This document shows positions 1-64,000 of a DNA stretch of 64,000 nucleotides, one piece after another. Position numbers and translations under genes: made by a program. Source of the stretch: Vampirovibrio chlorellavorus. GTDB taxonomy: Bacteria; Cyanobacteriota; Vampirovibrionia; Vampirovibrionales; Vampirovibrionaceae. Position 1 is the stretch's first letter. The number at the start of each line of letters is the position of its first letter. The DNA is taken from the NCBI GenBank assembly GCA_903866275.1, contig CAIPMU010000007.1:1-64000 (forward strand), read 5' to 3'. The notes beneath the pieces are model-generated. The model was not told the DNA's origin and searched no databases. It worked only from the letters and a program-made list of their open reading frames with translations.

Positions 1-18
1 CTAGAACCCTTTGCAAAA

Positions 19-447
19 CTAGCGCAGTAGGATGCAAATAATGGCGACAGAGAGGAACGCATGGTAGATTTCAGGGTAATATTCCCAACGGGTCACCAGT
101 CTGCGAAAGCCGTCTAGCCAAGCGAAACCGCGCTCCACTTGCCACCTATTGTTAAAAATTGCTTGTGCCGATTCGGTCAATTTTCGTCGTTTTTGTCCAT
201 GGGGGGCGTTTTTACGGGGAATGGCACTTTGTATATGCCGCTGCCGTAAGGCATTCCTCAGCCATTGAGCATCATAGCCCCGATCTGCTGAAAGCTGACC
301 CGGTCTGGCGGGCAAACTGTCTACAGAGGGCAAAGCTGTCTTAAAGTCCGAATCATTGCCTGCAAAGACCAGTACCCCCAATGGCCGTCCCCGCTTGCCT
401 GTCATTAGGCTGCGCTTGGTGGTTTTGCCTCCGTGGGTTTGTCCCAC
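19..447 (-). CDS. IS5/IS427 transposase, C-terminal frame (orfB)
   Basis: Second frame of the transposase, about 142 aa from a GTG at 447. It is probably expressed mainly by -1 frameshifting from orfA, because the frame opens only just upstream of the A AAG GGG heptamer. It carries the second catalytic Asp (LSADRGYDAQWL) and the catalytic Glu in the segment VERGFAWLDGFRRL, typical of IS5 transposases. Together the two frames give a DDE enzyme of normal size that cuts and joins the IS ends. The GTG start is only a frame landmark and may not be used. Confidence 0.88.
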   Translation of the reverse strand: MGQTHGGKTTKRSLMTGKRGRPLGVLVFAGNDSDFKTALPSVDSLPARPGQLSADRGYDAQWLRNALRQRHIQSAIPRKNAPHGQKRRKLTESAQAIFNNRWQVERGFAWLDGFRRLVTRWEYYPEIYHAFLSVAIICILLR

Positions 448-797
448 ACATGCGCCCCCTTTTTAGCCTTCACAACCGAGGTATCCAAGGCCACTTGCGC
501 CAAATCTGCTTCTCGCGATTCTAGTAGAGCCTCAATGATTCGCTGCCAGACTCCATTCTCCTCCCAGCGCTTTAAGCGCCGCCAGCAGGTGGAATAATGC
601 ACCCCATATTCTTTGGGAATCGCAGGCCATTGGCAGCCCGTCTTTAATACATACAAAATCCCGTTAATCACTGAGCGGTCTTCACAGCGAGGACGCCCAT
701 TCATGTTGACTGGCGGTAAATAATCGCGAATCGCTTCCCATTGCTTATCGCTGAGCTCGATATACATTGCGCCATCCCTCCAACTTGATTGGATCAA
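405..797 (-). CDS. IS5/IS427 transposase, N-terminal frame (orfA)
   Basis: First frame of the transposase, 130 aa. It has the DUF4096-like N-terminal region of IS427 elements (LSDKQWEAIRDYLPP near residue 15, and a W-R-L-K-R-W helix) and the first catalytic Asp in the segment ALDTSVVKAKKG near residue 105. The frame ends at 405, after overlapping orfB by about 40 bases. In the overlap the minus strand reads A AAG GGG (plus positions 456-462), a standard -1 slippery heptamer in the correct frame. Ribosomes could therefore shift into orfB to make the full transposase. Confidence 0.88.
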   Translation of the reverse strand: MIQSSWRDGAMYIELSDKQWEAIRDYLPPVNMNGRPRCEDRSVINGILYVLKTGCQWPAIPKEYGVHYSTCWRRLKRWEENGVWQRIIEALLESREADLAQVALDTSVVKAKKGAHVWDKPTEAKPPSAA

Positions 798-838
798 TGA
801 CGTTCAACTTTTGCAAAGGGTCCTACGAATTGTGAGCT

Positions 839-871
839 ATTGGGACAAAAATGGGACAAGAGGAACCCTAT
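839..871. other. Short intergenic stretch between IS and tRNA terminator
   Basis: Contains a tandem TGGGACAA word (840-847 and 852-859) beside the insertion sequence and downstream of tRNA-Thr. No gene is present. It could be the remnant of an attachment site or of a gene end cut by the IS, but the sequence alone does not decide this. Confidence 0.25.
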
Positions 872-899
872 AAAAACAAAGAGCGGCCCGAAAGCCGCT
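872..899 (-). terminator. Rho-independent terminator after tRNA-Thr
   Basis: On the minus strand, AGCGGC-TTTCGG-GCCGCT forms a 6-bp GC hairpin followed by CTTTGTTTTT. It starts 8 bases beyond the encoded CCA end of the tRNA, so it fits as the end of the tRNA transcript. Confidence 0.75.
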
Positions 900-906
900 T
901 GATTAC

Positions 907-982
907 TGGAGCCGATGGCCGGAATCGAACCGGCGACCTACAGTTTACGAAACTGTTGCTCTACCGACTGAGCTACATCGGC
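907..982 (-). tRNA. tRNA-Thr (anticodon CGT)
   Basis: A 76-base cloverleaf on the minus strand. The acceptor stem is GCCGATG/CATCGGC, the D arm contains GCTCAGTCGGTAGAGC, the anticodon stem ACAGT/ACTGT encloses loop TTCGTAA with anticodon CGT (reads ACG, threonine), and the T arm is GCCGG-TTCGATT-CCGGC. The CCA end is encoded (plus 907-909 read TGG). A terminator hairpin follows. Confidence 0.95.
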
Positions 983-1069
983 ACCAGAATATAGTAACTG
1001 TTATACATTAAACTTAGCCATTCCCACAAGCCACCCCACCGCCGGACCTCACCCCGCCATGGCCAGTCA

Positions 1070-2809
1070 TTAGGGAGCCTGCACTGGAACGGTTGTAGCA
1101 GCCTGGGGCTGCGCTGGCAGATCAGCATTACACTGCCACTGGTTGGCATCAGGTCCGGTCAGGGGTGCGCGACAAGGTTGTGAGCCGAAAGAAAGACAAT
1201 GCACCTGCCAATAGCGTTTATCCGCGCCTTTGACCACAAACGTATTGCGGCAATCCAGCTGGGTATCATAATCCTTCACATCACCCATGTACCAAATGCG
1301 CGAATGCGTTTGCTGAAACACGCGAAACGCCCGCTGCACATCAGGCCGTTGGCGAACATCCTCGCCGGAGACAAAGAAATAAGGGCCTTCAATCCGCTGC
1401 ACCAGATGAAAGAGGTTGGTGCGCCGGGGATCCATCTGCACCTCGCTGGGCGTGAGGCCAAAACGGGCGGGATCGAGGTAGCGCATAATGCCCAGACCCA
1501 TATAGCCCGGCGAGATCAAAAAGCCATCGCCGGGCCGCTGCAGGGGGCGAATCTCTTGCACAATCTTCCGGAAATCAGCCTGTTGCTTGTTGGCGGGCAG
1601 CTCAATAAAGGTGAAATCCGCCCAAGCCTGAGCGGCCATGATGGCAAAGAGCAACAGCCACGCTGAGAGCTTGCCCTGACGCGTCTCAATCGCATCAATC
1701 CACACGGCCATGGCCAGCAACACCGGAAAGGCCACATAAAGGATGGCGCGACCATGCAACACATGCAAACCCAGCAACAGGGAAGCCGCAAACAGCAACA
1801 GCACCGGCACGCCCGTGATACAAATTAACAGCGGGATACTCTCAGGGAGCTTGTTTTTCAGGCTGCGAAAACCGTAATAGAGCAGGAATGTACCCACCCC
1901 GCCGTAGAACAACAGCCGATCCCACCGGGGAATTAGCGGCTGAAAGGCCTTGTCATCGCCCATCCAGAGCAACTGGGCGGGCATAAAGAACAGCCCCCCC
2001 CATGAGGGCGCATCATGGACGCCCGCGCCCATTTCTTTCATTTTGGAGGGATGCCAGGGTTGACTAATCGCCCAGAGCTGAGGCGCATCGCACAGGGCAA
2101 AGCCAACAGCCAGCCCAGCCCAAAGCTGCGGATGTCGCCGCAATTGCTGCGGGTGCCGCCACACCAAAAACACCGCCTGAGACAGGAGCAAAAACGGGGC
2201 GATCGATTGGGCGTACAAACAAAGTACCGACAGCAGGGCATAGGCCCAGTAATCGGGGGAGCGGACGGACAGGCGCTCCTGTCGGAGCAATCGCAAGAAA
2301 AAGACCCACGAAAACACCGCCGTGGCGTAAAAGAACGCGTGATGCGTGGCCAAATGGGTGTAATGCCAGACAAAGGGACAAAAAACACCCAAGAGCAAAG
2401 TATAAACCGACACCCGACAAGGGGCCTTGGCCAGCCGGGCGAGTAAATAGGTTCCCCACAGGCCCAACAGACCATATACAGTATAGAGCAGGCGCACGTT
2501 GAGATCGGTATCGCCAACCAGCCCCACCCAGACATGGGTGAGCAGATGCGCCGCCGGGGGATGAATGTCCCGACTATAGATCACCCGAATCAGATCCAGC
2601 ACGGGCAGCTTGGCCATGGCCAACTCGTTGCACTCGTCCCAGTCCAGCGAATAATCGGCCAGCCCCCACAGCCGTCCTAAAACGACCACGAGCACTACAA
2701 CCCACCAGCCACCATAGCGGAGCCAGAACGACTTCACTGGACCGGATGCGCCCTGATTGGAACTCTCCCCGGAGACACCTACCCCATCAGCGGGCTCTAT
2801 ACTGGCCAT
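1070..2809 (-). CDS. Membrane glycosyltransferase, GT39/ArnT-PMT-like
   Basis: A 579-aa multi-pass membrane protein of the PMT_2/ArnT superfamily. These enzymes use a lipid-linked sugar donor to modify lipids or proteins on the outer face of the inner membrane. After a short cytosolic N-terminus and a first membrane helix (about residues 33-50) comes the DWDE motif at 56-59, with RDIHPP at 80-85, matching the first periplasmic loop of this family, where the acidic pair is catalytic. About ten further hydrophobic helices run to residue ~400, followed by a soluble C-terminal domain. It stands alone on the minus strand. The substrate is unknown; LPS, teichoic-like polymers or pilin are possible, and the last would suit the pilin-like genes nearby, but this is inference. 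Confidence 0.8.
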   Translation of the reverse strand: MASIEPADGVGVSGESSNQGASGPVKSFWLRYGGWWVVVLVVVLGRLWGLADYSLDWDECNELAMAKLPVLDLIRVIYSRDIHPPAAHLLTHVWVGLVGDTDLNVRLLYTVYGLLGLWGTYLLARLAKAPCRVSVYTLLLGVFCPFVWHYTHLATHHAFFYATAVFSWVFFLRLLRQERLSVRSPDYWAYALLSVLCLYAQSIAPFLLLSQAVFLVWRHPQQLRRHPQLWAGLAVGFALCDAPQLWAISQPWHPSKMKEMGAGVHDAPSWGGLFFMPAQLLWMGDDKAFQPLIPRWDRLLFYGGVGTFLLYYGFRSLKNKLPESIPLLICITGVPVLLLFAASLLLGLHVLHGRAILYVAFPVLLAMAVWIDAIETRQGKLSAWLLLFAIMAAQAWADFTFIELPANKQQADFRKIVQEIRPLQRPGDGFLISPGYMGLGIMRYLDPARFGLTPSEVQMDPRRTNLFHLVQRIEGPYFFVSGEDVRQRPDVQRAFRVFQQTHSRIWYMGDVKDYDTQLDCRNTFVVKGADKRYWQVHCLSFGSQPCRAPLTGPDANQWQCNADLPAQPQAATTVPVQAP

Positions 2810-3003
2810 CTCAGAGGGCTTCCCCGATGACGCACACTAATGGCTTGGATTGACTCACACGCACAACGCTCACTCATGCTTCACTGCTAGTGGCATTATA
2901 CCGATTTCTGAAGCGCCGTGGGGGCAAGGCCAATTTTACATTCACATACTAAACCCTAAAAAACAGTTGAAGCCCGGCTCCGGTTTGGGTAAGGTGAAAC
3001 CCC

Positions 3004-4044
3004 ATGACCAACTTGCTCACTCACTCAGCCCCACCGGACAACAACCCGACGCTTTCGCCCCGCTGCCCCAATGCCCCGGTGCCGGAGGCCTTAAAACCGA
3101 TGCTAGCCGCTTTGCCGCAACGTCGGTTTTTCAAACTGATTGGCGGAGGCAGTCTGACCGAGGCCGACAAAATCGCCTCGCTGGCCAAGGCGTATGCGCT
3201 GGGCGGGGCGGATTGCATTGACATTGCCCCAAACCTGGCCGTGATTGAGGCAGTGGATACCGCCTTAAACACCATCCCCGGCCCGCGCCCGGTGTTGATG
3301 ATCAGCTTGCCGCTGGACCCTGACCCGCATTTTCGCAAGATTGAACTGGCCGAGCCGGACTGCATTCGTTGCGGGCTGTGCCTCCCCGAGTGCCCCACGG
3401 AAGCCATCATGCTGCCGGACGCGCTGAATATTTCTCAGGCGCTCTGTTACGGCTGTGGACGCTGCGTGCCAGTCTGCCCCACGGATGCCCTCAGCCTGCT
3501 GCCCTTTCAGGTGGATAGCCAAATTGAAGCCGCCTTGAGCCATCCCGCCGTGCAAGCCCTGGAGATTCACAGTCACTACTGCGATCCGGGCATGCTAGCC
3601 ACCTTCCTCGATCGGTGGCAAGCCTTGTTGCACGATAAACTGATCGCCCTGTGCTTCCGACCGGAAGCCATTCCGGTGCCGCAACTGCTGGATTTTTGCC
3701 GCACCGCGCAAGCCCAAAGCGCCCTACCCATTCTGTTGCAAATTGATGGCGCCCCGATGTCCGGCACCGAAGACCCAGAAGCCTCTCGGCCGGCGCTAGA
3801 AGCCGCCGTCTGGATGGCCAAACAGCTGGCATCGCATGGGGGAAATTTCCCGATTACCATTTCCGGGGGGATCAATACCCACACCGCCCAATGGCTAAGC
3901 GAGACGCGCTATGACTTTATCGCAGGGGTTGGCATGGGTACCATGGCCCGAAAGGCCATCTGGAATCTACCGAAAAGCACCGCAGCAGAGGCCGCCAAAC
4001 AAATAATAGGCCTGTTCAAAACAAAGTCATCTGGTTTAAGGTGA
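3004..4044 (+). CDS. ldpA: LdpA-like iron-sulfur protein
   Basis: A 346-aa soluble protein resembling cyanobacterial LdpA, a redox-sensing Fe-S protein that modulates circadian period in Synechococcus. An N-terminal TIM-barrel-like part begins with PQRRFFKLIGGGSLTEADKI near residues 39-57. Two [4Fe-4S] sites follow: CIRCGLCLPECP at 120-131 and CYGCGRCVPVCP at 148-159. A second barrel half ends with a FPITISGGINTHTAQWL stretch. Length and architecture match LdpA. It is a single gene with start ATG at 3004 after GGTAAGGTG. No Kai clock genes are visible here, so the role in this organism is more likely general redox sensing. The family assignment is by motif and layout. Confidence 0.82.
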   Translation: MTNLLTHSAPPDNNPTLSPRCPNAPVPEALKPMLAALPQRRFFKLIGGGSLTEADKIASLAKAYALGGADCIDIAPNLAVIEAVDTALNTIPGPRPVLMISLPLDPDPHFRKIELAEPDCIRCGLCLPECPTEAIMLPDALNISQALCYGCGRCVPVCPTDALSLLPFQVDSQIEAALSHPAVQALEIHSHYCDPGMLATFLDRWQALLHDKLIALCFRPEAIPVPQLLDFCRTAQAQSALPILLQIDGAPMSGTEDPEASRPALEAAVWMAKQLASHGGNFPITISGGINTHTAQWLSETRYDFIAGVGMGTMARKAIWNLPKSTAAEAAKQIIGLFKTKSSGLR

Positions 4045-4067
4045 GGCCACCCGTTGAATGAAGCATT

Positions 4068-4736
4068 CTACCAGCTAAACCAAGGTGATAAACATAATGC
4101 ACAAGGTCCACGAGAGCCATTACTGGAAGTAGTGTTGTTATCAATAATATCTCTGCTGGTCACGCGGCCGTTGTAGTAGATGAATATTGCCATACTTTTT
4201 CCAGGTCCATTTGTTGTGCCATCGGTGACTTTCCCATCAGGGTCAATAAAATAATAAATGGCATTTGTTGACGCAGTTCCACTAAAAGTGTATTGAGCCA
4301 AAAAAATAACAGCACCATCATGCATCCTCACACAAGGCTCAGCATTACTACAAGTCAGGGTTGGTGGAGTGGTTGCATTAATTTGATGATCAATCAATGA
4401 AGAAGTATCCAGCGCAACATAATTCAGGTAAGGCAATAAATCTAGTGGCTTGGTATTACTCGTGACTGTACCCGCAGTTAAAGCGGACTGATAGGCGCTC
4501 GACATCGCAGCTATCGCTTCTTTGGCAGCCGCATTGTACTGCTGATTTTGCTGAGCAACCATAAGCTTCGGGACGGTAAAAGTTGCAATCACGCCCAGAA
4601 TGGCGATGCAAATCAGCAATTCAGCCAAAGTAAAACCGGTGGCGGTTCTCTGGTGGCACAGCTTGGGCAACCAACCCAGCCATTTGATCGCCAGCGCTTG
4701 CACAACCGGCGATGGTTTCAAAAGCAAAGGCAGCAT
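4068..4736 (-). CDS. Type IV pilin-like protein, paralogue 1
   Basis: A 222-aa prepilin with the type III signal GFTLAELLICIAILGVIATF: cleavage after G, Glu at +5, then a hydrophobic helix. The ~34-residue leader resembles that of paralogue 2 (LKPSP, LGWLP and CH blocks). The mature part has a Cys pair in TCSNAEPCVRMHDG, a VTDGTTNGPGK block and the C-terminal end PWFSW, shared with paralogues 2-4. I chose ATG 4736 rather than GTG 4823, because 4823 lies at or upstream of the expected start of transcription from the sigma-28-like promoter at 4828-4854. The product is expected in the inner membrane, as a pilus or pseudopilus subunit. No pilus assembly genes are in the window. Confidence 0.82.
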   Translation of the reverse strand: MLPLLLKPSPVVQALAIKWLGWLPKLCHQRTATGFTLAELLICIAILGVIATFTVPKLMVAQQNQQYNAAAKEAIAAMSSAYQSALTAGTVTSNTKPLDLLPYLNYVALDTSSLIDHQINATTPPTLTCSNAEPCVRMHDGAVIFLAQYTFSGTASTNAIYYFIDPDGKVTDGTTNGPGKSMAIFIYYNGRVTSRDIIDNNTTSSNGSRGPCALCLSPWFSW

Positions 4737-4827
4737 ACACGCCCAAAAGAGACGAAACTCAAACGCTCGATTTTGCAAACCGGTCCGCACGCTCAAAGCC
4801 CTTACTCTAATTCCCGCTACCACTCTA

Positions 4828-4854
4828 TTATCGAACGGTTGTTTAAATACTTTA
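4828..4854 (-). promoter_or_regulatory. Sigma-28 (FliA)-type promoter for pilin-like gene 1
   Basis: On the minus strand: TAAAGTAT (4854-4847), 11 bases, TTCGATAA (4835-4828). The enterobacterial sigma-28 consensus is TAAAGTTT-N11-GCCGATAA. Nearly the same sequence occurs upstream of pilin-like gene 3 and related ones before genes 2 and 4. Confidence 0.7.
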
Positions 4855-5259
4855 TGGGGGGGTAAATCCGATACATTTCGTTACAAACCAGACCCCCATC
4901 GCCAGCCTTCATTGCTTACCGAGAATGATGCCCTTGTAAACCAAGCACTAAAAGCCCTCATTATGCTGGCAGATACCCTGTCCTTCGTTTGAAATCAAAC
5001 GGTATGCGCCTGAAAACCAACCCAATTGGTTTAAAACAGCCCAAATTTGGGCATAAAGCTTGCACCGGACTATTTTAATGAGTCCCAGCGTACCCACGTT
5101 TGCCACGCAGCACCAGCCAACAATCGCCTTGATAGAATGCGTTACAAAATACGGTATAATGTGAACCAAGAGGGATTTAGTGACTGACATTCAAAATTGA
5201 GATAGACACAGGTTGATCCGTATCGTATTAACCAAGAGGGAAGTGCTCTGAAAAAGACT
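4855..5259. other. Intergenic region between pilin-like gene 1 and R3H ATPase
   Basis: No credible gene is seen in about 400 bases between two divergent genes. A TATAAT hexamer at 5155-5160 may be the -10 box for the downstream ATPase gene, but the best TTGATA match (5129-5134) is 20 bases away, which is long. A C7 run on the minus strand lies just upstream of the sigma-28-like promoter. Confidence 0.4.
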
Positions 5260-6957
5260 GTGCCAGCGGCCTCCGGCCACACGTTTGTTAATTCAGTTCC
5301 AAAGCATTCCAAGTTAGATTTTCGCCCGGTGTTAATTGAGGGAAAGACCATAGCCACCGATCTCCAGCTACTCATCGACATTCTGCCCGAGCGGTTGCGC
5401 CGCGCGTTGCACGCAGTCGATCTGGATGACCTGATTGAAATTGTCATGGACTTGGGCCGTGTGCCCGAAGCTCGCTTCTCCGAAGGCAATATTCTGGAAC
5501 TGGGCGAACAACAAGTCACGCTGGAAGAAATTCACCATGTGGTCAAACACATGGGCTACTTCACCAGCGACAACCGCGCGGGCATCCCGCGTACCCTGCA
5601 CCGCATCAGCGCCATGCGAAACCGTCAAGGCGATATTGTGGGCCTGACTTGTCGGGTGGGCAAAGTGGTCACGGGCACCGTTGACCCCATTAAAGATATT
5701 ATTCTCTCCGGTAAGAGCGTATTGCTTTTAGGCCGTCCCGGCGTGGGCAAAACCTCTCGCCTGCGGGAAATCGCCAAGCTACTGTCCTCGGAAGAAGGCC
5801 AAAAGCGGGTGGTCATTGTAGACACCTCCAACGAAATCGCTGGAGACGGGGATATTCCCCATCCCGCGGTGGGTCGCGCCCGACGCATACAGGTGCAGCA
5901 GCGCGAACGCCAGAAAGAAACCATGATTGAAGCGGTGCAAAACCACACGCCCGAAGTGATCATCGTGGATGAAATCGGCACAGAAGACGAGGCGCTCGCC
6001 TCACGCACCATTGCTGAACGTGGCGTGATTCTGATTGCCACCGCCCACGGCCATACCTTGGAAAACCTGATTAAAAACCCCATGCTTTCAGATCTGGTGG
6101 GCGGTATTCAAACCGTGACGCTGGGCGATGACGAGGCGCGTCGGCGGGCTTCGCAAAAAACCATTCAGGAGCGGGCCAAAAAACCCACCTTCGACATTTG
6201 TATCGAAATCCGGGATCGCTATACTTTAGCGGTCTACCCGGATGTGGCCGAGGCCGTGGATCACCTGCTGCGCGGCTGGACACTCTTCCCGGAAATTCGC
6301 AAGGTGGACAGCGCCACCGGCACCACCAAGGTGCTGAAAACCGAATTTGAAGTGATGCCCGGTCATATCATGGAGACCGAACCGGAAAACTTCGCCCCGC
6401 CCAACAGCTACGCCGATCATCCCCGCGATGACGCGCCCTTGCCAGTGGGCCAGGAGGAGTTTCGGGTCTTCCTTTACGGGGTCAGCAAATCCTATCTCGA
6501 TCGCATTCTGGAACGACTGAACCTGCACAACATCCGCATTAGCAAGAACGTGTATGATGCCAACGCCGTCATCGCCATCAAGGCCAACGCCCGTCCGGGA
6601 TCGAAAATCCTGAAACTGGCCGAGGATTACGAAGTGCCGGTATTCTACGCCAAAACCAACACCATGCCCCAAATTCAACGGGCCTTGCGGGAAGCGCTCG
6701 ATGCGGACGCCGGTGCCTTTGCCGGACAAATGCGCCACACCCCGTTTGAAGACGAGATGGAGCAGGCCCTGCGGGAAGCCCAAGAGGCCATCGACGTAGC
6801 GCAAGGCGAAAGCATTGCGGTGGAACTGGCCCCCCGGCGGTCTTACATTCGCCGGGTGCAGCACGAGCTGGTAGAAAAATACGGCCTGACCAGCGTAAGC
6901 ATTGGCGATGAACCCAACCGCCGCCTCAAAGTGCTCCCGGTGAACGCGCCAGAATAA
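5260..6957 (+). CDS. R3H domain AAA ATPase (Ycf45-type)
   Basis: A 565-aa protein of the Ycf45/R3H-ATPase family, common in Cyanobacteria and plastids. It has an N-terminal SpoIIIAA-like region, Walker A GRPGVGKTS at 158-166 and Walker B VIIVDEIG at 233-240. A middle/C-terminal section is followed by an R3H domain (RRSYIRRVQHELVEKYGL, about 530-547) that binds single-stranded nucleic acid. A role in RNA or DNA handling is likely; the exact function is not known for the family. Translation is drawn from GTG 5260, as no ATG lies upstream in frame; an AAGAGGGAAG stretch about 20 bases upstream is distant for a ribosome-binding site. A strong terminator follows at 6976. Confidence 0.85.
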   Translation: MPAASGHTFVNSVPKHSKLDFRPVLIEGKTIATDLQLLIDILPERLRRALHAVDLDDLIEIVMDLGRVPEARFSEGNILELGEQQVTLEEIHHVVKHMGYFTSDNRAGIPRTLHRISAMRNRQGDIVGLTCRVGKVVTGTVDPIKDIILSGKSVLLLGRPGVGKTSRLREIAKLLSSEEGQKRVVIVDTSNEIAGDGDIPHPAVGRARRIQVQQRERQKETMIEAVQNHTPEVIIVDEIGTEDEALASRTIAERGVILIATAHGHTLENLIKNPMLSDLVGGIQTVTLGDDEARRRASQKTIQERAKKPTFDICIEIRDRYTLAVYPDVAEAVDHLLRGWTLFPEIRKVDSATGTTKVLKTEFEVMPGHIMETEPENFAPPNSYADHPRDDAPLPVGQEEFRVFLYGVSKSYLDRILERLNLHNIRISKNVYDANAVIAIKANARPGSKILKLAEDYEVPVFYAKTNTMPQIQRALREALDADAGAFAGQMRHTPFEDEMEQALREAQEAIDVAQGESIAVELAPRRSYIRRVQHELVEKYGLTSVSIGDEPNRRLKVLPVNAPE

Positions 6958-6975
6958 ACCATTTTATCATTGGAG

Positions 6976-7017
6976 AGCCTCCAGTCAGGGTGATTAGACC
7001 TGGTTGGAGGCTTTTTC
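6976..7017 (+). terminator. Rho-independent terminator after R3H ATPase gene
   Basis: AGCCTCCA (6976-6983) pairs with TGGAGGCT (7005-7012), then TTTTTC. It begins 19 bases after the stop codon of the upstream gene. Confidence 0.85.
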
Positions 7018-7329
7018 ATGTTCTGACATCCTGCTGAAAGTTAAAACGCTACTCCCTGAAGCCTTTAAGCGGTTCGGAAAACTCTTATTTGGAAGCGTGC
7101 AGTCCCGGCAAGAAGCAGGGGTTTCACTCTCCACAGAAAACAATTCAAAACCTGAGGCCAATCCTCAACGGTTTTCCTTTCATCGACAACCCATTGTCCA
7201 ACCACCCCAAAGCATCTCAGACAATGCCTGCCATCACCCTGATCCCCAGTTGCCCCCGCTGGCCGATTTGTGTTTAGTAGATACATGATTATGCGAGCTG
7301 CACACTTGCCCCTTCAAAAGGCCAGTGCA
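7018..7329. other. Intergenic region upstream of mscL
   Basis: About 310 bases with no protein that I can support; the open frames here have no family resemblance and no ribosome-binding sites. I see no clear RNA structure. Confidence 0.4.
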
Positions 7330-7785
7330 ATGAATGGAGTCTGGATGAGTCTGCTGCAAGAGTTTAAAGAATTTGCCATCAAAGGCAACGCCGTCGAACT
7401 GGCGGTGGGCGTAGTCGTGGGCGGCGCCTTCAGCAAAATTGTCTGCGCCATTGTAGAGAACTTAATCATGCCCCTGATCAGCCTTTTTACGGGCGGCGTC
7501 AACTTTACCTCGCTCAGCATCAAACTGGCCAATCCTGTGGCCCTGGCGGGGCTACCCAGCCCGGAGCCTGCCACCTTTGCCTACGGCAAGTTCATTCAGG
7601 CCACCGTGGATTTCTTTGTGGTGGCACTGGTGCTCTTCCTGATTGTGAAAGCCCTGAACAAGCTCAAGAAAGCAGAAGCCGCACCCCCTACCACCCCCTC
7701 CACCGAGCAAGTCCTGCTCACCGAGATCCGGGACTTGCTATTACAACGGCAAGGCGCTGCCGCGTCACCCGGTTCTCGCAATTGA
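7330..7785 (+). CDS. mscL: Large-conductance mechanosensitive channel MscL
   Basis: A 151-aa inner-membrane channel that opens under membrane tension to release solutes during osmotic downshock. The N-terminal amphipathic helix and pore helix show the family pattern: LLQEFKEFAIKGNAVELAVG, then VVVGGAFSKIV. A periplasmic loop and a second membrane helix (FIQATVDFFVVALVLFLIV) follow, with a charged cytosolic C-terminal helix. ATG 7330 is placed 8 bases after AAAAGG; ATG 7345, after GGAG, is an equally possible start five residues later. The length is slightly above the usual 130-140 aa. It is followed 47 bases later by tmk. Confidence 0.95.
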   Translation: MNGVWMSLLQEFKEFAIKGNAVELAVGVVVGGAFSKIVCAIVENLIMPLISLFTGGVNFTSLSIKLANPVALAGLPSPEPATFAYGKFIQATVDFFVVALVLFLIVKALNKLKKAEAAPPTTPSTEQVLLTEIRDLLLQRQGAAASPGSRN

Positions 7786-7832
7786 CCTGACCCGACGACT
7801 CTCAGAAACCGTTTTTTCATAGGAACAGACTC

Positions 7833-8465
7833 ATGTCATCCACCTCCCCCGGTTTATTCATCACCTTTGAAGGCATTGACGGCTCCGGCAAATCCACCCA
7901 GATGGCCCTCTGCGCCGAAGCGTTGCAAGCCGCCGGATACTCGGTGATTAGCACCCGTAACCCTGGCGGCACCGACTTTGGACTGGAACTGCGGCAGATC
8001 CTGCTGCACTCCAAAGGGGCCGTTTTCCCGATGAGTGAACTCTTGCTGTTTATTGCCGATCGGGCGCAACACATGGATGAAGTGGTGTTTCCCGCCTTAC
8101 AAGTTGGGCAAATCGTCCTCTGCGACCGGCACATCGATTCCACGCTAGCCTATCAGGGCTACGGCCGAGGCTTGCCCCTGAGCACCATTCAGGACTTAAA
8201 CACCATTGCCCTGCAAGGCCATCCGCCAGATCTGACCCTGCTCTTTGACGGGGAACCCGAGCACCTGGCCCAACGCGTGAATCGTCGCGGGCCAGCGGAT
8301 CGCATGGAAGGGGAGAAAGCTGAGTTTCATCAGCGGGTGCGCGAGGGTTTTTTGGCCGTGGCGAAAGAGAATACTGAAAGAGTGCGGGTGTTGAATGCAT
8401 TGGATTCGATGGAAGCATTGCATGTGCAAGTGATGCGGATTGTTTTAGCGTTATTGAATGAGTGA
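7833..8465 (+). CDS. tmk: Thymidylate kinase
   Basis: A 210-aa dTMP kinase (dTMP + ATP to dTDP + ADP) for DNA precursor supply. P-loop FEGIDGSGKST lies near residues 12-22, the DRHIDSTLAYQGYGRGL segment contains the DRx(Y)xSS-type region, and a LID-like RRGPADRMEG segment follows near 150. ATG 7833 has AGGAACAGACTC upstream. The length is normal. It is convergent with the CDF-CorC fusion gene, with only 37 bases between the stops. Confidence 0.95.
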   Translation: MSSTSPGLFITFEGIDGSGKSTQMALCAEALQAAGYSVISTRNPGGTDFGLELRQILLHSKGAVFPMSELLLFIADRAQHMDEVVFPALQVGQIVLCDRHIDSTLAYQGYGRGLPLSTIQDLNTIALQGHPPDLTLLFDGEPEHLAQRVNRRGPADRMEGEKAEFHQRVREGFLAVAKENTERVRVLNALDSMEALHVQVMRIVLALLNE

Positions 8466-8502
8466 TTTCAGGCTGGCGGATTGGTTGTCAGTAGTCTTGC
8501 CC

Positions 8503-10404
8503 CTACTCTTTGATGTCGCCATGGCCCTTGGGTTGTTTGGATTTTCCGTTACCGTTGGTGTTAGCGCTGGTTTCTGGTTTTTCCAGCTCAAAAGGCACCG
8601 GGGATTCCATGATGACGCTGACAATGCGGGGGCCATCGGCTTCGGTGACCGTAAATTTCAAGTCTTCAAAGCTCACCTGATCATCCTGCTCCGGTTCTCG
8701 ACCCAGCGCCCCGAATACAAAGCCGCCCACCGTCTTGAAGTCATCGAAGGGAATGTTTAAATCGAGCTGCTCGTTGATGTCTTCAATTTCGCACTTCCCG
8801 TTCACCAGAACCCGGCTGGGCGTCAGGAAGGTGAGCATGGGCTCTTCCTCTTCGTGCTCATCCCAAATCTCGCCGATGATCTCTTCAATCACGTCTTCCA
8901 CGGTGACTAATCCGGCAAAGCCGCCATGTTCATCGGCCACCGCTGCCACCCGAATTTTATTGCGCTTGAAGTCTTCCAGCAGATCACTGATGGACTTATT
9001 TTCGGGATAAATATCAATCTCGCGCACCACCTCGGCCAGCGGCGTATGCAGCGCATCCTTGCGGATTTTTTCAAACACATCGCGGGCATGCACAATGCCC
9101 ACCAGATCATCCACGTTTTCCTTGTACACCGGGAACCGGGAATGACCCGTTTCAATGATTAAATCAGCCACTTCGCCCAAAGGGGTGTCAATTTCCACGC
9201 ATTCCACATCAATACGCGGAATCATAATGTCTTTCACCGTGCTTTCCGTAAAATCATAGACGTTCTTCAACAGAATCTCATCTCGAGCTTCCAGAACGCC
9301 TTCAGCGCGGCCCTGTTCAATCAGGGTATTGAACTTCTCGCCCCATTCAATCTCGGATTCATCGGCCAGCACTTCCACAAACACCTGGCTCACATGGCTA
9401 ATACGGTGCTGGATTTTATCCTTGATGCGCTCGGTCAGGTCATCCACATCTTTCACCTGAATGTAGGGATCGACCTTCACTTGCAAGTGAACGGTCAGCC
9501 CGGCCAGCCCGTGATCCACGGTCTTCAGATCCAGCACCTCGGACACCCCAAACAGGCTAGTCACCAACTCCCGAATGCGCATTTCTACTTTAGGCGACGC
9601 TGAGGTCTGGGTGAGAATGCCCCGATTATGCCGAAACAGGTAAATGGCCATCCCGAATAGCATCAGACCAATTAGGATAGAGGTCACCGCATCCGGCTGG
9701 TGCTTCATGCTTTCGGGTAACAAGCCCCACTGCACCCCGAAGTGCGACACACTGATGGCCCCTAGCGCCATGAGTGCACCCAGCAAAGCAATGTTGTCCT
9801 CGTAAAAGACAAACCGGGTGGTCGGACTAACCACATGCTTGATGTGCTGGAAAGATCGCGCAAAGGTCTGGAAAAAACCACCCGCCTCCACCTGAACTTC
9901 GGCCAGCACGGCCTGAGCCGCGCGTCGCACGGCCACCACTTCCATCATCACACTAAACAGCAAAATGCCCGCCGACAGCAGAAAGCCTTCGCTGGTGTCC
10001 ATCTGGGGCTGGGCATGCCGAAAATGCTGCACACCCTCAAAACAGGCGAGTCCGGCTGTTACAAACAGAAACACGCAAGCGGCCAGTGCCCACACGTTGG
10101 CTTCCAGGCCATACCCAAAGGGGTGAGTGCGATCGGGAGGACGCTGACTGAACTTGTTCCCCAGAATCAGGGCAATGCTGTTGGCCCCATCGCCAAAGGA
10201 GTGCAAACTCTCACTAAACACCGATGGGCTGCCCGTAAAGGTCCAGGCCAGCAGCTTTACACCCCCAATGACCACGTTCACCATAAAGGCAATCCACAAG
10301 GAAGATTCCGCATGCTGGTAGGCATGCTCTCGGGTGCCAATAAAGGTCGGGGGGCCCGCCGAATTGGCTAATGGGGTACTGCCTGGAGGTTCTATCGATT
10401 CCAT
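8503..10404 (-). CDS. CDF metal transporter fused to CorC (CBS + CorC_HlyC)
   Basis: A 633-aa protein joining two families usually encoded separately. Residues ~34-345 are a cation diffusion facilitator. The H68-x3-D72 pattern in SLHSFGDGANS and THPFGYG lie in the membrane part, with FYEDNIALLG replacing the usual HxxxD of helix 5, as in ZnT9-like branches. A cytosolic dimer domain spans about 270-345. Residues ~358-510 match CorC: LIEQGRAEGVLE, VKDIMIPR and two CBS repeats (GHSRFPVY; VEDVIEEIIGEIWDE). Residues ~523-602 form the transporter-associated CorC_HlyC domain. The N-terminal half should move divalent cations; the C-terminal half probably senses nucleotide or Mg2+/Co2+ status. The frame is continuous with no internal stop, so the fusion looks real. 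Confidence 0.88.
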   Translation of the reverse strand: MESIEPPGSTPLANSAGPPTFIGTREHAYQHAESSLWIAFMVNVVIGGVKLLAWTFTGSPSVFSESLHSFGDGANSIALILGNKFSQRPPDRTHPFGYGLEANVWALAACVFLFVTAGLACFEGVQHFRHAQPQMDTSEGFLLSAGILLFSVMMEVVAVRRAAQAVLAEVQVEAGGFFQTFARSFQHIKHVVSPTTRFVFYEDNIALLGALMALGAISVSHFGVQWGLLPESMKHQPDAVTSILIGLMLFGMAIYLFRHNRGILTQTSASPKVEMRIRELVTSLFGVSEVLDLKTVDHGLAGLTVHLQVKVDPYIQVKDVDDLTERIKDKIQHRISHVSQVFVEVLADESEIEWGEKFNTLIEQGRAEGVLEARDEILLKNVYDFTESTVKDIMIPRIDVECVEIDTPLGEVADLIIETGHSRFPVYKENVDDLVGIVHARDVFEKIRKDALHTPLAEVVREIDIYPENKSISDLLEDFKRNKIRVAAVADEHGGFAGLVTVEDVIEEIIGEIWDEHEEEEPMLTFLTPSRVLVNGKCEIEDINEQLDLNIPFDDFKTVGGFVFGALGREPEQDDQVSFEDLKFTVTEADGPRIVSVIMESPVPFELEKPETSANTNGNGKSKQPKGHGDIKE

Positions 10405-10603
10405 GAATCCGTGTAGTTTACTTCAAACGGTTCCGCTGTCCTGGTCAAAAAACAGCTTTATAAATTGGGTATCGGCCACACATCGAAAAACTTGAGCACT
10501 CAATTTTTCCGATCAACCAACCCAAGTTCTCATTATATCAAGCTTCCAAGGAAATAGCCCCTTTTTCCGGAACAGACTCGCCACCGGATACACCAAACCT
10601 GAT

Positions 10604-11029
10604 TTAACCCGACTCTGCGGCTTCAGGAGCAGGCTGAGCCTGCTCTGCAGGGGAAAGTGGCGGCGAAGCATCCATCACTGGCGGAGGCATGGATTCCGAC
10701 AAACTCATAGCAGACTCCTCCAGCACGTAAGGCTGAGGTGCCTCCACAACCGCCTGCGGTTTTTCCACCGGGGCTTTCGCAGAAACCTTCTTTTTTCGCT
10801 TACCCGTTGGCTTGGCCCAAATATCACCGATTATATATCCGATAAACCCGGCGGCAATGGCCCCACTCAGGCTCAAAAGCAGGGTTTCCAGCATTGCCAT
10901 CCCCGAAAACGTATCCGAGGCCATCTGGGTAAAGTCCTGGGGCTGAATCTGGCGGTAAAAACCAGGCAAAGCCGTCACCAGGAACACCGAAGTTCCACAC
11001 AGACCCGCCATTCTGACCGAGAGATTCAT
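10604..11029 (-). CDS. Hypothetical membrane protein next to flhA
   Basis: An unrecognised 141-aa protein with two hydrophobic segments (about residues 7-20 and 45-68), a basic patch KPTGKRKKK, then a Pro/Ala/Glu-rich tail that is probably disordered. ATG 11029 is preferred to the upstream start at 11101 because the extra N-terminal residues are polar and AAGGGAATGGG precedes 11029. It lies downstream of flhA on the same strand, 219 bases away, so it may be a late member of the flagellar transcript, but it resembles no flagellar protein that I know. Confidence 0.55.
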   Translation of the reverse strand: MNLSVRMAGLCGTSVFLVTALPGFYRQIQPQDFTQMASDTFSGMAMLETLLLSLSGAIAAGFIGYIIGDIWAKPTGKRKKKVSAKAPVEKPQAVVEAPQPYVLEESAMSLSESMPPPVMDASPPLSPAEQAQPAPEAAESG

Positions 11030-11247
11030 AACGACCCATTCCCTTTTTCTGGTTTCATCACTGGCAATGCTACAACCATTGAATTGGCTCTTACCCGTCA
11101 TCCATCGATTTAATTCATGCCTGAGACATTCAGCTATCTGACTTCATCATAAACAACCTGATTCAATAGCGGCTAGGGTTTAACCTTTCAAATCCTCCAT
11201 TCAATCGGGCATTCATTTCAAGGGCATGTTCTCCAACTAGATAAACA

Positions 11248-13365
11248 CTAGGCCAGCTGGGCCAAATCAACGCGTACCGAACCTACGGCCGTGGCTTTGA
11301 CGCTGGGGCCAATCTCATTGTAGGAAAGTACCGCAATTTGCGGCAGCATCCGCTCAATCAAGCGACGAAACGGCAAGCGCAAGCGCCCGTTACACAGAAT
11401 CACGGGCTGCACGCCCTGCGTGCTGATGACCCGCTCAATTTCCTCGTTCAGGGCGGCAAACAGCTTTTGGGTAAACACCGGCCCCAGAGCCAGCATTTGT
11501 CCGTCCTGAGTCAGGCCTTGGGCCACTTGCTCCTCCACAGCGGGATCCAGCGTAATCACCGGCAACTCGCCATTTTCCGGGTTTTGATGTTGCTTGCAAA
11601 TGCTGCGCGACAGCGCCATACGCACCTGCTCGGTGAGGTAATCCGTTTCCTTGTTCACGCGGGCATGGTAGCTGAGGGCTTCCAGAATGGAAACCATATC
11701 GCGGATGCACACTTTTTCTCGCAGCAGATTTTGGAGAATGAGGTGGATCTGAGCCTCGTTGAGCATCTCCGGCACTAAATCGCCCACCAAACTCTCGTTG
11801 GATTTTTTCACGTTGTTCAGCAAATTCTGCACATCGCTGCGGCTTAGAATATCGGCGGCGTTCTTTTTGATGACTTCCGTTAAATGGGTAGACACCACCG
11901 CCGAAGCACTCACCACGGTATAGCCGGCCAGTTCCGCACTTTCTTTTTCCTCGGCCTCAATCCACAGGGCGGGCAGACCAAAGGCAGGCTCTCGGGTTTC
12001 AATGCCATCAATGGGTTCCACCCCATCGGGATCCGTGCTCATAGCCAGCCATAAATCAGACACCACTTCCCCGGTTTCGATTGTGACGCCGCGCAGCTTA
12101 ATGTTGTACTGATTGGGGGCCAACTGCAGGTTATCCCGCACCCGCACCGAGGGCAGTACAAAGCCCAGTTCCAGCGCCATTTGACGCCGAATTTGAGAGA
12201 TGCGCTCCAGCAGATCGCCCCCGGCATCGGCTTCGATGAGGGGCACCAACCGATACCCGATCTCCAGCTCCATCATTTCCACTTGCAAGAGTTCCAGCAC
12301 GTTTTCCGTGGTGGCTTTTTTCTTGCCCTGAATGGCCTTGGCCTTTTTGTCTTCCAGCAGGGCCATTTCGGTCTCTTCCCGCTTGTTTTTCACCAACAGG
12401 AAACTACCACCCACCGCCAAGGCGCCAATGGTTAAAAAAGGCAGGTTGGGCAAGCCGGGCACCATGCCCATCACCAGCATGAGACTACCCATAATGGCCA
12501 TGACCTTGGGATTCTGAAACATTTGCCCGCCGATTTCATCGCCCAGCGACTGATCAGAATCGTTCACGCGCGTGACCAGAATACCCGTGGCCGCCGAGAT
12601 AATGAGGGCAGGCATTTGAGAAACCAGACCGTCCCCGACGGAGAGCGTGGTAAAGGTAGCGGCGGCCTGCGCCAAGGGCATGCCCATCTGCATCACCCCG
12701 ATGATTAAACCACCCACCACGTTGATGACCGTAATAATAATGGCTGCAATGGCGTCGCCTTTGACAAACTTGCTGGCACCGTCCATGGTGCCGTAAAAAT
12801 CCGCTTCCCGCTGAATGGTTTGGCGGCGGTGCTTGGCCGTTTTCTCATCGATCATGCCCGCGTTCAAATCGGCATCAATGCTCAACTGTTTACCCGGCAT
12901 GGCATCCAAGGTAAACCGCGCAGCCACTTCGGAAACGCGGCCCGCGCCGTTGGTGATAACGATAAAGTTGATGATCACCAGAATGATGAAAATCAGCATA
13001 CCCACGACGTAATTGCCGCCAATCACGAAGTTCCCGAAAGCATGCACCACCTGCCCGGCATCCCCGTAGAGCAGAATTAAGCGGGTGGTACTGACATTCA
13101 AGCCCAATCGGAACAACGTGGCAAACAGCAAAATAGTTGGGAAAGTCGAATATTGCAAGGGTTCCCGTGTGTACAGCGTCACCAGCAAAATCGTGACCGA
13201 TAGCGCGATGTTCATGGTCAGCAGCACATCCAGCAGGAAGGGCGGCAACGGAATGAGCATCATGGTGACCACCAGCACGATGCCCACAGCCAACAGCACA
13301 TCGTTGTGCTTCATCAACTGCTGCCAGCTCAGCATGGGGATTTTCTTTTCGGTGGGCGCGCTCAT
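11248..13365 (-). CDS. flhA: Flagellar export gate protein FlhA
   Basis: A 705-aa inner-membrane protein of the flagellar type III export gate. About eight N-terminal helices are present, with the conserved FHIPEP-region features: DAMPGKQLSIDADLNAG, then a cytosolic loop and READFYGTMDGASKFVKGDA. The large cytosolic domain, from about residue 335, binds export chaperones and ends with a C-terminal GSVRVDLAQLA. The start ATG overlaps the flhB stop by 4 bases (ATGA), indicating translational coupling. Length is normal for the family. It acts with FlhB, FliP, FliQ and FliR, all encoded just upstream. Confidence 0.97.
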   Translation of the reverse strand: MSAPTEKKIPMLSWQQLMKHNDVLLAVGIVLVVTMMLIPLPPFLLDVLLTMNIALSVTILLVTLYTREPLQYSTFPTILLFATLFRLGLNVSTTRLILLYGDAGQVVHAFGNFVIGGNYVVGMLIFIILVIINFIVITNGAGRVSEVAARFTLDAMPGKQLSIDADLNAGMIDEKTAKHRRQTIQREADFYGTMDGASKFVKGDAIAAIIITVINVVGGLIIGVMQMGMPLAQAAATFTTLSVGDGLVSQMPALIISAATGILVTRVNDSDQSLGDEIGGQMFQNPKVMAIMGSLMLVMGMVPGLPNLPFLTIGALAVGGSFLLVKNKREETEMALLEDKKAKAIQGKKKATTENVLELLQVEMMELEIGYRLVPLIEADAGGDLLERISQIRRQMALELGFVLPSVRVRDNLQLAPNQYNIKLRGVTIETGEVVSDLWLAMSTDPDGVEPIDGIETREPAFGLPALWIEAEEKESAELAGYTVVSASAVVSTHLTEVIKKNAADILSRSDVQNLLNNVKKSNESLVGDLVPEMLNEAQIHLILQNLLREKVCIRDMVSILEALSYHARVNKETDYLTEQVRMALSRSICKQHQNPENGELPVITLDPAVEEQVAQGLTQDGQMLALGPVFTQKLFAALNEEIERVISTQGVQPVILCNGRLRLPFRRLIERMLPQIAVLSYNEIGPSVKATAVGSVRVDLAQLA

Positions 13366-14510
13366 GCGTCACCGCCTTCTAACAGTTTTGAGCTGCGATT
13401 CTTTTTGGCCGCATGATCGGCGGCGCGCTTTTGGGCCGCCAGACGACGACCCTTATTGGTGGAAAACACAAAGGCCAGCACCTCGGCGACGGCCACAAAC
13501 AATTCAGGCGGAATCATGGCTTCCACTTCCACCACGGGATACAGCGAGCGGGCCAGGGGCTTGTTCTCCACCATCGGCACGTTATTTTCGCGGGCAATTT
13601 CTTTAATCTTTTGGGCGAAAATATCCTTGCCCTTGGCCACCACCACGGGGGCAGGCGCAATATCGGGATCATATTTCAGCGCAATGGCGTAGTGGGTCGG
13701 GTTAGTGATCACCACATCAGCCGTGGGCACGGCGGCCAACTGACGGGTTTTGGCCATCTTCATGCCCATCTGCTTGATGCGGCTTTTCATCATCGGATCC
13801 CCGTCCGAGTTGCGACGCTCGTCTTTAATATCCTGACGGCTCATGCGCAGTTGCTTTTCAAACTCCCAGGCCTGATACCGCCAATCGATCAAGCCCGCCA
13901 GCAAAAACAGAATGCAGGACCATTGGGCAATCTCACCCACCACCTTGAGAATAGCTACCCAGGCCACGGGCACTTCCAGCGCGCCCAGCGTCATCAGTTC
14001 CTGCCAATGATTATGAATAATGATGGAACCCGAGCCGCCGATAATGCTCATTTTCAGCAAAGCCTTGCCCACTTCCACCAGAGAACGGGTCGACCACAGG
14101 CGCTTGAACCCGTTCAGGGGATTAATTTTATCCAGCTTGGGAAAGATGGCCTGAATGGAGAACATGGGCCGCACCTGCACCAGATTGGACAGCACACCCG
14201 CCACCAACACGGTCAGCATCATGGGCATCATCAGGAACACCATCGATTGAATGGTGCTGGACATGAGCACGTTAAAATTATCGAGCGATAACGGCCGCAG
14301 GGCCACCGGACTGCTCAACACCTTGGTAAAGGTGTATTTCATCTGCCCGTACATGCTGGAAATAGTGTAGGGACCGGCATACGACATGATCCACGCAGCG
14401 GCCATCAGGGCCACGGCCCCGTTAAAATCGCTGCTTTTGGCCACCTGGCCTTTTTCTCGCGCATCGGAGTAGCGCTTGGCTGTTGGCTTTTCTGTTTTTT
14501 CACCGGCCAT
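13362..14510 (-). CDS. flhB: Flagellar export switch protein FlhB
   Basis: A 382-aa inner-membrane component of the flagellar export apparatus that switches substrate from rod/hook to filament proteins. The N-terminus has KTEKPTAKRYSDAREKGQVA, four membrane helices, then a cytosolic domain with the self-cleaving NPTH motif in VVITNPTHYAIALKY near residue 270. The basic C-terminal tail (RAADHAAKKNRSSK) is longer than usual. The upstream neighbour fliR ends 14 bases before its start, and flhA overlaps its end by 4 bases. Confidence 0.97.
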   Translation of the reverse strand: MAGEKTEKPTAKRYSDAREKGQVAKSSDFNGAVALMAAAWIMSYAGPYTISSMYGQMKYTFTKVLSSPVALRPLSLDNFNVLMSSTIQSMVFLMMPMMLTVLVAGVLSNLVQVRPMFSIQAIFPKLDKINPLNGFKRLWSTRSLVEVGKALLKMSIIGGSGSIIIHNHWQELMTLGALEVPVAWVAILKVVGEIAQWSCILFLLAGLIDWRYQAWEFEKQLRMSRQDIKDERRNSDGDPMMKSRIKQMGMKMAKTRQLAAVPTADVVITNPTHYAIALKYDPDIAPAPVVVAKGKDIFAQKIKEIARENNVPMVENKPLARSLYPVVEVEAMIPPELFVAVAEVLAFVFSTNKGRRLAAQKRAADHAAKKNRSSKLLEGGDA

Positions 14511-14524
14511 TTAGCACACCTCCG

Positions 14525-15310
14525 TCAGGTCTTGTACAGGCCCAGCAGGACCTGCACCAAATGCGCGTAATGATCGCCCAAGAGTGCCCCCAGATAGGGC
14601 AAGCCCACCAGAATGGCCAGCAAACCGATCAGCACTTTCAAGGGCATGGCCACCATAAACACGTTCATCTGGGGCATAACCTTGGCTACAAAGCTGAGGG
14701 CAATTTCGGTGGCCAGCAACAGCCCCATCAGCGGCGCGCCCACCACAAGCGACATGATAAACATATCGCTGGTCAGCTTGATAAACCGTTCCGCCATCAG
14801 TCCCCCGGTGAGTTGGCCTTCACCAATGAAATGCCCCAACGGGATAAAATTGAAACTGCGCTCCAGTCCCATAATCAGGCCATGATGAATGTTCAGGGAT
14901 AAAAAGAGCAGTGCGGCAAAGTAGAAGAAAAACTGTCCGACAATAGGCGACTGGGTCTGCGTGACTGGATCCAGCATGTTGGCCACCGATAGGCCCATCT
15001 GCATGCTGACGTATTCCCCGGCCATTTGCAGGGCCATAAAAATTAAATTGACGGTATAGCCCAATAACAACCCAATGATGGTTTCCTGAATGGCCATTAA
15101 GGCAAATTGAATGAGATCCTTGGGCACCACCAAATGAGTGGCATGCAACGGAAATAGAATCAAGGCAAAGCCTAGGGCCATGCCAATTTTGGCTTGAGAG
15201 GGGATATTGCGCATACTAAACAGCGGCGCGCTGAGCATCATACCGCTAATGCGAAACAGCACCAGCAGAAAGGCGATCACCACGTTCACGGTTAGCAGGC
15301 TTAAATCCAA
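14525..15310 (-). CDS. fliR: Flagellar export gate protein FliR
   Basis: A 261-aa protein with six predicted membrane helices, part of the FliPQR core that forms the export gate in the flagellar basal body. Conserved FliR features include FRISGMMLSAPLF near residue 20, a central AGEYVSMQMGLSVANMLDP stretch, and a C-terminal LGLLAILVGLPYLG-like helix. It starts 80 bases after fliQ ends and is followed by flhB after 14 bases. Confidence 0.95.
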   Translation of the reverse strand: MDLSLLTVNVVIAFLLVLFRISGMMLSAPLFSMRNIPSQAKIGMALGFALILFPLHATHLVVPKDLIQFALMAIQETIIGLLLGYTVNLIFMALQMAGEYVSMQMGLSVANMLDPVTQTQSPIVGQFFFYFAALLFLSLNIHHGLIMGLERSFNFIPLGHFIGEGQLTGGLMAERFIKLTSDMFIMSLVVGAPLMGLLLATEIALSFVAKVMPQMNVFMVAMPLKVLIGLLAILVGLPYLGALLGDHYAHLVQVLLGLYKT

Positions 15311-15390
15311 GCGGGGGGAATCTCCAGAATTAGGGCCGATTGAACGGCTTCATTTGAGCAATAACAACAGTTTGAGCTTTAAAAAACGGA

Positions 15391-15672
15391 TTATTTTTTG
15401 GGGGCTTGAGCCACTTCAATGAGTTGCGTAAACACGCGCTGAGAGTAGCCCACAATCATCTGGGTCATCCAGGGGCCAGCCAGCACCAGCACCAAAAAGG
15501 TGGCCAGCAGCTTGGGCACAAAGGTCAGGGTTGATTCCTGAATTTGCGTGACCGCCTGAAAGATGGAGATGGCCAGACCCACCACCAGATTGACGATCAG
15601 CAAGGGTGCGGACAGTAAAATCACCAGCCACACCGCATTTTGCAGTAAATCGATAAACGCCGCTTCGCTCAT
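15391..15672 (-). CDS. fliQ: Flagellar export gate protein FliQ
   Basis: A 93-aa protein with two hydrophobic hairpin helices, typical of FliQ. The sequence includes APLLIVNLVVGLAISIFQAV and TQIQESTLTFVPKLLA, the family hallmark, and GPWMTQMIVGYSQRVF at the end. It sits between fliP (15 bases upstream) and fliR, as in many flagellar operons. In the assembled gate four copies wrap the FliP/FliR core. Confidence 0.96.
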   Translation of the reverse strand: MSEAAFIDLLQNAVWLVILLSAPLLIVNLVVGLAISIFQAVTQIQESTLTFVPKLLATFLVLVLAGPWMTQMIVGYSQRVFTQLIEVAQAPKK

Positions 15673-15687
15673 GCGCGATCCTCTCTT

Positions 15688-16503
15688 CTAGCCAAAACCG
15701 GCTACCAGCGATTGTGAAATCAGATGCCAGCCATCCACCAGCACGAAAAGCACCAGCTTGAAGGGCAGCGAAATAGAGGTCGGCGGCAGGAAGAGCATCC
15801 CCATGGACACCAGAATGCTGGAGACCACCATATCGATAATCAAAAAGGGCAAAAAGATGATAAAGCCCAACTGAAACGCCGTTTTCAGCTCGCTGATGGT
15901 AAACGAGGGCAGCAACACGTAAGTTGGTACATCACCGCGATTTTTGGGCTTTTTCAGCTTGGCGAGACTCATGAACAGCTCCAGATCCTTGGGGGCGGTT
16001 TGCTTGAACATAAAGGTTCGCAGAGGGGTCATGGCCTTGGTCAGGGCGGCCTCCTGGGTCATCGCGCCGGTGAAGTAGGGCTTGAAAGCCTCACTATTCA
16101 TCTGGTTAAACGTGGGGGACATCACAAAGAAGGTCAGAATCAGGGATAGCCCAATAATCACCTGACTGGGTGGCAACTGGGGTGTGCCGATGGCTTGCCG
16201 CACCAGAGAGAGCACAATCACAATGCGGGTGAACGCCGTGCCCATGATGAGAATGGCCGGTGCCAGTGTCAGCACGGTCATCATCACCAGAATTTGCAGG
16301 CCCTTGCTCACTTCCTGCGGGTTGGTCGCCGAGCCCACTTTCACATCCAGCGTGGGCAAGCCCACTTCAGCCGCAGCATGCGGCATCCCCCACACGGCCA
16401 TGGCCAGACCCGCAAGGCCCAGCAGCACAAAAGCCACGCTTTTCCAGTTCGTCCCGTTCGCTGTCATCCACGCACGACGGGTTTGAATCCCTGTTCCCTG
16501 CAT
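15688..16503 (-). CDS. fliP: Flagellar export gate protein FliP
   Basis: A 271-aa inner-membrane protein, founder of the FliPQR export gate. The N-terminal extension (about 70 residues, with an hydrophobic signal-like helix and an AAAEVG segment that could be a cleavage region) precedes LTLAPAILIMGTAFTRIVIV, FVMSPTFNQMNSEA and the C-terminal LLPSFTISELKTAFQLGF and FLIIDMVVSSILVSMGM blocks of FliP. ATG 16503 is preceded by GGAG 8 bases away. That ribosome-binding site lies in the 3' arm of a long inverted repeat (16506-16553), so translation may be controlled by RNA folding. It is the first gene of the fliPQR-flhBA operon. Confidence 0.96.
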   Translation of the reverse strand: MQGTGIQTRRAWMTANGTNWKSVAFVLLGLAGLAMAVWGMPHAAAEVGLPTLDVKVGSATNPQEVSKGLQILVMMTVLTLAPAILIMGTAFTRIVIVLSLVRQAIGTPQLPPSQVIIGLSLILTFFVMSPTFNQMNSEAFKPYFTGAMTQEAALTKAMTPLRTFMFKQTAPKDLELFMSLAKLKKPKNRGDVPTYVLLPSFTISELKTAFQLGFIIFLPFLIIDMVVSSILVSMGMLFLPPTSISLPFKLVLFVLVDGWHLISQSLVAGFG

Positions 16504-16560
16504 TGGGAAAACTCCACAAATTCACCACTGTCCTCCATATTATGGAGTTTTCCACCCACC
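16501..16560 (-). promoter_or_regulatory. Possible RNA switch over the fliP ribosome-binding site
   Basis: In the minus-strand RNA, GGAAAACTCCA (16516-16506 side: the copy at 16553-16543 reads this way) can pair with TGGAGTTTTCC (16516-16506), an 11-bp perfect stem that hides the GGAG ribosome-binding site 8 bases before the fliP ATG. The CTCCA of the first arm can instead pair with the adjacent TATGGAG (16539-16533), forming CTCCATA-A-TATGGAG and freeing the GGAG. The two folds exclude each other. This is seen in sequence; regulation is inference. Confidence 0.5.
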
Positions 16561-16686
16561 CGAACATCATCCAAACAGTGGAGAGCAGAGCCTCAGTTCT
16601 ATCCAGTTGCGGGGCTGTCAGGATTGAGCAAAATGGGGCGATGGCCCTCCCGGCATCTATTTTTGTTACAATCCCTGTTTTTCCCC

Positions 16687-16713
16687 TCAAGTAATGACGC
16701 GGTCAACCGATAA
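16687..16713 (+). promoter_or_regulatory. Sigma-28-type promoter for pilin-like gene 2
   Basis: TCAAGTAA (16687-16694), 11 bases, ACCGATAA (16706-16713). The -10 box differs from the sigma-28 consensus GCCGATAA at one base. Spacing is exactly that of the other three pilin-like genes. Confidence 0.7.
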
Positions 16714-16778
16714 GACACCATAGAATAGTGTTATCGAGCCAAAGGTTCCAAAGGCTGTTTGACACAAGGAGCGGTTTA

Positions 16779-16793
16779 ATGTACCCCCCCCCC
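16779..16793 (+). repeat. C10 tract after start codon, out of frame with pilin-like gene 2
   Basis: AAGGAG lies 8 bases before ATG 16779, the best ribosome-binding site in the region, and ATG-TA is followed by ten C (16784-16793). Read from this ATG, the frame ends at 16931 and misses the pilin frame. Nine or twelve C would put the ATG in frame with the whole pilin-like sequence. The matching tract in gene 4 (49152) is in frame. This looks like a slipped-strand phase switch in the OFF position, or a base-count error in the assembly. Confidence 0.6.
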
Positions 16794-16824
16794 GAAATCT
16801 CCAACCCCCCGAGCATTGCTCACC

Positions 16825-17514
16825 ATGCCCGTATGGTTTGCGTGCTGCACTACATTGTGTCTCAAGCCGTCACCCTGGCTGTCTCAAAAAGCCATACAGC
16901 ATTTGGGCTGGCTGCCCTCGGCTTGCCATAAACGCGCCCTCGGCGGTTTTACCCTGGCCGAGCTATTGATTTGCATCGCCATTCTAGGGGTAATTGCCGT
17001 CTTCACCATTCCTAAAATTATTACGACTCAGCAAAATCAAAGTTACACTGCGTTTGTCAAAGAATCCACAAGCATCCTGACTGGGGCATACACTAAGGCA
17101 AATTTTGATGGCATTGTGACCAGTAGCACTAAACTGACCGATCTGACGCCGTATATGAATTATGTTCAACTCAAAACCATTGGCACAATTGATGATATTT
17201 ATAGATTCGCTACGCTTAGTTGCAGCAGTACTTCTCCTTGTATCAAACTTCATAATGGCAGTACTTTGTTTTTTACAAGCAATGCTTTTGGTGGCACTGG
17301 CGCCAGCAACGCACTGTATTATAAAATCGACCCGGATGGTGTTGTTACGGACGGTACCACCAATGGCCCTGGGAAATCACTGGCATTATTTTTATATTAC
17401 AGCGGCAAAATAACCGATTATGGCAATATTAATCCAGGTACTACGGATTCAGTTGTTCCATTCGGCTATAATCCATCACCTGCTTATACCCCGCCTTGGT
17501 TCAGTGGCTGGTAA
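16825..17514 (+). CDS. Type IV pilin-like protein, paralogue 2 (possibly phase OFF)
   Basis: About 229 aa from ATG 16825, with a TTG alternative at 16816. The prepilin signal is GGFTLAELLICIAILGVIAV, so cleavage is expected after G41. The long leader shares LKPSP, LGWLP and CHKR blocks with paralogue 1. The mature part has SCSSTSPCIKLHNG, a KIDPDGVVTDGTTNGPGK block and the end PPWFSGW, as in the other paralogues. The better start by ribosome-binding site, ATG 16779, is out of frame because of the C10 tract, so full expression may require tract slippage. It lies divergent from the fliP operon and has its own sigma-28-type promoter. Confidence 0.75.
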   Translation: MPVWFACCTTLCLKPSPWLSQKAIQHLGWLPSACHKRALGGFTLAELLICIAILGVIAVFTIPKIITTQQNQSYTAFVKESTSILTGAYTKANFDGIVTSSTKLTDLTPYMNYVQLKTIGTIDDIYRFATLSCSSTSPCIKLHNGSTLFFTSNAFGGTGASNALYYKIDPDGVVTDGTTNGPGKSLALFLYYSGKITDYGNINPGTTDSVVPFGYNPSPAYTPPWFSGW

Positions 17515-17521
17515 ATAGAAA

Positions 17522-17941
17522 CTACCTCAATCTGCCCAAGCGTCTTTGTGCAGAACCTATCAGCATGCGATCCAACAGCCCCGCAATGAAGACGCCGACG
17601 GTATACGCCAGCATATCCTCCCACGAGAACACGGTGCCCAGAAGCAAATGCCCCACCGTGGTGTGCCGAATGGCACTCAACCAGGGTACCTGAATCAGCT
17701 GGCTCAGCTCATCCAGATAAGAAATCGCCAGAGTCCACAACCCAACCCGACGCGGCCGCATCGACGGCTTGACGAACGTCACAGCGCAATACACCATCAT
17801 GCTCCACAAGGCATCGCCGGGATACTTGCCCAGCACAGCAGGAAACAGGGCCGGGTCCTTTCGGGAGGCCAGGCCCAGAGCAACCACCGCCAGCAAACAA
17901 ACGACGACCCACGCTCTACTGCGTTCCGCATTCCCCGGCAT
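17522..17941 (-). CDS. DUF2809 family membrane protein
   Basis: A 139-aa protein with about four membrane helices and the DUF2809 pattern: LGKYPGDALWSMMVY near residues 38-52, ELSQLIQVPWLSAIRHTTVG near 94-113, and FSWEDMLAYTVGVFIAG near 121-137. The function of this family is unknown. It follows the DnaJ-type gene by 26 bases on the same strand, so they may be cotranscribed, and it converges with pilin-like gene 2, with only 7 bases between the ends. Confidence 0.8.
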   Translation of the reverse strand: MPGNAERSRAWVVVCLLAVVALGLASRKDPALFPAVLGKYPGDALWSMMVYCAVTFVKPSMRPRRVGLWTLAISYLDELSQLIQVPWLSAIRHTTVGHLLLGTVFSWEDMLAYTVGVFIAGLLDRMLIGSAQRRLGRLR

Positions 17942-17967
17942 GAATCACAACCCCTTTCGATGTATGC

Positions 17968-19164
17968 TCAACGATTCTTTTTCAAACTCGGCTTGTCCGG
18001 GCGCAGGCGGGCCAGCTCCTGATACAGCTCTTTTTCACGGGCGGACAACGTCTCGGGGGTAACAATCACCACAGTTACAAAATGATCGCCCTTGCTTAGC
18101 CCACTGTGTACGCCACGTTCCTTCAACCGGAAGACCTTGCCGGTCTGCGTTCCGGCGGGCACGGTCATGGTCACCAGCCCGTTGAGTGTAGGGACTTCTA
18201 TCTCGCCGCCCAACACCGCATCGGTCACGGACAGGGCAATCTCCCCGTAGACATCCATGCCTTCAATCCGCAGGGAGCTATCATAGACTACTTCAATCTG
18301 CAGGAATAGGTCGCCGTTATCAGCGCCGCCCGCGCCACGGCCCCCTTCTTTAGCCACCCGCACCCGTGAGGCGTTTTTAACGCCTGCCGGAATACGCACA
18401 TCAATCTTTTTCAGGCGCACCAGAATTTTTTCCCCGTTGCAGGCCTGACAAATAGAGCCGTTGACTTTTCCTGTCCCCGAACAACGCCGACACAACTCGT
18501 TATGCTGCACGTTCACGGTCTTGACTACGCCTTCGGTGGCCTCTTGCGGGCTGATGGCGGTCTTCACCACCACATCTTCCCCCCGGCGCGGGGCTTCTGG
18601 TCGAGCATCCTTGCCCTCCGCAGGTTTTTTCTTGCGGAAGACCCCTTCCTCTTCCGCTGGAGATTTACTCCCGGTATCGGAAAAATTCTTTTTCAAAAAG
18701 GTTTCAAAAATCCCCCCGCCCGTAGGGGGATTGTTTGCCCCTTTGGCTTTTTCCGCCGCTGGCTCAGGGCCAGCTGATTTCTCTGAGGCACCAGTCGGCG
18801 CATTACCCGCCGAAGGGGGAGTCGCAGGCGAGGGACTCGAGGAAGACTGCCCTGAGGGCTTGGCCTTGCCCGGTGGCGGATTGGCAGATTTCGCTTTCGG
18901 CGGTGGGGAGGCGGGTTGCTTTTTTCCACCACCCAGCCCTTGCATGGCCTTGATCATGGTGTCATGCATCTCCCGCTTTTCCGGGTTGCTCAGCACCTCA
19001 TAAGCCTCGTTAATTTCCTTGAACTTTTCTTCGGCCTGGGCGTTACCGGGGTTTAAATCCGGATGGTATTTGCGCGCCAGCTGACGATAGGTCGACTTCA
19101 AGACATCGGCCTCAGCGAATGGGGCCACCCCCAACACCTGATAGTAATTTTTAAAAATGGTCAT
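17968..19164 (-). CDS. DnaJ-type chaperone with reduced zinc region
   Basis: A 398-aa co-chaperone for Hsp70. The J domain occupies residues 1-70, with the HPD motif at 34-36. A ~110-residue Pro/Ala/Lys-rich linker replaces the G/F region. Then comes a short zinc region with only one pair of CxxC-type motifs (CRRCSGTG and CQACNGEK, about 235-257), instead of the four motifs of classical DnaJ. The two-lobed C-terminal substrate domain follows ([30 protein letters not shown]). With one zinc site it is intermediate between DnaJ and CbpA types. ATG 19164 begins [13 protein letters not shown], a normal J-domain start. Confidence 0.9.
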
Positions 19165-19405
19165 GCAAGTCGCACGTCACAAATTCCCCACGGGCAATGT
19201 TCAGCTCGTGATCCCATTGTAGTGCAATTTTGAAGCACTTCACTCCCCAAACCCGAGGAAATTTAAGAAGACCCCCGGAAAGCCTGTTCGCCATTGTCGC
19301 CAAGTACTGCACGATCACCACACCTTTCATCCCCATGAGCGCCAAACGCCGAAAATCAGTCTCTTTAAAAAGAGAGCTTTAAATACCCCACATCCAGCTT
19401 ACCCC
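19165..19405. other. Intergenic region before dispersed repeat
   Basis: No credible coding sequence is seen in the 448 bases between the DnaJ-type gene and the LptF/G gene. The part from 19406 is taken up by a copy of the dispersed repeat. Confidence 0.4.
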
Positions 19406-19577
19406 CACAAAAAACCAACCCGCCCCCTCTCCAAAAAGGGGCAAAGCCCCTTTTCTTAAGCAAAAAAACGCCACAGCCACCCACCAAAAAAACGATCTCT
19501 GCCGGGGTTTGGGGGCCGGCAGTGGCCCCCAATGGAGGGAGTTTGAGGGAGGCTAGCCTCCCTCAAGACCAATCAGC
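19406..19577 (+). repeat. Dispersed hairpin-rich repeat, copy 1
   Basis: About 170 bases. It starts with an A-rich ACAAAAAAC stretch. Hairpin 1 is AAGGGGCAAAGCCCCTT. Then come GGGGTTTGGGGG-CCGGCAGTGG-CCCCCAA (hairpin 2), GGGAGGCTAGCCTCCC (hairpin 3) and an end GACCAATCAGC. The same order of blocks occurs at 44205-44378, and in part on the other strand at 43124-43257. All three copies lie between genes. Confidence 0.7.
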
Positions 19578-19613
19578 TAAATTTAATCAGAAAATCTAAG
19601 CCCATTAAAAAAC

Positions 19614-20744
19614 TTACCCTTGGCTCGCCCGTAACGATTGCAAGCCCATCGCCACCGCCACGGACACCACCAGGGGGATAAAAGCCACCAGCCAGGGCGC
19701 CAGTAAATCCAGAGAGCCAAAGCTACCCGCAAAGGGCACCAGAATGCTGTACACGAAAATCACCAGTGCCCCGTAAGTCAAGCCATACACCCGATTGGTA
19801 CGCACTCGCTCCATGCCCAACATGGCACCGAGCAGGGCAAAGATCACTGTGGCCAGCGGCGCGGCAATCTTTTGCCACAAGCGCACCTGAAAATAGGGCA
19901 CTTCCTGCATCTGACCGCCCTCTTTCAGCAGCTGGATGTACTGCTTGAGCTGCCCCCAGGGCATGGCCATCGGGTTCAAACGACTGTATTGCAAGAGAAT
20001 GGGTGCATACTTGTCGGTGCGAATCTGCTGCTCCTGAAACTGACGAATCTCGCTGTACACGCCTTCGTCATTCAACACGTACTCAATGCCGTTCTGCAAA
20101 TCCCACTGATTGCTCTGAGGCATCCAGTACCCCGTTTTCGAGCGCAAAATGCGAGAGATCTGCACCCCGTGCAGCGGTGTTTCGGCGTAATAGAGAATAA
20201 TAAAATCACTTAATTTGGGGTTTTGAATTTGCCCAATCATGAAAAACTTGCTGAGCTGATTCTGGTGATTTTTTTCCACAAACAGAAAATTGCGATCCGG
20301 CAGATCCTTCAGGTTATGGGAAACATAGGCCTTTTCCAGCCGAGGAGCCGTTTGAGGCAGAATGATTTCATTCACGCTGGCATGCAGCGCACCAAACAGC
20401 AAGCCCACCCATAGCACCGATCGCAAAATGCGGCGGGGGCTGACCCCACTGGCCAGCAAGGCCACAATTTCATAGTTCTGGCTTAAGCGCTGAAAGAGTA
20501 CCACAGTGCCCAACAACACCGCCACGGGAATCGTCTGCTGCAAGACTTCCGGCAGGTGATAGAGAAACATCAGACCCGCCTGAGGCACACTCACATCCCC
20601 GGAAAAAACGTATTGAGTGAGCTTGAACAAGGTATCCGGCGCCAACCAGATTAAACTGAACAGCACTACCGCAAAGGTTATAATCAGCAGTTGCTGGCTG
20701 CCCAAATACCAATCCAGTAACGTGAAGGGCTTGGAGAGTCTCAC
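19614..20744 (-). CDS. LptF/LptG family LPS-export permease
   Basis: A 376-aa protein of the YjgP/YjgQ family, the membrane part of the ABC exporter that pulls LPS from the inner membrane into the periplasmic bridge. Six hydrophobic helices (three near the N-terminus, three near the C-terminus) flank a periplasmic domain at about 130-270. Family segments include LLASGVSPRRILRSV near 98-112 and LGAMLGMERVRTNRVYGL near 313-330. It follows lptB, with the lptB stop 12 bases upstream of its start. Only one permease gene is present here, so it may form a homodimer or pair with a copy elsewhere. Confidence 0.9.
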   Translation of the reverse strand: MRLSKPFTLLDWYLGSQQLLIITFAVVLFSLIWLAPDTLFKLTQYVFSGDVSVPQAGLMFLYHLPEVLQQTIPVAVLLGTVVLFQRLSQNYEIVALLASGVSPRRILRSVLWVGLLFGALHASVNEIILPQTAPRLEKAYVSHNLKDLPDRNFLFVEKNHQNQLSKFFMIGQIQNPKLSDFIILYYAETPLHGVQISRILRSKTGYWMPQSNQWDLQNGIEYVLNDEGVYSEIRQFQEQQIRTDKYAPILLQYSRLNPMAMPWGQLKQYIQLLKEGGQMQEVPYFQVRLWQKIAAPLATVIFALLGAMLGMERVRTNRVYGLTYGALVIFVYSILVPFAGSFGSLDLLAPWLVAFIPLVVSVAVAMGLQSLRASQG

Positions 20745-20756
20745 GGCAACGCTCTC

Positions 20757-21476
20757 CTAAAGGCTGAAGTCTTCGCCCAAATACGTGCGGCGAACCAGCT
20801 CGTTCTGGGAGACTTCCACATTGGTGCCGGAGAAAATCAGTTTGCCATCATGAATAATATTGGCCCGGTCTACCACGGACAGCGTGGCCCGCGGGTTGTG
20901 ATCGGTGAGCAGAATGCCCAGCCCGCGCTCTTTCAGCAGCACGATCAACTTTTGAATATCCTGAATGGCAATGGGATCAATCCCGGTAAAGGGTTCATCC
21001 AGCAGCAGATACTTGGGGTTGGTGGCAATGGCGCGGGCAATTTCTACCCGACGGCGCTCCCCACCGGAGAGACTGATGACCGAGGCCTTGCGCAGACGCT
21101 CCACGCCAAACTCCTGCAGCAGGGTATCAATGCGCTGCTGGCGCTCTTTTTTCGAGATGGGCTGGAACTCCAGCACCAGCATCAGGTTTTCTTCCACACT
21201 CAAGCGACGAAACACCGAGGTTTCCTGGGGCAGATAACCAATGCCCGCCTTGGCCCGCTCGTGAATGGGCAAATTGGACAACACCCGGCCATCCAGCGAG
21301 ACACTGCCGCTATCCGGCTTAACGATGCCCACTACCGAGTAGAACGTGGTGGTTTTGCCCGCCCCGTTGGGGCCCAGCAGGCCCACGATCTCGCCGTGGT
21401 TAATGTCAAAGGAGATGTCATTCACCACCGGGCGGCCCGCGTAGGTTTTCCGTAAGTGCTCAACGATTAAAGGCAT
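20757..21476 (-). CDS. lptB: LPS export ABC transporter ATPase LptB
   Basis: A 239-aa cytosolic ATPase that powers LPS extraction. Walker A GPNGAGKTT lies near residues 35-43, the Q-loop GYLPQETSVFRRLS near 80, signature LSGGERRRVEIARA near 136, Walker B YLLLDEPFTGIDP near 155 and the switch His in LLTDHNPR near 190. These details, including ETSVFRRLSVEENL, are characteristic of LptB rather than other small ABC ATPases. It lies between an OstA/LptA-like gene and an LptF/G permease gene, giving a compact lpt operon. Confidence 0.96.
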   Translation of the reverse strand: MPLIVEHLRKTYAGRPVVNDISFDINHGEIVGLLGPNGAGKTTTFYSVVGIVKPDSGSVSLDGRVLSNLPIHERAKAGIGYLPQETSVFRRLSVEENLMLVLEFQPISKKERQQRIDTLLQEFGVERLRKASVISLSGGERRRVEIARAIATNPKYLLLDEPFTGIDPIAIQDIQKLIVLLKERGLGILLTDHNPRATLSVVDRANIIHDGKLIFSGTNVEVSQNELVRRTYLGEDFSL

Positions 21477-21589
21477 GGGTGACTTTCCGGTTCTAACGAC
21501 AATATGAGGAAAATAATACGAGTGCTTTCAAAGCAACGGGTACAAGCTGTTCAGGCGCTACCCGGCTGCCAGGACGTGGCTCACCGAAA

Positions 21590-22804
21590 CTAATAGTCGC
21601 CGGGATCATCCGTGGGCAGAGGCTTACCATTGGCACCTTTCGGTGCTTTGCCGGACAGCGGCTTTTTACTGCCGGTCGTCGTCGGCGGGACGCTTTCCGG
21701 GGCAGAGGCCTGACGAGCCTTGAAGTTGACCTTGACATTGCCCACGGCATCAAAGTTCTTGGGGTTGGTGGTAATGATAATCCGATCCCCGGTGACGGTG
21801 CGACCGTTGTCCGTAATGGTGGGTCGCCCGGTCAGGAAGATGCGATCCAGATCGTTGCCTTTCAGCTTAAACGTGGCCTTCGGACCGATAGCCACATAAT
21901 CGCCGTACAAAATTTTCACGTTGCCGCTGGCGATCATCACATCCGAGGCTTTGTCATACTGCTGATAATCGGAGGTGATAAAGACTTTAGTCGGCTGATC
22001 CGGGGACGCGCTGGCCGGAGCCGCAGCGCCTGCCGCCACCCCATTTTTTTCTATCGTAGCAGTGGCAGGAGCGGCATTCTGGTTTTTCAGATCCACCCGA
22101 GTCTTCACGTTATGCTCGGCAATCAGGTTGCCTGAATCCACCATCACCGTGATTTTATCGCCCAGAATCTCGCTGTTTTCCTGCTTAATACACGCACCAC
22201 CGGTAAAAATGGCGCGATCGGCCTTGCCGCTTTCTTTCATCCGCACATTGGCCAGCGCACTGGTCGCCTGAGATCCCTTGTAATCGACATGCACATTCCC
22301 GCTGGCAGAAACCACCTTGTTCTTGTTATCAAATTCCTGCACATCGGAACGGATATGAAAGGGATCGGCAGCCACGGTGGCGATATGAGATACCACGTTG
22401 CCTTCTGCCCCATAGCGATCCTCGTTCAGGTACACCTTGATCAGATCGCCCACCACTTCATCCTGACCGGCTTGCGGTTTGACGCGCTTGAACATGGGCC
22501 GGTTAAAGAAATTGGCCACCTGTGGTTTGCCTGCGGCATCCATCTCCACTTCCGCCGAAGAGCCGGTAATGCGCATATCCTGATAGGACACCACCACATG
22601 ACCACTGAGCTTGTACCGCTTCAGTTCCAGATTGTAGGACTGGCGATCGGCGCTCATGCGAATGCTATCGGCTGCCGGGGTGATGGCTGAACTGGCCGGA
22701 GGATCCAGCAGCCAGGGGCTCAATGCCAGGGCGAGGGCCAGGGTTAAAAAAGTTTTATTCAGAAATGGGCGGCTCATAAACACCTGCGGTTGCTTACGCT
22801 TCAT
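21590..22804 (-). CDS. OstA/LptA-like periplasmic LPS transport protein
   Basis: A 404-aa exported protein with OstA/LptA-type beta-repeats. After an N-terminal signal (FLNKTFLTLALALALSPWLL near residues 15-34), repeated units of the form GHVVVSYQDMRITGSSAEVE, GNVHVDYKGSQATSALANVRM and GNVKILYGDYVAIGPKATFK appear, which build the periplasmic beta-jellyroll bridge for LPS. It is longer than E. coli LptA (185 aa) and may combine LptA- and LptC-like parts. A second possible start is the ATG at about residue 9 (MSRPFLN). It is the first gene of the lpt operon, followed by lptB. Confidence 0.82.
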   Translation of the reverse strand: MKRKQPQVFMSRPFLNKTFLTLALALALSPWLLDPPASSAITPAADSIRMSADRQSYNLELKRYKLSGHVVVSYQDMRITGSSAEVEMDAAGKPQVANFFNRPMFKRVKPQAGQDEVVGDLIKVYLNEDRYGAEGNVVSHIATVAADPFHIRSDVQEFDNKNKVVSASGNVHVDYKGSQATSALANVRMKESGKADRAIFTGGACIKQENSEILGDKITVMVDSGNLIAEHNVKTRVDLKNQNAAPATATIEKNGVAAGAAAPASASPDQPTKVFITSDYQQYDKASDVMIASGNVKILYGDYVAIGPKATFKLKGNDLDRIFLTGRPTITDNGRTVTGDRIIITTNPKNFDAVGNVKVNFKARQASAPESVPPTTTGSKKPLSGKAPKGANGKPLPTDDPGDY

Positions 22805-23033
22805 GGGGAATGGCTGGGGTGTGATCTCGACTCGTTACATCCTATGATAGAACAAACACTTGAAGATGAGAGCTACCGATTCAAGAAGTCAAACCCGTGC
22901 GTTTGTTCACGCCACCCCAAAAACACCGGAGCTCCTGTCGCTATGCCACATGGAACAGAGCAGCGGCACTCAGTATCCTGATCATTCGGCAGGGATTCGT
23001 CTTGCCCCCGGCGCTTGTGATACAATGCCAGAC

Positions 23034-23702
23034 ATGTTTCATAGTCTCTACAACCGCACAGTCGGCACCCTGCCGCAACCGGTCACAGCACCAGGCAGCC
23101 CGACAGGCCATTCAGCTGATAAAGCCCTACTGCAATGGCCCGCCAACTATCTGGATGGCTTTCAGGCCTTTGACCCGGAACATTGGCAGTTGGAGGTTTT
23201 CGGCCTGGCCGATCGCCCCCAGACCTTCTCCTTGAAGGATCTGAACAGCTTTACACGCATCCAGCAGAACCGTCGTCTGGTCTTTGCCGATGGCTGGTCG
23301 TATCGTGCCCCGTGGGAAGGCTTTGTCTTGCAGGAGCTCCTGCACCGGGTCGCCCCGCGGCCTGAGGCCCAGTTTTTGATCCAGACCAATTTAGCCGGTC
23401 ATGTAGAGTGCATGCCCCTAAAAGAACTTTACGCCCAGCGTACACTGTTGTGCATGCGGATTGCAGGCAAACCGCTCAGTGCGCTGCACGGGGGGCCGCT
23501 GCGCTTAATGGTGTTTGACCGATACGCCCACAAAGGCTTGGGCCAAATTGTGAGACTGGAACTGAGTGAGACCGAAGTCCCCGGACATTTTGCCAGCAAG
23601 GGATATAATCCCGGCGCGCAAATTGAACCCGGCGATTACTATGCCGCTGATTTAAAAAGCGTGCAATCCATCAAGGCTCCCGGAGAAGTGACCCAATGGT
23701 AA
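23034..23702 (+). CDS. Molybdopterin-fold protein lacking the usual Mo-ligand Cys
   Basis: A 222-aa protein of the sulfite oxidase/YedY molybdopterin-binding fold, with family segments WQLEVFGLADRPQTFSLKDL near 51-70, DGWSYRAPWEGFVLQELL near 86-103 and YNPGAQIEPGDYYA near the end. In active members a Cys sits three residues before the G of the GWS motif; here that position is F84. The basic and aromatic pocket residues are partly kept. It may bind the cofactor without sulfite oxidase-type chemistry, or may be inactive. A TACAAT box ends 7 bases before ATG 23034, so the transcript may be leaderless; starts upstream to 22860 are open but less protein-like. Confidence 0.75.
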   Translation: MFHSLYNRTVGTLPQPVTAPGSPTGHSADKALLQWPANYLDGFQAFDPEHWQLEVFGLADRPQTFSLKDLNSFTRIQQNRRLVFADGWSYRAPWEGFVLQELLHRVAPRPEAQFLIQTNLAGHVECMPLKELYAQRTLLCMRIAGKPLSALHGGPLRLMVFDRYAHKGLGQIVRLELSETEVPGHFASKGYNPGAQIEPGDYYAADLKSVQSIKAPGEVTQW

Positions 23703-23968
23703 TGGGGTAACCCCCATGCATCAGGGCTCTAACTGTCCGGAAAACTTGTCTGGCGAGAAACCGACCGGGAACGATTCCTGATTTTGGGCGTCCTAAACCC
23801 CAACGGGTGAATGGCCGGGGTGTTAACTTTTAGCAACAAAAGTGCCTGCTTCAGAAACCCCGAGCCACGGGCCGGTTTTATCCCGATAATCGATTACAAT
23901 GGATCTAATAGCAGGTGCATTCACCCCCAATTCGGTCGCACCTCATCGATTTGATACAAAGGCTATGC
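23703..23968. other. Intergenic region before the paired secreted-protein genes
   Basis: About 266 bases without a supported gene. A CCCGATAA word at 23883-23890 resembles a sigma-28 -10 box, but there is no matching -35 box 11 bases upstream. Confidence 0.35.
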
Positions 23969-25282
23969 ATGCGCATGATGAGTCCCACCCTCCCCAAAAC
24001 AGTCCGGCCCCTTCAAATAGGGCTAGGCATTGGCCTCAGCCTGAGCCTGATGCTGGGCGGTGGATTATTCAGCCTGGCGGCCAGTAAGTCTGCCGCTTGG
24101 CCCACGCGCGATTTTCTGCCGCCCATTGCCAGCATTAACCCCAAATTGACCGATCAACCCAAAGACCCTTCAGAAAACGATCTGGGCCCGGTGGCGCTCT
24201 CGGCGGTGACCAGCCCGGCCATTCGCACCAGCCCCAAAGTGGATCGTCTGGCCACCGATCTCCATATTGCCGCTAAAAACGAACAGGCCCAGGCCCTGAT
24301 GGAAATCCAGCAAAAGGTCGACGAGGCCGATTTGGAGCATCTGTGGCAGGCCACCGTGGAAAAAAACCCGGTGATTCGCTTCTCACTGGAAAAACTGGCC
24401 ACCCCCGCCGATCTGCAAACCAAGCAGTCCAGCCGCTTTCTCTCTAAAACACTCAGTGTCCTGATTTCCGGGGCAACGATGGGGGCCACCATGCTCCCCG
24501 GCGCCAGTGCCTACCGCAATATGGGCAGTATGGCCGTAGGCAACGCCCTGCAAAACATCTCCACAGGCACCACCAAGATGACCCCCAACAGCCTCTCGGC
24601 CACCGAGCAGATTCAGCTGGCAGGACTGATTGATGAACTCAAGCTCAAACTGATCCACAACTATCAGGATTACAAAAATACCTTGCAAACCCTCTCGGAA
24701 GCGCGTGAGCTGACCATGAAAAACAACAACCTCTACAGCAAGGCGCTCTCCACCAAGAACGATCTGGCCATTATGGCCGCGGGTTCGGCCTATTATCAAG
24801 CGTTCATGCGGGAAACCACCCTGCGCCAAAAGGCCAAGCTCTATCGGATTCAACTGGAGCGCACTGCCGGGACCGATGCTGTCGCCACGCTGGCGTTGGC
24901 CACTACTGTGTCTACAGCCAATCTGCCCAACACCCCCAAAACCTCGGACAACACTGAGCTGTCAGAACCTTTATCCACGGCCAGCACCACCGCCACGCAG
25001 AAAACCCAATCACCCGAAAGCACTTCCCAGAACGATCTGGTGATGCCGCAAGCCATGATGGAGATTGGCCCTCATTTAAATTCCGATAACGACACCCTGA
25101 TTGGCCCACCCCTCCCGGCACTCAGTAGTCGTCCCGAGCAAACCATCAAGCGCAAGCAAGTCATGGTCAAAAACACCCCGGACAACACCCCGCAACCCTT
25201 ACAGGATCAGATTCTGGAAACTGGGGGACACAAAGCCAAATCCAGCGAAAATGCCAACGCCAACAAGGAGACACCCGAGTGA
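23969..25282 (+). CDS. Secreted alpha-helical protein of unknown function (pair member 1)
   Basis: An unrecognised 437-aa protein. ATG 23969 follows AAAGG by 6 bases and gives a signal peptide (basic start, then IGLGIGLSLSLMLGGGLFSLA). The middle is mostly helical, with DLEHLWQATVEKNPVIRFSL, a Gly/Ala-rich stretch ATMLPGASAYRNMGSMAVGN, and a coiled-coil-like region with LIDELKLKLIHNYQDYKNTL. The C-terminal 120 residues are Thr/Ser/Pro-rich and probably disordered. The next gene overlaps its stop by 4 bases and has the same blocks in the same order, so the two are ancient duplicates that probably act together. Periplasmic or envelope location is expected. Confidence 0.75.
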   Translation: MRMMSPTLPKTVRPLQIGLGIGLSLSLMLGGGLFSLAASKSAAWPTRDFLPPIASINPKLTDQPKDPSENDLGPVALSAVTSPAIRTSPKVDRLATDLHIAAKNEQAQALMEIQQKVDEADLEHLWQATVEKNPVIRFSLEKLATPADLQTKQSSRFLSKTLSVLISGATMGATMLPGASAYRNMGSMAVGNALQNISTGTTKMTPNSLSATEQIQLAGLIDELKLKLIHNYQDYKNTLQTLSEARELTMKNNNLYSKALSTKNDLAIMAAGSAYYQAFMRETTLRQKAKLYRIQLERTAGTDAVATLALATTVSTANLPNTPKTSDNTELSEPLSTASTTATQKTQSPESTSQNDLVMPQAMMEIGPHLNSDNDTLIGPPLPALSSRPEQTIKRKQVMVKNTPDNTPQPLQDQILETGGHKAKSSENANANKETPE

Positions 25283-26256
25283 TATGCGGCAAAACCCAAT
25301 CACTGGCCCGTCCAATCGCGCCTCTTCTCCGAAAAACCCTCTACACACTGGGGCTCTATGGGCTGCTACTCAGCCATCTAGCCTTGCCTGCCGCATTTGC
25401 AAAGAACACGCCTGCCCCGGCCACCAGCAACAAGGCTTCCACCAATACCAAGACCACCCCCGCCAAAACGGCAAAAAAAGAAGCGCCCCCGGTCATCAGC
25501 GAAGAAACGCGACAAGCCATTGAACAGGCCGCTCAAAAGCTGAATCCGGACAGCCGCATCGCCCTGAATCACCTCAGTGACGCCCTCCATCTGGAAGACC
25601 GGGCCGTCTACAACGAACTGCGCGATGATGAGGAGTTATCCATCACCGATATTGGCATGTTGTGGGAAGCCGCCGTGGAGCGCAGCGGCACCATTCGCTA
25701 CGCCATTGAAAAGCTGTCTCGCAAGGATGCCACCGGAAAACCCGTGGACAATGACTCGTTCACCAAACGGGTCGTGCAAAATATGGTGCATTTGGGCGGC
25801 GTGGCTGGCACGATGTGGACGGGTACGCCCGCCGGGCTAATCGGCTCCAACATGGTGCAGGATCTCATCAGCGGCAACCCCCAGGATTCTGCCCTCAGCC
25901 GGGTGACAGATGCTGATATGGTCATTCTGGCGAAGGAAGTGGAAGCCTTACAATCCCAGCTCATTGAAAAATATTATACCTACCGACACGCCGAGGAACG
26001 ATTAAGCATGGCCCGCGAAGCCTCGGCAACCATTGGCAAATATTATGATCATGCCCAGAAGAACGCCACGTCCAACGGAAACCCCAACGGTGCCAATGAC
26101 GCCCTACAACCCCTGATGCTCTCCATGCTGGACACCACCACGCAGGAAGAGCAAAACGCATTACAGACCTACAACAGCACCCGCTCTGCTCTCAGCCTGA
26201 TGGTTGGCCCGGACGCCATCGCCGCGCTGGATCAGTCACACAGCGTCTCAAAATAA
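25279..26256 (+). CDS. Secreted alpha-helical protein of unknown function (pair member 2)
   Basis: A 325-aa paralogue of the gene before it. GTG 25279 overlaps the previous stop (GTGA) and has AAGGAG 8 bases upstream. A signal-like segment (LYTLGLYGLLLSHLALPAAFA) ends near residue 36, followed by a Thr/Lys/Pro linker. Shared blocks are IGMLWEAAVERSGTIRYAIE, TGTPAGLIGSNMVQDLISG and VILAKEVEALQSQLIEKYYT. I do not recognise a family. The helical part resembles the coiled-coil hairpins of efflux outer-membrane or adaptor proteins, but no motif proves that. Translational coupling suggests a two-protein complex. Confidence 0.75.
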   Translation: MICGKTQSLARPIAPLLRKTLYTLGLYGLLLSHLALPAAFAKNTPAPATSNKASTNTKTTPAKTAKKEAPPVISEETRQAIEQAAQKLNPDSRIALNHLSDALHLEDRAVYNELRDDEELSITDIGMLWEAAVERSGTIRYAIEKLSRKDATGKPVDNDSFTKRVVQNMVHLGGVAGTMWTGTPAGLIGSNMVQDLISGNPQDSALSRVTDADMVILAKEVEALQSQLIEKYYTYRHAEERLSMAREASATIGKYYDHAQKNATSNGNPNGANDALQPLMLSMLDTTTQEEQNALQTYNSTRSALSLMVGPDAIAALDQSHSVSK

Positions 26257-26342
26257 TCGATTGATTATTCATTGGATGCCGTGCAACTCAAGCACGATCG
26301 GCCCACACTCAGTAAAGAAATGTTACAACCCTGCTTTCTCTA

Positions 26343-26369
26343 TAAAGTATTTAAACAACTGATCGATAA
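26343..26369 (+). promoter_or_regulatory. Sigma-28-type promoter for pilin-like gene 3
   Basis: TAAAGTAT (26343-26350), 11 bases (TTAAACAACTG), ATCGATAA (26362-26369). The spacer and both boxes are nearly identical to those before pilin-like gene 1, and close to the consensus TAAAGTTT-N11-GCCGATAA. Confidence 0.72.
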
Positions 26370-26412
26370 TAGAATATAGAACCATGATGAACGATTTAAT
26401 CGAGAGCCCCAC

Positions 26413-27003
26413 ATGTTACACGCCCTGAGAAAATGTTTCATTCTTCCCCAAAAAGCCCGCAAGGGTTTCACTTTGCCTGAGCTCTTAATCTCTCTAGCCC
26501 TTTTGGGTGTGATTGCCACCTTCACCATACCCAAAATCATGACCCAATACCAATACCAGTCGTATAACGCAAAAACCAAAGAAGTCGTTGCCATCCTCGA
26601 AGGGGCACTACAAACCGCAAAAACATCGGGCACTTTATCATCATCAACCGGGGTCAAAGATTTATCAGCGTATTTTAATTATGTGAAACAAGATACCAGC
26701 ACGGTTGTATTAGGAAACATCACTTGTGGGGTTTGGTATGGATGCCTAGATCTACACAATGGTACTCTTTTATTTTACGATCACGCACCTTCAGATAATT
26801 TTGGTGGCACAAACACAACCAATGCAGTATGGTTTAGTGTCTTCCCCGATATGTCATCCTATGGCCTGAACAACCGTGTCACATTCTGGTTTTATTACGA
26901 TGGAAAAATTAAAACTTGGGCCTATATGCTTCCTAACACAACTACCGGGGCAGGTAATTGGGGTAGTGCCACGGCTGCAGATCCTACCTGGTTTAGTTGG
27001 TAG
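26413..27003 (+). CDS. Type IV pilin-like protein, paralogue 3
   Basis: A 196-aa prepilin with a short, basic leader (16 residues to KG) and type III signal GFTLPELLISLALLGVIATF. The Pro at +4 in FTLPE differs from Ala in the paralogues. The mature part has TCGVWYGCLDLHNGTLLF, NFGGTNTTNAVWF and the end DPTWFSW; the VTDGTTNGPGK block of the other copies is replaced by SSYGLNNRVTF. ATG 26413 lies 43 bases after the sigma-28-type -10 box; no strong ribosome-binding site is seen. It is probably a surface pilus or pseudopilus subunit. Confidence 0.85.
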   Translation: MLHALRKCFILPQKARKGFTLPELLISLALLGVIATFTIPKIMTQYQYQSYNAKTKEVVAILEGALQTAKTSGTLSSSTGVKDLSAYFNYVKQDTSTVVLGNITCGVWYGCLDLHNGTLLFYDHAPSDNFGGTNTTNAVWFSVFPDMSSYGLNNRVTFWFYYDGKIKTWAYMLPNTTTGAGNWGSATAADPTWFSW

Positions 27004-27380
27004 CTGCCAGCAAAATCACCAAACACGCCTTGCATTTGGGAGAGTGGATGCCTGCTTTGTTCTAGAACCAGTACTGAAAGCACCTCCTGCTCTCTTTCAG
27101 AATTTGCCAAGCAAAAGACTTGAACCATTACAAACCCAGAAGCCACGTGCCGATACCCCGAAGCGGCAAAGAGCACAGCCTTCTGAGACGCCACCAACCA
27201 GAGACAGCAACAAAAAACCCATTAGAAAATAAACAAACAAAGCACTCCCTTTCAATTCAAGTAGCACAAAATTTCCTGTACCGCTCTTAAAGCCAGGGAT
27301 AGTCAAATTCAACCCTCACAGCAATTTCTCACCCGTTCAACTCGCCTGATCAATGATAGAGAGCAAAGGCCATTCACCAA
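27004..27380. other. Intergenic region after pilin-like gene 3
   Basis: About 377 bases, rich in A and C, with no gene I can support on either strand and no clear RNA structure. Confidence 0.4.
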
Positions 27381-27986
27381 ATGCTAAGCAAACTCAAAAC
27401 ATTATACAAACAAACAAAACCATTCTCCTGTTTACCTCAAAAAGAAGCTCAACCCACCCCAAACCCAAACGTCATCACCCACAGTCATCAACCTGAAGAG
27501 CCGAATAAAATGAGTATCACCCATCAATCTGGCACCCGCCCATCATTCCGTGGGCCACAAGCAGCCGCCGCGTACAATACCAGTAGAGATCTACAACGGC
27601 GTGCTCCTGAAAACGTCATCACAGACTCATATGGCACCCAACCCAGTGCCAGCTCTAGCCCGGCCACAAGCGAAACAGACAGCGTAACACCAACCGACGT
27701 CCTTATTGCAAAGCTCAGAGCCATCTATCACCCAAAGCAAACTCAAATAAAAGCCGAACCAGAAAAAGGCGTGCCAATTCCAGCGGCGTCTCATACAGCC
27801 GACTACGGCATGAACAAAAAATTAACCCAATCACTCAAAGCCTTTCAGCAACGTCTTACGAGCATGCCCAAAGAAAACCGCTCAAAAGCATCCGAGCAAC
27901 TCCAATTTCAAATGGATGACGTGCCCAACATATCTGAACCAATTGAAGAGGACGGCATGTTCCCGATAGATGACGTCTTTAGGTAG
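27381..27986 (+). CDS. Hypothetical low-complexity protein
   Basis: An unrecognised 201-aa protein rich in Pro, Ser, Thr, Gln and Lys, with no membrane segment. Two short helical parts are likely: VLIAKLRAIYHPKQTQIKAE near residues 109-128 and LTQSLKAFQQRLTSM near 155-169. The acidic C-terminus ends DDVFR. Support for coding is the long frame and a clear terminator 19 bases after its stop. ATG 27381 is used; ATG 27510 is possible. Base composition is A/C-rich and unlike its neighbours, so it may be acquired. Confidence 0.5.
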   Translation: MLSKLKTLYKQTKPFSCLPQKEAQPTPNPNVITHSHQPEEPNKMSITHQSGTRPSFRGPQAAAAYNTSRDLQRRAPENVITDSYGTQPSASSSPATSETDSVTPTDVLIAKLRAIYHPKQTQIKAEPEKGVPIPAASHTADYGMNKKLTQSLKAFQQRLTSMPKENRSKASEQLQFQMDDVPNISEPIEEDGMFPIDDVFR

Positions 27987-28004
27987 TAAGCCAAGCCGGA
28001 ACCT

Positions 28005-28047
28005 AAAAAACCAACAGCCACCAACTATCGGTGCCTGTTGGTTTTTA
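28005..28047 (+). terminator. Bidirectional rho-independent terminator
   Basis: CCAACAG (28011-28017) pairs with CTGTTGG (28035-28041), preceded by A6 and followed by T5, so it can stop transcripts from both sides. It ends the 27381 gene. Confidence 0.85.
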
Positions 28048-28130
28048 GGACGCCCATATCCAGCACGACTTTCAACAAAAGAACCCCAACTCATAAACTT
28101 AACCCCATGACACCCTCACCACGCCCAAAT

Positions 28131-28163
28131 GACAAAAGAGGCACCTGTGAAAGGTACCTCTTT
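28131..28163 (-). terminator. Rho-independent terminator after rpsP
   Basis: On the minus strand GAGGTACC pairs with GGTGCCTC with one mismatch, followed by TTTTGTC. It lies about 60 bases beyond the rpsP stop. Confidence 0.7.
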
Positions 28164-28220
28164 AAAAAGATTAGACTCAACGAAACGACCCACAAAGGGT
28201 TTTTTCGGGTCCAGGTAAAC

Positions 28221-28541
28221 TTAGCCTTGAGCAGCTAGTGCCTTTGCCTTCTCAGCAGCCTTCTTGGACAAACGCTCTTTTTTAGCGACTTCCAAGGTGA
28301 TCAAGGCGCCATTTTCATCAGCTTTATTGATCAAGCGGAGCGCAGATTCAGTGGGCTGTGCACCTTTGCTGATCCAGTCGAGAGCCGCTTGCTTATCCAG
28401 CTTCAACTGCTTGCTCATAGGATTGTAGTATCCCAGCTCCATCAAGGGCGCCCCATCGCGACGGTTGCGAATATCAGTTACTACTATCCGGTAGAACGGG
28501 CTGTGCTTGCGACCAAGGCGCTTCAAGCGAATTTTAACCAT
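28221..28541 (-). CDS. rpsP: 30S ribosomal protein S16
   Basis: A 106-aa ribosomal protein of the small subunit. The N-terminus MVKIRLKRLGRKHSPFYRI is the family signature, then VTDIRNRRDG and ELGYYNPM near residues 20-42. The C-terminal ~25 residues are a Lys/Ala tail. ATG 28541 is chosen over the in-frame TTG 28571, because S16 proteins start at this Met. Unusually, no rimM, trmD or rplS gene follows; the downstream region is a terminator. Confidence 0.96.
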   Translation of the reverse strand: MVKIRLKRLGRKHSPFYRIVVTDIRNRRDGAPLMELGYYNPMSKQLKLDKQAALDWISKGAQPTESALRLINKADENGALITLEVAKKERLSKKAAEKAKALAAQG

Positions 28542-28611
28542 AGTAGAAGGGGATCTCCTTGATATTTTCAAATGGACACTCTTGTAGTGTACTTTGTAGC
28601 ATAAACATTTT

Positions 28612-29091
28612 TTATTTCAAAGCAGCTTTTTTCTGGTTCCATAAGGAATTCATGAAGACCAGGTTTCCAATCACCAAATAGGTCAGAAACAGAATGGCAA
28701 TAGAGCTGATCATCCAGGTGTGCTGGCCGTCACTGACAAAGCCCACGGTGTAAGCCTTGAAGTGCTCTGCCACAATAAGCCCGTAGATGGCCAGAACCAG
28801 CATGTAAACACCCAACAGACGCGGGGCCAAACAGATCAGGACGATAGCCATCAGGAACTCGGCAATGAGCAGCAGGCCATACAAGGGCCACACCACATCG
28901 GAGGCACTGAACGGGTTGTGCATCATGCCCGACAGGGTCAGGGGCAGGGCGCACATGATAATGAAAAATGTACCCGGAATGATGATCGGCCAGAACTCCT
29001 GGAAAAACCAGGTCGCCCGACCTTCGGGATTGCTGATGTCAAACTCCTGATGAGCGTGATGGCCCTCTGGGGGGCTGGATGAGTTACTCAT
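28612..29091 (-). CDS. Hypothetical four-helix membrane protein ending the respiratory operon
   Basis: A 159-aa protein with a His-rich N-terminus (EGHHAHQEF) and four hydrophobic helices (about residues 35-52, 64-88, 91-112, 126-150). I do not recognise a family. As the last gene of the minus-strand operon with cytochrome b, Rieske and oxidase genes it is probably an accessory membrane subunit. GAAGAGGAAC lies just upstream of its ATG. Confidence 0.65.
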   Translation of the reverse strand: MSNSSSPPEGHHAHQEFDISNPEGRATWFFQEFWPIIIPGTFFIIMCALPLTLSGMMHNPFSASDVVWPLYGLLLIAEFLMAIVLICLAPRLLGVYMLVLAIYGLIVAEHFKAYTVGFVSDGQHTWMISSIAILFLTYLVIGNLVFMNSLWNQKKAALK

Positions 29092-29109
29092 GTCAGCGCG
29101 TTCCTCTTC

Positions 29110-29220
29110 TTAGCTCTCTGCAATAATACCAAAGCTTGCAATCAATAATAACAGAGCGAAGTAGAAGAGGAAAAACCACACGTTCTTGATAAAAAGTGAA
29201 ATATCCTTACGTTCTTCCAT
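29110..29220 (-). CDS. Small single-helix membrane protein (36 aa)
   Basis: A 36-aa frame starting MEERKDISLFIKN, then one hydrophobic helix (VWFFLFYFALLLLIASFGII), ending AES. It fills the gap between the MvhD gene and the 159-aa membrane protein gene, and AGAGAGAGACTGAA precedes the ATG. Small single-helix subunits are usual in cbb3 and bc complexes, so it is a likely minor subunit. Confidence 0.6.
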   Translation of the reverse strand: MEERKDISLFIKNVWFFLFYFALLLLIASFGIIAES

Positions 29221-29232
29221 TTCAGTCTCTCT

Positions 29233-29655
29233 CTATGGCTTTGCGGCTACTTTGACTTCGGGAGCCGGCAGATTGCTGCAAACACCCACGAAATCATCCA
29301 CCATGACTTTCAGTTTGTCGTATTCCACAGCCGACAGCCAGTAGGCCTGCACCCGACGCTTATCCACCATGGGCTTCAGCTTGGGCATACGCTTGCCCAG
29401 CAGGCGTTCGCGACAAAACTTGTTGCCTTCCCGGTAATGGCAGTCGCCCATACGACATCCGACGGCAAAAGTACCAGCTGCGCCTTTTTTCAGGGCGGTT
29501 TCCAGCATAATGGGCTGAATTTGACCACTGCAAGGGACTTTAATGATTTTCACACCGGGATTATCCAGCAGATAGCCGCGATCATCCAGCTTGCCTTCAA
29601 AGTCCACGCTGCGCTCGCAGACGATGCCAATTAATGTTAAATTCGGTGTACTCAT
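29233..29655 (-). CDS. MvhD/FlpD-like iron-sulfur protein
   Basis: A 140-aa soluble protein of the methyl-viologen-reducing hydrogenase delta (MvhD) family, which carries a [2Fe-2S] cluster and passes electrons between flavin/heterodisulfide-type or hydrogenase partners. Conserved Cys are at 13, 42, 67 and 72, in KVPCSGQIQP and GCRMGDCHYREGN, the family hallmark. ATG 29655 is used; an upstream in-frame TTG at 29667 exists. The gene follows the cytochrome b-ferredoxin fusion in the same operon. No HdrA or hydrogenase gene is in the window. Its presence in an oxidase operon is unusual and suggests an electron wire into the cytochrome b-ferredoxin subunit. Confidence 0.85.
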   Translation of the reverse strand: MSTPNLTLIGIVCERSVDFEGKLDDRGYLLDNPGVKIIKVPCSGQIQPIMLETALKKGAAGTFAVGCRMGDCHYREGNKFCRERLLGKRMPKLKPMVDKRRVQAYWLSAVEYDKLKVMVDDFVGVCSNLPAPEVKVAAKP

Positions 29656-29688
29656 AATACAGTTCAATCCTTCTGGTGAAGTTCAAGA

Positions 29689-30849
29689 CTATAGGGTAGC
29701 GGCTGCCAGAGTGGCTTCAATCTCCGCGAGAACGGTGTTTGTATCGCGACGCGGGATTTCAATCGCCTTGAAGGCGCAAGCCCCCACGCACAAGCCACAG
29801 TTAGCGCAACGACCGGCGTCCACCACCGCCAGACGCTTGAACCGGGTGCCATCATTGCCGCGATCCACCATCGTGATGGCTTCATAAGGGCAATCATTGT
29901 AGCACAGGGAGCAGCCGGTACAGTTCTCGCGAGTCACCTGAGCATACTGACCACGCATGGCTTTCTTTTGTAAATAAGGCACCACCAGCAAGCCCAGCGG
30001 CACCGCCAACACCAGCAACAGCACCAGGATAGGGGAAATCCCTTGTGCGGCCAGATATTGGGGCCATGCATAGAGCAGATCGAAGTACACTTCAGAAGTC
30101 ACACTACCGGGGCCACTCAAGACGGGCACCGCGGCGTTCAAGCCTTTGGGAAGTTCTTCCAGGGTCACCGGCAACGCGGCGGAAGTGACAAACAAACCGC
30201 CCGCCATCATCAGAACCAGCGGCAACGGCGGCTCAGAAACCGGGCGCGTGATGCGCAAGTAGTGCATCCACAACATGAACATCATCAGGAGCGGGAAGCC
30301 TAGGTGCAGGAACATAAAGCGCGTCAGGGTGTAATCGGAGATCACTTGACCGGCCATCACAAAATTGGAGATCGACTCACCTACAAACGGAATACGCTTC
30401 AGCAGGTTAAAGGTGATATTGGCCAGAGTGACCGCTTCCTGATCCCAGATCAGCAGGTAACCGGTCAGGCCAATGGCAAATACAATGGCCAGCAGAACCA
30501 CCCCGGTGACCCAGGGCAAAATACGGTATTCCCGGTAACGATCAGTGAACCAGACCCGACACATGTGCAAAATGACGAAAATCATCATCCCATCACTGGC
30601 ATACCGGTGCAGCGAGCGGAACAGGTTGCCAAACGGGAGTTCATAGGTGATGTAATGCAAAGACGAATACGCCGTCGCCAAGGTGGGCTGATAGTAGGCG
30701 AACAGAATCAAGCCAGTGATAAACAGGGCCCAAATAAAGAAGTTCGGCAACGCCCCATGATAGTAAAACGGGTTGTACTTCTGGGAAAAGACGTTATTGA
30801 GTCCTCTTTCCAGCCAGAGTGTCGCTCTTTGAAACGGTTCGGTATACAC
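29689..30849 (-). CDS. Cytochrome b fused to a two-cluster ferredoxin
   Basis: A 386-aa protein. Residues ~35-205 form a four-helix cytochrome b core with both His pairs at the normal 14-residue spacing (H81/H95 and H182/H196), so it should hold two b hemes. More helices follow to ~290. The usual Qo PEWY motif is absent; SEVY at 252-255 is the nearest match. The C-terminus is a ferredoxin with two [4Fe-4S] motifs: Cys 310/313/316/320 (followed by Pro) and 348/351/354/358 (followed by Ala). GTG 30849 has AAGGAG 8 bases upstream. It probably links soluble low-potential carriers (MvhD is next door) to the quinone pool; that role is inference. Confidence 0.88.
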   Translation of the reverse strand: MYTEPFQRATLWLERGLNNVFSQKYNPFYYHGALPNFFIWALFITGLILFAYYQPTLATAYSSLHYITYELPFGNLFRSLHRYASDGMMIFVILHMCRVWFTDRYREYRILPWVTGVVLLAIVFAIGLTGYLLIWDQEAVTLANITFNLLKRIPFVGESISNFVMAGQVISDYTLTRFMFLHLGFPLLMMFMLWMHYLRITRPVSEPPLPLVLMMAGGLFVTSAALPVTLEELPKGLNAAVPVLSGPGSVTSEVYFDLLYAWPQYLAAQGISPILVLLLVLAVPLGLLVVPYLQKKAMRGQYAQVTRENCTGCSLCYNDCPYEAITMVDRGNDGTRFKRLAVVDAGRCANCGLCVGACAFKAIEIPRRDTNTVLAEIEATLAAATL

Positions 30850-30871
30850 GTCCGGGCTCCTTATCGCTCGT

Positions 30872-31159
30872 CTATTTCTTTAATTCCTGCTCGCCCAAAG
30901 TGGTCGAGATGTCTTCCTGGGCGCCGAGCAAAACAAATGAAATACTGACGGCCAACAAGATGGCACCGATGGCCAAACTATACTGAATGATCCCGGGCAA
31001 GACCTGCGCTTTAAACTGGTCACTCACAGCTTCATTGCTTGCCACGTTGCCCAAGACCACATGACCCTCGGCATTAAACATGACCACCAGTCCAGCCAAG
31101 GCAGAAAAGCCCAAAAGGACCGCCAAATAATCTTTCCAGGTTAAATCGCAACACTTCAT
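30872..31159 (-). CDS. Small two-helix membrane protein in respiratory operon
   Basis: A 95-aa protein with two hydrophobic helices (about residues 10-27 and 58-80) and a short polar loop between. No family is recognised. Its ATG overlaps the stop of the preceding 108-aa gene by 4 bases, and the cytochrome b-ferredoxin gene follows after 22 bases. Probably a minor subunit of the cytochrome b complex. Confidence 0.65.
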   Translation of the reverse strand: MKCCDLTWKDYLAVLLGFSALAGLVVMFNAEGHVVLGNVASNEAVSDQFKAQVLPGIIQYSLAIGAILLAVSISFVLLGAQEDISTTLGEQELKK

Positions 31160-31482
31160 TGAATCTCTTCCTTTTGTTCGAGGACTGCTTTCAGCAAAAA
31201 CCCTTTATTCAGCATCCACTCGAAAAAACGAATGGGTCGCTCCACACGCCCGCGCGCCTTTTCCAACACATAGCTGTCATAGATCAGAACCAGAACCACC
31301 TGACTCAGCAGCAGCAGAGCCACCAGCCAGATCAGCCCGTTGCTCCAGTTCGGCACCAGGGTGAATGCCTTAAAGGTCTGGAAGCAAAGCGACATGGTGA
31401 AAGAGGCAAGCAGAAAGCAGGCCCACCACATGCCCCGGCTGAGTGGTTTTCGAATCTGTGTTTCTTTACCCTGTAAGGCCAT
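31156..31482 (-). CDS. Small two-helix membrane protein in respiratory operon
   Basis: A 108-aa protein with two hydrophobic helices (about residues 18-35 and 48-68) and a basic C-terminal part (EKARGRVERPIRFFEWML). Not recognised. Its start overlaps the end of the large cytochrome b gene by 1 base (TAATG), and its stop overlaps the next gene by 4 bases, so expression is coupled. A structural subunit of the complex is likely. Confidence 0.65.
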   Translation of the reverse strand: MALQGKETQIRKPLSRGMWWACFLLASFTMSLCFQTFKAFTLVPNWSNGLIWLVALLLLSQVVLVLIYDSYVLEKARGRVERPIRFFEWMLNKGFLLKAVLEQKEEIQ

Positions 31483-32978
31483 TAGGCGCTGGCTCCTTCC
31501 AGAGAAAGGGCTTCACGTTCCATAGTGCGACGGCGATCCGCCCAAAACAGGAAACCGGCCACCAGCAACTGGGCCACCGAGAACCCGACCCAGAGCATGC
31601 TCCAGTAAAGGTTGGTGAAGTTGATGGATACGGCTGCGCCTTGCAGGCTGGCAATCCAGGCGGTGATAGTATGACCACCAAACGCGCCGCTCAACTTGGT
31701 ATTTTCCACAATCACGTGCCAGAAGCAGAAGTACCAGCCGCTGACCGTCAGGTTAAACAAGACCCAGAAAGTCATGGGGAAACGCTGTCTGTACATAGAC
31801 CAGTGCCAGAATTGACCAATGGTGATCATCATAATCATATGTGCAAACCAGTAAGGCGGATCGGTCTCAATGTTGGCCTTGTTGGCGATAATCAACATGG
31901 AGAAGACCACAAACTCAATGGCACCCATAATCCCAATGCAGGTAAACAAGGGACGGCGCAACCAATTGCGCTCCGAACCCCAATCCAGGAAGGTGAAGCC
32001 AATGGTCACAAAGGGAATGCCCAAGGTCCACAACGTTGCCCAATAGGGATCCATGTATTTCAACAACTGATACAAGGCCAGGAAGTACCAGTCCGATAGA
32101 ATCGGCAAGGGGGTGACTTCCGGGTTGGAACGCGTTCCGGATTCAGCGGGGAAGACCAGCGCTGTAAACAGAAACATGGCAATCAGCAGGAAAACCACGG
32201 GTTTTTTCAGGTTAATGCGCTTCATCCGGTTTTTGTAGAAGTAAATTTCAGAAAGCACCAGCAGAATCAACGACAATGCAAAGTGCAGGGAGTAGAACCG
32301 GGTCATAGTGGCTTGGCCGATCGAACTACCGCCCATCAGGATTTGGGAAGTGCTAAACCCTTGGTGGGTCAGATTACCCACCATAGCCGTACCCGCCCCA
32401 ATCAAGTTCGGGATCAGCCAGGAATTTTTGTAATGGGCGAAATCCCAGGGCCAAGACCAGTTCGCAGGTGTGATGTCCAGGTAAGTCGGGAAGGTAGCAA
32501 ATACCTTGGTTGCCCAAAACGCGCGCTGGTTCCAGATCAGCAGGTAACCGGTCAAGCCGGAGTACATGGCAATCACCAGCAACAAAATGGCCAAAATAAA
32601 GGTCAACTCGCCCTTGTTTTTGTATTCGGCGGTAAACCACATGCGATATACCCGCAAGGTGGCGGCAATGATCATGGCATCGCCGCTATACTTGTGCGCG
32701 CCCCGCAAGAGAGACCCCAACGCCACATGGGACAAGACATCCACGGAATTGAACGCTTGTGCGGTCGTCGGCAAATAAATCGCAATTAAAATCACGCCGG
32801 TGAATAGCACGATCATCCAGGCGAGATAATACATCCCACCGAGTTGATACCAGGGCGAATCCGCCTGTAAATCGGTCTTGGTTTCATCGAAGAGATCAAT
32901 CTTCTGAATCCGGTCCTTAACCCAAGTCACCGCCTGATTGGGCAGAGATTTCAAATCGAATGAGTTGGTAGCAGCCAT
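31482..32978 (-). CDS. Cytochrome b of a bc-type complex, one heme pair missing
   Basis: A 498-aa cytochrome b with a full set of membrane helices and extra C-terminal helices. The Qo-site motif is SDWY at 295-298 (PEWY in most homologues), and GYLLIWNQ near 144-151 matches the GYLLPWDQ segment. One His pair is present (H95 and H232, corresponding to the heme bL ligands). The partners 14 residues on are R109 and Y246, where heme bH ligands normally lie, so by eye only one b heme should be held here. It directly adjoins the Rieske gene (no base between). The second cytochrome b in this operon keeps all four His and may supply the missing center. Confidence 0.87.
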   Translation of the reverse strand: MAATNSFDLKSLPNQAVTWVKDRIQKIDLFDETKTDLQADSPWYQLGGMYYLAWMIVLFTGVILIAIYLPTTAQAFNSVDVLSHVALGSLLRGAHKYSGDAMIIAATLRVYRMWFTAEYKNKGELTFILAILLLVIAMYSGLTGYLLIWNQRAFWATKVFATFPTYLDITPANWSWPWDFAHYKNSWLIPNLIGAGTAMVGNLTHQGFSTSQILMGGSSIGQATMTRFYSLHFALSLILLVLSEIYFYKNRMKRINLKKPVVFLLIAMFLFTALVFPAESGTRSNPEVTPLPILSDWYFLALYQLLKYMDPYWATLWTLGIPFVTIGFTFLDWGSERNWLRRPLFTCIGIMGAIEFVVFSMLIIANKANIETDPPYWFAHMIMMITIGQFWHWSMYRQRFPMTFWVLFNLTVSGWYFCFWHVIVENTKLSGAFGGHTITAWIASLQGAAVSINFTNLYWSMLWVGFSVAQLLVAGFLFWADRRRTMEREALSLEGASA

Positions 32979-33629
32979 CTATGCAATCCCTCCCGCCTCA
33001 AGCGCGGTAATCACCAATTGGGTATCTTTAATCTCGTAGGTAAACTGCCGGGGCGGGCGAGGAGCAGGGCCGCTCACCACTTTACCGGGCAGCATCTTGC
33101 CATTCACATCCTGTGATTGCAGCGGATCGTACACACTCAAGTGACACGGGCAGGCAAACAACGGATTTTTGGCCGTGGGATAGTTGTAAGCAGCGGCCTC
33201 AGCGGGATCGGGCAGGAAGTTAAACACGCAGCCCATGTGCGGACAAATGCGGCTGACCACGATGAAATCGGGCTTGCCATTTTTGTCTTCAGGGAGGCGG
33301 ACCACAAAGCCGGGAATTTTACTGGCCTGAAAATGCTTAAAGGTGTATTCCTTGCTTTTCTGACTGAAAGTAAACGGCTGATACGACCACGGAGAAGGAA
33401 AATCCGCCACACTGAAGGAGACTTGGCGATCCGCCTGAGGCATATCCGGCGGCGCAACCAGACCTGACTTGCCTTTCCAGTCTGTAATCACCCCTTTGGT
33501 ATCCCAACTGGTGGTTTTCAACGGGCCAGAAGAAGGGCGCAAATAGCGAAACAAGGGGCTCACAAAGAGAGCCAAGGCACCCAGAACGGGAACACTGACA
33601 ATCAGTTTGAGAAAATCGCGACGGTTCAT
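32979..33629 (-). CDS. Rieske [2Fe-2S] protein
   Basis: A 216-aa Rieske subunit of the quinol-cytochrome c reductase. It has a twin-Arg N-terminus (MNRRDFLKL) followed by a single membrane anchor (about residues 9-27). The cluster motifs are C129-x-H131-xx-C134 (CPHMGC) and C160-x-C162-H163 (CPCH). The insert between the two motifs is longer than in many homologues. It passes electrons from quinol to the c-type cytochromes. Its ATG overlaps the cytochrome c gene stop by 4 bases, and the cytochrome b gene follows with no gap. Confidence 0.93.
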   Translation of the reverse strand: MNRRDFLKLIVSVPVLGALALFVSPLFRYLRPSSGPLKTTSWDTKGVITDWKGKSGLVAPPDMPQADRQVSFSVADFPSPWSYQPFTFSQKSKEYTFKHFQASKIPGFVVRLPEDKNGKPDFIVVSRICPHMGCVFNFLPDPAEAAAYNYPTAKNPLFACPCHLSVYDPLQSQDVNGKMLPGKVVSGPAPRPPRQFTYEIKDTQLVITALEAGGIA

Positions 33630-34765
33630 TCAGCTTTTCTCCCTTCTTTCACAGACGGGTTGGGGCCTGCGTTGACATGAATCATCGGCACCACGGAAGG
33701 GCCGCCCACATGCACCATGCCGCCGGTAATGGGATCAGCGGGAGGAATGACATAGGTCTGACCTTTGTTGGGGCCATTATTTTGCATGGCGGCAGTCCAG
33801 GGGCGATTGGTGGCAGCAGGCTTGCAGGCATCAATCATCGATAAGCCAGCCGGCGGTGTTTTCACTTCAGGCAAATCCGGAGTCAGGTCATTGGTATAAG
33901 CCAGTGAACGCACATGACGCACCAAATTACTGAGCAGAATTTCATCAAAAACATAGGTCACTTTGTGAGTGGTTTTATCCACATTGACATTACCGTACCA
34001 GGCGGGCATCGCAGAAGGATAAATCCCTTCGCAGAGATACTTGAAGAGTTGGGCATCTGTGCGGTTGTAAACCCGGTTGTACTGCAGAAAATTAGCGGGT
34101 GCAGGCATCAGGTTATGCACCTGCGGCGCATCATGCAGCTCGTGGTTTCCTGTTTTTCCGGTATAGAGATAACCATCGCCCTGACCTTTTTTACCGTGAC
34201 AAACCGCGCAGTTTCCACCAAAAATGGACGCTACATCGGTCGTACCGGCAGGCTTGATATCTCCAGCACCGGCCAGATAACGAGTGTAGAAAATCACAGC
34301 CCAGCGGTCATCCCGACTTAAGGCAGGCTCTGTGGCGTTACCCAGACGGTAAGCCGGGTGCTTCAGCGGCAAAAGTTGACGGCGCTGTGCATTGGGCATC
34401 GTCAATTCCGGCGCATGGCCTGTGGTTAGCAACAGGTAACTATCAATCGGCGTGGTATAAGCCAGATCGTGTTTCACTTTATCGGTTTGCCAAAAGGAGG
34501 CCGCATGGCATTTCACACAGGTGGACTGAAACACTTCACGGCCACGCATTAACGAGGGAGGCTGGGAAGGAAATGCAAAATCCTGCTCACTCAGCTTCAC
34601 GTCAACAACAGGCTCAGTCAAAATAGCTGCTTTGGTATTACTAAGTTCAGTGCCTTCGCCTGAACAACCACTAATAAGAGGCATTACAGCCACAGCGGCA
34701 GTCAACGCCAGAACGCTGGCCCAAGGAGCCCTGCGAACAGTCTGCTTTTTAGAAGAGAAGTCCAT
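33626..34765 (-). CDS. Diheme cytochrome c lipoprotein
   Basis: A 379-aa exported cytochrome c. A signal peptide ends in a lipobox (LISGCSGE near residues 29-36), so the protein should be lipid-anchored. Two CxxCH heme sites are seen: CVKCH near 83-87 and CAVCH near 183-187 (the latter in an NCAVCHGKKGQGDG context). ATG 34765 is preferred (AGAAGG upstream); an in-frame TTG lies 9 bases earlier. It sits between cbb3 oxidase genes and the Rieske gene, and so is placed to carry electrons from the bc part to the oxidase, as cytochrome c1 does in other bacteria. Confidence 0.88.
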   Translation of the reverse strand: MDFSSKKQTVRRAPWASVLALTAAVAVMPLISGCSGEGTELSNTKAAILTEPVVDVKLSEQDFAFPSQPPSLMRGREVFQSTCVKCHAASFWQTDKVKHDLAYTTPIDSYLLLTTGHAPELTMPNAQRRQLLPLKHPAYRLGNATEPALSRDDRWAVIFYTRYLAGAGDIKPAGTTDVASIFGGNCAVCHGKKGQGDGYLYTGKTGNHELHDAPQVHNLMPAPANFLQYNRVYNRTDAQLFKYLCEGIYPSAMPAWYGNVNVDKTTHKVTYVFDEILLSNLVRHVRSLAYTNDLTPDLPEVKTPPAGLSMIDACKPAATNRPWTAAMQNNGPNKGQTYVIPPADPITGGMVHVGGPSVVPMIHVNAGPNPSVKEGRKAE

Positions 34766-34783
34766 GAGTATCAAACCTTCTGA

Positions 34784-34936
34784 TTAATATCCGAAAAGTG
34801 GAATCCAGGAGATGGAGGCCCAGCTCACAATCACAATGAAGAAGAGCCACAGGAACCAGGGCACCTTGTGCTCACCGACTTCAAATTCGTCGTAGGCTTT
34901 CTCATCCGAATCCATATTGTTTAAATCTTCAGCCAT
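34784..34936 (-). CDS. Small CcoP N-terminus-like membrane protein (50 aa)
   Basis: A 50-aa frame too short for most gene finders. It begins MAEDLNNMDSDEKAYDEF, then GEHKVPWFLWLFFIVIVS, and ends with a second short hydrophobic stretch and FGY. The H-x-VPW-x-LWLFF segment resembles the N-terminal membrane helix of CcoP in cbb3 oxidases, although no heme c domain follows. Since a second heme domain is fused to CcoO here, this may be the detached CcoP anchor. It lies between ccoS and the cytochrome c gene. Confidence 0.65.
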   Translation of the reverse strand: MAEDLNNMDSDEKAYDEFEVGEHKVPWFLWLFFIVIVSWASISWIPLFGY

Positions 34937-34969
34937 GGGTCAATGTTCCGTTCTCATTCATCATGCTCA

Positions 34970-35140
34970 TTAATCGTTATCGTGCAGCATACGAAACTTG
35001 GAATCTTCCAGATCCTCCAGCTTGCCACTGCGAGAGGCCCACATCATGGCCCCAAAGGCAAGGACAAAGAAAAGAATGCAGATGGCAAACGCGGCCATGT
35101 AACCAGGACCGATACCGCCAGACAGACAAGACGGGCACAT
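34970..35140 (-). CDS. ccoS: cbb3 oxidase assembly protein CcoS
   Basis: A 56-aa protein with one membrane helix (AAFAICILFFVLAFGAMMW) followed by ASRSGKLEDLEDSKFRML and an acidic end (HDND). The W-A-x-RSG-x-x-x-DLE pattern is the CcoS hallmark. CcoS is needed to insert heme and copper into CcoN. ATG 35140 is chosen because it starts 2 bases after the ccoO stop; the frame upstream is open but overlaps ccoO. A Cys pair near the start (CPSC) is unusual for this family. Confidence 0.8.
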   Translation of the reverse strand: MCPSCLSGGIGPGYMAAFAICILFFVLAFGAMMWASRSGKLEDLEDSKFRMLHDND

Positions 35141-35141
35141 A

Positions 35142-36176
35142 CTAGTGTCTTCCACCTCCATAAATGTAAGGGCTGGACGCGTGCAGTTCACTCAGCTTTT
35201 CAATTTCATTGTAGTTGGCGCTCATCGGTTCAGGCTGATCCAATTGGCTATATTGGGTCACTTCCACCTTGGAGGAAGCCTGAGAGCCATCCGTCGGCAA
35301 GGTTTTGAGAAACGCCACCAGATAACCCATTTGCTGTTCGCTCAGCGTACGGCCCCAACGCGGCATACGGGTACCCGCCACACCTTCTTTAACACGCCAG
35401 TACCATAGGGCATCGGTATAAGCGCCGTAGAAGGAACGGGTAAAGTTGGCCGGTTTTTTAATCATGGAGGAACTCATCGGGCCATTACCGCGACCGGTTA
35501 CACCGTGACAGGTCGAGCAGTTCTGCATGTAAATACCACGACCCGAGTTGGCGTTTGCCGAGTTGTCGGGATCGACGTTTTTAGAAACACGCTTCCACTC
35601 ATCACGAAGCTCCTGAGGAGCTTCCAGCCAGGTGATAGGAGTCTTGACGGCCCCTTCTTCCGCACCGGCTTTTTCGTTGATATGCGGCGCGCGACGACGA
35701 GCGTTCAACTCACGCTCACGACCCAGCGTTTGCAAGTAAGCAATCAGGTCGCGCATGTCGTCATCCGACAGATAACTGAAAGACGGCATAACTGAACCGG
35801 GCTTAACCGAACGAGGCTGCATCACGTGCGCCCAATGCCAGGCATCCGGGTACTTGCCACCCACGTTGGACAGATCCGGACCCGTCCGTTCAGTACCCAA
35901 CAGGTGAGGCGTTTCGTTGACGTAGTCACCGGCCTCTACCATTTCGCCCATTTCACGGTCCTGGTAGCGAACAAACTGAGTATGACAATACACACAGCCT
36001 TCTCGCTTGTAGACTTCGCGGCCATGCCGCTCCTGAGCGTTATAGCCGTGGGCCGCCGCCGTGGCAACCGGCTGGAACGTGGTTGCTGGCAGGATCATGG
36101 TTACGAACACAATCGTGAGGAAGATGAGGGCCACAAAGACAGCGGCAATCAGATAGTTGAGGATTCTATGTTGCAT
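35142..36176 (-). CDS. ccoO: CcoO with a fused second cytochrome c domain (CcoO-P)
   Basis: A 344-aa membrane-anchored cytochrome c subunit of cbb3 oxidase. An N-terminal helix (about residues 8-30) is followed by the CcoO domain: REGCVYCHTQFVR with heme C61-H65, then DLSNVGGKYPDAWHWAHV and MPSF. From about residue 205 a second monoheme domain starts (NCSTCHGVTGRGNGP, heme C220-H224; RMPRWG as Met ligand region). In most bacteria the second domain belongs to CcoP, so this looks like a CcoO-CcoP fusion with one fewer heme. It lies between ccoN and ccoS. Confidence 0.9.
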   Translation of the reverse strand: MQHRILNYLIAAVFVALIFLTIVFVTMILPATTFQPVATAAAHGYNAQERHGREVYKREGCVYCHTQFVRYQDREMGEMVEAGDYVNETPHLLGTERTGPDLSNVGGKYPDAWHWAHVMQPRSVKPGSVMPSFSYLSDDDMRDLIAYLQTLGRERELNARRRAPHINEKAGAEEGAVKTPITWLEAPQELRDEWKRVSKNVDPDNSANANSGRGIYMQNCSTCHGVTGRGNGPMSSSMIKKPANFTRSFYGAYTDALWYWRVKEGVAGTRMPRWGRTLSEQQMGYLVAFLKTLPTDGSQASSKVEVTQYSQLDQPEPMSANYNEIEKLSELHASSPYIYGGGRH

Positions 36177-36215
36177 CGTATCGTCTTCTTTCCTTAATAG
36201 TCCTTGTGAGCGCCA

Positions 36216-37622
36216 TTAAACGTAAGCAATACCGGTCGGCGATTCGGGAAGCGCCTCGCCCTCTTTCGAGAAAACCGTTTTGTAGACGTTCAGCATATAC
36301 AACACTTGACCGGCCACCAGCAGTATCCCGGAGAAGAAACGCACCAGGAAGTATGGCTGCATCTCCATGACCCACTGATCATAAGGCAGAGTGAAGTGCC
36401 AGCCGGCAGCCTGAATCAGGCCAGCCATCGTCAGAGAGATCATCATCACAATCCAGCCGATAAAGCTCAGCCAGAAGTGCCAGATCGCCAATGAGCGACT
36501 GTACATTTTGCGCCCGGTGATTTTGGGAATAATGAAGTAGGAGGCCGCAAACACAATAAACGAGAACGTAGCCAGCAACGCCAAATGCGCGTGACCCACC
36601 ACCCAGTTGGAGAAGTGCAGGTACCAGTTGATACTACGAGTCGCCTGGAAAGGACCCTGAATACATGTGAGCAGGTACGCCAAACCCGCCGCCATCGCAA
36701 AGCGCATGGGAATGTGATCCGCCATCAGGTGCCACTTCCCCTTGAGGGTCATAAAGAAGTTGGTTTGCACAGTCAATACAGGAATCAGCAGGAACACACT
36801 GGAAATAACAGCAATGGCCTTCAACCACTCCGGCACCGGAGATTGCAGGATGTGGTGAGTACCTGTCGGCGCGTAAAACATACCAATCGTCCAGAAACCG
36901 ATCATGGACAAGGTGTGGCTGTAGAGCGGGTTGCCGGAAAACCGGGGCAGCAGGTAATACAAGATACCCACACCGCCCACAGTGAACCACATACCGAGAA
37001 TGTTGTGACCATAGAACCAGCCCGCAATGGCATCATTCAAACCCGTGAACTGCACAAAGGCACGGTTACCCACCACATACACAATCGGGAACCAGAACAG
37101 GGCGCCCATGAAGTACCACAGGCTGACATACCATTTTTTCTCGGTGCCCGTGAAAATAGTCGCGTACACGTTAATGCCGACCAAAATCAACGCCAAAAGC
37201 ACCATCCAGTCAAACGGCCCGTTCAACTCGGCATACTCACGCCCCTCGGTGTAGCCGTTCATAATAGACCACACCCCCAGAATCACAGTCAGGTTCCAGG
37301 CAAACAGGGTAATATTACCCAAGCGCTCGCTCCACAGGCTTTTTCGGCCAGAGAGAACCGGCACAATGTAGAACATGCAAGAGACATAGCCCATCGACAA
37401 CCAGCCAATCAGAATGGTGTTGATGTGTGCCGGGCGCAGACGGCCAAAGGCCAACTGGGGAATGCCATGAATAATATCAGGCGAAGACATCAGTAACGCG
37501 GCGACCAACCCAAAAAGCATACCTGCAACCAGATAAAAAATGGCGCAAATCAGGAAATTTCGGCTGGCGCTAAAGGGTTCGTCGCTGAATGCGGCACGCC
37601 AGATATTGGTAAGGGCTTGCAT
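36216..37622 (-). CDS. ccoN: cbb3 cytochrome c oxidase subunit I (CcoN)
   Basis: A 468-aa membrane subunit of C-family heme-copper oxidase, which reduces O2 to water at a heme b3-CuB site. Family features: RPAHINTILIGWLSMG (low-spin heme His, near residue 64), WFYGHNILGMWF, APTGTHHILQSPVPEW (CuB His pair, near 252-267), and SNWVVGHAHLALL (b-heme His ligands, near 341-353). It starts the long respiratory operon, with CCTCCTGGAG upstream of ATG 37622. The oxidase type is known for high O2 affinity. A palindrome lies 100 bases upstream and may be a control site. Confidence 0.95.
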   Translation of the reverse strand: MQALTNIWRAAFSDEPFSASRNFLICAIFYLVAGMLFGLVAALLMSSPDIIHGIPQLAFGRLRPAHINTILIGWLSMGYVSCMFYIVPVLSGRKSLWSERLGNITLFAWNLTVILGVWSIMNGYTEGREYAELNGPFDWMVLLALILVGINVYATIFTGTEKKWYVSLWYFMGALFWFPIVYVVGNRAFVQFTGLNDAIAGWFYGHNILGMWFTVGGVGILYYLLPRFSGNPLYSHTLSMIGFWTIGMFYAPTGTHHILQSPVPEWLKAIAVISSVFLLIPVLTVQTNFFMTLKGKWHLMADHIPMRFAMAAGLAYLLTCIQGPFQATRSINWYLHFSNWVVGHAHLALLATFSFIVFAASYFIIPKITGRKMYSRSLAIWHFWLSFIGWIVMMISLTMAGLIQAAGWHFTLPYDQWVMEMQPYFLVRFFSGILLVAGQVLYMLNVYKTVFSKEGEALPESPTGIAYV

Positions 37623-37721
37623 AAAATCTATTCATCTCCAGGAGGTAGGGAGCTTACGAAGGCTCAAACTGATTACCGTTATTTTTCCACTTATAGTATA
37701 ACCACGAGAAAATAGCGCGAA

Positions 37722-37739
37722 ATATGCGAAAACGCATAT
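37722..37739. promoter_or_regulatory. Perfect inverted repeat upstream of ccoN
   Basis: ATATGCG-AAAA-CGCATAT, a 7-bp perfect palindrome with a 4-base spacer, lies between the divergent ccoN operon and the OppD-like gene. The layout suits a dimeric regulator, but it does not match the FNR site TTGAT-N4-ATCAA. No regulator gene adjoins it. Confidence 0.4.
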
Positions 37740-37869
37740 GAGATTCGGGGAGCGCGCCGCAAATTGTGCAAAACTGCCATGCCAACATAAAACCCGGGGC
37801 TCCAGCCGAGCTATAGATTCCACTATATAATGAAACCGCGTTGTGTGGAATATAGGCTATAATGGCCCT

Positions 37870-38889
37870 ATGTCTGATTTACCCTTACTGAACATTGAGA
37901 ACCTGACGGTGGCCTTTCCCACCGTGGACGGTCCCGCATGCGCCATCAATCACCTTTCCTTGCAGATGCAACCGGGCGAAGTGCTGGGCCTCGTCGGAGA
38001 ATCTGGCTGTGGCAAGAGCATGACCAGCCTGGCCATCCTGCGTCTGGTGCCTCAACCCGGCCAAATCAGCAATGGAACGATTACTTTTAAAAATCAACGA
38101 CTACTGGACATGAGCCCGGAAGAAATCCGCAAGATTCGGGGCTCCCAGATTGCCCTGATTCCGCAAGATCCGCTCACGTCGCTCAATCCGGTTTACACCG
38201 TGGGCGATCAGATTATCGAAGTCCTGCAACTACATCAGGGCCTCCATCGGGAGGCCGCCAAAAAACGGGCCATTGAGCTGCTGGAACTGGTGAGAATCCC
38301 AAACAGCAAAGAGCGCGTGGATGACTATCCCCACCAGTTCTCCGGAGGAATGCGGCAACGCGTGATGATTGCCATGGCCTTGAGCTGCACACCTGCCCTG
38401 CTGATTGCCGATGAGCCCACCACCGCACTGGATGTGACCGTACAAGCCCAGATTCTGCAACTGTTACGGGACATCCGCAAGGAGCACCAGACCGCCATTC
38501 TGCTGATCACCCACGATTTGGGTGTGGTCGCGGAGATGTGCGATGAAGTGGCGGTCATGTACGCAGGACGACTGGTGGAAAAAGCCAGCGTAAACGATTT
38601 ATTCAAGAACCCCAAGCACCCTTACACATGGGGGCTGCTAAATTCGCTGCCCAGCATGAAACGCAGCCGACTGGAACCGATTGAAGGCCAACCGCCTTCA
38701 CTTACAGAAATTCCGGAAGGGTGCAGTTTTGAACCACGTTGCAGCAAGCGCATGCCAGTTTGTAAAACAGCATTTCCCTTGGCCGCCGAAGCAGGACCTA
38801 ACCACCAGGTGTGCTGCTACCTTTATCCGGGGAGTTTCCACCCAGATCAACCCCAGGGCCAAACGCCTCCGGCAACAGCGCCGCAATAG
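37870..38889 (+). CDS. Peptide ABC transporter ATPase, OppD/DppD type
   Basis: A 339-aa ABC ATPase for oligopeptide, dipeptide or nickel import. It has Walker [10 protein letters not shown] near residues 43-51, Q-loop region [17 protein letters not shown] near 101, signature [15 protein letters not shown] near 155, Walker [15 protein letters not shown] near 177 and the C-terminal oligo_HPY tail with the Cys-rich [15 protein letters not shown] (near 281) that binds a Fe-S cluster in some homologues. ATG 37870 lies 7 bases after a TATAAT box, so the mRNA may be leaderless. No permease or binding protein genes adjoin it. Its last 92 bases overlap cdd on the other strand. Confidence 0.92.
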
Positions 38890-39259
38890 TCTGACTTTGC
38901 ACAGCGCCCGTCTCGGCATGGGCAAAAATGACCGGGCAATCCGGGGTGAAAAATTCGGCCAGAAACTGGCGACACGCCCCACACGGGGTAATCGAGCCCT
39001 GCGGACGCTGGCTGGCCCAGACCGCAATGGCCTGAAATGCTCGGTGTCCAATGGAAATCGCCTGCACCATCGCTGAACGCTCGGCACAAAGGGTTAAACC
39101 AAAGCTCACATTTTCCACATTCACCCCGGAAATTATAGTGCCATCGGCACACAACAACGCCGCACCCACCGGAAAATGACTATAGGGCGCATAAGCATAC
39201 CGGGTTGCCTGCTGGGCGGCAGTTAACAGGGCCACTGCTTGTTCCGTGCTCACCGTCAT
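38798..39259 (-). CDS. cdd: Cytidine deaminase
   Basis: A 153-aa zinc enzyme of pyrimidine salvage (cytidine to uridine). Family features: YAPYSHFPVGAALL near 22-35, the catalytic GLTLCAERSAMV (CAE) near 55 and PCGACRQFLAEF (zinc Cys pair) near 91. ATG 39259 (MTVSTEQ) is chosen; the in-frame ATG at 39295 would add 12 residues. The C-terminal ~30 residues go beyond the usual end of the family and are encoded in the 92-base overlap with the convergent ABC gene. Confidence 0.94.
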   Translation of the reverse strand: MTVSTEQAVALLTAAQQATRYAYAPYSHFPVGAALLCADGTIISGVNVENVSFGLTLCAERSAMVQAISIGHRAFQAIAVWASQRPQGSITPCGACRQFLAEFFTPDCPVIFAHAETGAVQSQTIAALLPEAFGPGVDLGGNSPDKGSSTPGG

Positions 39260-39343
39260 GACACGATTTGACTCCCTTGTTTGCATTTTCATCACGCTTT
39301 GGCGGGAACCACATTCAGACCATGCTCTATAAGGAAGCCCTGA

Positions 39344-40624
39344 TTAGTGGCTAGCAATCTGATTCTTTAAAAACTGCGTGGCCCGATCCAACTGAGGATC
39401 CCGCATGCTGTAAAAATCCTGCTCGGTGAAAGACACTTTAATGTCAGGTTCGATGCCTTTTTTATTAATGTCTGTGCCATTGGGCGTCAGATACTTGGAA
39501 ATCGTGATATTGATACCCGCGCCGTTCGACAGATTATTAATCTTCTGCACCAGACCCTTGCCAAAAGATTGACTCCCAATCAGCGTAGCCCGCTTGTTGT
39601 CTTTCAGCGCACCACTAAGAATTTCGCTGGCACTGGCGCTCCCGCCATCGATCAAGACGACCATGGGCCGACGGAAAATCGCACCCGGATGGGCGTCATA
39701 GACGCGACGATCCTTATCCCGGTTTACAATGGAGACAATGTCGCCACTATCCAGAAACATATCGGCAATCTCCACAGCGTTGGTAAGCAAGCCCCCGTAA
39801 TTGCCCCGCAGATCCACAATCAAGGCCTGTTTGTCCTGCACCTTGCGCATGACGTCGTCCATTTCGCCCAGCATGGCTTCACTGATGAAGCTGCTCAGGC
39901 GGACATAGCCAATGCGAGGATCTTTCATGGGCTTGGTAAAAACGGACTTCAGCTTGATCTCATCGCGCTGTATGCGCTTTTTAAGTTGCTGCTGATTGCG
40001 CTTGATGGTGAGGGTTACATAGGTACCGCGCTCGCCACGAATCCGGTCCGCCGCATCCTCCACACTCATCCCGGCCGTTTCATAGGTGTCGATGAAGGTG
40101 ATCACATCCTTGGGCAATAAACCCGCCTTATCGGCCGGGGTACCATCAATCGTGGCCAGCACCATCAACTTGTTGTCCCGCTTGGAGATCTGAATGCCCA
40201 CCCCATAAAGCTTGGAATCAATGCTCATGGTCTGTTCACTCATGTCGCGCGGGCGCAGAAACCGGGTGTACTCATCATTCAAGCTGGCCACCATAGTCCC
40301 AATGGCGACATAGGCGTCCTGAGGGTCTTTCAGCTTGCCCTGAAAACGATAGCGCCACTGACCCCAATTCTGCCCGTTGAACTGTCCGTCCACGTATTCC
40401 TGATTAATGACGTTCCAGGCTTCCTCATACAACGTGTTGGCTTCCGCCTGCGCCGCTGCAGCCTTGGGGTTGGCGCTTTCGGGCTTGCCACAGCCCGACA
40501 GGATACCACCCGACAAAGTGCCGAGCGTGACCAGCGAAAAGGCCATCAAGGTGGAAATTCCTCGCTGCCAAAAAGCAGGAGGAATTTTCCGTGTCTTTAT
40601 TGGGGAACCCGGATTTTGCATCAT
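39344..40624 (-). CDS. S41 family C-terminal processing protease (lipoprotein)
   Basis: A 426-aa CtpA-like serine protease. A signal peptide ends with a lipobox (GGILSGCGKP near residue 45), so the enzyme should be membrane-anchored outside the cytosol. A PDZ domain lies near 130-215 (LYGVGIQISKRDNK...GTPADKAGLLPKD), followed by the tail-specific protease domain with VVLIDGGSASASEILSGAL (catalytic Ser) and SQSFGKGLVQ (catalytic Lys). It trims C-termini of secreted or envelope proteins. A close paralogue without a lipobox lies at 56047. Start ATG 40624 or 40621. Confidence 0.92.
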   Translation of the reverse strand: MMQNPGSPIKTRKIPPAFWQRGISTLMAFSLVTLGTLSGGILSGCGKPESANPKAAAAQAEANTLYEEAWNVINQEYVDGQFNGQNWGQWRYRFQGKLKDPQDAYVAIGTMVASLNDEYTRFLRPRDMSEQTMSIDSKLYGVGIQISKRDNKLMVLATIDGTPADKAGLLPKDVITFIDTYETAGMSVEDAADRIRGERGTYVTLTIKRNQQQLKKRIQRDEIKLKSVFTKPMKDPRIGYVRLSSFISEAMLGEMDDVMRKVQDKQALIVDLRGNYGGLLTNAVEIADMFLDSGDIVSIVNRDKDRRVYDAHPGAIFRRPMVVLIDGGSASASEILSGALKDNKRATLIGSQSFGKGLVQKINNLSNGAGINITISKYLTPNGTDINKKGIEPDIKVSFTEQDFYSMRDPQLDRATQFLKNQIASH

Positions 40625-40654
40625 TTAACGAACCGGTTAGTCCAATCCAAATTT

Positions 40655-41680
40655 TTAATGAGAAAGATCATCAGGCATGGGCATTTTGTTGCCGGTGGTG
40701 TTGGAAAGAATGAACAAGTCGATAATTTCCGACAACTCGTTGGCTTTGCCCTGATAGTACTTGATGTCGGTTTCCAGCTTGCGGATAACCGTCTTGTACT
40801 CTTCGATCTTTTTAATGTTGGCGCGCACGGCATCCAGCATTTCAGATTGAGCAGACTGCGCTTCAGAAAGCACATCTTCCATCGAAATGCCCATGGCTTC
40901 CATGGTCAGGCGAATAATTTGAGCACCAGTCTGCTTGGTCACGCCATCGGGCAGTTCATTCACCAAACGGATCAGGGTTTTCACATTGCCGCTGAACTCG
41001 GTATCCACTTCCTGAGGAGTGGCCTCCTGTGCAAAGTGCTGAGCCGCAGTCAGGGCACTGTGCTGAAACTGGGATGGTTGCGGTTGATGATGACCACGCT
41101 CATACCCGGAATCCGCGCTTAAGCTGGACAAGGGCAGATCGTCATCACCAAAAGAAATCGGTGCTTTGGATAGATCTTTGTAACCAGAAAGGTCAGCCAT
41201 ACTTCCTCCCGAAATGATGCTATTTGACTTGACTTGGGGTACCTTAAACAAAGAGGAAGGGGAGCCGGCCGGATGAAGAGTCTCCGTTTGTACATCCGGA
41301 ACCACACCTCTCATCGATAGTGTATCATCAAATTCCGTTTTTTGGGGTTCCTCCCATTGAATGACATGTTGTGCCTCTTGGTTCTGCCGGGGTTTCCAGT
41401 CCGAAAGAGACTGGCTACCCGCATCTTCAGTCGACCGGGAAGACGCTGAAGCGGGCAACTCATGCCAAGTGGAGCTTTCTACTGCAGACTTTACCGAAGG
41501 AGCCGCCAGAGGTTGTGACTGACCCGCCTTCAAAGGGCTGGTCAACGTGACCGCCTTTTCCACAAAAGAAGCCAGGGCAGCGTCTTGTCCTTGCGATTCT
41601 GCCATTGTTGTATTCAATGCCGCCAACAACATTTGTTTCAACGTTGCGTCGGAACCCGTCACATTCTCAAAATCACTCAT
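40655..41680 (-). CDS. Hypothetical protein with C-terminal coiled coil
   Basis: An unrecognised 341-aa protein. The N-terminal ~50 residues are helical (ATLKQMLLAALNTTMAESQ); about 60-190 is Ser/Gln/Pro-rich and probably disordered. The C-terminal ~110 residues form a helical and coiled-coil region (LVNELPDGVTKQTGAQIIRL, then ANIKKIEEYKTVIRKLETDI) that resembles helical bundles of signalling or methyl-accepting-like proteins, without a definite match. ATG 41680 is chosen; the frame extends 12 codons upstream. The gene precedes the S41 lipoprotease on the same strand, 30 bases apart. Confidence 0.65.
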   Translation of the reverse strand: MSDFENVTGSDATLKQMLLAALNTTMAESQGQDAALASFVEKAVTLTSPLKAGQSQPLAAPSVKSAVESSTWHELPASASSRSTEDAGSQSLSDWKPRQNQEAQHVIQWEEPQKTEFDDTLSMRGVVPDVQTETLHPAGSPSSLFKVPQVKSNSIISGGSMADLSGYKDLSKAPISFGDDDLPLSSLSADSGYERGHHQPQPSQFQHSALTAAQHFAQEATPQEVDTEFSGNVKTLIRLVNELPDGVTKQTGAQIIRLTMEAMGISMEDVLSEAQSAQSEMLDAVRANIKKIEEYKTVIRKLETDIKYYQGKANELSEIIDLFILSNTTGNKMPMPDDLSH

Positions 41681-41892
41681 AAGATTTATTATCCACTCGA
41701 TTACAAATAGTGACAAGACTGCTTTGAAACACAGTGCTCAGCCACACCCCAAAAAAGTACCCCTCCCAAATACAAAAAAGGGGACTGCACTCGCTCAGAC
41801 ACTCCAGGGCCCATCCCACAGCAACAAGGTGTTCCGACTCACGCAAATCAATCCCTCAAGCTCACCGGCGGAAAAACTGTTAGAATAGCTCC

Positions 41893-43110
41893 ATGATGAA
41901 CAATACAACCATGAAAATCATTACCGGGGCCACACTGGTCCACCCCAGTGGGCATCAGAGTGAAGGCGCCCTGCTCATTGAAGGTAATCGCATCCGCAGC
42001 ATCAGCGCAGAAGCCCCAGGCTCACTCCTGCTCAACCAGGAAAACGTGGAAATTATTTCCGGGGCGGGCTGCTATTTAACCCCCGGCCTAATCGAACTGC
42101 ACTTCAACGGCGCATTAGGCTGCAACCTGAACCAGACCACCATTGGGGAAGTGCAAAACCTGTTGCGCCAACTGCCTGCCTTTGGCATCACCAGCGTACT
42201 GTTTACCCTGATTACCAGCCCACTGACCGACACACTTTCCGCCATTCAGACGCTGGAAGAAGTGATCCATCACAAGGCTCCCTTTCAATGTCGCCCCCTG
42301 GGCATTCATCTGGAAGGCCCCTTTATTAATCCGGCCCATAAAGGCACCCATCCGGTTCAGGAAATCCGCCCGATGGATCTGGATGAACTAAACGTCCTGC
42401 TTTCACCGATGACCCGGATGGTCACATTGGCCCCGGAACAAGATACCAGCGGGCAGGCCATTTCCATACTGAAATCGCGTGGCATTCGGGCTTCAATCGG
42501 GCATTCAAACGCCACCTATCAACAAACCTTGCAGGCCATTCAACAAGGGGCCAACAGCGTGACGCACCTGTATAACGCCATGCGCCCCTTTCATCACCGG
42601 GAGCCCGGCATCATCGGCCCCGCCCTGACCCGTGATGAACTGTATGTACAATTTATTGGCGACGGGGTGCATCTGCACCCGGAGACCATTCAGATTATTC
42701 TGAGAAACAAGCGCCCCGGCCATATTTTGCTCACCAGTGATGCCAGCCCGCTGGCCGGATTACCGGAAGGAGTTCACGGCAACTTCTCCTTGCAGGACGT
42801 GCAAGTGAAAGGCAATCAGGTCCTCAATCAGGAAGGCGGACTGGCTGGGAGCAGCAAACTGGTGACCGACTGTCTGAGAAATCTGGTGCGCTGGCAGCTC
42901 GTTCCCTTTTCTCAAGCGATTCAATATGCCACGGCCAATCCGGCTAACTTTTTGGATGAACCCGCCCTGGGCCGTTTAGAGCCCGGTGGCATGGCCGATT
43001 TGGTCCTGTGGAACAAAGAGACTCTCGCCGTGGAAAGCACATTGATTAACGGGCAAATGGTCTACCAGCGATCCGTACACGGTGAGCCTGCCGGGGTGCG
43101 TTCTTACTAA
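41893..43110 (+). CDS. nagA: N-acetylglucosamine-6-phosphate deacetylase
   Basis: A 405-aa metal-dependent amidohydrolase that removes acetate from GlcNAc-6-P, for amino sugar or cell-wall recycling. Seen: LTPGLIELHFNGALGC (metal region) near residues 56-71, HLEGPFINPAHKGTH near 136-150, IGHSNATYQQT near 200, THLYNAM near 221 and LTSDASPLAGLPEG near 275. ATG 41893 or 41896; a TAGAAT box ends 6 bases before the first, so a leaderless mRNA is possible. No nagB or PTS gene adjoins. A dispersed repeat copy follows. Confidence 0.94.
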   Translation: MMNNTTMKIITGATLVHPSGHQSEGALLIEGNRIRSISAEAPGSLLLNQENVEIISGAGCYLTPGLIELHFNGALGCNLNQTTIGEVQNLLRQLPAFGITSVLFTLITSPLTDTLSAIQTLEEVIHHKAPFQCRPLGIHLEGPFINPAHKGTHPVQEIRPMDLDELNVLLSPMTRMVTLAPEQDTSGQAISILKSRGIRASIGHSNATYQQTLQAIQQGANSVTHLYNAMRPFHHREPGIIGPALTRDELYVQFIGDGVHLHPETIQIILRNKRPGHILLTSDASPLAGLPEGVHGNFSLQDVQVKGNQVLNQEGGLAGSSKLVTDCLRNLVRWQLVPFSQAIQYATANPANFLDEPALGRLEPGGMADLVLWNKETLAVESTLINGQMVYQRSVHGEPAGVRSY

Positions 43111-43123
43111 AGCTGTTCGTTCA

Positions 43124-43257
43124 GGCTGATTGTTGTCATTCGGCTTTCCCCTAACAACCCCCATTGGGGAAACTGTTTTCCCCAAACCCCGCCAAGCGTG
43201 GGTTGCTTTAGTGTGACAGTGGCACCTTTTTAGAGAAAGGGCGAGCTTGTTTTTTGT
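43124..43257 (-). repeat. Dispersed hairpin-rich repeat, copy 3 (shorter)
   Basis: The reverse complement carries the same blocks as copies 1 and 2: an A-rich start, GCAACCCACGCTTGGCGGGG, TTTGGGGAAAACAGTTTCCCC, AATGGGGG and the end GACAACAATCAGCC. The central part is very close to copy 2. Hairpin 1 is degraded and the third is replaced by AGGGGAAAGCC. It fills the gap between the convergent nagA and queC genes. Confidence 0.7.
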
Positions 43258-43261
43258 CATT

Positions 43262-43984
43262 TTACTGTTTGAACTGGATGGCGGCTTGTTGGGTGCTGGT
43301 GCTGTTCACCTGATTGCGGGCATTTTTTACCCGTAAACAGGAGGGGCACTGACCGCATTGCACGTCGCTGCCCTCGTAGCAACTCCAGATCAGGTGCAGG
43401 GGGACATCCAGTTCCAGGGCACGCTGGATGATTTGGGTTTTATTCAGATGGCCCACCGGGGTTTCTACTTTCACGCCCGTGAGGGTGGAGTAGGAAAACA
43501 CGGTGCTGACCTGATCCCGAAATTCGGGGGTGTTGTCCGGGAAAGATTCGCCTTCTTCGGCGTTGGCCCCAAACACAATCGTTTGCACCTGCAAGGATTC
43601 CGCGAAACAGGCAGCAATATTCAGGAACAGGCCATTGCGATTGGGCACCCAGACCCGGTTCACATCAAACAGGGCCTCAGCCGAAACGGACGCATCAGTG
43701 GCCACACCCTGCTCGCGCAAAACCGAGAGGGGGGTAAGGGCCTGAGGCAAAAGATCAGCCAGCCATGGCAAGGCAATGGCCCGATGGGGAACCTGATAAT
43801 GATCCGCAATGGCGCGAGTGGCCTGCAATTCTTTTTTGGCGGCACGCTGCCCGTAATCCAGCGTGAGGGCACAAGCGACCGGCTGCCGAGTCAAGGTGTC
43901 CGCCAGAGCCACCGTGGAATCCAGACCACCGGACAGCAGCACAATGGCCCCTTCGGATACGGATTTTGATGCGGATAAACTCAT
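43262..43984 (-). CDS. queC: 7-cyano-7-deazaguanine synthase
   Basis: A 240-aa enzyme that makes preQ0, the precursor of the tRNA base queuosine. The ATP-binding PP-loop VLLSGGLDSTVAL lies near residues 15-27, YGQRAAKKELQA near 45, and VWVPNRNGLFLNIAACFAE near 120. The C-terminal zinc site is formed by C-x8-C-xx-C-xx-C (SCYEGSDVQCGQCPSCLR) near 207. ATG 43984 (MSLSASK) is chosen; the frame extends 13 codons upstream. No other que genes are in the window. Confidence 0.95.
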   Translation of the reverse strand: MSLSASKSVSEGAIVLLSGGLDSTVALADTLTRQPVACALTLDYGQRAAKKELQATRAIADHYQVPHRAIALPWLADLLPQALTPLSVLREQGVATDASVSAEALFDVNRVWVPNRNGLFLNIAACFAESLQVQTIVFGANAEEGESFPDNTPEFRDQVSTVFSYSTLTGVKVETPVGHLNKTQIIQRALELDVPLHLIWSCYEGSDVQCGQCPSCLRVKNARNQVNSTSTQQAAIQFKQ

Positions 43985-44204
43985 CGGGCAAGACTCCCAG
44001 CAAAACCAACAAAAACGGTGCAAAGCAGACGGTTAATCCCTAGAGATAAACACAAAGGCCACACCGAGTGCTTGCTCCATAAAATACCATCAAAAAACCC
44101 ATAAGCCCACATGCCCCATGCGATCCCCCCCCAACCCAGACAAATAACGCACTCGCGTAAGAAGGCACTCTTGAAACGCTTGAAAAACGGTCCCCAATCC
44201 TGCC

Positions 44205-44378
44205 TCACAAAAAAGAAAGCACGCCCGCTCACCAAAAAGGGCAACGCCCTTTTCATCCCCCCAAAAAAGCTGCCGCCGCCACGCGAAAGCAACGCACACT
44301 TGGCGGGGTTTGGGGAAAGCAGCTTCCCCAATGGGGGGTCGTTAGGGGGGGCTAGCCCCCCCCCTGACACCAATCAGC
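44205..44378 (+). repeat. Dispersed hairpin-rich repeat, copy 2
   Basis: About 174 bases between queC and the HEAT-repeat gene. The blocks are: ACAAAAAAG start, AAAGGGCAACGCCCTTTT (hairpin 1), GGGGTTTGGGGAAAGCAGCT and TTCCCCAATGGGG (hairpin 2), AGGGGGGGCTAGCCCCCCCC (hairpin 3), end GACACCAATCAGCC. The order and end match copy 1 (19406-19577). Confidence 0.75.
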
Positions 44379-44396
44379 CCGCACGCAAACAACGCG

Positions 44397-45422
44397 CTAA
44401 GGAATATACCCTTCCAACTCCTCACGCAAAAAGCGAGGAATATTCTCACGCGCCAAAAGCTCGTATATGGAGGCTTCTCCACCCAGCCGATAGACTGTGG
44501 CAATAGCGGCTTTGGCCACTTCATCGTTTTCATCGAAAATCCGGCTTTTCAGACCTTCCAGACAATCCTCATCACCCACGGCCCCCAGTGCTTCCACAGC
44601 GGCCAGACGGATTGAGGGCGCTTCATCCTGCAGTGCTTCCAACAAACTATCGGTGGCTTTGCGGTTAGGGCGACCAATGCGACCCACGGCTTCGATGATC
44701 TGTTCTTTCAAAAAGTTGAATTTATTGCGAATGCCGCGCTTGGATTCCAGCATATCGATCAAGGGTTCAATAGCGCGAATATCACCGAGCATGCCCAGCG
44801 CCTTGGCCACGGACTCCTTCAGGTAAACCGACTTTTCACGTTCATCAGCCAGAATATCGATCAGGGGCGTGACCGCAAACTCATCGCCCAACTTACCCAG
44901 GCTTTCGGCCACAGCCAGGCGCAAACGGTAGTTTTCATCACGGTTGTTCAAAATACTCATCATAGGGATAATCGCCCGGTTATCGGCGAGTTTGCCCAAC
45001 GCCTGGGCAGCGGCGCAGCGCAGACGCATGCTTTCATCGCCGTGGACAAAATCCACCGGTTCGGGACGATCGTAGAGATCAATATGAGTGCCCAACAGCA
45101 CGTCAATGATAGCCGGTACGCCATCTTCTGCTTTAATGCGACCCAGGACGCTCATGACATGGGTAATCACACGACTGTTGCGCTCCAGACGAATACAATC
45201 CAGCAGACAACTCATGCCCACTTCGGACAGATCGTTCAGGAGTAAATCACCCAGAGTCGAAATAGCTCGCAGACGCTGATCGACCGGGACTTGCTCCCGG
45301 GCCTCAATCACATCCACCAGCTCATATAGCCTTTTTGGAACAGCTTCCATTGGACTCCAAAATGAAGGTCTCTCTTTAAACCAATTTAACATCTTTTCAG
45401 CAGACAAAGCAGAGTCCCTCAC
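44397..45422 (-). CDS. HEAT-repeat protein
   Basis: A 341-aa soluble protein built of about eight HEAT/PBS-type repeats, each ~31 residues. Examples are CAAAQALGKLADNRAIIPMM, AVAESLGKLGDEFAVTPLID, SVAKALGMLGDIRAIEPLID and AAVEALGAVGDEDCLEGLKS. Such proteins act as scaffolds or, in Cyanobacteria, as phycobilin lyases; there are no phycobiliproteins expected here, so a scaffold role is more likely. GTG 45422 is used; ATG 45392 (MLNWFKE) is a possible later start. Confidence 0.88.
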   Translation of the reverse strand: MRDSALSAEKMLNWFKERPSFWSPMEAVPKRLYELVDVIEAREQVPVDQRLRAISTLGDLLLNDLSEVGMSCLLDCIRLERNSRVITHVMSVLGRIKAEDGVPAIIDVLLGTHIDLYDRPEPVDFVHGDESMRLRCAAAQALGKLADNRAIIPMMSILNNRDENYRLRLAVAESLGKLGDEFAVTPLIDILADEREKSVYLKESVAKALGMLGDIRAIEPLIDMLESKRGIRNKFNFLKEQIIEAVGRIGRPNRKATDSLLEALQDEAPSIRLAAVEALGAVGDEDCLEGLKSRIFDENDEVAKAAIATVYRLGGEASIYELLARENIPRFLREELEGYIP

Positions 45423-45816
45423 GCCTGTCTTACAGTTTTTGCAGTATGTTTTGCATAACAGCTGGTCACGGTAAGAAATCGTATTACTGGTTTACAACAC
45501 CTTGGAAAGTGAGCTGATTTTAGCAGGAACATCAGTTTGCAACACGATTCAAACAAAAAAGTTTACCCAAGCTCTACATTAATGCGGGTTTTCAGCTTCA
45601 ACTCTGTTAAGCACTTTTCAAGAGTCCCTATAAATATAAAAACCTTCTTGTTGATTGTAAATATTTGTAAACAAGGTTTAAACCATGAGTTTGTGGGCTT
45701 CCCCAAAGAGGGCAAGTCCTCAACTGATTAATTTTTGTAAAAAAAAACTTGCTCATGCGTATAATACCTAAAAGTGGAAAGTACAACTGTTTTGTGGGAA
45801 GTGTAGAGGAGTTAGT
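45423..45816. other. Intergenic AT-rich region
   Basis: About 394 bases without a supported gene. A TATAAT hexamer at 45760-45765, with TTGTAA at 45735-45740 (19-base gap), may be the promoter for the 75-aa gene downstream. I see no clear RNA gene. Confidence 0.4.
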
Positions 45817-46044
45817 GTGAGTACGATTGATCCATTTGAGAATGAGAGCATTGTCGTCGGCACTTTTAAGCGTTGGAGCGCATCAGCAGTGGAGTGTTAC
45901 ACGCGCAAGGCCAATTGTGACGGCTGTTACTACCAGAATTTCTTCTCCAGCAGAGCCTATGGATGCAAGATGCATCTGGCGGTTGAGCAGCTCATGGAGA
46001 GTTTAGGGGAACCCAGCAACAGCTTAATCAGCAAGTTCTCCTAA
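45817..46044 (+). CDS. Small four-Cys protein of unknown function
   Basis: A 75-aa protein from GTG 45817, with GAGGAG 5 bases upstream. Cys at 27, 34, 37 and 50 form C-x6-C-x2-C-x12-C, a likely zinc or Fe-S site, within VECYTRKANCDGCYY and YGCKMHLAVEQL. No signal peptide or membrane segment is visible. I do not recognise a family. A good terminator follows 23 bases after the stop, so it is a single-gene transcript. Confidence 0.7.
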   Translation: MSTIDPFENESIVVGTFKRWSASAVECYTRKANCDGCYYQNFFSSRAYGCKMHLAVEQLMESLGEPSNSLISKFS

Positions 46045-46067
46045 CCAAGACAACATACAAACCTTGC

Positions 46068-46105
46068 ATCAGGGCCAGACTGACAACAGTCGGCCCTGAT
46101 TTCGT
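46068..46105 (+). terminator. Rho-independent terminator after four-Cys protein gene
   Basis: ATCAGGGCC (46068-46076) pairs with GGCCCTGAT (46092-46100), with an inner AGACT/AGTC stem, followed by TTCGTT. The T run is short, but the stem is strong. Confidence 0.75.
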
Positions 46106-46380
46106 TGGAACCAACACCCTGCCTGGCCTCACCTGATAAATGCAATTCAACTCAAAATCAAAACAACGGGCATGCTTGCGAGAATTTAAAATCTGCGCCA
46201 AGATAAGCGGTACAAAAAAGTCAGCCCCCAATGGGTGGACTTCCCGATTTTTAATTGCAGCATCGCAACTTCCTATGTGGGAATGGGTGTTTCACGACAT
46301 CCCCACAACCACAATTACCTGCTTTCAACCCATACCCTTGTCAACTTCATTCTATCTATCCAGAAAAAAGGACTCGCCTC
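46106..46380. other. Intergenic region before four-helix membrane protein gene
   Basis: No supported gene. The open frame that begins at 46255 belongs to the following gene but is better started at ATG 46381. Confidence 0.35.
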
Positions 46381-46884
46381 ATGCACCCAACGCCCGTTCC
46401 CATTATGCCCTTTGTGGTTCTGACTTTATTATTGCTGCCCATTCGGTTGGCCAAAACGCAACTGAAAAATCTGGCCTTCTTCATCTGGCTGGTGGGCGGA
46501 TCCGTCTTGCTCTATCGCGGGTTTGATTTTTTAACCGAAGCGCCGGAGCACACCAATGCGCCTTTACTCGCCATTGTGGCCGCAGCGGCCCTGGCCATCG
46601 GCTATGGCAAAGGCAAATTTGTACTCTCTAAAACGTCGCGCAAAAACATTGATCGCATTAATGAGTTTACCGAACCCAAAAAACCCATTCAGGTTTACAG
46701 CCTCAGAAGCTGGATCATGATCAGCTTAATGGTAGGCATTAGCTTGGCCCTGACCGCACTAAACACCCCCCTATTGCTGCGCGGTGCAGTGAACCTGGGC
46801 ATTGGCTTTGGGTTGACTATTAGCAGTTTGGCTTATTTAAAAGCCGCAAACCATTCCAGTGAAAAAGAAATCATTGCAAACTAA
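46381..46884 (+). CDS. Hypothetical four-helix membrane protein
   Basis: A 167-aa protein from ATG 46381, with AAAAAAGGA upstream. Four hydrophobic helices are likely (about residues 7-20, 29-46, 60-76, and a pair near 108-150). A basic/acidic loop (RKNIDRINEFTEPKKPIQVY) lies between helices 3 and 4. No family is recognised. It stands alone between a terminator and a convergent membrane protein gene. Confidence 0.65.
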   Translation: MHPTPVPIMPFVVLTLLLLPIRLAKTQLKNLAFFIWLVGGSVLLYRGFDFLTEAPEHTNAPLLAIVAAAALAIGYGKGKFVLSKTSRKNIDRINEFTEPKKPIQVYSLRSWIMISLMVGISLALTALNTPLLLRGAVNLGIGFGLTISSLAYLKAANHSSEKEIIAN

Positions 46885-46915
46885 AAAACAAAACTCACAT
46901 CCAAACTCAAACAGG

Positions 46916-47326
46916 TTACCGCCACAGCCAAATCTCAAAAGCTGCAATAGAAAAACATGCAGCTGCCATAAATGGCCATGAGCTTTCAAAATGATACCAA
47001 GGCTCATCTGTAAAGCTGAATGAAACAGCAGCAATCAAAACAAAAATAAGCATTGGCACCATCACTGAAACCACTTTTCTTTGAGTTGCATTAAGCGGCG
47101 TCTTATTGAACAAAGACATCAAATACGTTACGCCACGAGCAACTATATTGATGAAAAACCGAATAAATAAACAACATAAAAGCACTCCAATTCCCCCACC
47201 CACGGAGTAAGAAACGTTATTCGTATTTCCAAAATCAATCAAAAACATTAAAACAGCCAAAAATGCAGCAATCACCCAAAAGACATTTTTCAAAACTTTC
47301 CACTCATGAATAACAGACATCTTCAT
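46916..47326 (-). CDS. Hypothetical membrane protein, AT-rich
   Basis: A 136-aa protein with about four hydrophobic helices and no family that I recognise. The gene is more AT-rich than its neighbours and uses rarer codons, which may mark recent acquisition. It starts MKMSVIHEWKVLKN and ends LWLWR. It is convergent with the 46381 gene. Confidence 0.5.
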   Translation of the reverse strand: MKMSVIHEWKVLKNVFWVIAAFLAVLMFLIDFGNTNNVSYSVGGGIGVLLCCLFIRFFINIVARGVTYLMSLFNKTPLNATQRKVVSVMVPMLIFVLIAAVSFSFTDEPWYHFESSWPFMAAACFSIAAFEIWLWR

Positions 47327-47399
47327 AAAATCTCAACTCATTTTTATACAAATATAAACCTTGCACTTGTCGCAAAGTAATAAACTCTATTAATAAACT

Positions 47400-47750
47400 C
47401 TATGCTTGCAAAAAAGCGCGTAAGGTGTCCGGATCAAACCCCTGATAGATTGAACCATCCGATTTCAGGATGAAGGGGCGCTTGATGAGGTTGGGATCTT
47501 CCAGCATTAAAGTCACGGCGGTTTTGGCATCGGGTAGGGTTTTCCCCAGGTTTTTTTCCTTGTAGATGGTGCTACGCGGGTTGAGGCTGGCTTTCACATT
47601 GGCCGGATCGATGGCTTGAGTCAATACCGTCCGGCTGGGGGGCTGGCTTTCGATGGGGATCTCTTCAAAGTCCACCGATTCGGCTTCCAGAAAGGCCTTG
47701 GCCTTTTGGCAGGTGATACAGCTCTTTTTTCCGTAAAATTTTAACGCCAT
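47400..47750 (-). CDS. ArsC/Spx-family thioredoxin-fold protein
   Basis: A 116-aa protein of the ArsC/Spx/YffB family. It has a C-I-T-C redox site near residues 11-14 (KSCITCQKAKAFLEA), a thioredoxin-like fold, NPRSTIYKEKNLGKTLPD near 60-77 and the cis-Pro region IKRPFIL near 90. Members reduce arsenate or act on RNA polymerase (Spx); the sequence does not settle which, and no ars genes adjoin. ATG 47750 (MALKFYG) is chosen over the start nine codons upstream, with AAGGAGG just before it. Confidence 0.88.
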   Translation of the reverse strand: MALKFYGKKSCITCQKAKAFLEAESVDFEEIPIESQPPSRTVLTQAIDPANVKASLNPRSTIYKEKNLGKTLPDAKTAVTLMLEDPNLIKRPFILKSDGSIYQGFDPDTLRAFLQA

Positions 47751-47788
47751 GAGCGGCCTCCTTGTGACTCTTTCCAAATGCAGGGTTA

Positions 47789-48553
47789 TTATAAGCCGTT
47801 TGGAATGTCCAGACTGCTTTTTTTACCGCAAAGCAACAAAGAACCGATCCGGGTACGGAAATCCACCACGTCTTCAATCTGGTTGTAACCCCAGCCCGGT
47901 TTGAATTGGGCGATATATTCTGAATCCAACGGAGCCGGGTTGAACAACCGGGCCGAGGTGACCGCCGTAAAGCCTGCCCGCTCAAACAGTGTTCGGTAAT
48001 CGCGGGCGCTGTAGAGATGCATAGGCAGATCAATCAGCTCATTCCAGATGTGGCAATACGGATTTTCGGCGAAGTAATCCACCATCACCCACACCGACCC
48101 GCCGGGACGCAAGACCCGATGCCATTCCTTCAGCGCGGCCAAGGGGTCGGGCAGGTAATACAGGGCCTCCACCGAAAGCACCCGATCCCAGTGATCGGCC
48201 TCAAACGGCAAGGCATCGGCAGCACTCACCGCAAAGCGCACTTGTGGCGGATTATCCGGGTGCCGGGTCGCCTGATCAATCATTGCTGGTGAAACATCCA
48301 CCCCTTCAGCCCTTCCGCCGGGGGAGACTCGCTGAACCATCGCCCGCACGGCATAACCATTCCCGCAGCCCACATCCAGACAGGTCATGCCCGGCTGAAG
48401 CCCCATGCGATCAATAATTTGGGTCACCATCGGCCAATGGCCTTTGGCCATGGACTCGCCCTTGCCCGCCAACGCCCAACGGTCAAACAACGCAGCCGCC
48501 GCACCGGAATTCGGCGTCAAAGTAGTGTCAGGACTCTGGATTTGCGGTTGCAT
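47789..48553 (-). CDS. Class I SAM-dependent methyltransferase
   Basis: A 254-aa methyltransferase of the Methyltransf_11/UbiE-like superfamily. Motif I is CLDVGCGNGYAVRAM near residues 58-72, motif post-I VDVSPAMIDQA near 85, and motif II ALPFEADHWDRVLSVEALYY near 114-133, followed by WHRVLRPGGSVWVM. The substrate is unknown. Its ATG overlaps the stop of the rhodanese gene by one base (TAATG), so they are coexpressed. Confidence 0.88.
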   Translation of the reverse strand: MQPQIQSPDTTLTPNSGAAAALFDRWALAGKGESMAKGHWPMVTQIIDRMGLQPGMTCLDVGCGNGYAVRAMVQRVSPGGRAEGVDVSPAMIDQATRHPDNPPQVRFAVSAADALPFEADHWDRVLSVEALYYLPDPLAALKEWHRVLRPGGSVWVMVDYFAENPYCHIWNELIDLPMHLYSARDYRTLFERAGFTAVTSARLFNPAPLDSEYIAQFKPGWGYNQIEDVVDFRTRIGSLLLCGKKSSLDIPNGL

Positions 48554-48945
48554 TAGCGGTTGTTGTCATAATCAAGGGCGGGATACGGTTTTTCTTTCCA
48601 TTGCTTGTAGCCGCCTTGGAGGGAGTACACATGCTCATAACCCATCTGCTGCAAGACATCGGCCGCCATCGCGGAACGACCGCCGCCCCCGCAATAGGCG
48701 ACCACCGTTTTCCGCCGATCGGGTACGGCGTCTTCAACTTCCAGTTCCAGCACGCCCCGCGGGATGTTCACCGAGTTTTCAATGCGCGAGTGGGCGTGAT
48801 CGTTGGATTCACGCACATCCAGAATGACCATCTCCTTGCCGGCGGCCAGCCATTGACGAAACTCCTCTTGGGTGACTTCATGGATGCGGGTTTTGGCATC
48901 CGCCACAAAATCCTTCCAGGTTTTATGCTGCTGAATCTGGCTCAT
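48553..48945 (-). CDS. Rhodanese-like sulfurtransferase
   Basis: A 130-aa single-domain rhodanese. The CH2A motif VILDVRESNDHAHSRIENS lies near residues 40-58, and the active site loop YCGGGGRS (Cys near 84) near 83-90, then QGGYKQWKE. It transfers sulfane sulfur, or may serve as a carrier. It is coupled to the methyltransferase gene downstream. Confidence 0.92.
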   Translation of the reverse strand: MSQIQQHKTWKDFVADAKTRIHEVTQEEFRQWLAAGKEMVILDVRESNDHAHSRIENSVNIPRGVLELEVEDAVPDRRKTVVAYCGGGGRSAMAADVLQQMGYEHVYSLQGGYKQWKEKPYPALDYDNNR

Positions 48946-49090
48946 GGGGAAAGGGCTCCTTGCTTTTGGGGATATGAATCAGCCCTATTCTACTGCCAAA
49001 ATCATCCCAAGGGCATTATCAGGGTGGCTAATCCTAAGCCTATTTTAAATTCGGCCCAGCCTTAAAAACATCTATTTTTGAAACTCACCC

Positions 49091-49117
49091 TCAAGTTTTT
49101 CAAAATGCATACGATAA
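49091..49117 (+). promoter_or_regulatory. Sigma-28-type promoter for pilin-like gene 4
   Basis: TCAAGTTT (49091-49098), 11 bases, TACGATAA (49110-49117). It is one base off the sigma-28 -35 consensus and two off the -10, and lies 34 bases before ATG 49152. Confidence 0.72.
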
Positions 49118-49151
49118 TAGAATAAAGAACATTGACACAAGGAACGGTTTA

Positions 49152-49754
49152 ATGTTACCCCCCCCCCGAAACCGTCATAAAGGCTTCACGCTGGCCGAAC
49201 TCTTAATTTCGCTGGCCATTCTGGGGGTGATTGCCACGTTTGTGATTCCCAAGATCATTGTCAACAGCCAAAACAGCACCTATAACTCAGCGGTTCTGGA
49301 AGCTGCCGGTACAGTTTCGGGAGCCTATCAACGCTATCAATCCCAAAATCAGATCACTGCCAGCTTTAGCATTAAAGATCTCACTGCTTATTTAAACTAT
49401 ATTGCTGTGGATACCAGCAGCACCGTTGTTTCCTGGCAAACAAGTACCACCTTCACTTGCAGTGCAACAGCACCGTGCCTCAAGCTCCATAATGGCAGTA
49501 GTTTACAATATTGGGCAACAATCGATAGCTTTGGCGGAACCAGCACCATCAACGCCGTGCCCTTCTTGGTGGATCCCGATAGCAAAGTAACGGACGGCAC
49601 CACCAATGGACCTGGAAAAGCCGTCGCGTTATGGCTTTACGCCGATGGGCATATTGGAGATTACGGGAACATGAGAGCCGGAACCACATACACCGGAGGT
49701 TCCAGTACCAGCTCCTTACCCAGCCGGATCCCACCTTGGTTCCACTGGAATTAA
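49152..49754 (+). CDS. Type IV pilin-like protein, paralogue 4 (C10 tract, in frame)
   Basis: A 200-aa prepilin. ATG 49152 has AAGGA 8 bases upstream; ATG-TTA is followed by ten C, encoding Pro-Pro-Pro and part of Arg, in frame here. The short leader MLPPPRNRHKG precedes FTLAELLISLAILGVIATF. The mature part shows TCSATAPCLKLHNGSSL, LVDPDSKVTDGTTNGPGK and the end IPPWFHWN, as in paralogues 1 and 2. The 5' untranslated region is nearly identical to that of paralogue 2. A gain or loss of one C would truncate the product, so phase variation is likely. Confidence 0.85.
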   Translation: MLPPPRNRHKGFTLAELLISLAILGVIATFVIPKIIVNSQNSTYNSAVLEAAGTVSGAYQRYQSQNQITASFSIKDLTAYLNYIAVDTSSTVVSWQTSTTFTCSATAPCLKLHNGSSLQYWATIDSFGGTSTINAVPFLVDPDSKVTDGTTNGPGKAVALWLYADGHIGDYGNMRAGTTYTGGSSTSSLPSRIPPWFHWN

Positions 49755-49783
49755 GGCTTTATTTATTCTAACCCCATCTAGGT

Positions 49784-50224
49784 TTAACGGATAAACAGTT
49801 CCAGGTTGAAGTAACCCAGATGCGTATCGCCGCTCCAGAGTTCGTATAGAATCTCGATAATGCCGCCTTCGGGAGTTAAAGCGTAATCCAGTTTTTTGGT
49901 AAAGTTGCGGCAGATCAGCGAAGCCCCACCGTAAAAGTACTGGCTGGCATACCATTCGTTCATGGAGAACGTCTGGCGGCTGTGCACTTCGCCAATTTTG
50001 ACCACGGAGATGGCATTTTTGGAAATCTTGATGGTGGTCGTCACCTTCTTTTCGCGCAACATGGTGTCAAAGGCGAGAATATAGGTATCTTTGTCCACCT
50101 GATAGAGCGAGCCCAGGGCTTCCTCTTCGATTTCGAAGGGGTCGTAGCCATTCACGGATTGGGTCTGGCAGATGTCCACCATCACCATCTTTTTAATCTT
50201 TTTCAAATCACTCATTGCACTCAC
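49784..50224 (-). CDS. DUF1934 family protein
   Basis: A 146-aa beta-barrel-like protein with the DUF1934 pattern: TTTIKISKNAISVVKIGEV near residues 62-80, YASQYFYGGASLIC, then KKLDYALTPEGGIIEILYEL near 109-128 and LGYFNLEL at the end. The family (YwiB in Bacillus) is of unknown function and lipocalin-like. The start could be ATG 50224 or 50215 (MSDLKKIK). Confidence 0.8.
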   Translation of the reverse strand: MSAMSDLKKIKKMVMVDICQTQSVNGYDPFEIEEEALGSLYQVDKDTYILAFDTMLREKKVTTTIKISKNAISVVKIGEVHSRQTFSMNEWYASQYFYGGASLICRNFTKKLDYALTPEGGIIEILYELWSGDTHLGYFNLELFIR

Positions 50225-50375
50225 CTAAATCTCGCTGTTGACGATTTTTGAATAGGCCAAAATTGACCCGCACTTGGGGTATCGGCCACCAGCCGATAAA
50301 TCTTTAATGCCCAGCCTCACTTTTTTACAAAAAAGGGATTAATCTCCACCAATTGGACCACTCACCGGGGGACTC

Positions 50376-50882
50376 TCACTTGTGATACGGCTCGCCTCGC
50401 CGAATTTTGAAGGCGCGATACAGTTGCTCCAGCAATATCAGCCTGACCATAGGATGCGGAAAGGTCATACGAGACAATGCAACCGTCCACTGACACTGGT
50501 TTAACACTGACGAATGCAAGCCTAACGGCCCGCCCACAATGAATATAATAGGCCCCGAGTCGGTGGCTGGAATACCTCCGTTTGATGGATCTCCCCCCAG
50601 ACGATCAAACAATGCGGCGCAAAACTTCTCGGAAGTCAGCTCATCCCCGCGCTCTGAGAGCGCAATGGCGTAACTGGCCTTGGCCATATATGGCAAAATG
50701 CGCTGGGCCTCTTTTTCCATAATTTGCTGCGGGGTTTTAGAAGGCAAAATCGGCTCGTCCGGCACCTCGACCACCGTCACCGAGGCATACGCCTTGAGGC
50801 GTTTAAGATAATCCTCAATACCGGGGGCCAGATAAGAAAACCCGGTTTTCATGCGGCCAACGGCAATAATTTGAATTTGCAT
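50376..50882 (-). CDS. rlmH: 23S rRNA pseudouridine-1915 N3-methyltransferase
   Basis: A 168-aa SPOUT-class RNA methyltransferase. N-terminal IIAVGRMKTGF near residues 5-15, the knot region IIFIVGGPLGL near 108-118 and the C-terminal SRMTFPHPMVRLILLEQLYR and RAFKIRRGEPYHK are the RlmH hallmarks. It modifies helix 69 of 23S rRNA. An insertion near residues 88-103 makes it slightly longer than the E. coli protein (155 aa). Confidence 0.96.
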   Translation of the reverse strand: MQIQIIAVGRMKTGFSYLAPGIEDYLKRLKAYASVTVVEVPDEPILPSKTPQQIMEKEAQRILPYMAKASYAIALSERGDELTSEKFCAALFDRLGGDPSNGGIPATDSGPIIFIVGGPLGLHSSVLNQCQWTVALSRMTFPHPMVRLILLEQLYRAFKIRRGEPYHK

Positions 50883-51079
50883 GGGGGCGATTAATCCCTA
50901 AAGTCAACAGTTCGGCGCTAAATTAAAATTGACGCAACCCGCTCAACCTCCAAAAGACTGAGACGAGGCCACAACATTTAGACCTATTTGGCAGGCCCAT
51001 TTGGGACACTAGGATTTTAATCCAGTATCCATCCCGGCTATACTATTGCAAACCCCTGTTTGAATGGAGCGTATCAATC

Positions 51080-52474
51080 ATGCCTCAAGTTTTCCCATTT
51101 CGCGGTCTGCGTTACAACCTGGAAAAACTGGCAGCCCAGGGCCAGTCCCTGAATTCGGTGGCCACCCCGCCCTATGATGTGATCAATGAGGCCCAACAGG
51201 TGGCCTTTGCCGAAAAGCACCCGGCCAATTTCATCCGGGTGGATTTAAACCCCAAAACCCCGCAAGACAACGCGCAAAACAACCCATACACTCGCGCGGG
51301 CCAATTCATTCAGCAGTGGGAAACCGAGCAGACCCTGATTGGAGAAGCCAGCCCCGCCATTTACGCCTATTCTCAAAGCTGGCAGGAAGGCACCGAGCAC
51401 ATTGAGCGCAAAGGGGCCATTGTACTGCTCAAGCTGGAGCAGTTTGAAAGCGGCCAAGTACTACCTCATGAGCATACCCTGAAGGGCCCCAAGCAAGACC
51501 GCATCCAACTGATGCGAAGCACCCTGTGCAGCCTGAGCCAGGTCTTCATGATCTATAGCGACCCGGCTCGCACCCTGGAGACGTTACTGTACCCCACCGC
51601 GCCCACTGAAAACAGCGACTGGGCCGAAGCCACCGACGCCGATGGCGTGGTGCATCGCTTCAAACCCGTGACGGATGAGGCGGTGATTGGCAAAATTCAA
51701 GCGCTCTTGCAGGATAAACCCTTACTGATCGCCGATGGACACCACCGTTACGAAACCGCGCTGGCCTACCAACAGGAAGTCCGCGAGCAACTCAAGGCCA
51801 AGACCGGGCAAGAACCCCTCGCAGGCAGTCTCCTCTCGGATTACGCCATGATTTTCGTGACCAACATGGATGATCCGGGGCTGAAAGTGTACCCTACTCA
51901 CCGGATTCTCTACGGCTGGCCGAAAGGCTGGGATGCCCAGCGCTTTGAAGCCGAGCTGTTCCAGCGGTATGACGTGGTGACTGAGGGCGAAACCTTCAGC
52001 TACCGCCGCGCGGGCACCGAGGAACTCCTCAAGCTCCGCCTCAAGCCCGAAGCACAACCCGCCAATCTGCCGCCCCTACTGGATATTTATGACGCGGCGC
52101 TGCTGGAAGAGACGGTCTTCAAAGGCATCTTCCAGCAACCCGGCGAGGCATTAAAGAATGAACACCTGCTGGGCTTCTACCGCAACCCGGAAGAGATTGA
52201 AGCCCTGTGGAGCAGCGGCAAGGCCGTGGGCGGATTCTTTCTGGCCGCGCCATCCGTAAAACTGGTGCATCAAATCTGCGAAAGCGGCCACCGCATGCCC
52301 CAGAAATCCACTTACTTCTACCCCAAAATCCTCAGTGGACTGGTGATTTACCCCTATCGCCCCTTCACCCACGCCGAAGGGCACGCCCTGACCGGTGTAC
52401 TCCCCCAAGCCCAACCGCTGAACCCTCAAGAGTTTGAGGTACAAGCGCTGGCTTTTAGTCAGCGGCCTTATTAA
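51080..52474 (+). CDS. DUF1015 family protein
   Basis: A 464-aa soluble protein of the DUF1015 family. Characteristic segments are PFRGLRYN near residue 6, TPPYDVINEAQQ near 36, NFIRVDLNP near 54, HEHTLKGPKQDRIQLM near 135, and the ADGHHRYETAL motif near 220. The biochemical role is unknown; some members sit in serine or sulfur metabolism loci. ATG 51080 has TGGAG upstream. The gene is monocistronic here. Confidence 0.92.
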   Translation: MPQVFPFRGLRYNLEKLAAQGQSLNSVATPPYDVINEAQQVAFAEKHPANFIRVDLNPKTPQDNAQNNPYTRAGQFIQQWETEQTLIGEASPAIYAYSQSWQEGTEHIERKGAIVLLKLEQFESGQVLPHEHTLKGPKQDRIQLMRSTLCSLSQVFMIYSDPARTLETLLYPTAPTENSDWAEATDADGVVHRFKPVTDEAVIGKIQALLQDKPLLIADGHHRYETALAYQQEVREQLKAKTGQEPLAGSLLSDYAMIFVTNMDDPGLKVYPTHRILYGWPKGWDAQRFEAELFQRYDVVTEGETFSYRRAGTEELLKLRLKPEAQPANLPPLLDIYDAALLEETVFKGIFQQPGEALKNEHLLGFYRNPEEIEALWSSGKAVGGFFLAAPSVKLVHQICESGHRMPQKSTYFYPKILSGLVIYPYRPFTHAEGHALTGVLPQAQPLNPQEFEVQALAFSQRPY

Positions 52475-52603
52475 AGGCCAACCCCGCAGCCCCAAGAGGA
52501 ATGTCAACCCAAATCCTTTCAAACTTCCGCTTGCGTGGAGATAGCTATCTTTCATAAGATAGTTTTTACACCCTAAAATAACTTCAAGGAGTGGCCTCGC
52601 CGC

Positions 52604-52858
52604 ATGAGCTCAACTGTTGAACCCCTGTCCCCTGCCGAGAAGCATCGCCGCGCCCAGCACTATGCGCGCCTGACCTATGCGGGCATCATCCTGACGTTCG
52701 TGACGGTGTGCGCCGTGGCCGTGCTGGCCACCATGAACAGCGAGTCCCACAAAGAGACCTTTCAGGCCATTCATGTGGCCAAGCCAATCTCCTTCTTTGA
52801 CAGCACCTATGTCGATAAGAAGGCCAAACCAGCGGCATCCAGCCAAGCCAAACCCTAA
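52604..52858 (+). CDS. Small single-helix membrane protein
   Basis: An 84-aa protein with AAGGAG 11 bases before ATG 52604. A single membrane helix (YAGIILTFVTVCAVAVLATM, about residues 24-43) is followed by a short, probably periplasmic, tail rich in Lys and Ala (KKAKPAASSQAKP). No family is recognised. Confidence 0.6.
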   Translation: MSSTVEPLSPAEKHRRAQHYARLTYAGIILTFVTVCAVAVLATMNSESHKETFQAIHVAKPISFFDSTYVDKKAKPAASSQAKP

Positions 52859-52890
52859 ACGGCCGGATTCCTGTTCTCGAAGCGACTGCC

Positions 52891-53868
52891 TTACTGGCCT
52901 TTGCGGGGCTTGCCCTTCGGCTTTTGCATCACGAACACGTACTCGTGCTTGAAGATATAAAAACCGCCGACCAGTGCGCGGTAACGCCACAAGTTGCTCA
53001 TGCGACCCTTGGCTTTCTCGTTGCCACTAATGTTTTTGACAATAATGCTCTTGGTTTTAAAGCCCACGCGGTTCATGCGCTCCATACACAAAAAGCCCAG
53101 CGGGATCAGCTCGCCATCGGCGTATTTATCGCCAATCACGAGCCCGGCAAAGCGGCCGGGTTCCAGCATGTCATAACCCAGCTGGCAGACTTTCTCAAAC
53201 ATCTCCAGAAAGTCTTCGGTGGAAGTGGCGTTTGAGAGGTCATTTTCAGAATCCGAGAAACGAATAATATCGGCATACGGGGGGTGCAGGAACAAAAACT
53301 GGGCCGCTTCCCGCTCAAAACCTTTCAAGGCACGCTGAATCGCCCGGCCTGTCCAGTCACCATTGCTGCTATCGCCGTTGATGATCCCCACTTGCTCGGC
53401 TTTGCCTTGCTCTTCCAGCTTGCTGCGCACGTATTGAGCCATCTCGGCTTTGAGTTCCACACCCACGGCCTTGCGACCCAGGTTCACCGCCTCAATCGCG
53501 GAAGTGCCCGAGCCCAGAAAGAGATCCAGAATGACTTCATCCTGCTTGGTATAACGAGTCAGTAGCTGGGTCAGGATTTGCGGGACACAGTTTCCATGAT
53601 AATCCAGCTGATGCCCATTTTGACGATCCCGCCCATTGATTTGCCAGAGGCTGCCGGTCTCAATGTGCTCATAATCGCGCCAACGACTGACATCAATGTC
53701 GTTGTAGGCCAAAGGCTTGCTCTTCGCCTTTGCGGGCAAAGGCGGGGCAAGCTGTTCACCCTCAGGAGCATTCAAAGGCTTAGTCAAAGCCACACCACGG
53801 GCCGAGGCGGCATGTGCACTCGTCCGTTTTTTGGAGGCTCGTTTTTTCTTCACTTCAGACTCGCTCAT
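52891..53868 (-). CDS. Orphan DNA methyltransferase (amino-MTase fold)
   Basis: A 325-aa enzyme of the N6-adenine/N4-cytosine class. A basic N-terminus is followed by motif I ILDLFLGSGTSAIEAVNLGR near residues 114-133, the acidic GVELK, and motif IV HPPY near 195, where most members have D/N/S-PPY. No target-recognition domain can be picked out and no restriction gene adjoins. It may be a solitary regulatory methyltransferase or an RNA-modifying relative. The C-terminus is rich in Lys, Pro and Gly. The very GATC-rich replication region 8 kb away raises the question of its target, which cannot be read from sequence. Confidence 0.85.
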   Translation of the reverse strand: MSESEVKKKRASKKRTSAHAASARGVALTKPLNAPEGEQLAPPLPAKAKSKPLAYNDIDVSRWRDYEHIETGSLWQINGRDRQNGHQLDYHGNCVPQILTQLLTRYTKQDEVILDLFLGSGTSAIEAVNLGRKAVGVELKAEMAQYVRSKLEEQGKAEQVGIINGDSSNGDWTGRAIQRALKGFEREAAQFLFLHPPYADIIRFSDSENDLSNATSTEDFLEMFEKVCQLGYDMLEPGRFAGLVIGDKYADGELIPLGFLCMERMNRVGFKTKSIIVKNISGNEKAKGRMSNLWRYRALVGGFYIFKHEYVFVMQKPKGKPRKGQ

Positions 53869-54078
53869 GCTTCCATCCTAGGGCGTGTTGGCCCGCAAGC
53901 ACGTCCTTTGAACGGAGGATCGGCGTTTTGAAGCAAGCCCTCCCGCTTTCAAAAAACAAACAAAACCCCATGCCCATCCGCGCGATCCGCTTTACATCCC
54001 CGGTCAATCCCTTTCGATCCGGGGCGGGTCGATCTAAAATAGAAGATAATTGACAAACGCCAATTCAAGCGTGAGCCC

Positions 54079-55107
54079 ATGCAAGTCTATCGTTCCGTCT
54101 CTGAAATATGCCTCCACGCCTCGGCCTGTGCCTTGGGCATGTTTGATGGCGTGCATGTAGGCCATGTCATGGTGCTGGAAAACGCCCTGCGAGAGGCTCG
54201 CATTCTGGGTGTACCCAGCGTGGTGGTTAGTTTCGCGAATCATCCCCAGTTTTTAATCAGCAAAACGCCCACCCAGCTTTTATCGACGCTGGAAGAACGC
54301 CTGCAGGCCTTTGAAACCATGGGCTTTGATGCCGCCCTGATTCTGGAGTTTGATGAGTGGCTAAAAAACTTACCCGCCGAAGCGTTTATCCGGCTGGTGT
54401 TACGGGAGCATTTAGGCGTTCAAAGCGTGACCGTGGGCTACGATCATCGGTTTGGCAAAAACCGGGCCGGAGATGGGGCCATGCTGCAACACTCCGGTGA
54501 AGAGTTCGGCTTTGATGTGCAGATCATTGATCCCGTGCGCATCACCGCCCACGCGGCAGAGGGCGGCGGGCAAATCGTGAGCAGCACCCTAATTCGCAAA
54601 CTACTCACCTTTGGCGACATTGAGCAAGCCAATGGTTTATTGGGCAAACCCTATCACCTCACCGGGCTCGTGGAAAAAGGCGTACAACGGGGACGGGAGC
54701 TCGGCTTCCCCACCGCCAATCTGGCCGTGGAAGCCCATCGCCTCATTCCGGGCAATGGCACTTATGGCGGGACGGCCCTGCTGAACGGTCAGGTCTATGC
54801 GGCTGTTTGCAATATCGGGCTTTGCCCCACCTTTGCCGATCAGACCCAAAAACGGGTGGAAGTGCATCTGCTAGGCTACGAAGGGCCGCCTTTTTATGAT
54901 GAGCCCCTGCAAATGACCTTCCTGCAAAAAATCCGGGAGGAACACAAGTTCCCCAGTGTAGATGCCCTCATTCAGCAAATTCAACAGGATTGCCAAACCG
55001 TGCAGCAACGCTGGACAGTCGATGGCCCTATAATGGCCGCGCCCGATGTGGCTTTAACAAACACTCATTCGGTGATTGAGCCAGACCCACTAGACACAAA
55101 TCAATGA
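54079..55107 (+). CDS. ribF: Bifunctional riboflavin kinase/FAD synthetase
   Basis: A 342-aa enzyme making FMN and FAD. The N-terminal nucleotidyl-transferase part has GMFDGVHVGHVMVL near residues 20-33 (HxGH-type motif) and GYDHRFGKNRAGD near 119; the C-terminal kinase part has GRELGFPTANLAVE near 211, NGTYGG near 230 and VEVHLLGYEGPPFYDE near 258. Length is a little above usual because of a 30-residue tail. No rib operon genes are nearby. Confidence 0.96.
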   Translation: MQVYRSVSEICLHASACALGMFDGVHVGHVMVLENALREARILGVPSVVVSFANHPQFLISKTPTQLLSTLEERLQAFETMGFDAALILEFDEWLKNLPAEAFIRLVLREHLGVQSVTVGYDHRFGKNRAGDGAMLQHSGEEFGFDVQIIDPVRITAHAAEGGGQIVSSTLIRKLLTFGDIEQANGLLGKPYHLTGLVEKGVQRGRELGFPTANLAVEAHRLIPGNGTYGGTALLNGQVYAAVCNIGLCPTFADQTQKRVEVHLLGYEGPPFYDEPLQMTFLQKIREEHKFPSVDALIQQIQQDCQTVQQRWTVDGPIMAAPDVALTNTHSVIEPDPLDTNQ

Positions 55108-55182
55108 TAAAGACGGTTTCGACGTCCTGAAACCACCCTAGTCACTCGAACCATAGCCCTCAAGCCCTTTAAATTGGAACCG

Positions 55183-55998
55183 ATGATGCAAGTGCTTGTC
55201 GAAGAAACTAAAAAACTCCGTCGCGCCTCGGCCAGCATCCGGGACGGGGGCATGATCCATGTCAAAGTGCCCCGCCACTGGTCTCGGGATCTCAAGCGCA
55301 GCGCCATTGAGGAACTGGTGGAACGCCTCCAGCGCAAGGACGCCCAGGAAAAAAAGCTGCTGGACAAAGCCAGCGATCAGGCCCGCATCACCATTACTAC
55401 TCAGGCCGAACTGGAGCGCTTTGTCCGCCAGGTTAACGCCGACACCTTTAACGCGCCGCTGGGCAAAGTGCAGCTGGGCTATTCCCGCTACAATCACTTG
55501 GCCCAAGTGAACCTACGCACCAAAACCATGACCGTTTCCAAGTTCTGCTTACAGAATGCCCCTGTAGAGGCCCTGCGGTATCTGATTATCCATGAGTTAG
55601 CCCACTACTATGAATCGGGTCACGGGCCAAATTTCTGGGCGCTGGTGGGTCAGCATGTGCCGGATTATCGTTTGCAGTCCCGCATCATGAAAGCCTTCCA
55701 TCATCAGGCCGTGATTGATGATGAAAAAGCGCAAACCCTCACAGAGCCAGACTCCTCGGGCGCCGACAGCAACCCGTCCCTGATCCCACCAGCGATCCCA
55801 CCGTCTCGCCCGCGCCGGAAAAGCCCTTATGCCTCCCCGCCCAGAAATGCCGCTGAAAAAACGGGACAGAAAACCACGCCTGCTGGCAAGAAACGCGCCG
55901 TGAAACAGGCAGCATCACCAGCAGCAAGCCCTGAACACGACAAAACCGGGTTAATACCCGACTTTGTCAAACAGTTGCAGTTGTGGATTAACCGTTAA
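55183..55998 (+). CDS. YgjP-like (DUF45) metal-dependent protease/hydrolase
   Basis: A 271-aa protein of the YgjP/DUF45 metallopeptidase group, related to SprT/WSS1. The zinc site HELAHYYESGHGPNFW (HExxH and a third His) lies near residues 144-159, after YLIIHE. N-terminal ~120 residues hold a helical, basic region; the C-terminal ~90 residues are Pro/Lys/Ala-rich and probably disordered. Members act on peptides or DNA-protein crosslinks; the target is unknown here. ATG 55183 or 55186 is used; no strong ribosome-binding site is visible. Immediately follows ribF (75 bases). Confidence 0.85.
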   Translation: MMQVLVEETKKLRRASASIRDGGMIHVKVPRHWSRDLKRSAIEELVERLQRKDAQEKKLLDKASDQARITITTQAELERFVRQVNADTFNAPLGKVQLGYSRYNHLAQVNLRTKTMTVSKFCLQNAPVEALRYLIIHELAHYYESGHGPNFWALVGQHVPDYRLQSRIMKAFHHQAVIDDEKAQTLTEPDSSGADSNPSLIPPAIPPSRPRRKSPYASPPRNAAEKTGQKTTPAGKKRAVKQAASPAASPEHDKTGLIPDFVKQLQLWINR

Positions 55999-56046
55999 AG
56001 CCCTCCGTACAAGCACTCCAGTGATTGACTTAGGCTTCCCGTCCTC

Positions 56047-57363
56047 TTACTGAGGGGTGGCCTCCTGCTTTTTGGAGAGCAACGGGTTGCTGGGCTTCCC
56101 TTTGTTGGCGTCCAAAGCGGATTTGGCGCTGGCCTGTAAAGCGATTTGCTGATTGATGATGTCGGTCACGGTCTTGCCCTTGATCATCTCTTCCATCACC
56201 GAAATGGCTTTGGTCAGCTGCACGTCTTTTTTGGCCTTGGCGTCCTCCTCGGTCAACTCCACCGAAATATCCGGCTCAATGCCTTTTTTGTTGATATCGG
56301 TATCGTTGGGCGTGAGGTAGCGCTGGGTGGTGATATTCACCCCGGAACCGCCCGGCAGTTGGTTGATTTCCTGCACCAAGCCCTTACCAAAGCTGCGCTC
56401 GCCAATGAGTACGGCGCGCTTGTTATCTTTCAAGGCCCCGCTGAGAATTTCGCTGGCGCTGGCGCTGCCCCCGTTGATCAGCAAGACCAGCGGTTTTCCG
56501 GTAATCACCGAAGGCGTGGAATAACGCACCTCTTTATAGCCATCCCGGTCGACGGTGCTCACAATCGAGCCGTCTTCCAGGAAGAAATCCGCGATGCGAA
56601 TGGCATTGGAGAGCAAGCCACCCGGATTGGAGCGTAAATCCAGGATATACCCGCTCTTATTGCCCTCTTCCTTCAAGGCATTCTGCACTTCCTGGGCCGC
56701 ATTGCTGCTGAGGAAGGTGGAAAGCTTGATGTAGCCAATATTATTGGGCACCGGCGTACTAAAGGGCGTCGTCAGGGAGACGGATTTCAGCTTGATCTCA
56801 TCGCGCACAATATCGTAGAACTTGGGCGCCTTGTCATCCCGCTTGATTTCGAGATGAACTTTGGTGCCTTTTTCACCGCGAATCAAGTCCGCCGCTTCTT
56901 TCACCGACATGCCCTTGGTGTTTTTGCCGTCTATTTCCAGAATTTCATCGTTGGCCTTCAGCCCGGCCTTATCGGCAGGGGTATCATCGATGGGCGCAAT
57001 GACCACCAGCTTGTCATCCCGCACCCCGATTTGAATCCCAATGCCGTACAGGGTCGCTTTAATCGAGCGGCCTTCCTCGGCGAATTCATCTTTATCCAGA
57101 AATCGGGTGTAGCGGTCGTTTAAGCTAGCCAACATGGTTTCAATGCCCACGTTGGCGTCTTCTTCATCTTTAATCTGGCTATCAAAGCGATGACGCCAAA
57201 TTCTCCAGTCCTGTCCATTTTTGTCATCGTTGACAAACCGGGCGTTGATCAGTTTCCAGACCTCATCGTAAAGCGATTGAGGCGTGTAGGCAAAACTCCG
57301 CTGCACAGGAACTACCAGAGAAAGCGTCACCAGGAGCGTCGCAAGAATCTTCTTTGTCGTCAT
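56047..57363 (-). CDS. S41 family C-terminal processing protease (secreted)
   Basis: A 438-aa CtpA-like serine protease, close paralogue of the one at 39344. ATG 57363 gives a clear signal peptide (KKILATLLVTLSLVVPVQRSFA); the start at 57390 would add 9 residues and has no ribosome-binding site. A PDZ domain lies near 115-200 (DKAGLKANDEILEIDGKN), followed by the protease core with VLLINGGSASASEILSGALK (Ser) and GERSFGKGLVQEIN (Lys). It lacks a lipobox, so it should be free in the periplasm. A TATAAT on the minus strand at about 57425 may be its promoter. Confidence 0.92.
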   Translation of the reverse strand: MTTKKILATLLVTLSLVVPVQRSFAYTPQSLYDEVWKLINARFVNDDKNGQDWRIWRHRFDSQIKDEEDANVGIETMLASLNDRYTRFLDKDEFAEEGRSIKATLYGIGIQIGVRDDKLVVIAPIDDTPADKAGLKANDEILEIDGKNTKGMSVKEAADLIRGEKGTKVHLEIKRDDKAPKFYDIVRDEIKLKSVSLTTPFSTPVPNNIGYIKLSTFLSSNAAQEVQNALKEEGNKSGYILDLRSNPGGLLSNAIRIADFFLEDGSIVSTVDRDGYKEVRYSTPSVITGKPLVLLINGGSASASEILSGALKDNKRAVLIGERSFGKGLVQEINQLPGGSGVNITTQRYLTPNDTDINKKGIEPDISVELTEEDAKAKKDVQLTKAISVMEEMIKGKTVTDIINQQIALQASAKSALDANKGKPSNPLLSKKQEATPQ

Positions 57364-57445
57364 CGGTTTCCCATCCAAATTTATTGGCATTTACAACACA
57401 CCAGTCTGCACGTTGAATTTCATTATAACGGATTTATCGGAGGTC

Positions 57446-58123
57446 TCACAGGGCCCAATTGATTCCGGGACAAAGTCTTTGAATCCAGACTGATGTATTG
57501 AAAACCATGATGCCTGCCCCGGCAAACAGCACACTGCTCAAACCAAAAAAGAACAGAACCATCAGGATAAACAACCCATATTGACTCAAACTATAGCTAT
57601 ATCGACGCAGTGGCGGACAAAATGTTTCCAGCACATCAAACCCATCCAATGGAGGTAAGGGCAACATGTTCAGGAGAAACAAGAAAGCGTTCATCAAGGC
57701 GGCCAACGAAAAGAACCGCTGAAACCCATCCAACCAAAGAAAAAAATCCCAGCCATGCAGAGTCAAAGCGGCATTAATCGGCTCTAGTCCCAAAGTCAGG
57801 ACAACGGATACAGTCATCAACAGCAAGTTGGCAAAAGGTCCGGCAAAACTGACAATCGCCGAACTCCAGCGACCGTTCAAGCGGGAGCGGTTCACTGGCG
57901 TGGAACCCCAGGCCATCCCAAACAGAACCAGCATCATGATAGAGGTTTGGCCCATATGTACCCGCGGATCCAGGGTAATGTGCCCCGCCCGTGCTGCTGT
58001 ATCATCGCCCTGCCATTTCGCGGCCAGCGCATGAAACAGCTCATGGACGCAAATAGAACCAATCACGATCAACAACACGCTGCCAAAATAAACCGGATTC
58101 TTGAACAGTTGCATCGCAAACAT
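57446..58123 (-). CDS. Site-2 protease family M50 membrane peptidase
   Basis: A 225-aa membrane metalloprotease. The zinc motif HELFHALAA lies near residues 28-36, followed by GHITLDPRVHMG, and the second metal ligand motif NMLPLPPLDGFDVLE near 152-166 (D of LDGFD). Five or six hydrophobic helices surround these. It cleaves membrane proteins within the bilayer; the target is unknown, and the small size fits the rhomboid-like group of M50 rather than RseP. Its ATG starts 3 bases after the dciA stop. Confidence 0.88.
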   Translation of the reverse strand: MFAMQLFKNPVYFGSVLLIVIGSICVHELFHALAAKWQGDDTAARAGHITLDPRVHMGQTSIMMLVLFGMAWGSTPVNRSRLNGRWSSAIVSFAGPFANLLLMTVSVVLTLGLEPINAALTLHGWDFFLWLDGFQRFFSLAALMNAFLFLLNMLPLPPLDGFDVLETFCPPLRRYSYSLSQYGLFILMVLFFFGLSSVLFAGAGIMVFNTSVWIQRLCPGINWAL

Positions 58124-58126
58124 CGG

Positions 58127-58534
58127 CTACAAGCTCCCCACCACCCATTGAATCTGATCCACGGTGATGCCCGTTTGAGGTTGAAACCGGTTCAGCGCGT
58201 CTTTCAGCACAGAGACCTGAAAGGTTAATTCCGAAGCCAGCGCGGCATTGGCCACTTTCACCAGCAGCACCATTTTGTAACCCTGCTTCTTTAAACGAAT
58301 GGCGCGGGTGCCCTCGGCGGCAACTTTACCGCACAGCCCTTCCACCTGCCGGGGAAACAGGGCCAGCAAGGCCAGCTCATTGATTTTTTTATCCAGTTGC
58401 AGGCCATCACAGACCCCCGGCAACACATTGGCGAGCGAAGATAGAGAACCCACCCGCTGCGGCTTGGCCTTTTTCTTACGATACGAGTTGGCGTTCGGGT
58501 AAGCGTCAGAGTACTCGGAGGGGTGATCGCTCAT
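58127..58534 (-). CDS. dciA: DUF721/DciA-type replicative helicase loader
   Basis: A 135-aa protein with the DUF721 pattern. A basic N-terminus (SYRKKKAKPQRVGS), then LANVLPGVCDGLQLDKKINE (residues ~29-48), ALLALFPRQVEGLCGKVAAEG, and the C-terminal VKVANAALASELTFQVSVLKDALN. DciA loads the replicative helicase in bacteria lacking DnaC. ATG 58534 overlaps the recF stop by 4 bases, coupling expression with recF; the neighbourhood of dnaN and the candidate oriC supports the role. Confidence 0.78.
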   Translation of the reverse strand: MSDHPSEYSDAYPNANSYRKKKAKPQRVGSLSSLANVLPGVCDGLQLDKKINELALLALFPRQVEGLCGKVAAEGTRAIRLKKQGYKMVLLVKVANAALASELTFQVSVLKDALNRFQPQTGITVDQIQWVVGSL

Positions 58535-59811
58535 AAGGTAGTCGCCTCCCAAGGGGCATTTATCGGGTGATGATTGGCGGACAGGGGGCCCGTTTCCTCT
58601 GTGAGGATGGCCCCTTGTTGGACCCGGAAAACGGCCATTGCTTCAGGCCGTTTGCCGTCCGGTTGGCGTTCCAGCAAGGCTTGCCAGGAACTACTGGGGT
58701 GGGTGGTGGTGATAAACACCTGACTCTCCGGGTGAATGTGCTCCACCAGCAAGCGTTGGCGATCCGGATCCAGTTCAGCCATGACATCATCCATCAGCAA
58801 GACGGGTGGCTCTTGCAGCTTGGCAGTGAGGCATTTCAGCTCCGTCAACTTCAGAGCCAGCACGATGCTGCGCTGTTGCCCCTGGCTCCCGTAAGCGTCT
58901 GCGGCCATGCCATCCAGCGCAAAGCCAATATCATCGCGGTGCGGGCCAATCAGGGAAGTCCCCCGCCGGATTTCATCGGGCATCTTGGCTTCCAGCTGAC
59001 GGGCCAGAATGAGTTCCAGCACAGTCGCCTCGGGTAATACCGCCCCCGATAAGCCACCATCAAACCCTACTAGCGGATCGTCCAAGCCTTGGGCCAGACG
59101 CAATCCTTCCAGCACAGTGCTTTGATAGGCCATGGTCAAGTGCTCCCGCCCATCGCTCAATTCCAGATAGGCGATGGCCGCAAAATCCTCAATCATGGCC
59201 AGATAGGCCAACCGAGAGGCAATCACTTTAGCCCCGGTGGCGGCAAATTGAATGTTCCAGGCACTGAGGTGATCGCGGGAAATATGCTCCTGTGGACCTT
59301 TCAGCAGGCGGTTTTTCTGCTGGCGCACCTTTTGGAACTCACTCAGATAGTTCAGGTGGCGTTTGTCATACTGCACAATGGCCGCATCCAGCCAGCGACG
59401 ACGATCGTCTGGTGCCCCGCGCAACAACAGCAAATCCGGGAGGAAAAAGGACACCGTGGGCAAATGGCCCAACAGCTCGGAGCGACTGCGCAAGGGGGAG
59501 CTATTCACCTTAAACGTAGTCTTGAGGCGCTCATTGTCCAGCTTTATCTGGGCTTCCAAATGCGCACGGCCCTCGTAATGGTGATTGTGCAACTGGGCCT
59601 GTACGCGGGCAAAGGGAGCCCCGGTGCGAATCAATTCGCGATCGGTGCTGGTACGATGCGAACGGGCATGGCTCAGGAAGTACAAGGCTTCCAGCAGGTT
59701 TGTTTTTCCCTGACCGTTATTGCCCAAAAAGATATTCTTGCTGGGCGAAAAGGTCACGTCCAGCGTGGTGTAGTTTCTAAAATTGGCTAATTGCAGAGAC
59801 TCAACGCGCAT
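58531..59811 (-). CDS. recF: DNA repair and replication protein RecF
   Basis: A 426-aa SMC-like ATPase that helps load RecA at gaps. Walker A FLGNNGQGKTNLLEAL lies near residues 27-42, with SHARSHRTSTD after it. The signature YGSQGQQRSIVLALKL lies near 310, and Walker B VLLMDDVMAELDPDRQRLL near 340. ATG 59811 (MRVESLQLANFRNY) is the family-typical start; the frame extends 10 codons upstream. It lies between dnaN and dciA, as in many replication-origin neighbourhoods. Longer than usual because of a linker near 225-255 and a C-terminal tail. Confidence 0.95.
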   Translation of the reverse strand: MRVESLQLANFRNYTTLDVTFSPSKNIFLGNNGQGKTNLLEALYFLSHARSHRTSTDRELIRTGAPFARVQAQLHNHHYEGRAHLEAQIKLDNERLKTTFKVNSSPLRSRSELLGHLPTVSFFLPDLLLLRGAPDDRRRWLDAAIVQYDKRHLNYLSEFQKVRQQKNRLLKGPQEHISRDHLSAWNIQFAATGAKVIASRLAYLAMIEDFAAIAYLELSDGREHLTMAYQSTVLEGLRLAQGLDDPLVGFDGGLSGAVLPEATVLELILARQLEAKMPDEIRRGTSLIGPHRDDIGFALDGMAADAYGSQGQQRSIVLALKLTELKCLTAKLQEPPVLLMDDVMAELDPDRQRLLVEHIHPESQVFITTTHPSSSWQALLERQPDGKRPEAMAVFRVQQGAILTEETGPLSANHHPINAPWEATTL

Positions 59812-59942
59812 GACACCGCCGATTCGGCACACGCCGGACACTGCCTGCCCGTGTCATCGCCGAAAGGGATTTAAATTTCTAAACGGGTTTCTCAACCGGC
59901 CAAAAGAATCAGCCTGAGACTATCCTAGCACCCCGACGGGCT

Positions 59943-61067
59943 TTATTTCACCTGTACCGGCATGACTAGGCACAGGTAGCCATTTTCTTCCCGCCCTTTG
60001 AAGATGGTGGGGGACAGGGGGCCATTGGTTTCCATGCGCACGTCATCAGACTCAATGACCTTGAGGGCATCAATCACGTACTTGTAGTTAAAAGCGATGT
60101 TCAGAGTCTCGCCGTCGTAATTAATGTCCATGGTGTCCTTGGAGTCGCCCACATCCGGGGTTTGCGCGGCCAGACTGAGATTGTTCTTGTCAAACACGAG
60201 TTTCACGATGTTGGTGCGCTCGTTGGCCATGACCGCAGTGCGCTCCAGGGAATCGATAAAAATTTTCTTGTTGGCAAAGGCCACAATCTTGTTTTCGGCC
60301 GGGATCAACTGGTTGTACTTGGGATACTGGCCATCCAGCAGGCGAGACATCACGTAATAGCGGGGGGTGCGGAACGAAATCTGGCCATCCTGAATGGCAA
60401 TGCGCACCGGCTGCTCATTGACATCTGAAGCGCAAAGTTTCAGGAACTCTTGCAGGGTTTTGGCCGGGATAATGGCGGACACGTTTAGGTTGACGGTCTG
60501 CCCTTCCTTCACGGCCTCAATGCGACGAGCCAAACGGGACCCATCGGTGGCGGCCATTTCCAAACCCTGGGCGTTGAGCTGAAAGTATACCCCACCCAAG
60601 ACGTTGTTAGCGTCATAGCTGGCCGCGGCAAAGGCGGTCTGGTTGATGGCGCGCACAAAGGCCTTGCCGTCCACTTCCAGAAAATCCTGGGCATCAATCT
60701 GTTTAATCACCGGAAACTCATCAGCGGGCAGGGTGCGCATATCAAACAACGCGGTTCCACACTGAATGCGCGCGGTTTGCACGGCCTCATCAATCTCAAA
60801 GACGATTTCCTGTTGATTGGGCAACTTGCTGATAATTTCAGACAGTTTTTTAGCCGACAACGTGGTGCGGCCTTCCACGTGAATTTGGGCAGGAATGGTG
60901 GTTTCAATGCCAAAATCCAGGTCGGTGGCCGAGAGTTTCAGGGTATTATCGCCCTGGCTCTCGATGAGAATATTGGACAGAATGGGTTGGATGACGCGGG
61001 TGGCAGTAGCACGCTGCACGGCGGCCACCGCTTGATGAATGTCTTCGCGTTGGGCTGAAAATTTCAT
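59943..61067 (-). CDS. dnaN: DNA polymerase III beta sliding clamp
   Basis: A 375-aa ring-forming clamp. ATG 61067 (MKFSAQREDIHQAVAAVQRA) has AAGGAG 9 bases upstream. Three similar domains are seen; LILNNGDG-like segments are replaced by QGDNTLKLSATDLDFGIETT in domain 1, and the C-terminus ends CLVMPVQVK, close to the family end. The clamp tethers polymerase III and many repair enzymes. The gene order dnaN-recF-dciA is consistent with a chromosome origin region. The non-coding region just upstream is extremely rich in GATC. Confidence 0.96.
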   Translation of the reverse strand: MKFSAQREDIHQAVAAVQRATATRVIQPILSNILIESQGDNTLKLSATDLDFGIETTIPAQIHVEGRTTLSAKKLSEIISKLPNQQEIVFEIDEAVQTARIQCGTALFDMRTLPADEFPVIKQIDAQDFLEVDGKAFVRAINQTAFAAASYDANNVLGGVYFQLNAQGLEMAATDGSRLARRIEAVKEGQTVNLNVSAIIPAKTLQEFLKLCASDVNEQPVRIAIQDGQISFRTPRYYVMSRLLDGQYPKYNQLIPAENKIVAFANKKIFIDSLERTAVMANERTNIVKLVFDKNNLSLAAQTPDVGDSKDTMDINYDGETLNIAFNYKYVIDALKVIESDDVRMETNGPLSPTIFKGREENGYLCLVMPVQVK

Positions 61068-61731
61068 AATCCCAGATCTCCTTACCTTCCAGTTGCCTGA
61101 TGCATTTATTGATAGAGTACACAATTTCTGGAGTGATCTTCAAGTTTCCGACCCGCCAGCTTAACAAAGCCCATTTTTCCAAACCGCTCCAAATTCCCCC
61201 TGTTTTCCCACCAGCTAAGATCGTTGATCGTTTTTATAAAAGATCATCGTCGTACTTAGAGGAAGCCAAAACCTGTAGAAAACTCGCTGATTGTTAGTCA
61301 TAGTTTATCTTTCAGCATGTTCAAAACTTGTGTATAGGCTGTCGGAGTTCTGATCAGTTATGGACAGATCCGGGTTCTCTACAAGTTTTGATCACTGCCT
61401 TTGCAGATCCATTCAACAGCTTTTGAACAGATCAGGGGGCTGGAAACCGGCTCATATGTGTCGAAATGATCGTGATCATAACGTTTTGTGATCGATCTGC
61501 GGGCCTTCCCCGGATCAGGAAGCGGGTTTTGCGTGTCCGGGATCCGGAAAAAGGCTAAGGGAAGAAAAAGTGGCTTGGGGTGCCACGAAAACCCCTGTAG
61601 AAAACTTCAAAGCGAGCCGGTTCGCCAAGATCCTGCTCGCTTTGAGAAAAATAGGGTGTAGTTTTGTACAGATCGATCTCGGGGCGGGATTGTAAAGCTG
61701 ACTTTGGCCGCCATGAGATCGCGGGGCTTGC
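61068..61731. other. Candidate chromosomal replication origin (oriC), GATC-rich
   Basis: About 660 non-coding bases between dnaN and kdsA, both on the minus strand. From 61219 to 61720 there are 18 GATC sites (61219, 61226, 61242, 61352, 61367, 61390, 61406, 61430, 61468, 61474, 61490, 61494, 61513, 61541, 61629, 61671, 61675, 61717), against about 2 expected. DnaA-box-like words: CCTGTAGAAAAC at 61272-61283 and 61594-61605 (reverse complement includes TTTTCTACA, one base off the cyanobacterial box TTTTCCACA), TTATGGACA at 61358, TTTTGTACA at 61662. An AT-rich GTTTTTATAAAA lies at 61230. Location and structure fit oriC; not proven. Confidence 0.6.
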
Positions 61732-62574
61732 TTAAACGGGTTGTAAGCGGGGCTGATTGATGTAATCCTGCTCGTTTTGCACGATGTCTCGCAGCTGCAG
61801 GCAGGTTTTGAGCATGGGCTCTACCCAGGATAAGGGCAGCATGTTGCTGGCATCGCTCAGGCCTTTCTCGGGTTCAGGGTGAGTCTCGAAAAAGAGCCCG
61901 TCACACCCGGCAGAAACCGCGCATTTAGCCAGCAATGGGGCAAATTCCCGATTGCCGCCTGTGGTTTCTCCAGTGCCACCGGGGAGTTGTACGCTGTGAG
62001 TGGCATCAAAAATGAGCGGCAAGCCTAAGGAATGCACCATGGGAATGGCGCGCATATCCACCACCAGATTGTTATAGCCAAAGGTGGTGCCCCGTTCAGT
62101 GATGTATACCTGCTCGTTGCCCATGCTTTTTACTTTGTTGGCCGCATGGCGGGTATCCAAAGGGGCCATGAACTGGCCCTTCTTGATATTCACCGGGATG
62201 CGGGTGCGTCCGGCCTCCAGCAGCAGATCCGTTTGCCGACAGAGGAAGGCGGGAATCTGGATCATGTCCACCACATCGGCGGCAGGCATTACATGCTCAA
62301 TGGCATGGACATCGGTCAGGAGGGAAACACCCACGGAGTCCTTGATTTCTTTCAGGATGGTGAGACCTTCCGTCAGGCCCGGTCCGCGATAGGAGTTGAT
62401 CGAAGAGCGGTTGGCCTTGTCAAAGGAGCTTTTAAAGTAAAACTTCACCTGCGGAAACTGGGCCATGATGGCTTTGAGTTGTCGGGCCACTTCAAAGTTG
62501 ACCTCGCCCCGGTTGTTTTCCAGGATGCAGGGCCCGGCAATGACGATAAACGGTTTGGGGTTGGCGGGGGACAT
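61732..62574 (-). CDS. kdsA: 3-deoxy-8-phosphooctulonate (KDO8P) synthase
   Basis: A 280-aa enzyme that condenses arabinose-5-phosphate and PEP to Kdo-8-phosphate for LPS inner core. Family segments: FIVIAGPCILEN near residues 9-20, YFKSSFDKANRSS near 46-58, GLTILKEIKDSVGVSLLTDVH near 70-90, IPAFLCRQTDLL near 107, NIKKGQFMAP near 129, ERGTTFGYNNLVVDMRA near 155, and FDATHSVQLPGG near 188. Active-site Cys/Asn type (metal or not) was not resolved. It supports a real LPS outer membrane, with the lpt genes at 19614-22804. ATG 62574. Confidence 0.96.
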   Translation of the reverse strand: MSPANPKPFIVIAGPCILENNRGEVNFEVARQLKAIMAQFPQVKFYFKSSFDKANRSSINSYRGPGLTEGLTILKEIKDSVGVSLLTDVHAIEHVMPAADVVDMIQIPAFLCRQTDLLLEAGRTRIPVNIKKGQFMAPLDTRHAANKVKSMGNEQVYITERGTTFGYNNLVVDMRAIPMVHSLGLPLIFDATHSVQLPGGTGETTGGNREFAPLLAKCAVSAGCDGLFFETHPEPEKGLSDASNMLPLSWVEPMLKTCLQLRDIVQNEQDYINQPRLQPV

Positions 62575-62870
62575 AGGGGATCTACCTCTTCAATGTCGCT
62601 AATCTCTTCCTATCAAACCATTTTCACCCGCTGCCTTCAAGCCCGGCTATGGGAAATGCATGGTGTTTTGGCTCGTGACGTCGAGTTGAATTTGGAAAAC
62701 CGAAGATTTGCCGGTTTGAGGAGCGCATCCATTTCGCCATCATAAAATGACTTTCAACAGAGCTTTTAAGTTGCAATGAACTGAAATGATTCATGTTTTT
62801 CGTTCCAGGGCGGCTCTGCCGATGCACGTCCACCCATTCCGTTGTGTCAAGTCATTGAGATGTTAGCGTG
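62575..62870. other. Intergenic region between divergent kdsA and dprA
   Basis: About 296 bases without a gene that I can support on either strand and without a clear structured RNA. Confidence 0.4.
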
Positions 62871-64000
62871 ATGTTAGACTCCTTAATTACTCCCCCCATT
62901 GCTCCTCCATTAGATTTGGATGCTCCCGCGGTTCAGCCGCCGTCTGCTCAGGAAATGCTTTGTCTGGAGGCCTTGAACCGAATTGATGGGGTGGGGCAGC
63001 AAACTTTATTTGCCCTGTTGAAAAAGGCAGGGCATCCCCAAGCCTTGTGGGAGGCTAATGAGGATTTTTTACGGGCGCATTTATCCGATAAAAAACGGGA
63101 AGCCTTTGAGCGGGTGAGAGATGCCGGATTGAATCCGCTATGGCTGGAAAATATGCAGCAGTCAGGGGTGAGTCTGTTGGCTTGCACGCATCCGCAGTAT
63201 TCCCGGTTGTTGGGAGAAATTCATCAGGCCCCGGCGTTCTTATATGTGCGGGGCAATTTGGCAGCCTTGAATGGGAAAACCGTGGCGGTGGTGGGGACGC
63301 GGCAAGCTAGTGAGTATGGGCGGCAAGTCACCCGACATCTGATTGACGGGCTAAAACCCGCAAATGTGACGATTGTCAGTGGCTTGGCCGCAGGCATTGA
63401 TACGGAAGCCCATTGGGCTGCTTTGCGTAATGGCTTGCCCACGGTGGCTGTATTTGGCTGCGGGCTGGATGTGATTTTTCCGGTGGTCAATCGGCGTTTA
63501 AGTGAAGAGATTGTGGCGCAAGGGGGCGCGTTGGTCAGTGAGTATTCCATGGGAATGTCACCCACCAAGTATACGTTCCCGCAGCGCAACCGCATCGTAG
63601 CGGGTTTGAGCCACGGCTTGTTGGTGGTGGAAGGCGATTTAAAGAGCGGCGCGCTGATTACTGCTCGCTTGGCCCTGGAAGAGGGGCGCACTGTGTTTGC
63701 CGTGCCCGGCAATATTTTCAATCCGGGGAGTCAGGGCACTACGGCCCTGCTGAGAAGCGGTGCTGTGCCTGTGGCTGTGGCGGATGATTTGTTGAAGGAA
63801 TTGCAATGGTGGCTGCATGAACCGCCTGCCGAGCAACTGTCGATGCTTCCAGAGGATGTGTCGACTCCAACAAGCGCAATGTCTCCTCGCCTGAGGATTC
63901 CTGAGGGGCTATCGCCGGATGAAAGCCAAGTGCTACAAGCCATTGGTTACGATCCGGTTTCGGTGGACGATCTGCAGCAGACGACTGGCTTGCCTTCTGC
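62871..64000 (+). CDS. dprA: DNA processing protein DprA (3' end beyond the window)
   Basis: An open frame from ATG 62871 to the window edge, 376 codons and a partial one, no stop yet. It has a Rossmann fold of the Smf/DprA family: VAVVGTRQASEYGRQ near residues 141-155, TIVSGLAAGIDTEAHW near 168, VAVFGCGLDVIFP near 193, ALVSEYSMG, TFPQRNRIVAGLSHGLLVVE near 237 and KSGALITARLALEEGRTVFAVPG near 262. A helix-turn-helix-like C-terminal domain begins near 345 (LSPDESQVLQAI). DprA binds single-stranded DNA and loads RecA during natural transformation. GTG 62868 is an alternative start. The gene is truncated only by the window. Confidence 0.93.
   Translation, partial: MLDSLITPPIAPPLDLDAPAVQPPSAQEMLCLEALNRIDGVGQQTLFALLKKAGHPQALWEANEDFLRAHLSDKKREAFERVRDAGLNPLWLENMQQSGVSLLACTHPQYSRLLGEIHQAPAFLYVRGNLAALNGKTVAVVGTRQASEYGRQVTRHLIDGLKPANVTIVSGLAAGIDTEAHWAALRNGLPTVAVFGCGLDVIFPVVNRRLSEEIVAQGGALVSEYSMGMSPTKYTFPQRNRIVAGLSHGLLVVEGDLKSGALITARLALEEGRTVFAVPGNIFNPGSQGTTALLRSGAVPVAVADDLLKELQWWLHEPPAEQLSMLPEDVSTPTSAMSPRLRIPEGLSPDESQVLQAIGYDPVSVDDLQQTTGLPS

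Follow-up and report, generated by a model that had tools for sequence, protein, structure and literature searches.

Whether electrons must pass from one half of a bc complex to the other has been a matter of dispute for decades, with tests in engineered mutants. In photosynthesis, an open question is whether ferredoxin can directly feed the side of a b6f-like complex at which quinone is reduced. In bc1, heme bL of the other half is the only cofactor within range (14 Å), and in engineered cross-inactivated dimers the transfer between the two bL hemes was fast enough for catalysis (PMC4330944). A route from ferredoxin into b6f has been postulated for ferredoxin-dependent cyclic electron transfer (PMC9342900). 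Fe-S wiring on the negative side of the membrane to a cytosolic redox partner has been proposed for the Rieske/cytochrome b complex of Kuenenia, which is described as a homodimer of b6 and subunit IV with an FAD/NAD(P) protein and a multiheme cytochrome c (PMC12954380). In HdrA2 and HdrABC-MvhAGD, a 2x[4Fe-4S] ferredoxin is followed by MvhD. Finally, a complex III/IV of Melainabacteria, in which a C-type oxygen reductase is accompanied by petB and petC, is very probably encoded by the same operon as the one analysed here; its subunits were named b6f, and neither FlpD nor missing bH ligands are mentioned in the searched part of that text (PMC6349859).

Our operon lies at about 28612-37622 on the minus strand of the window, by which we mean the whole stretch of 64,000 nucleotides of Vampirovibrio chlorellavorus DNA that was analysed (contig 7 of a genome of about 3 Mb, with Vampirovibrio as close relatives). 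With bc1 and b6f it shares a Rieske protein, the cytochrome b fold, bis-His b-hemes, a variant of the Qo motif (SDWY for PEWY) and c-hemes. Unlike them, it encodes two different cytochromes b, one of which (b1) lacks the bH ligands while its partner (CytbFd) carries a ferredoxin, together with an FlpD protein, and all this is set in a cbb3 operon. The parts are known but the architecture appears to be undescribed, and the apparently bL-only cytochrome b is its most surprising element. According to the original prediction, no standard bc complex of this kind is known, which holds within what we searched: the open-access literature yielded no text on a ferredoxin fusion with FlpD or on absent bH ligands, and neither a naturally occurring cytochrome b without bH ligands nor the function of the fusion was found described there.

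The genes are listed in Table 1. From the Rieske gene through to FlpD, neighbouring genes either overlap or stand no more than about 33 bp apart. Both CcoN and CcoO of a cbb3-type oxygen reductase are present, and CcoP was not recognised in the operon. Promoter-like sites were no more frequent than in shuffled sequences, and none was seen between CytbFd and FlpD. It is therefore unlikely, given also the gap of only about 33 bp between the two genes, that the MvhD-type gene is expressed separately, which would have spoken against the original prediction. The four-helix protein encoded after FlpD is perhaps a further member of the operon. The gene for ribosomal protein S16 (28221-28571, same strand) was found directly downstream of the respiratory operon.

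Table 1. Genes of the respiratory operon in their order from CcoN (37622) to FlpD (29233), followed by the gene downstream of FlpD.
Feature	Coordinates	Strand	Evidence or remarks
CcoN, catalytic subunit of cbb3-type (C-family) oxygen reductase	36216..37622	minus	COX1 E 4.7e-84; among named models ccoN fits best, but scores under its curated cut-off
CcoO (FixO) with fused C-terminal cytochrome c domain (CVYCH, CSTCH)	35142..36176	minus	FixO E 1.8e-35
56-aa single-helix ORF between CcoO and diheme cytochrome	34970..35140	minus	no family match; CcoS/CcoQ-like as judged by eye
50-aa single-helix ORF, same interval between CcoO and diheme cytochrome	34784..34936	minus	no family match
Diheme cytochrome c, 382 aa (CVKCH, CAVCH)	33626..34774	minus	sequence scan
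Rieske [2Fe-2S] protein, motif CPHMGC...CPCHLSVY	32979..33629	minus	sequence scan
Cytochrome b1, 498 aa	31482..32978	minus	bL ligands H95/H232; R109 and Y246 at bH positions; Qo motif TPLPILSDWYFL
Small membrane protein, 108 aa, between both cytochromes b	31156..31482	minus	weak conservation across class
Small two-helix membrane protein, 95 aa, directly before CytbFd	30872..31159	minus	sequence scan
CytbFd (cytochrome b2), 386 aa, GTG start	29689..30849	minus	Pfam and alignments
FlpD/MvhD-type [2Fe-2S] protein, 140 aa from ATG (probable start)	29233..29655	minus	PF02662
Membrane protein of 159 aa with four helices, after FlpD	28612..29091	minus	close relatives only; membership uncertain

To see how widely this arrangement is conserved, we looked at 58 related genomes of the class Vampirovibrionia. 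The full-length fusion occurs in 38 of them (42-82% identity in the relatives), so it is not an assembly artefact, and FlpD is present as a single copy adjoining the fusion in exactly the same 38 genomes and absent from the other 20. The complete operon could be read in 31 genomes, and in 31/31 the order was identical: CcoN, CcoO-c, diheme cytochrome c, Rieske, b1, small membrane proteins and, at the end, CytbFd and FlpD. The co-occurrence that had been proposed as a check was thus observed, although the related genomes share kinship and are not independent trials; they span several families, with CytbFd identity down to about 42%. Among the lineages without the fusion is the large family f6, which we take to be probably the gut Gastranaerophilales. 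In a sample of 292 genomes of the phylum, drawn evenly and with few aerobic members, the fusion was found in Vampirovibrionia only.

What is known of the spread outside Cyanobacteriota comes from a pair of MAGs and a single entry in a published table. In the two proteobacterial MAGs, L044 and L045 (orders Rhodospirillales and Cellvibrionales), a single chain of 525 aa comprises cytochrome b, dicluster ferredoxin and FlpD, and the gene adjoins heme-copper oxidase subunits. That nature has joined all three modules in one protein speaks for a single electron path through them. The table entry is a Chloroflexi protein, RME88945.1, for which the domains given are cytochrome b6 (PRK03735), Fe-S and FlpD; by this domain listing, it is apparently the same triple fusion (PMC8756737). 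Two further candidates, L046 and L047, were set aside as they matched through the ferredoxin part only. When a tree was built from the heme domains, b1 and CytbFd fell together with the triple fusions into one clade of paralogues against the canonical cytochromes b (support 100/99), and within it CytbFd grouped with the triple fusions (99/94); long branches meet here, so the exact order is less certain. In L045, the triple fusion lies inside a denitrification/oxidase cluster (1768-16456) with NosR-like, cytochrome cd1, NOR-like COX1, CoxA/CoxB and CtaA proteins.

The first part of the original prediction, a 386-aa cytochrome b with a C-terminal two-[4Fe-4S] ferredoxin, was borne out by Pfam and by the conserved cysteines. 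The Cytochrome_B domain covers residues 22-200 of CytbFd (E 4.7e-35), and the closest solved structure to this domain is cytochrome b6 (2zt9, E 2e-32). The b6-like four-helix heme domain is followed by two more helices and then by the dicluster ferredoxin at about 303-365 (Fer4_21, E 6.5e-10; Fer4_7, E 1.1e-9). All four heme histidines, H81, H95, H182 and H196, are invariant in 33/33 sequences. The cluster cysteines C310/313/316/320 and C348/351/354/358 are also invariant in the alignment, except for C320, which is Tyr in one sequence. The Qo motif of CytbFd is degenerate: the Asp is retained, but the sequence reads FDLLYAWP in the order to which the window belongs, and other families have DWFYLW. 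The b6 cysteine for covalent attachment of heme cn, a mark of b6f, is absent from CytbFd, where the Cys-free NPFYYHGA aligns with NIFYCLGG of b6. Because hydropathy and homology give six helices, and the loop charges alternate as expected from the positive-inside rule, the predicted topology is one in which the ferredoxin, starting about 20 residues past the last helix, is cytoplasmic and on the heme-bH side. An AlphaFold model of CytbFd made with 13 sequences had a pLDDT of 52.5, too low for the model to be of use.

Similarly, the claim that an MvhD-type gene lies next to the fusion proved correct. FlpD matches PF02662 with E 1.7e-21 (76.9 bits, against a gathering score of 22.3), and its solved relatives are MvhD-type subunits. 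The ATG at 29655 is probably its start, rather than the listed TTG at 29667 (144 aa), because it agrees with the start in the relatives. Four cysteines are invariant, 17, 46, 71 and 76 in the 144-aa numbering, a number sufficient for a single [2Fe-2S] cluster; where methanogen MvhD has a CxxC, this FlpD has its second Cys replaced. The HdrA2 profile matched the ferredoxin and FlpD collinearly over 570-771, and matched the single-chain protein of L045 over 571-772. Because of this collinear match and the MvhD-type relatives of FlpD, the predicted wire resembles the electron-entry module of HdrA2 mounted on a cytochrome b. The order of the modules is the one known from HdrA2 and HdrABC-MvhAGD, but here there is no flavin domain, no HdrB/C and no hydrogenase, and the module sits on a cytochrome b.

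It seems very probable from these features that the Fe-S module is wired to heme bH. We also considered that the ferredoxin-FlpD module might sense redox state or regulate the oxidase and conduct no electrons. No soluble partner gene was seen among the ten operon proteins scanned, which would suit a sensor, but the cluster cysteines are complete and conserved and their wire-like order matches HdrA2, a member of a conductor family, so this reading appears highly improbable. That FlpD serves an HdrA or a hydrogenase encoded elsewhere was rejected, as family searches found neither a full HdrA nor a NiFe hydrogenase in the genome. The original interpretation of the module as a wire from cytosolic low-potential carriers is well supported, as far as the b-hemes of the membrane, by the topology, the cysteines and the collinearity with HdrA2; what it missed was the apparent loss of heme bH from b1.

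In b1, the bL histidines H95 and H232 are kept in 31/31 sequences, and no other His is invariant. Both bH histidines are gone: position 109 is Arg in 24 sequences and Lys in 7, and position 246 is Tyr in all 31. The canonical cytochromes b of the class have all four histidines (10/10), whereas b1 has the bL pair only, and the four-His set of a bc1/b6f-type cytochrome b is found only when b1 and CytbFd are taken together. The glycines near bL are invariant, but the helix-C glycine that packs bH is relaxed (A/G/S/C); on the bH side, helix A has kept its glycine. The Qo motif TPLPILSDWYFL, with Asp for the Glu of PEWY, is invariant in 31/31, and the Rieske protein has the cluster motifs CPH[ML]GC and CPCH of bc1/b6f Rieske proteins in as many. 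The conservation pattern leaves little doubt that b1 is without heme bH. An AlphaFold model of b1 made with 11 sequences had a pLDDT of 47.2, likewise too low to be of use. Arg/Lys109 and the invariant Glu244 lie where bH would be, and the empty site may be filled by an ion pair between them. The same genome has a second, canonical pair (L002, contig C18, about 62222-62803), consisting of a 192-aa Rieske protein and a 370-aa cytochrome b in which all four His are present.

Alternatively, b1 could bind bH through unusual ligands such as Lys/Arg109, Glu244 or Tyr246, so that both cytochromes b would be complete and form ordinary dimers. All three positions are strongly conserved, which would suit such ligands; position 109, however, is Arg in 24 of the 31 sequences, which is not a usual heme ligand, the Arg/Lys109-Glu244 pair looks like a site-filling one, and the glycine packing bH has been relaxed. 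We regard this explanation as very unlikely.

With b1 lacking bH, we appear to be dealing with two complementary, specialised cytochromes b rather than with a bc complex to which a wire has been added. Judged by the conserved residues, the losses are complementary, b1 having kept the quinol-oxidising half and CytbFd the heme pair across the membrane. For this reason we consider a b1:CytbFd heterodimer likely. We know of no route by which a b1 homodimer could dispose of its bL electron. As such a homodimer would strand the electron, and as bL-bL transfer is known to work, the heterodimer would explain the pattern without new chemistry. The engineered asymmetric bc1 of Rhodobacter likewise has a Qo half and a Qi half that are joined by bL-bL transfer only (PMC4330944), but that is a laboratory construct, whereas the asymmetry seen here appears natural and fixed.

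It could also be that the operon encodes two enzymes, a non-Q-cycling quinol oxidase made of b1, the Rieske protein, the cytochromes c and CcoNO, and a ferredoxin:menaquinone oxidoreductase made of CytbFd and FlpD. Near the triple fusions of the two MAGs, which lie next to oxidase or denitrification genes, no b1 or Rieske was recognised, and CytbFd-type proteins can therefore work without b1. The separate oxidase, however, with a homodimer of b1, would leave the bL electron stranded, in a cytochrome whose bL ligands and Qo motif do not vary, and the complementary losses in the two paralogues and their linkage in all 31 loci favour one complex. Two separate enzymes thus seem rather unlikely to us.

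In the heterodimer, the electrons could move as follows. The Qo site would be formed by b1 and the Rieske protein, with b1 holding heme bL alone. One electron of the quinol would pass from the Rieske protein through the diheme cytochrome c and the cytochrome c-bearing CcoO to CcoN and O2. The other would pass from bL of b1 to bL of CytbFd across the dimer interface and on to bH of CytbFd, which would be the sole bH of the dimer. FlpD, docked to the complex in the cytoplasm, would make up a chain of Fe-S clusters with the fused ferredoxin, running from 2Fe-2S through one 4Fe-4S to the other. Along this chain a cytosolic carrier of low potential would deliver electrons to bH and to menaquinone at a putative N-side site; the carrier is most likely the ferredoxin of 2-oxoacid:ferredoxin oxidoreductases. 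Electrons from the Q-cycle and from ferredoxin would then meet at bH of CytbFd, a built-in analogue of the ferredoxin-to-b6f cyclic route.

The gene content of the genome is consistent with such an input. Family searches found two POR-type 2-oxoacid:acceptor oxidoreductases but no NuoF, and neither the HdrA flavin subunit nor the hydrogenase of an Hdr/Mvh-type bifurcating complex; the best match to the HdrA2 profile was the ferredoxin plus FlpD of this operon. Because the two PORs are present while NuoF, a NiFe hydrogenase and a full HdrA were not found, ferredoxin is the likely cytosolic donor. NuoH with a NuoI-like ferredoxin nearby was found at about 72847-74396 of contig C2; complex I is probably fed by something other than NADH, and ferredoxin may already have an outlet via this NuoF-less complex I. 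As for the acceptor, a genome search gave two genes of the MqnA/D family, with MenD below the cut-off, which indicates that menaquinone is made by the futalosine route.

The net direction of the electrons is somewhat more probably inward. Transfer from ferredoxin to menaquinone, which is near -70 mV (PMC12954380), is downhill, and the opposite direction would need an unusually high potential of the Rieske protein; input is favoured for this reason. In the outward case, the same heterodimer would bifurcate quinol at Qo, driven by the Rieske protein and the oxidase, and the chain bL-bL-bH together with the Fe-S clusters would reduce ferredoxin or NAD(P)+. All the cofactors needed are present, and there is a proposed precedent in the anammox bacterium Kuenenia, where Rieske proteins of high potential have been measured (PMC12954380). 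Moreover, of the Ser/Tyr pair that raises the Rieske potential, Ser is kept in 31/31 sequences and Tyr in about two thirds. Menaquinone with a Rieske protein of the usual menaquinone type would, however, put bL at an estimated -0.25 to -0.3 V, too high for ferredoxin. Also, unlike in Kuenenia, no FAD/NAD(P) oxidoreductase subunit was found among the ten proteins; the operon has the HdrA-type ferredoxin and FlpD in place of a flavin subunit, and an apparent heterodimer in place of a homodimer. Outward flow is therefore judged unlikely.

Inward flow through the heterodimer remains our preferred reading. Taken in its general form, there is about an even chance that this is a natural heterodimeric bc complex in which b1 has no bH, every turnover passes over the bL-bL bridge, and a covalent ferredoxin is the point at which cytosolic low-potential electrons join (or leave) the Q-cycle. 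The more specific model, a fused complex III/IV with a heterodimeric b core and a ferredoxin input that meets the Q-cycle at one bH, is proposed more tentatively, and we place it slightly below even. If it is true, evolution would have made bL-bL crossing obligatory, and the question could be tested in a natural enzyme. For the feeding of b6f by ferredoxin, a b6-like protein with a covalently attached ferredoxin, from a class that is sister to the photosynthetic Cyanobacteria, would then be a direct structural model. The complex would be a hard-wired ferredoxin:quinone reductase within complex III in the sister lineage of oxygenic phototrophs, and it would explain how aerobic Vampirovibrionia in which no NuoF was detected might couple ferredoxin to O2.

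Two other genes in the window were noticed. A protein with a sulfite-oxidase-type molybdopterin domain is encoded at 22860-23702, apparently isolated from other molybdoenzyme genes. At 3004-4044 there is an LdpA-like Fe-S protein, whose family is named for the cyanobacterial clock, here in a non-photosynthetic relative.
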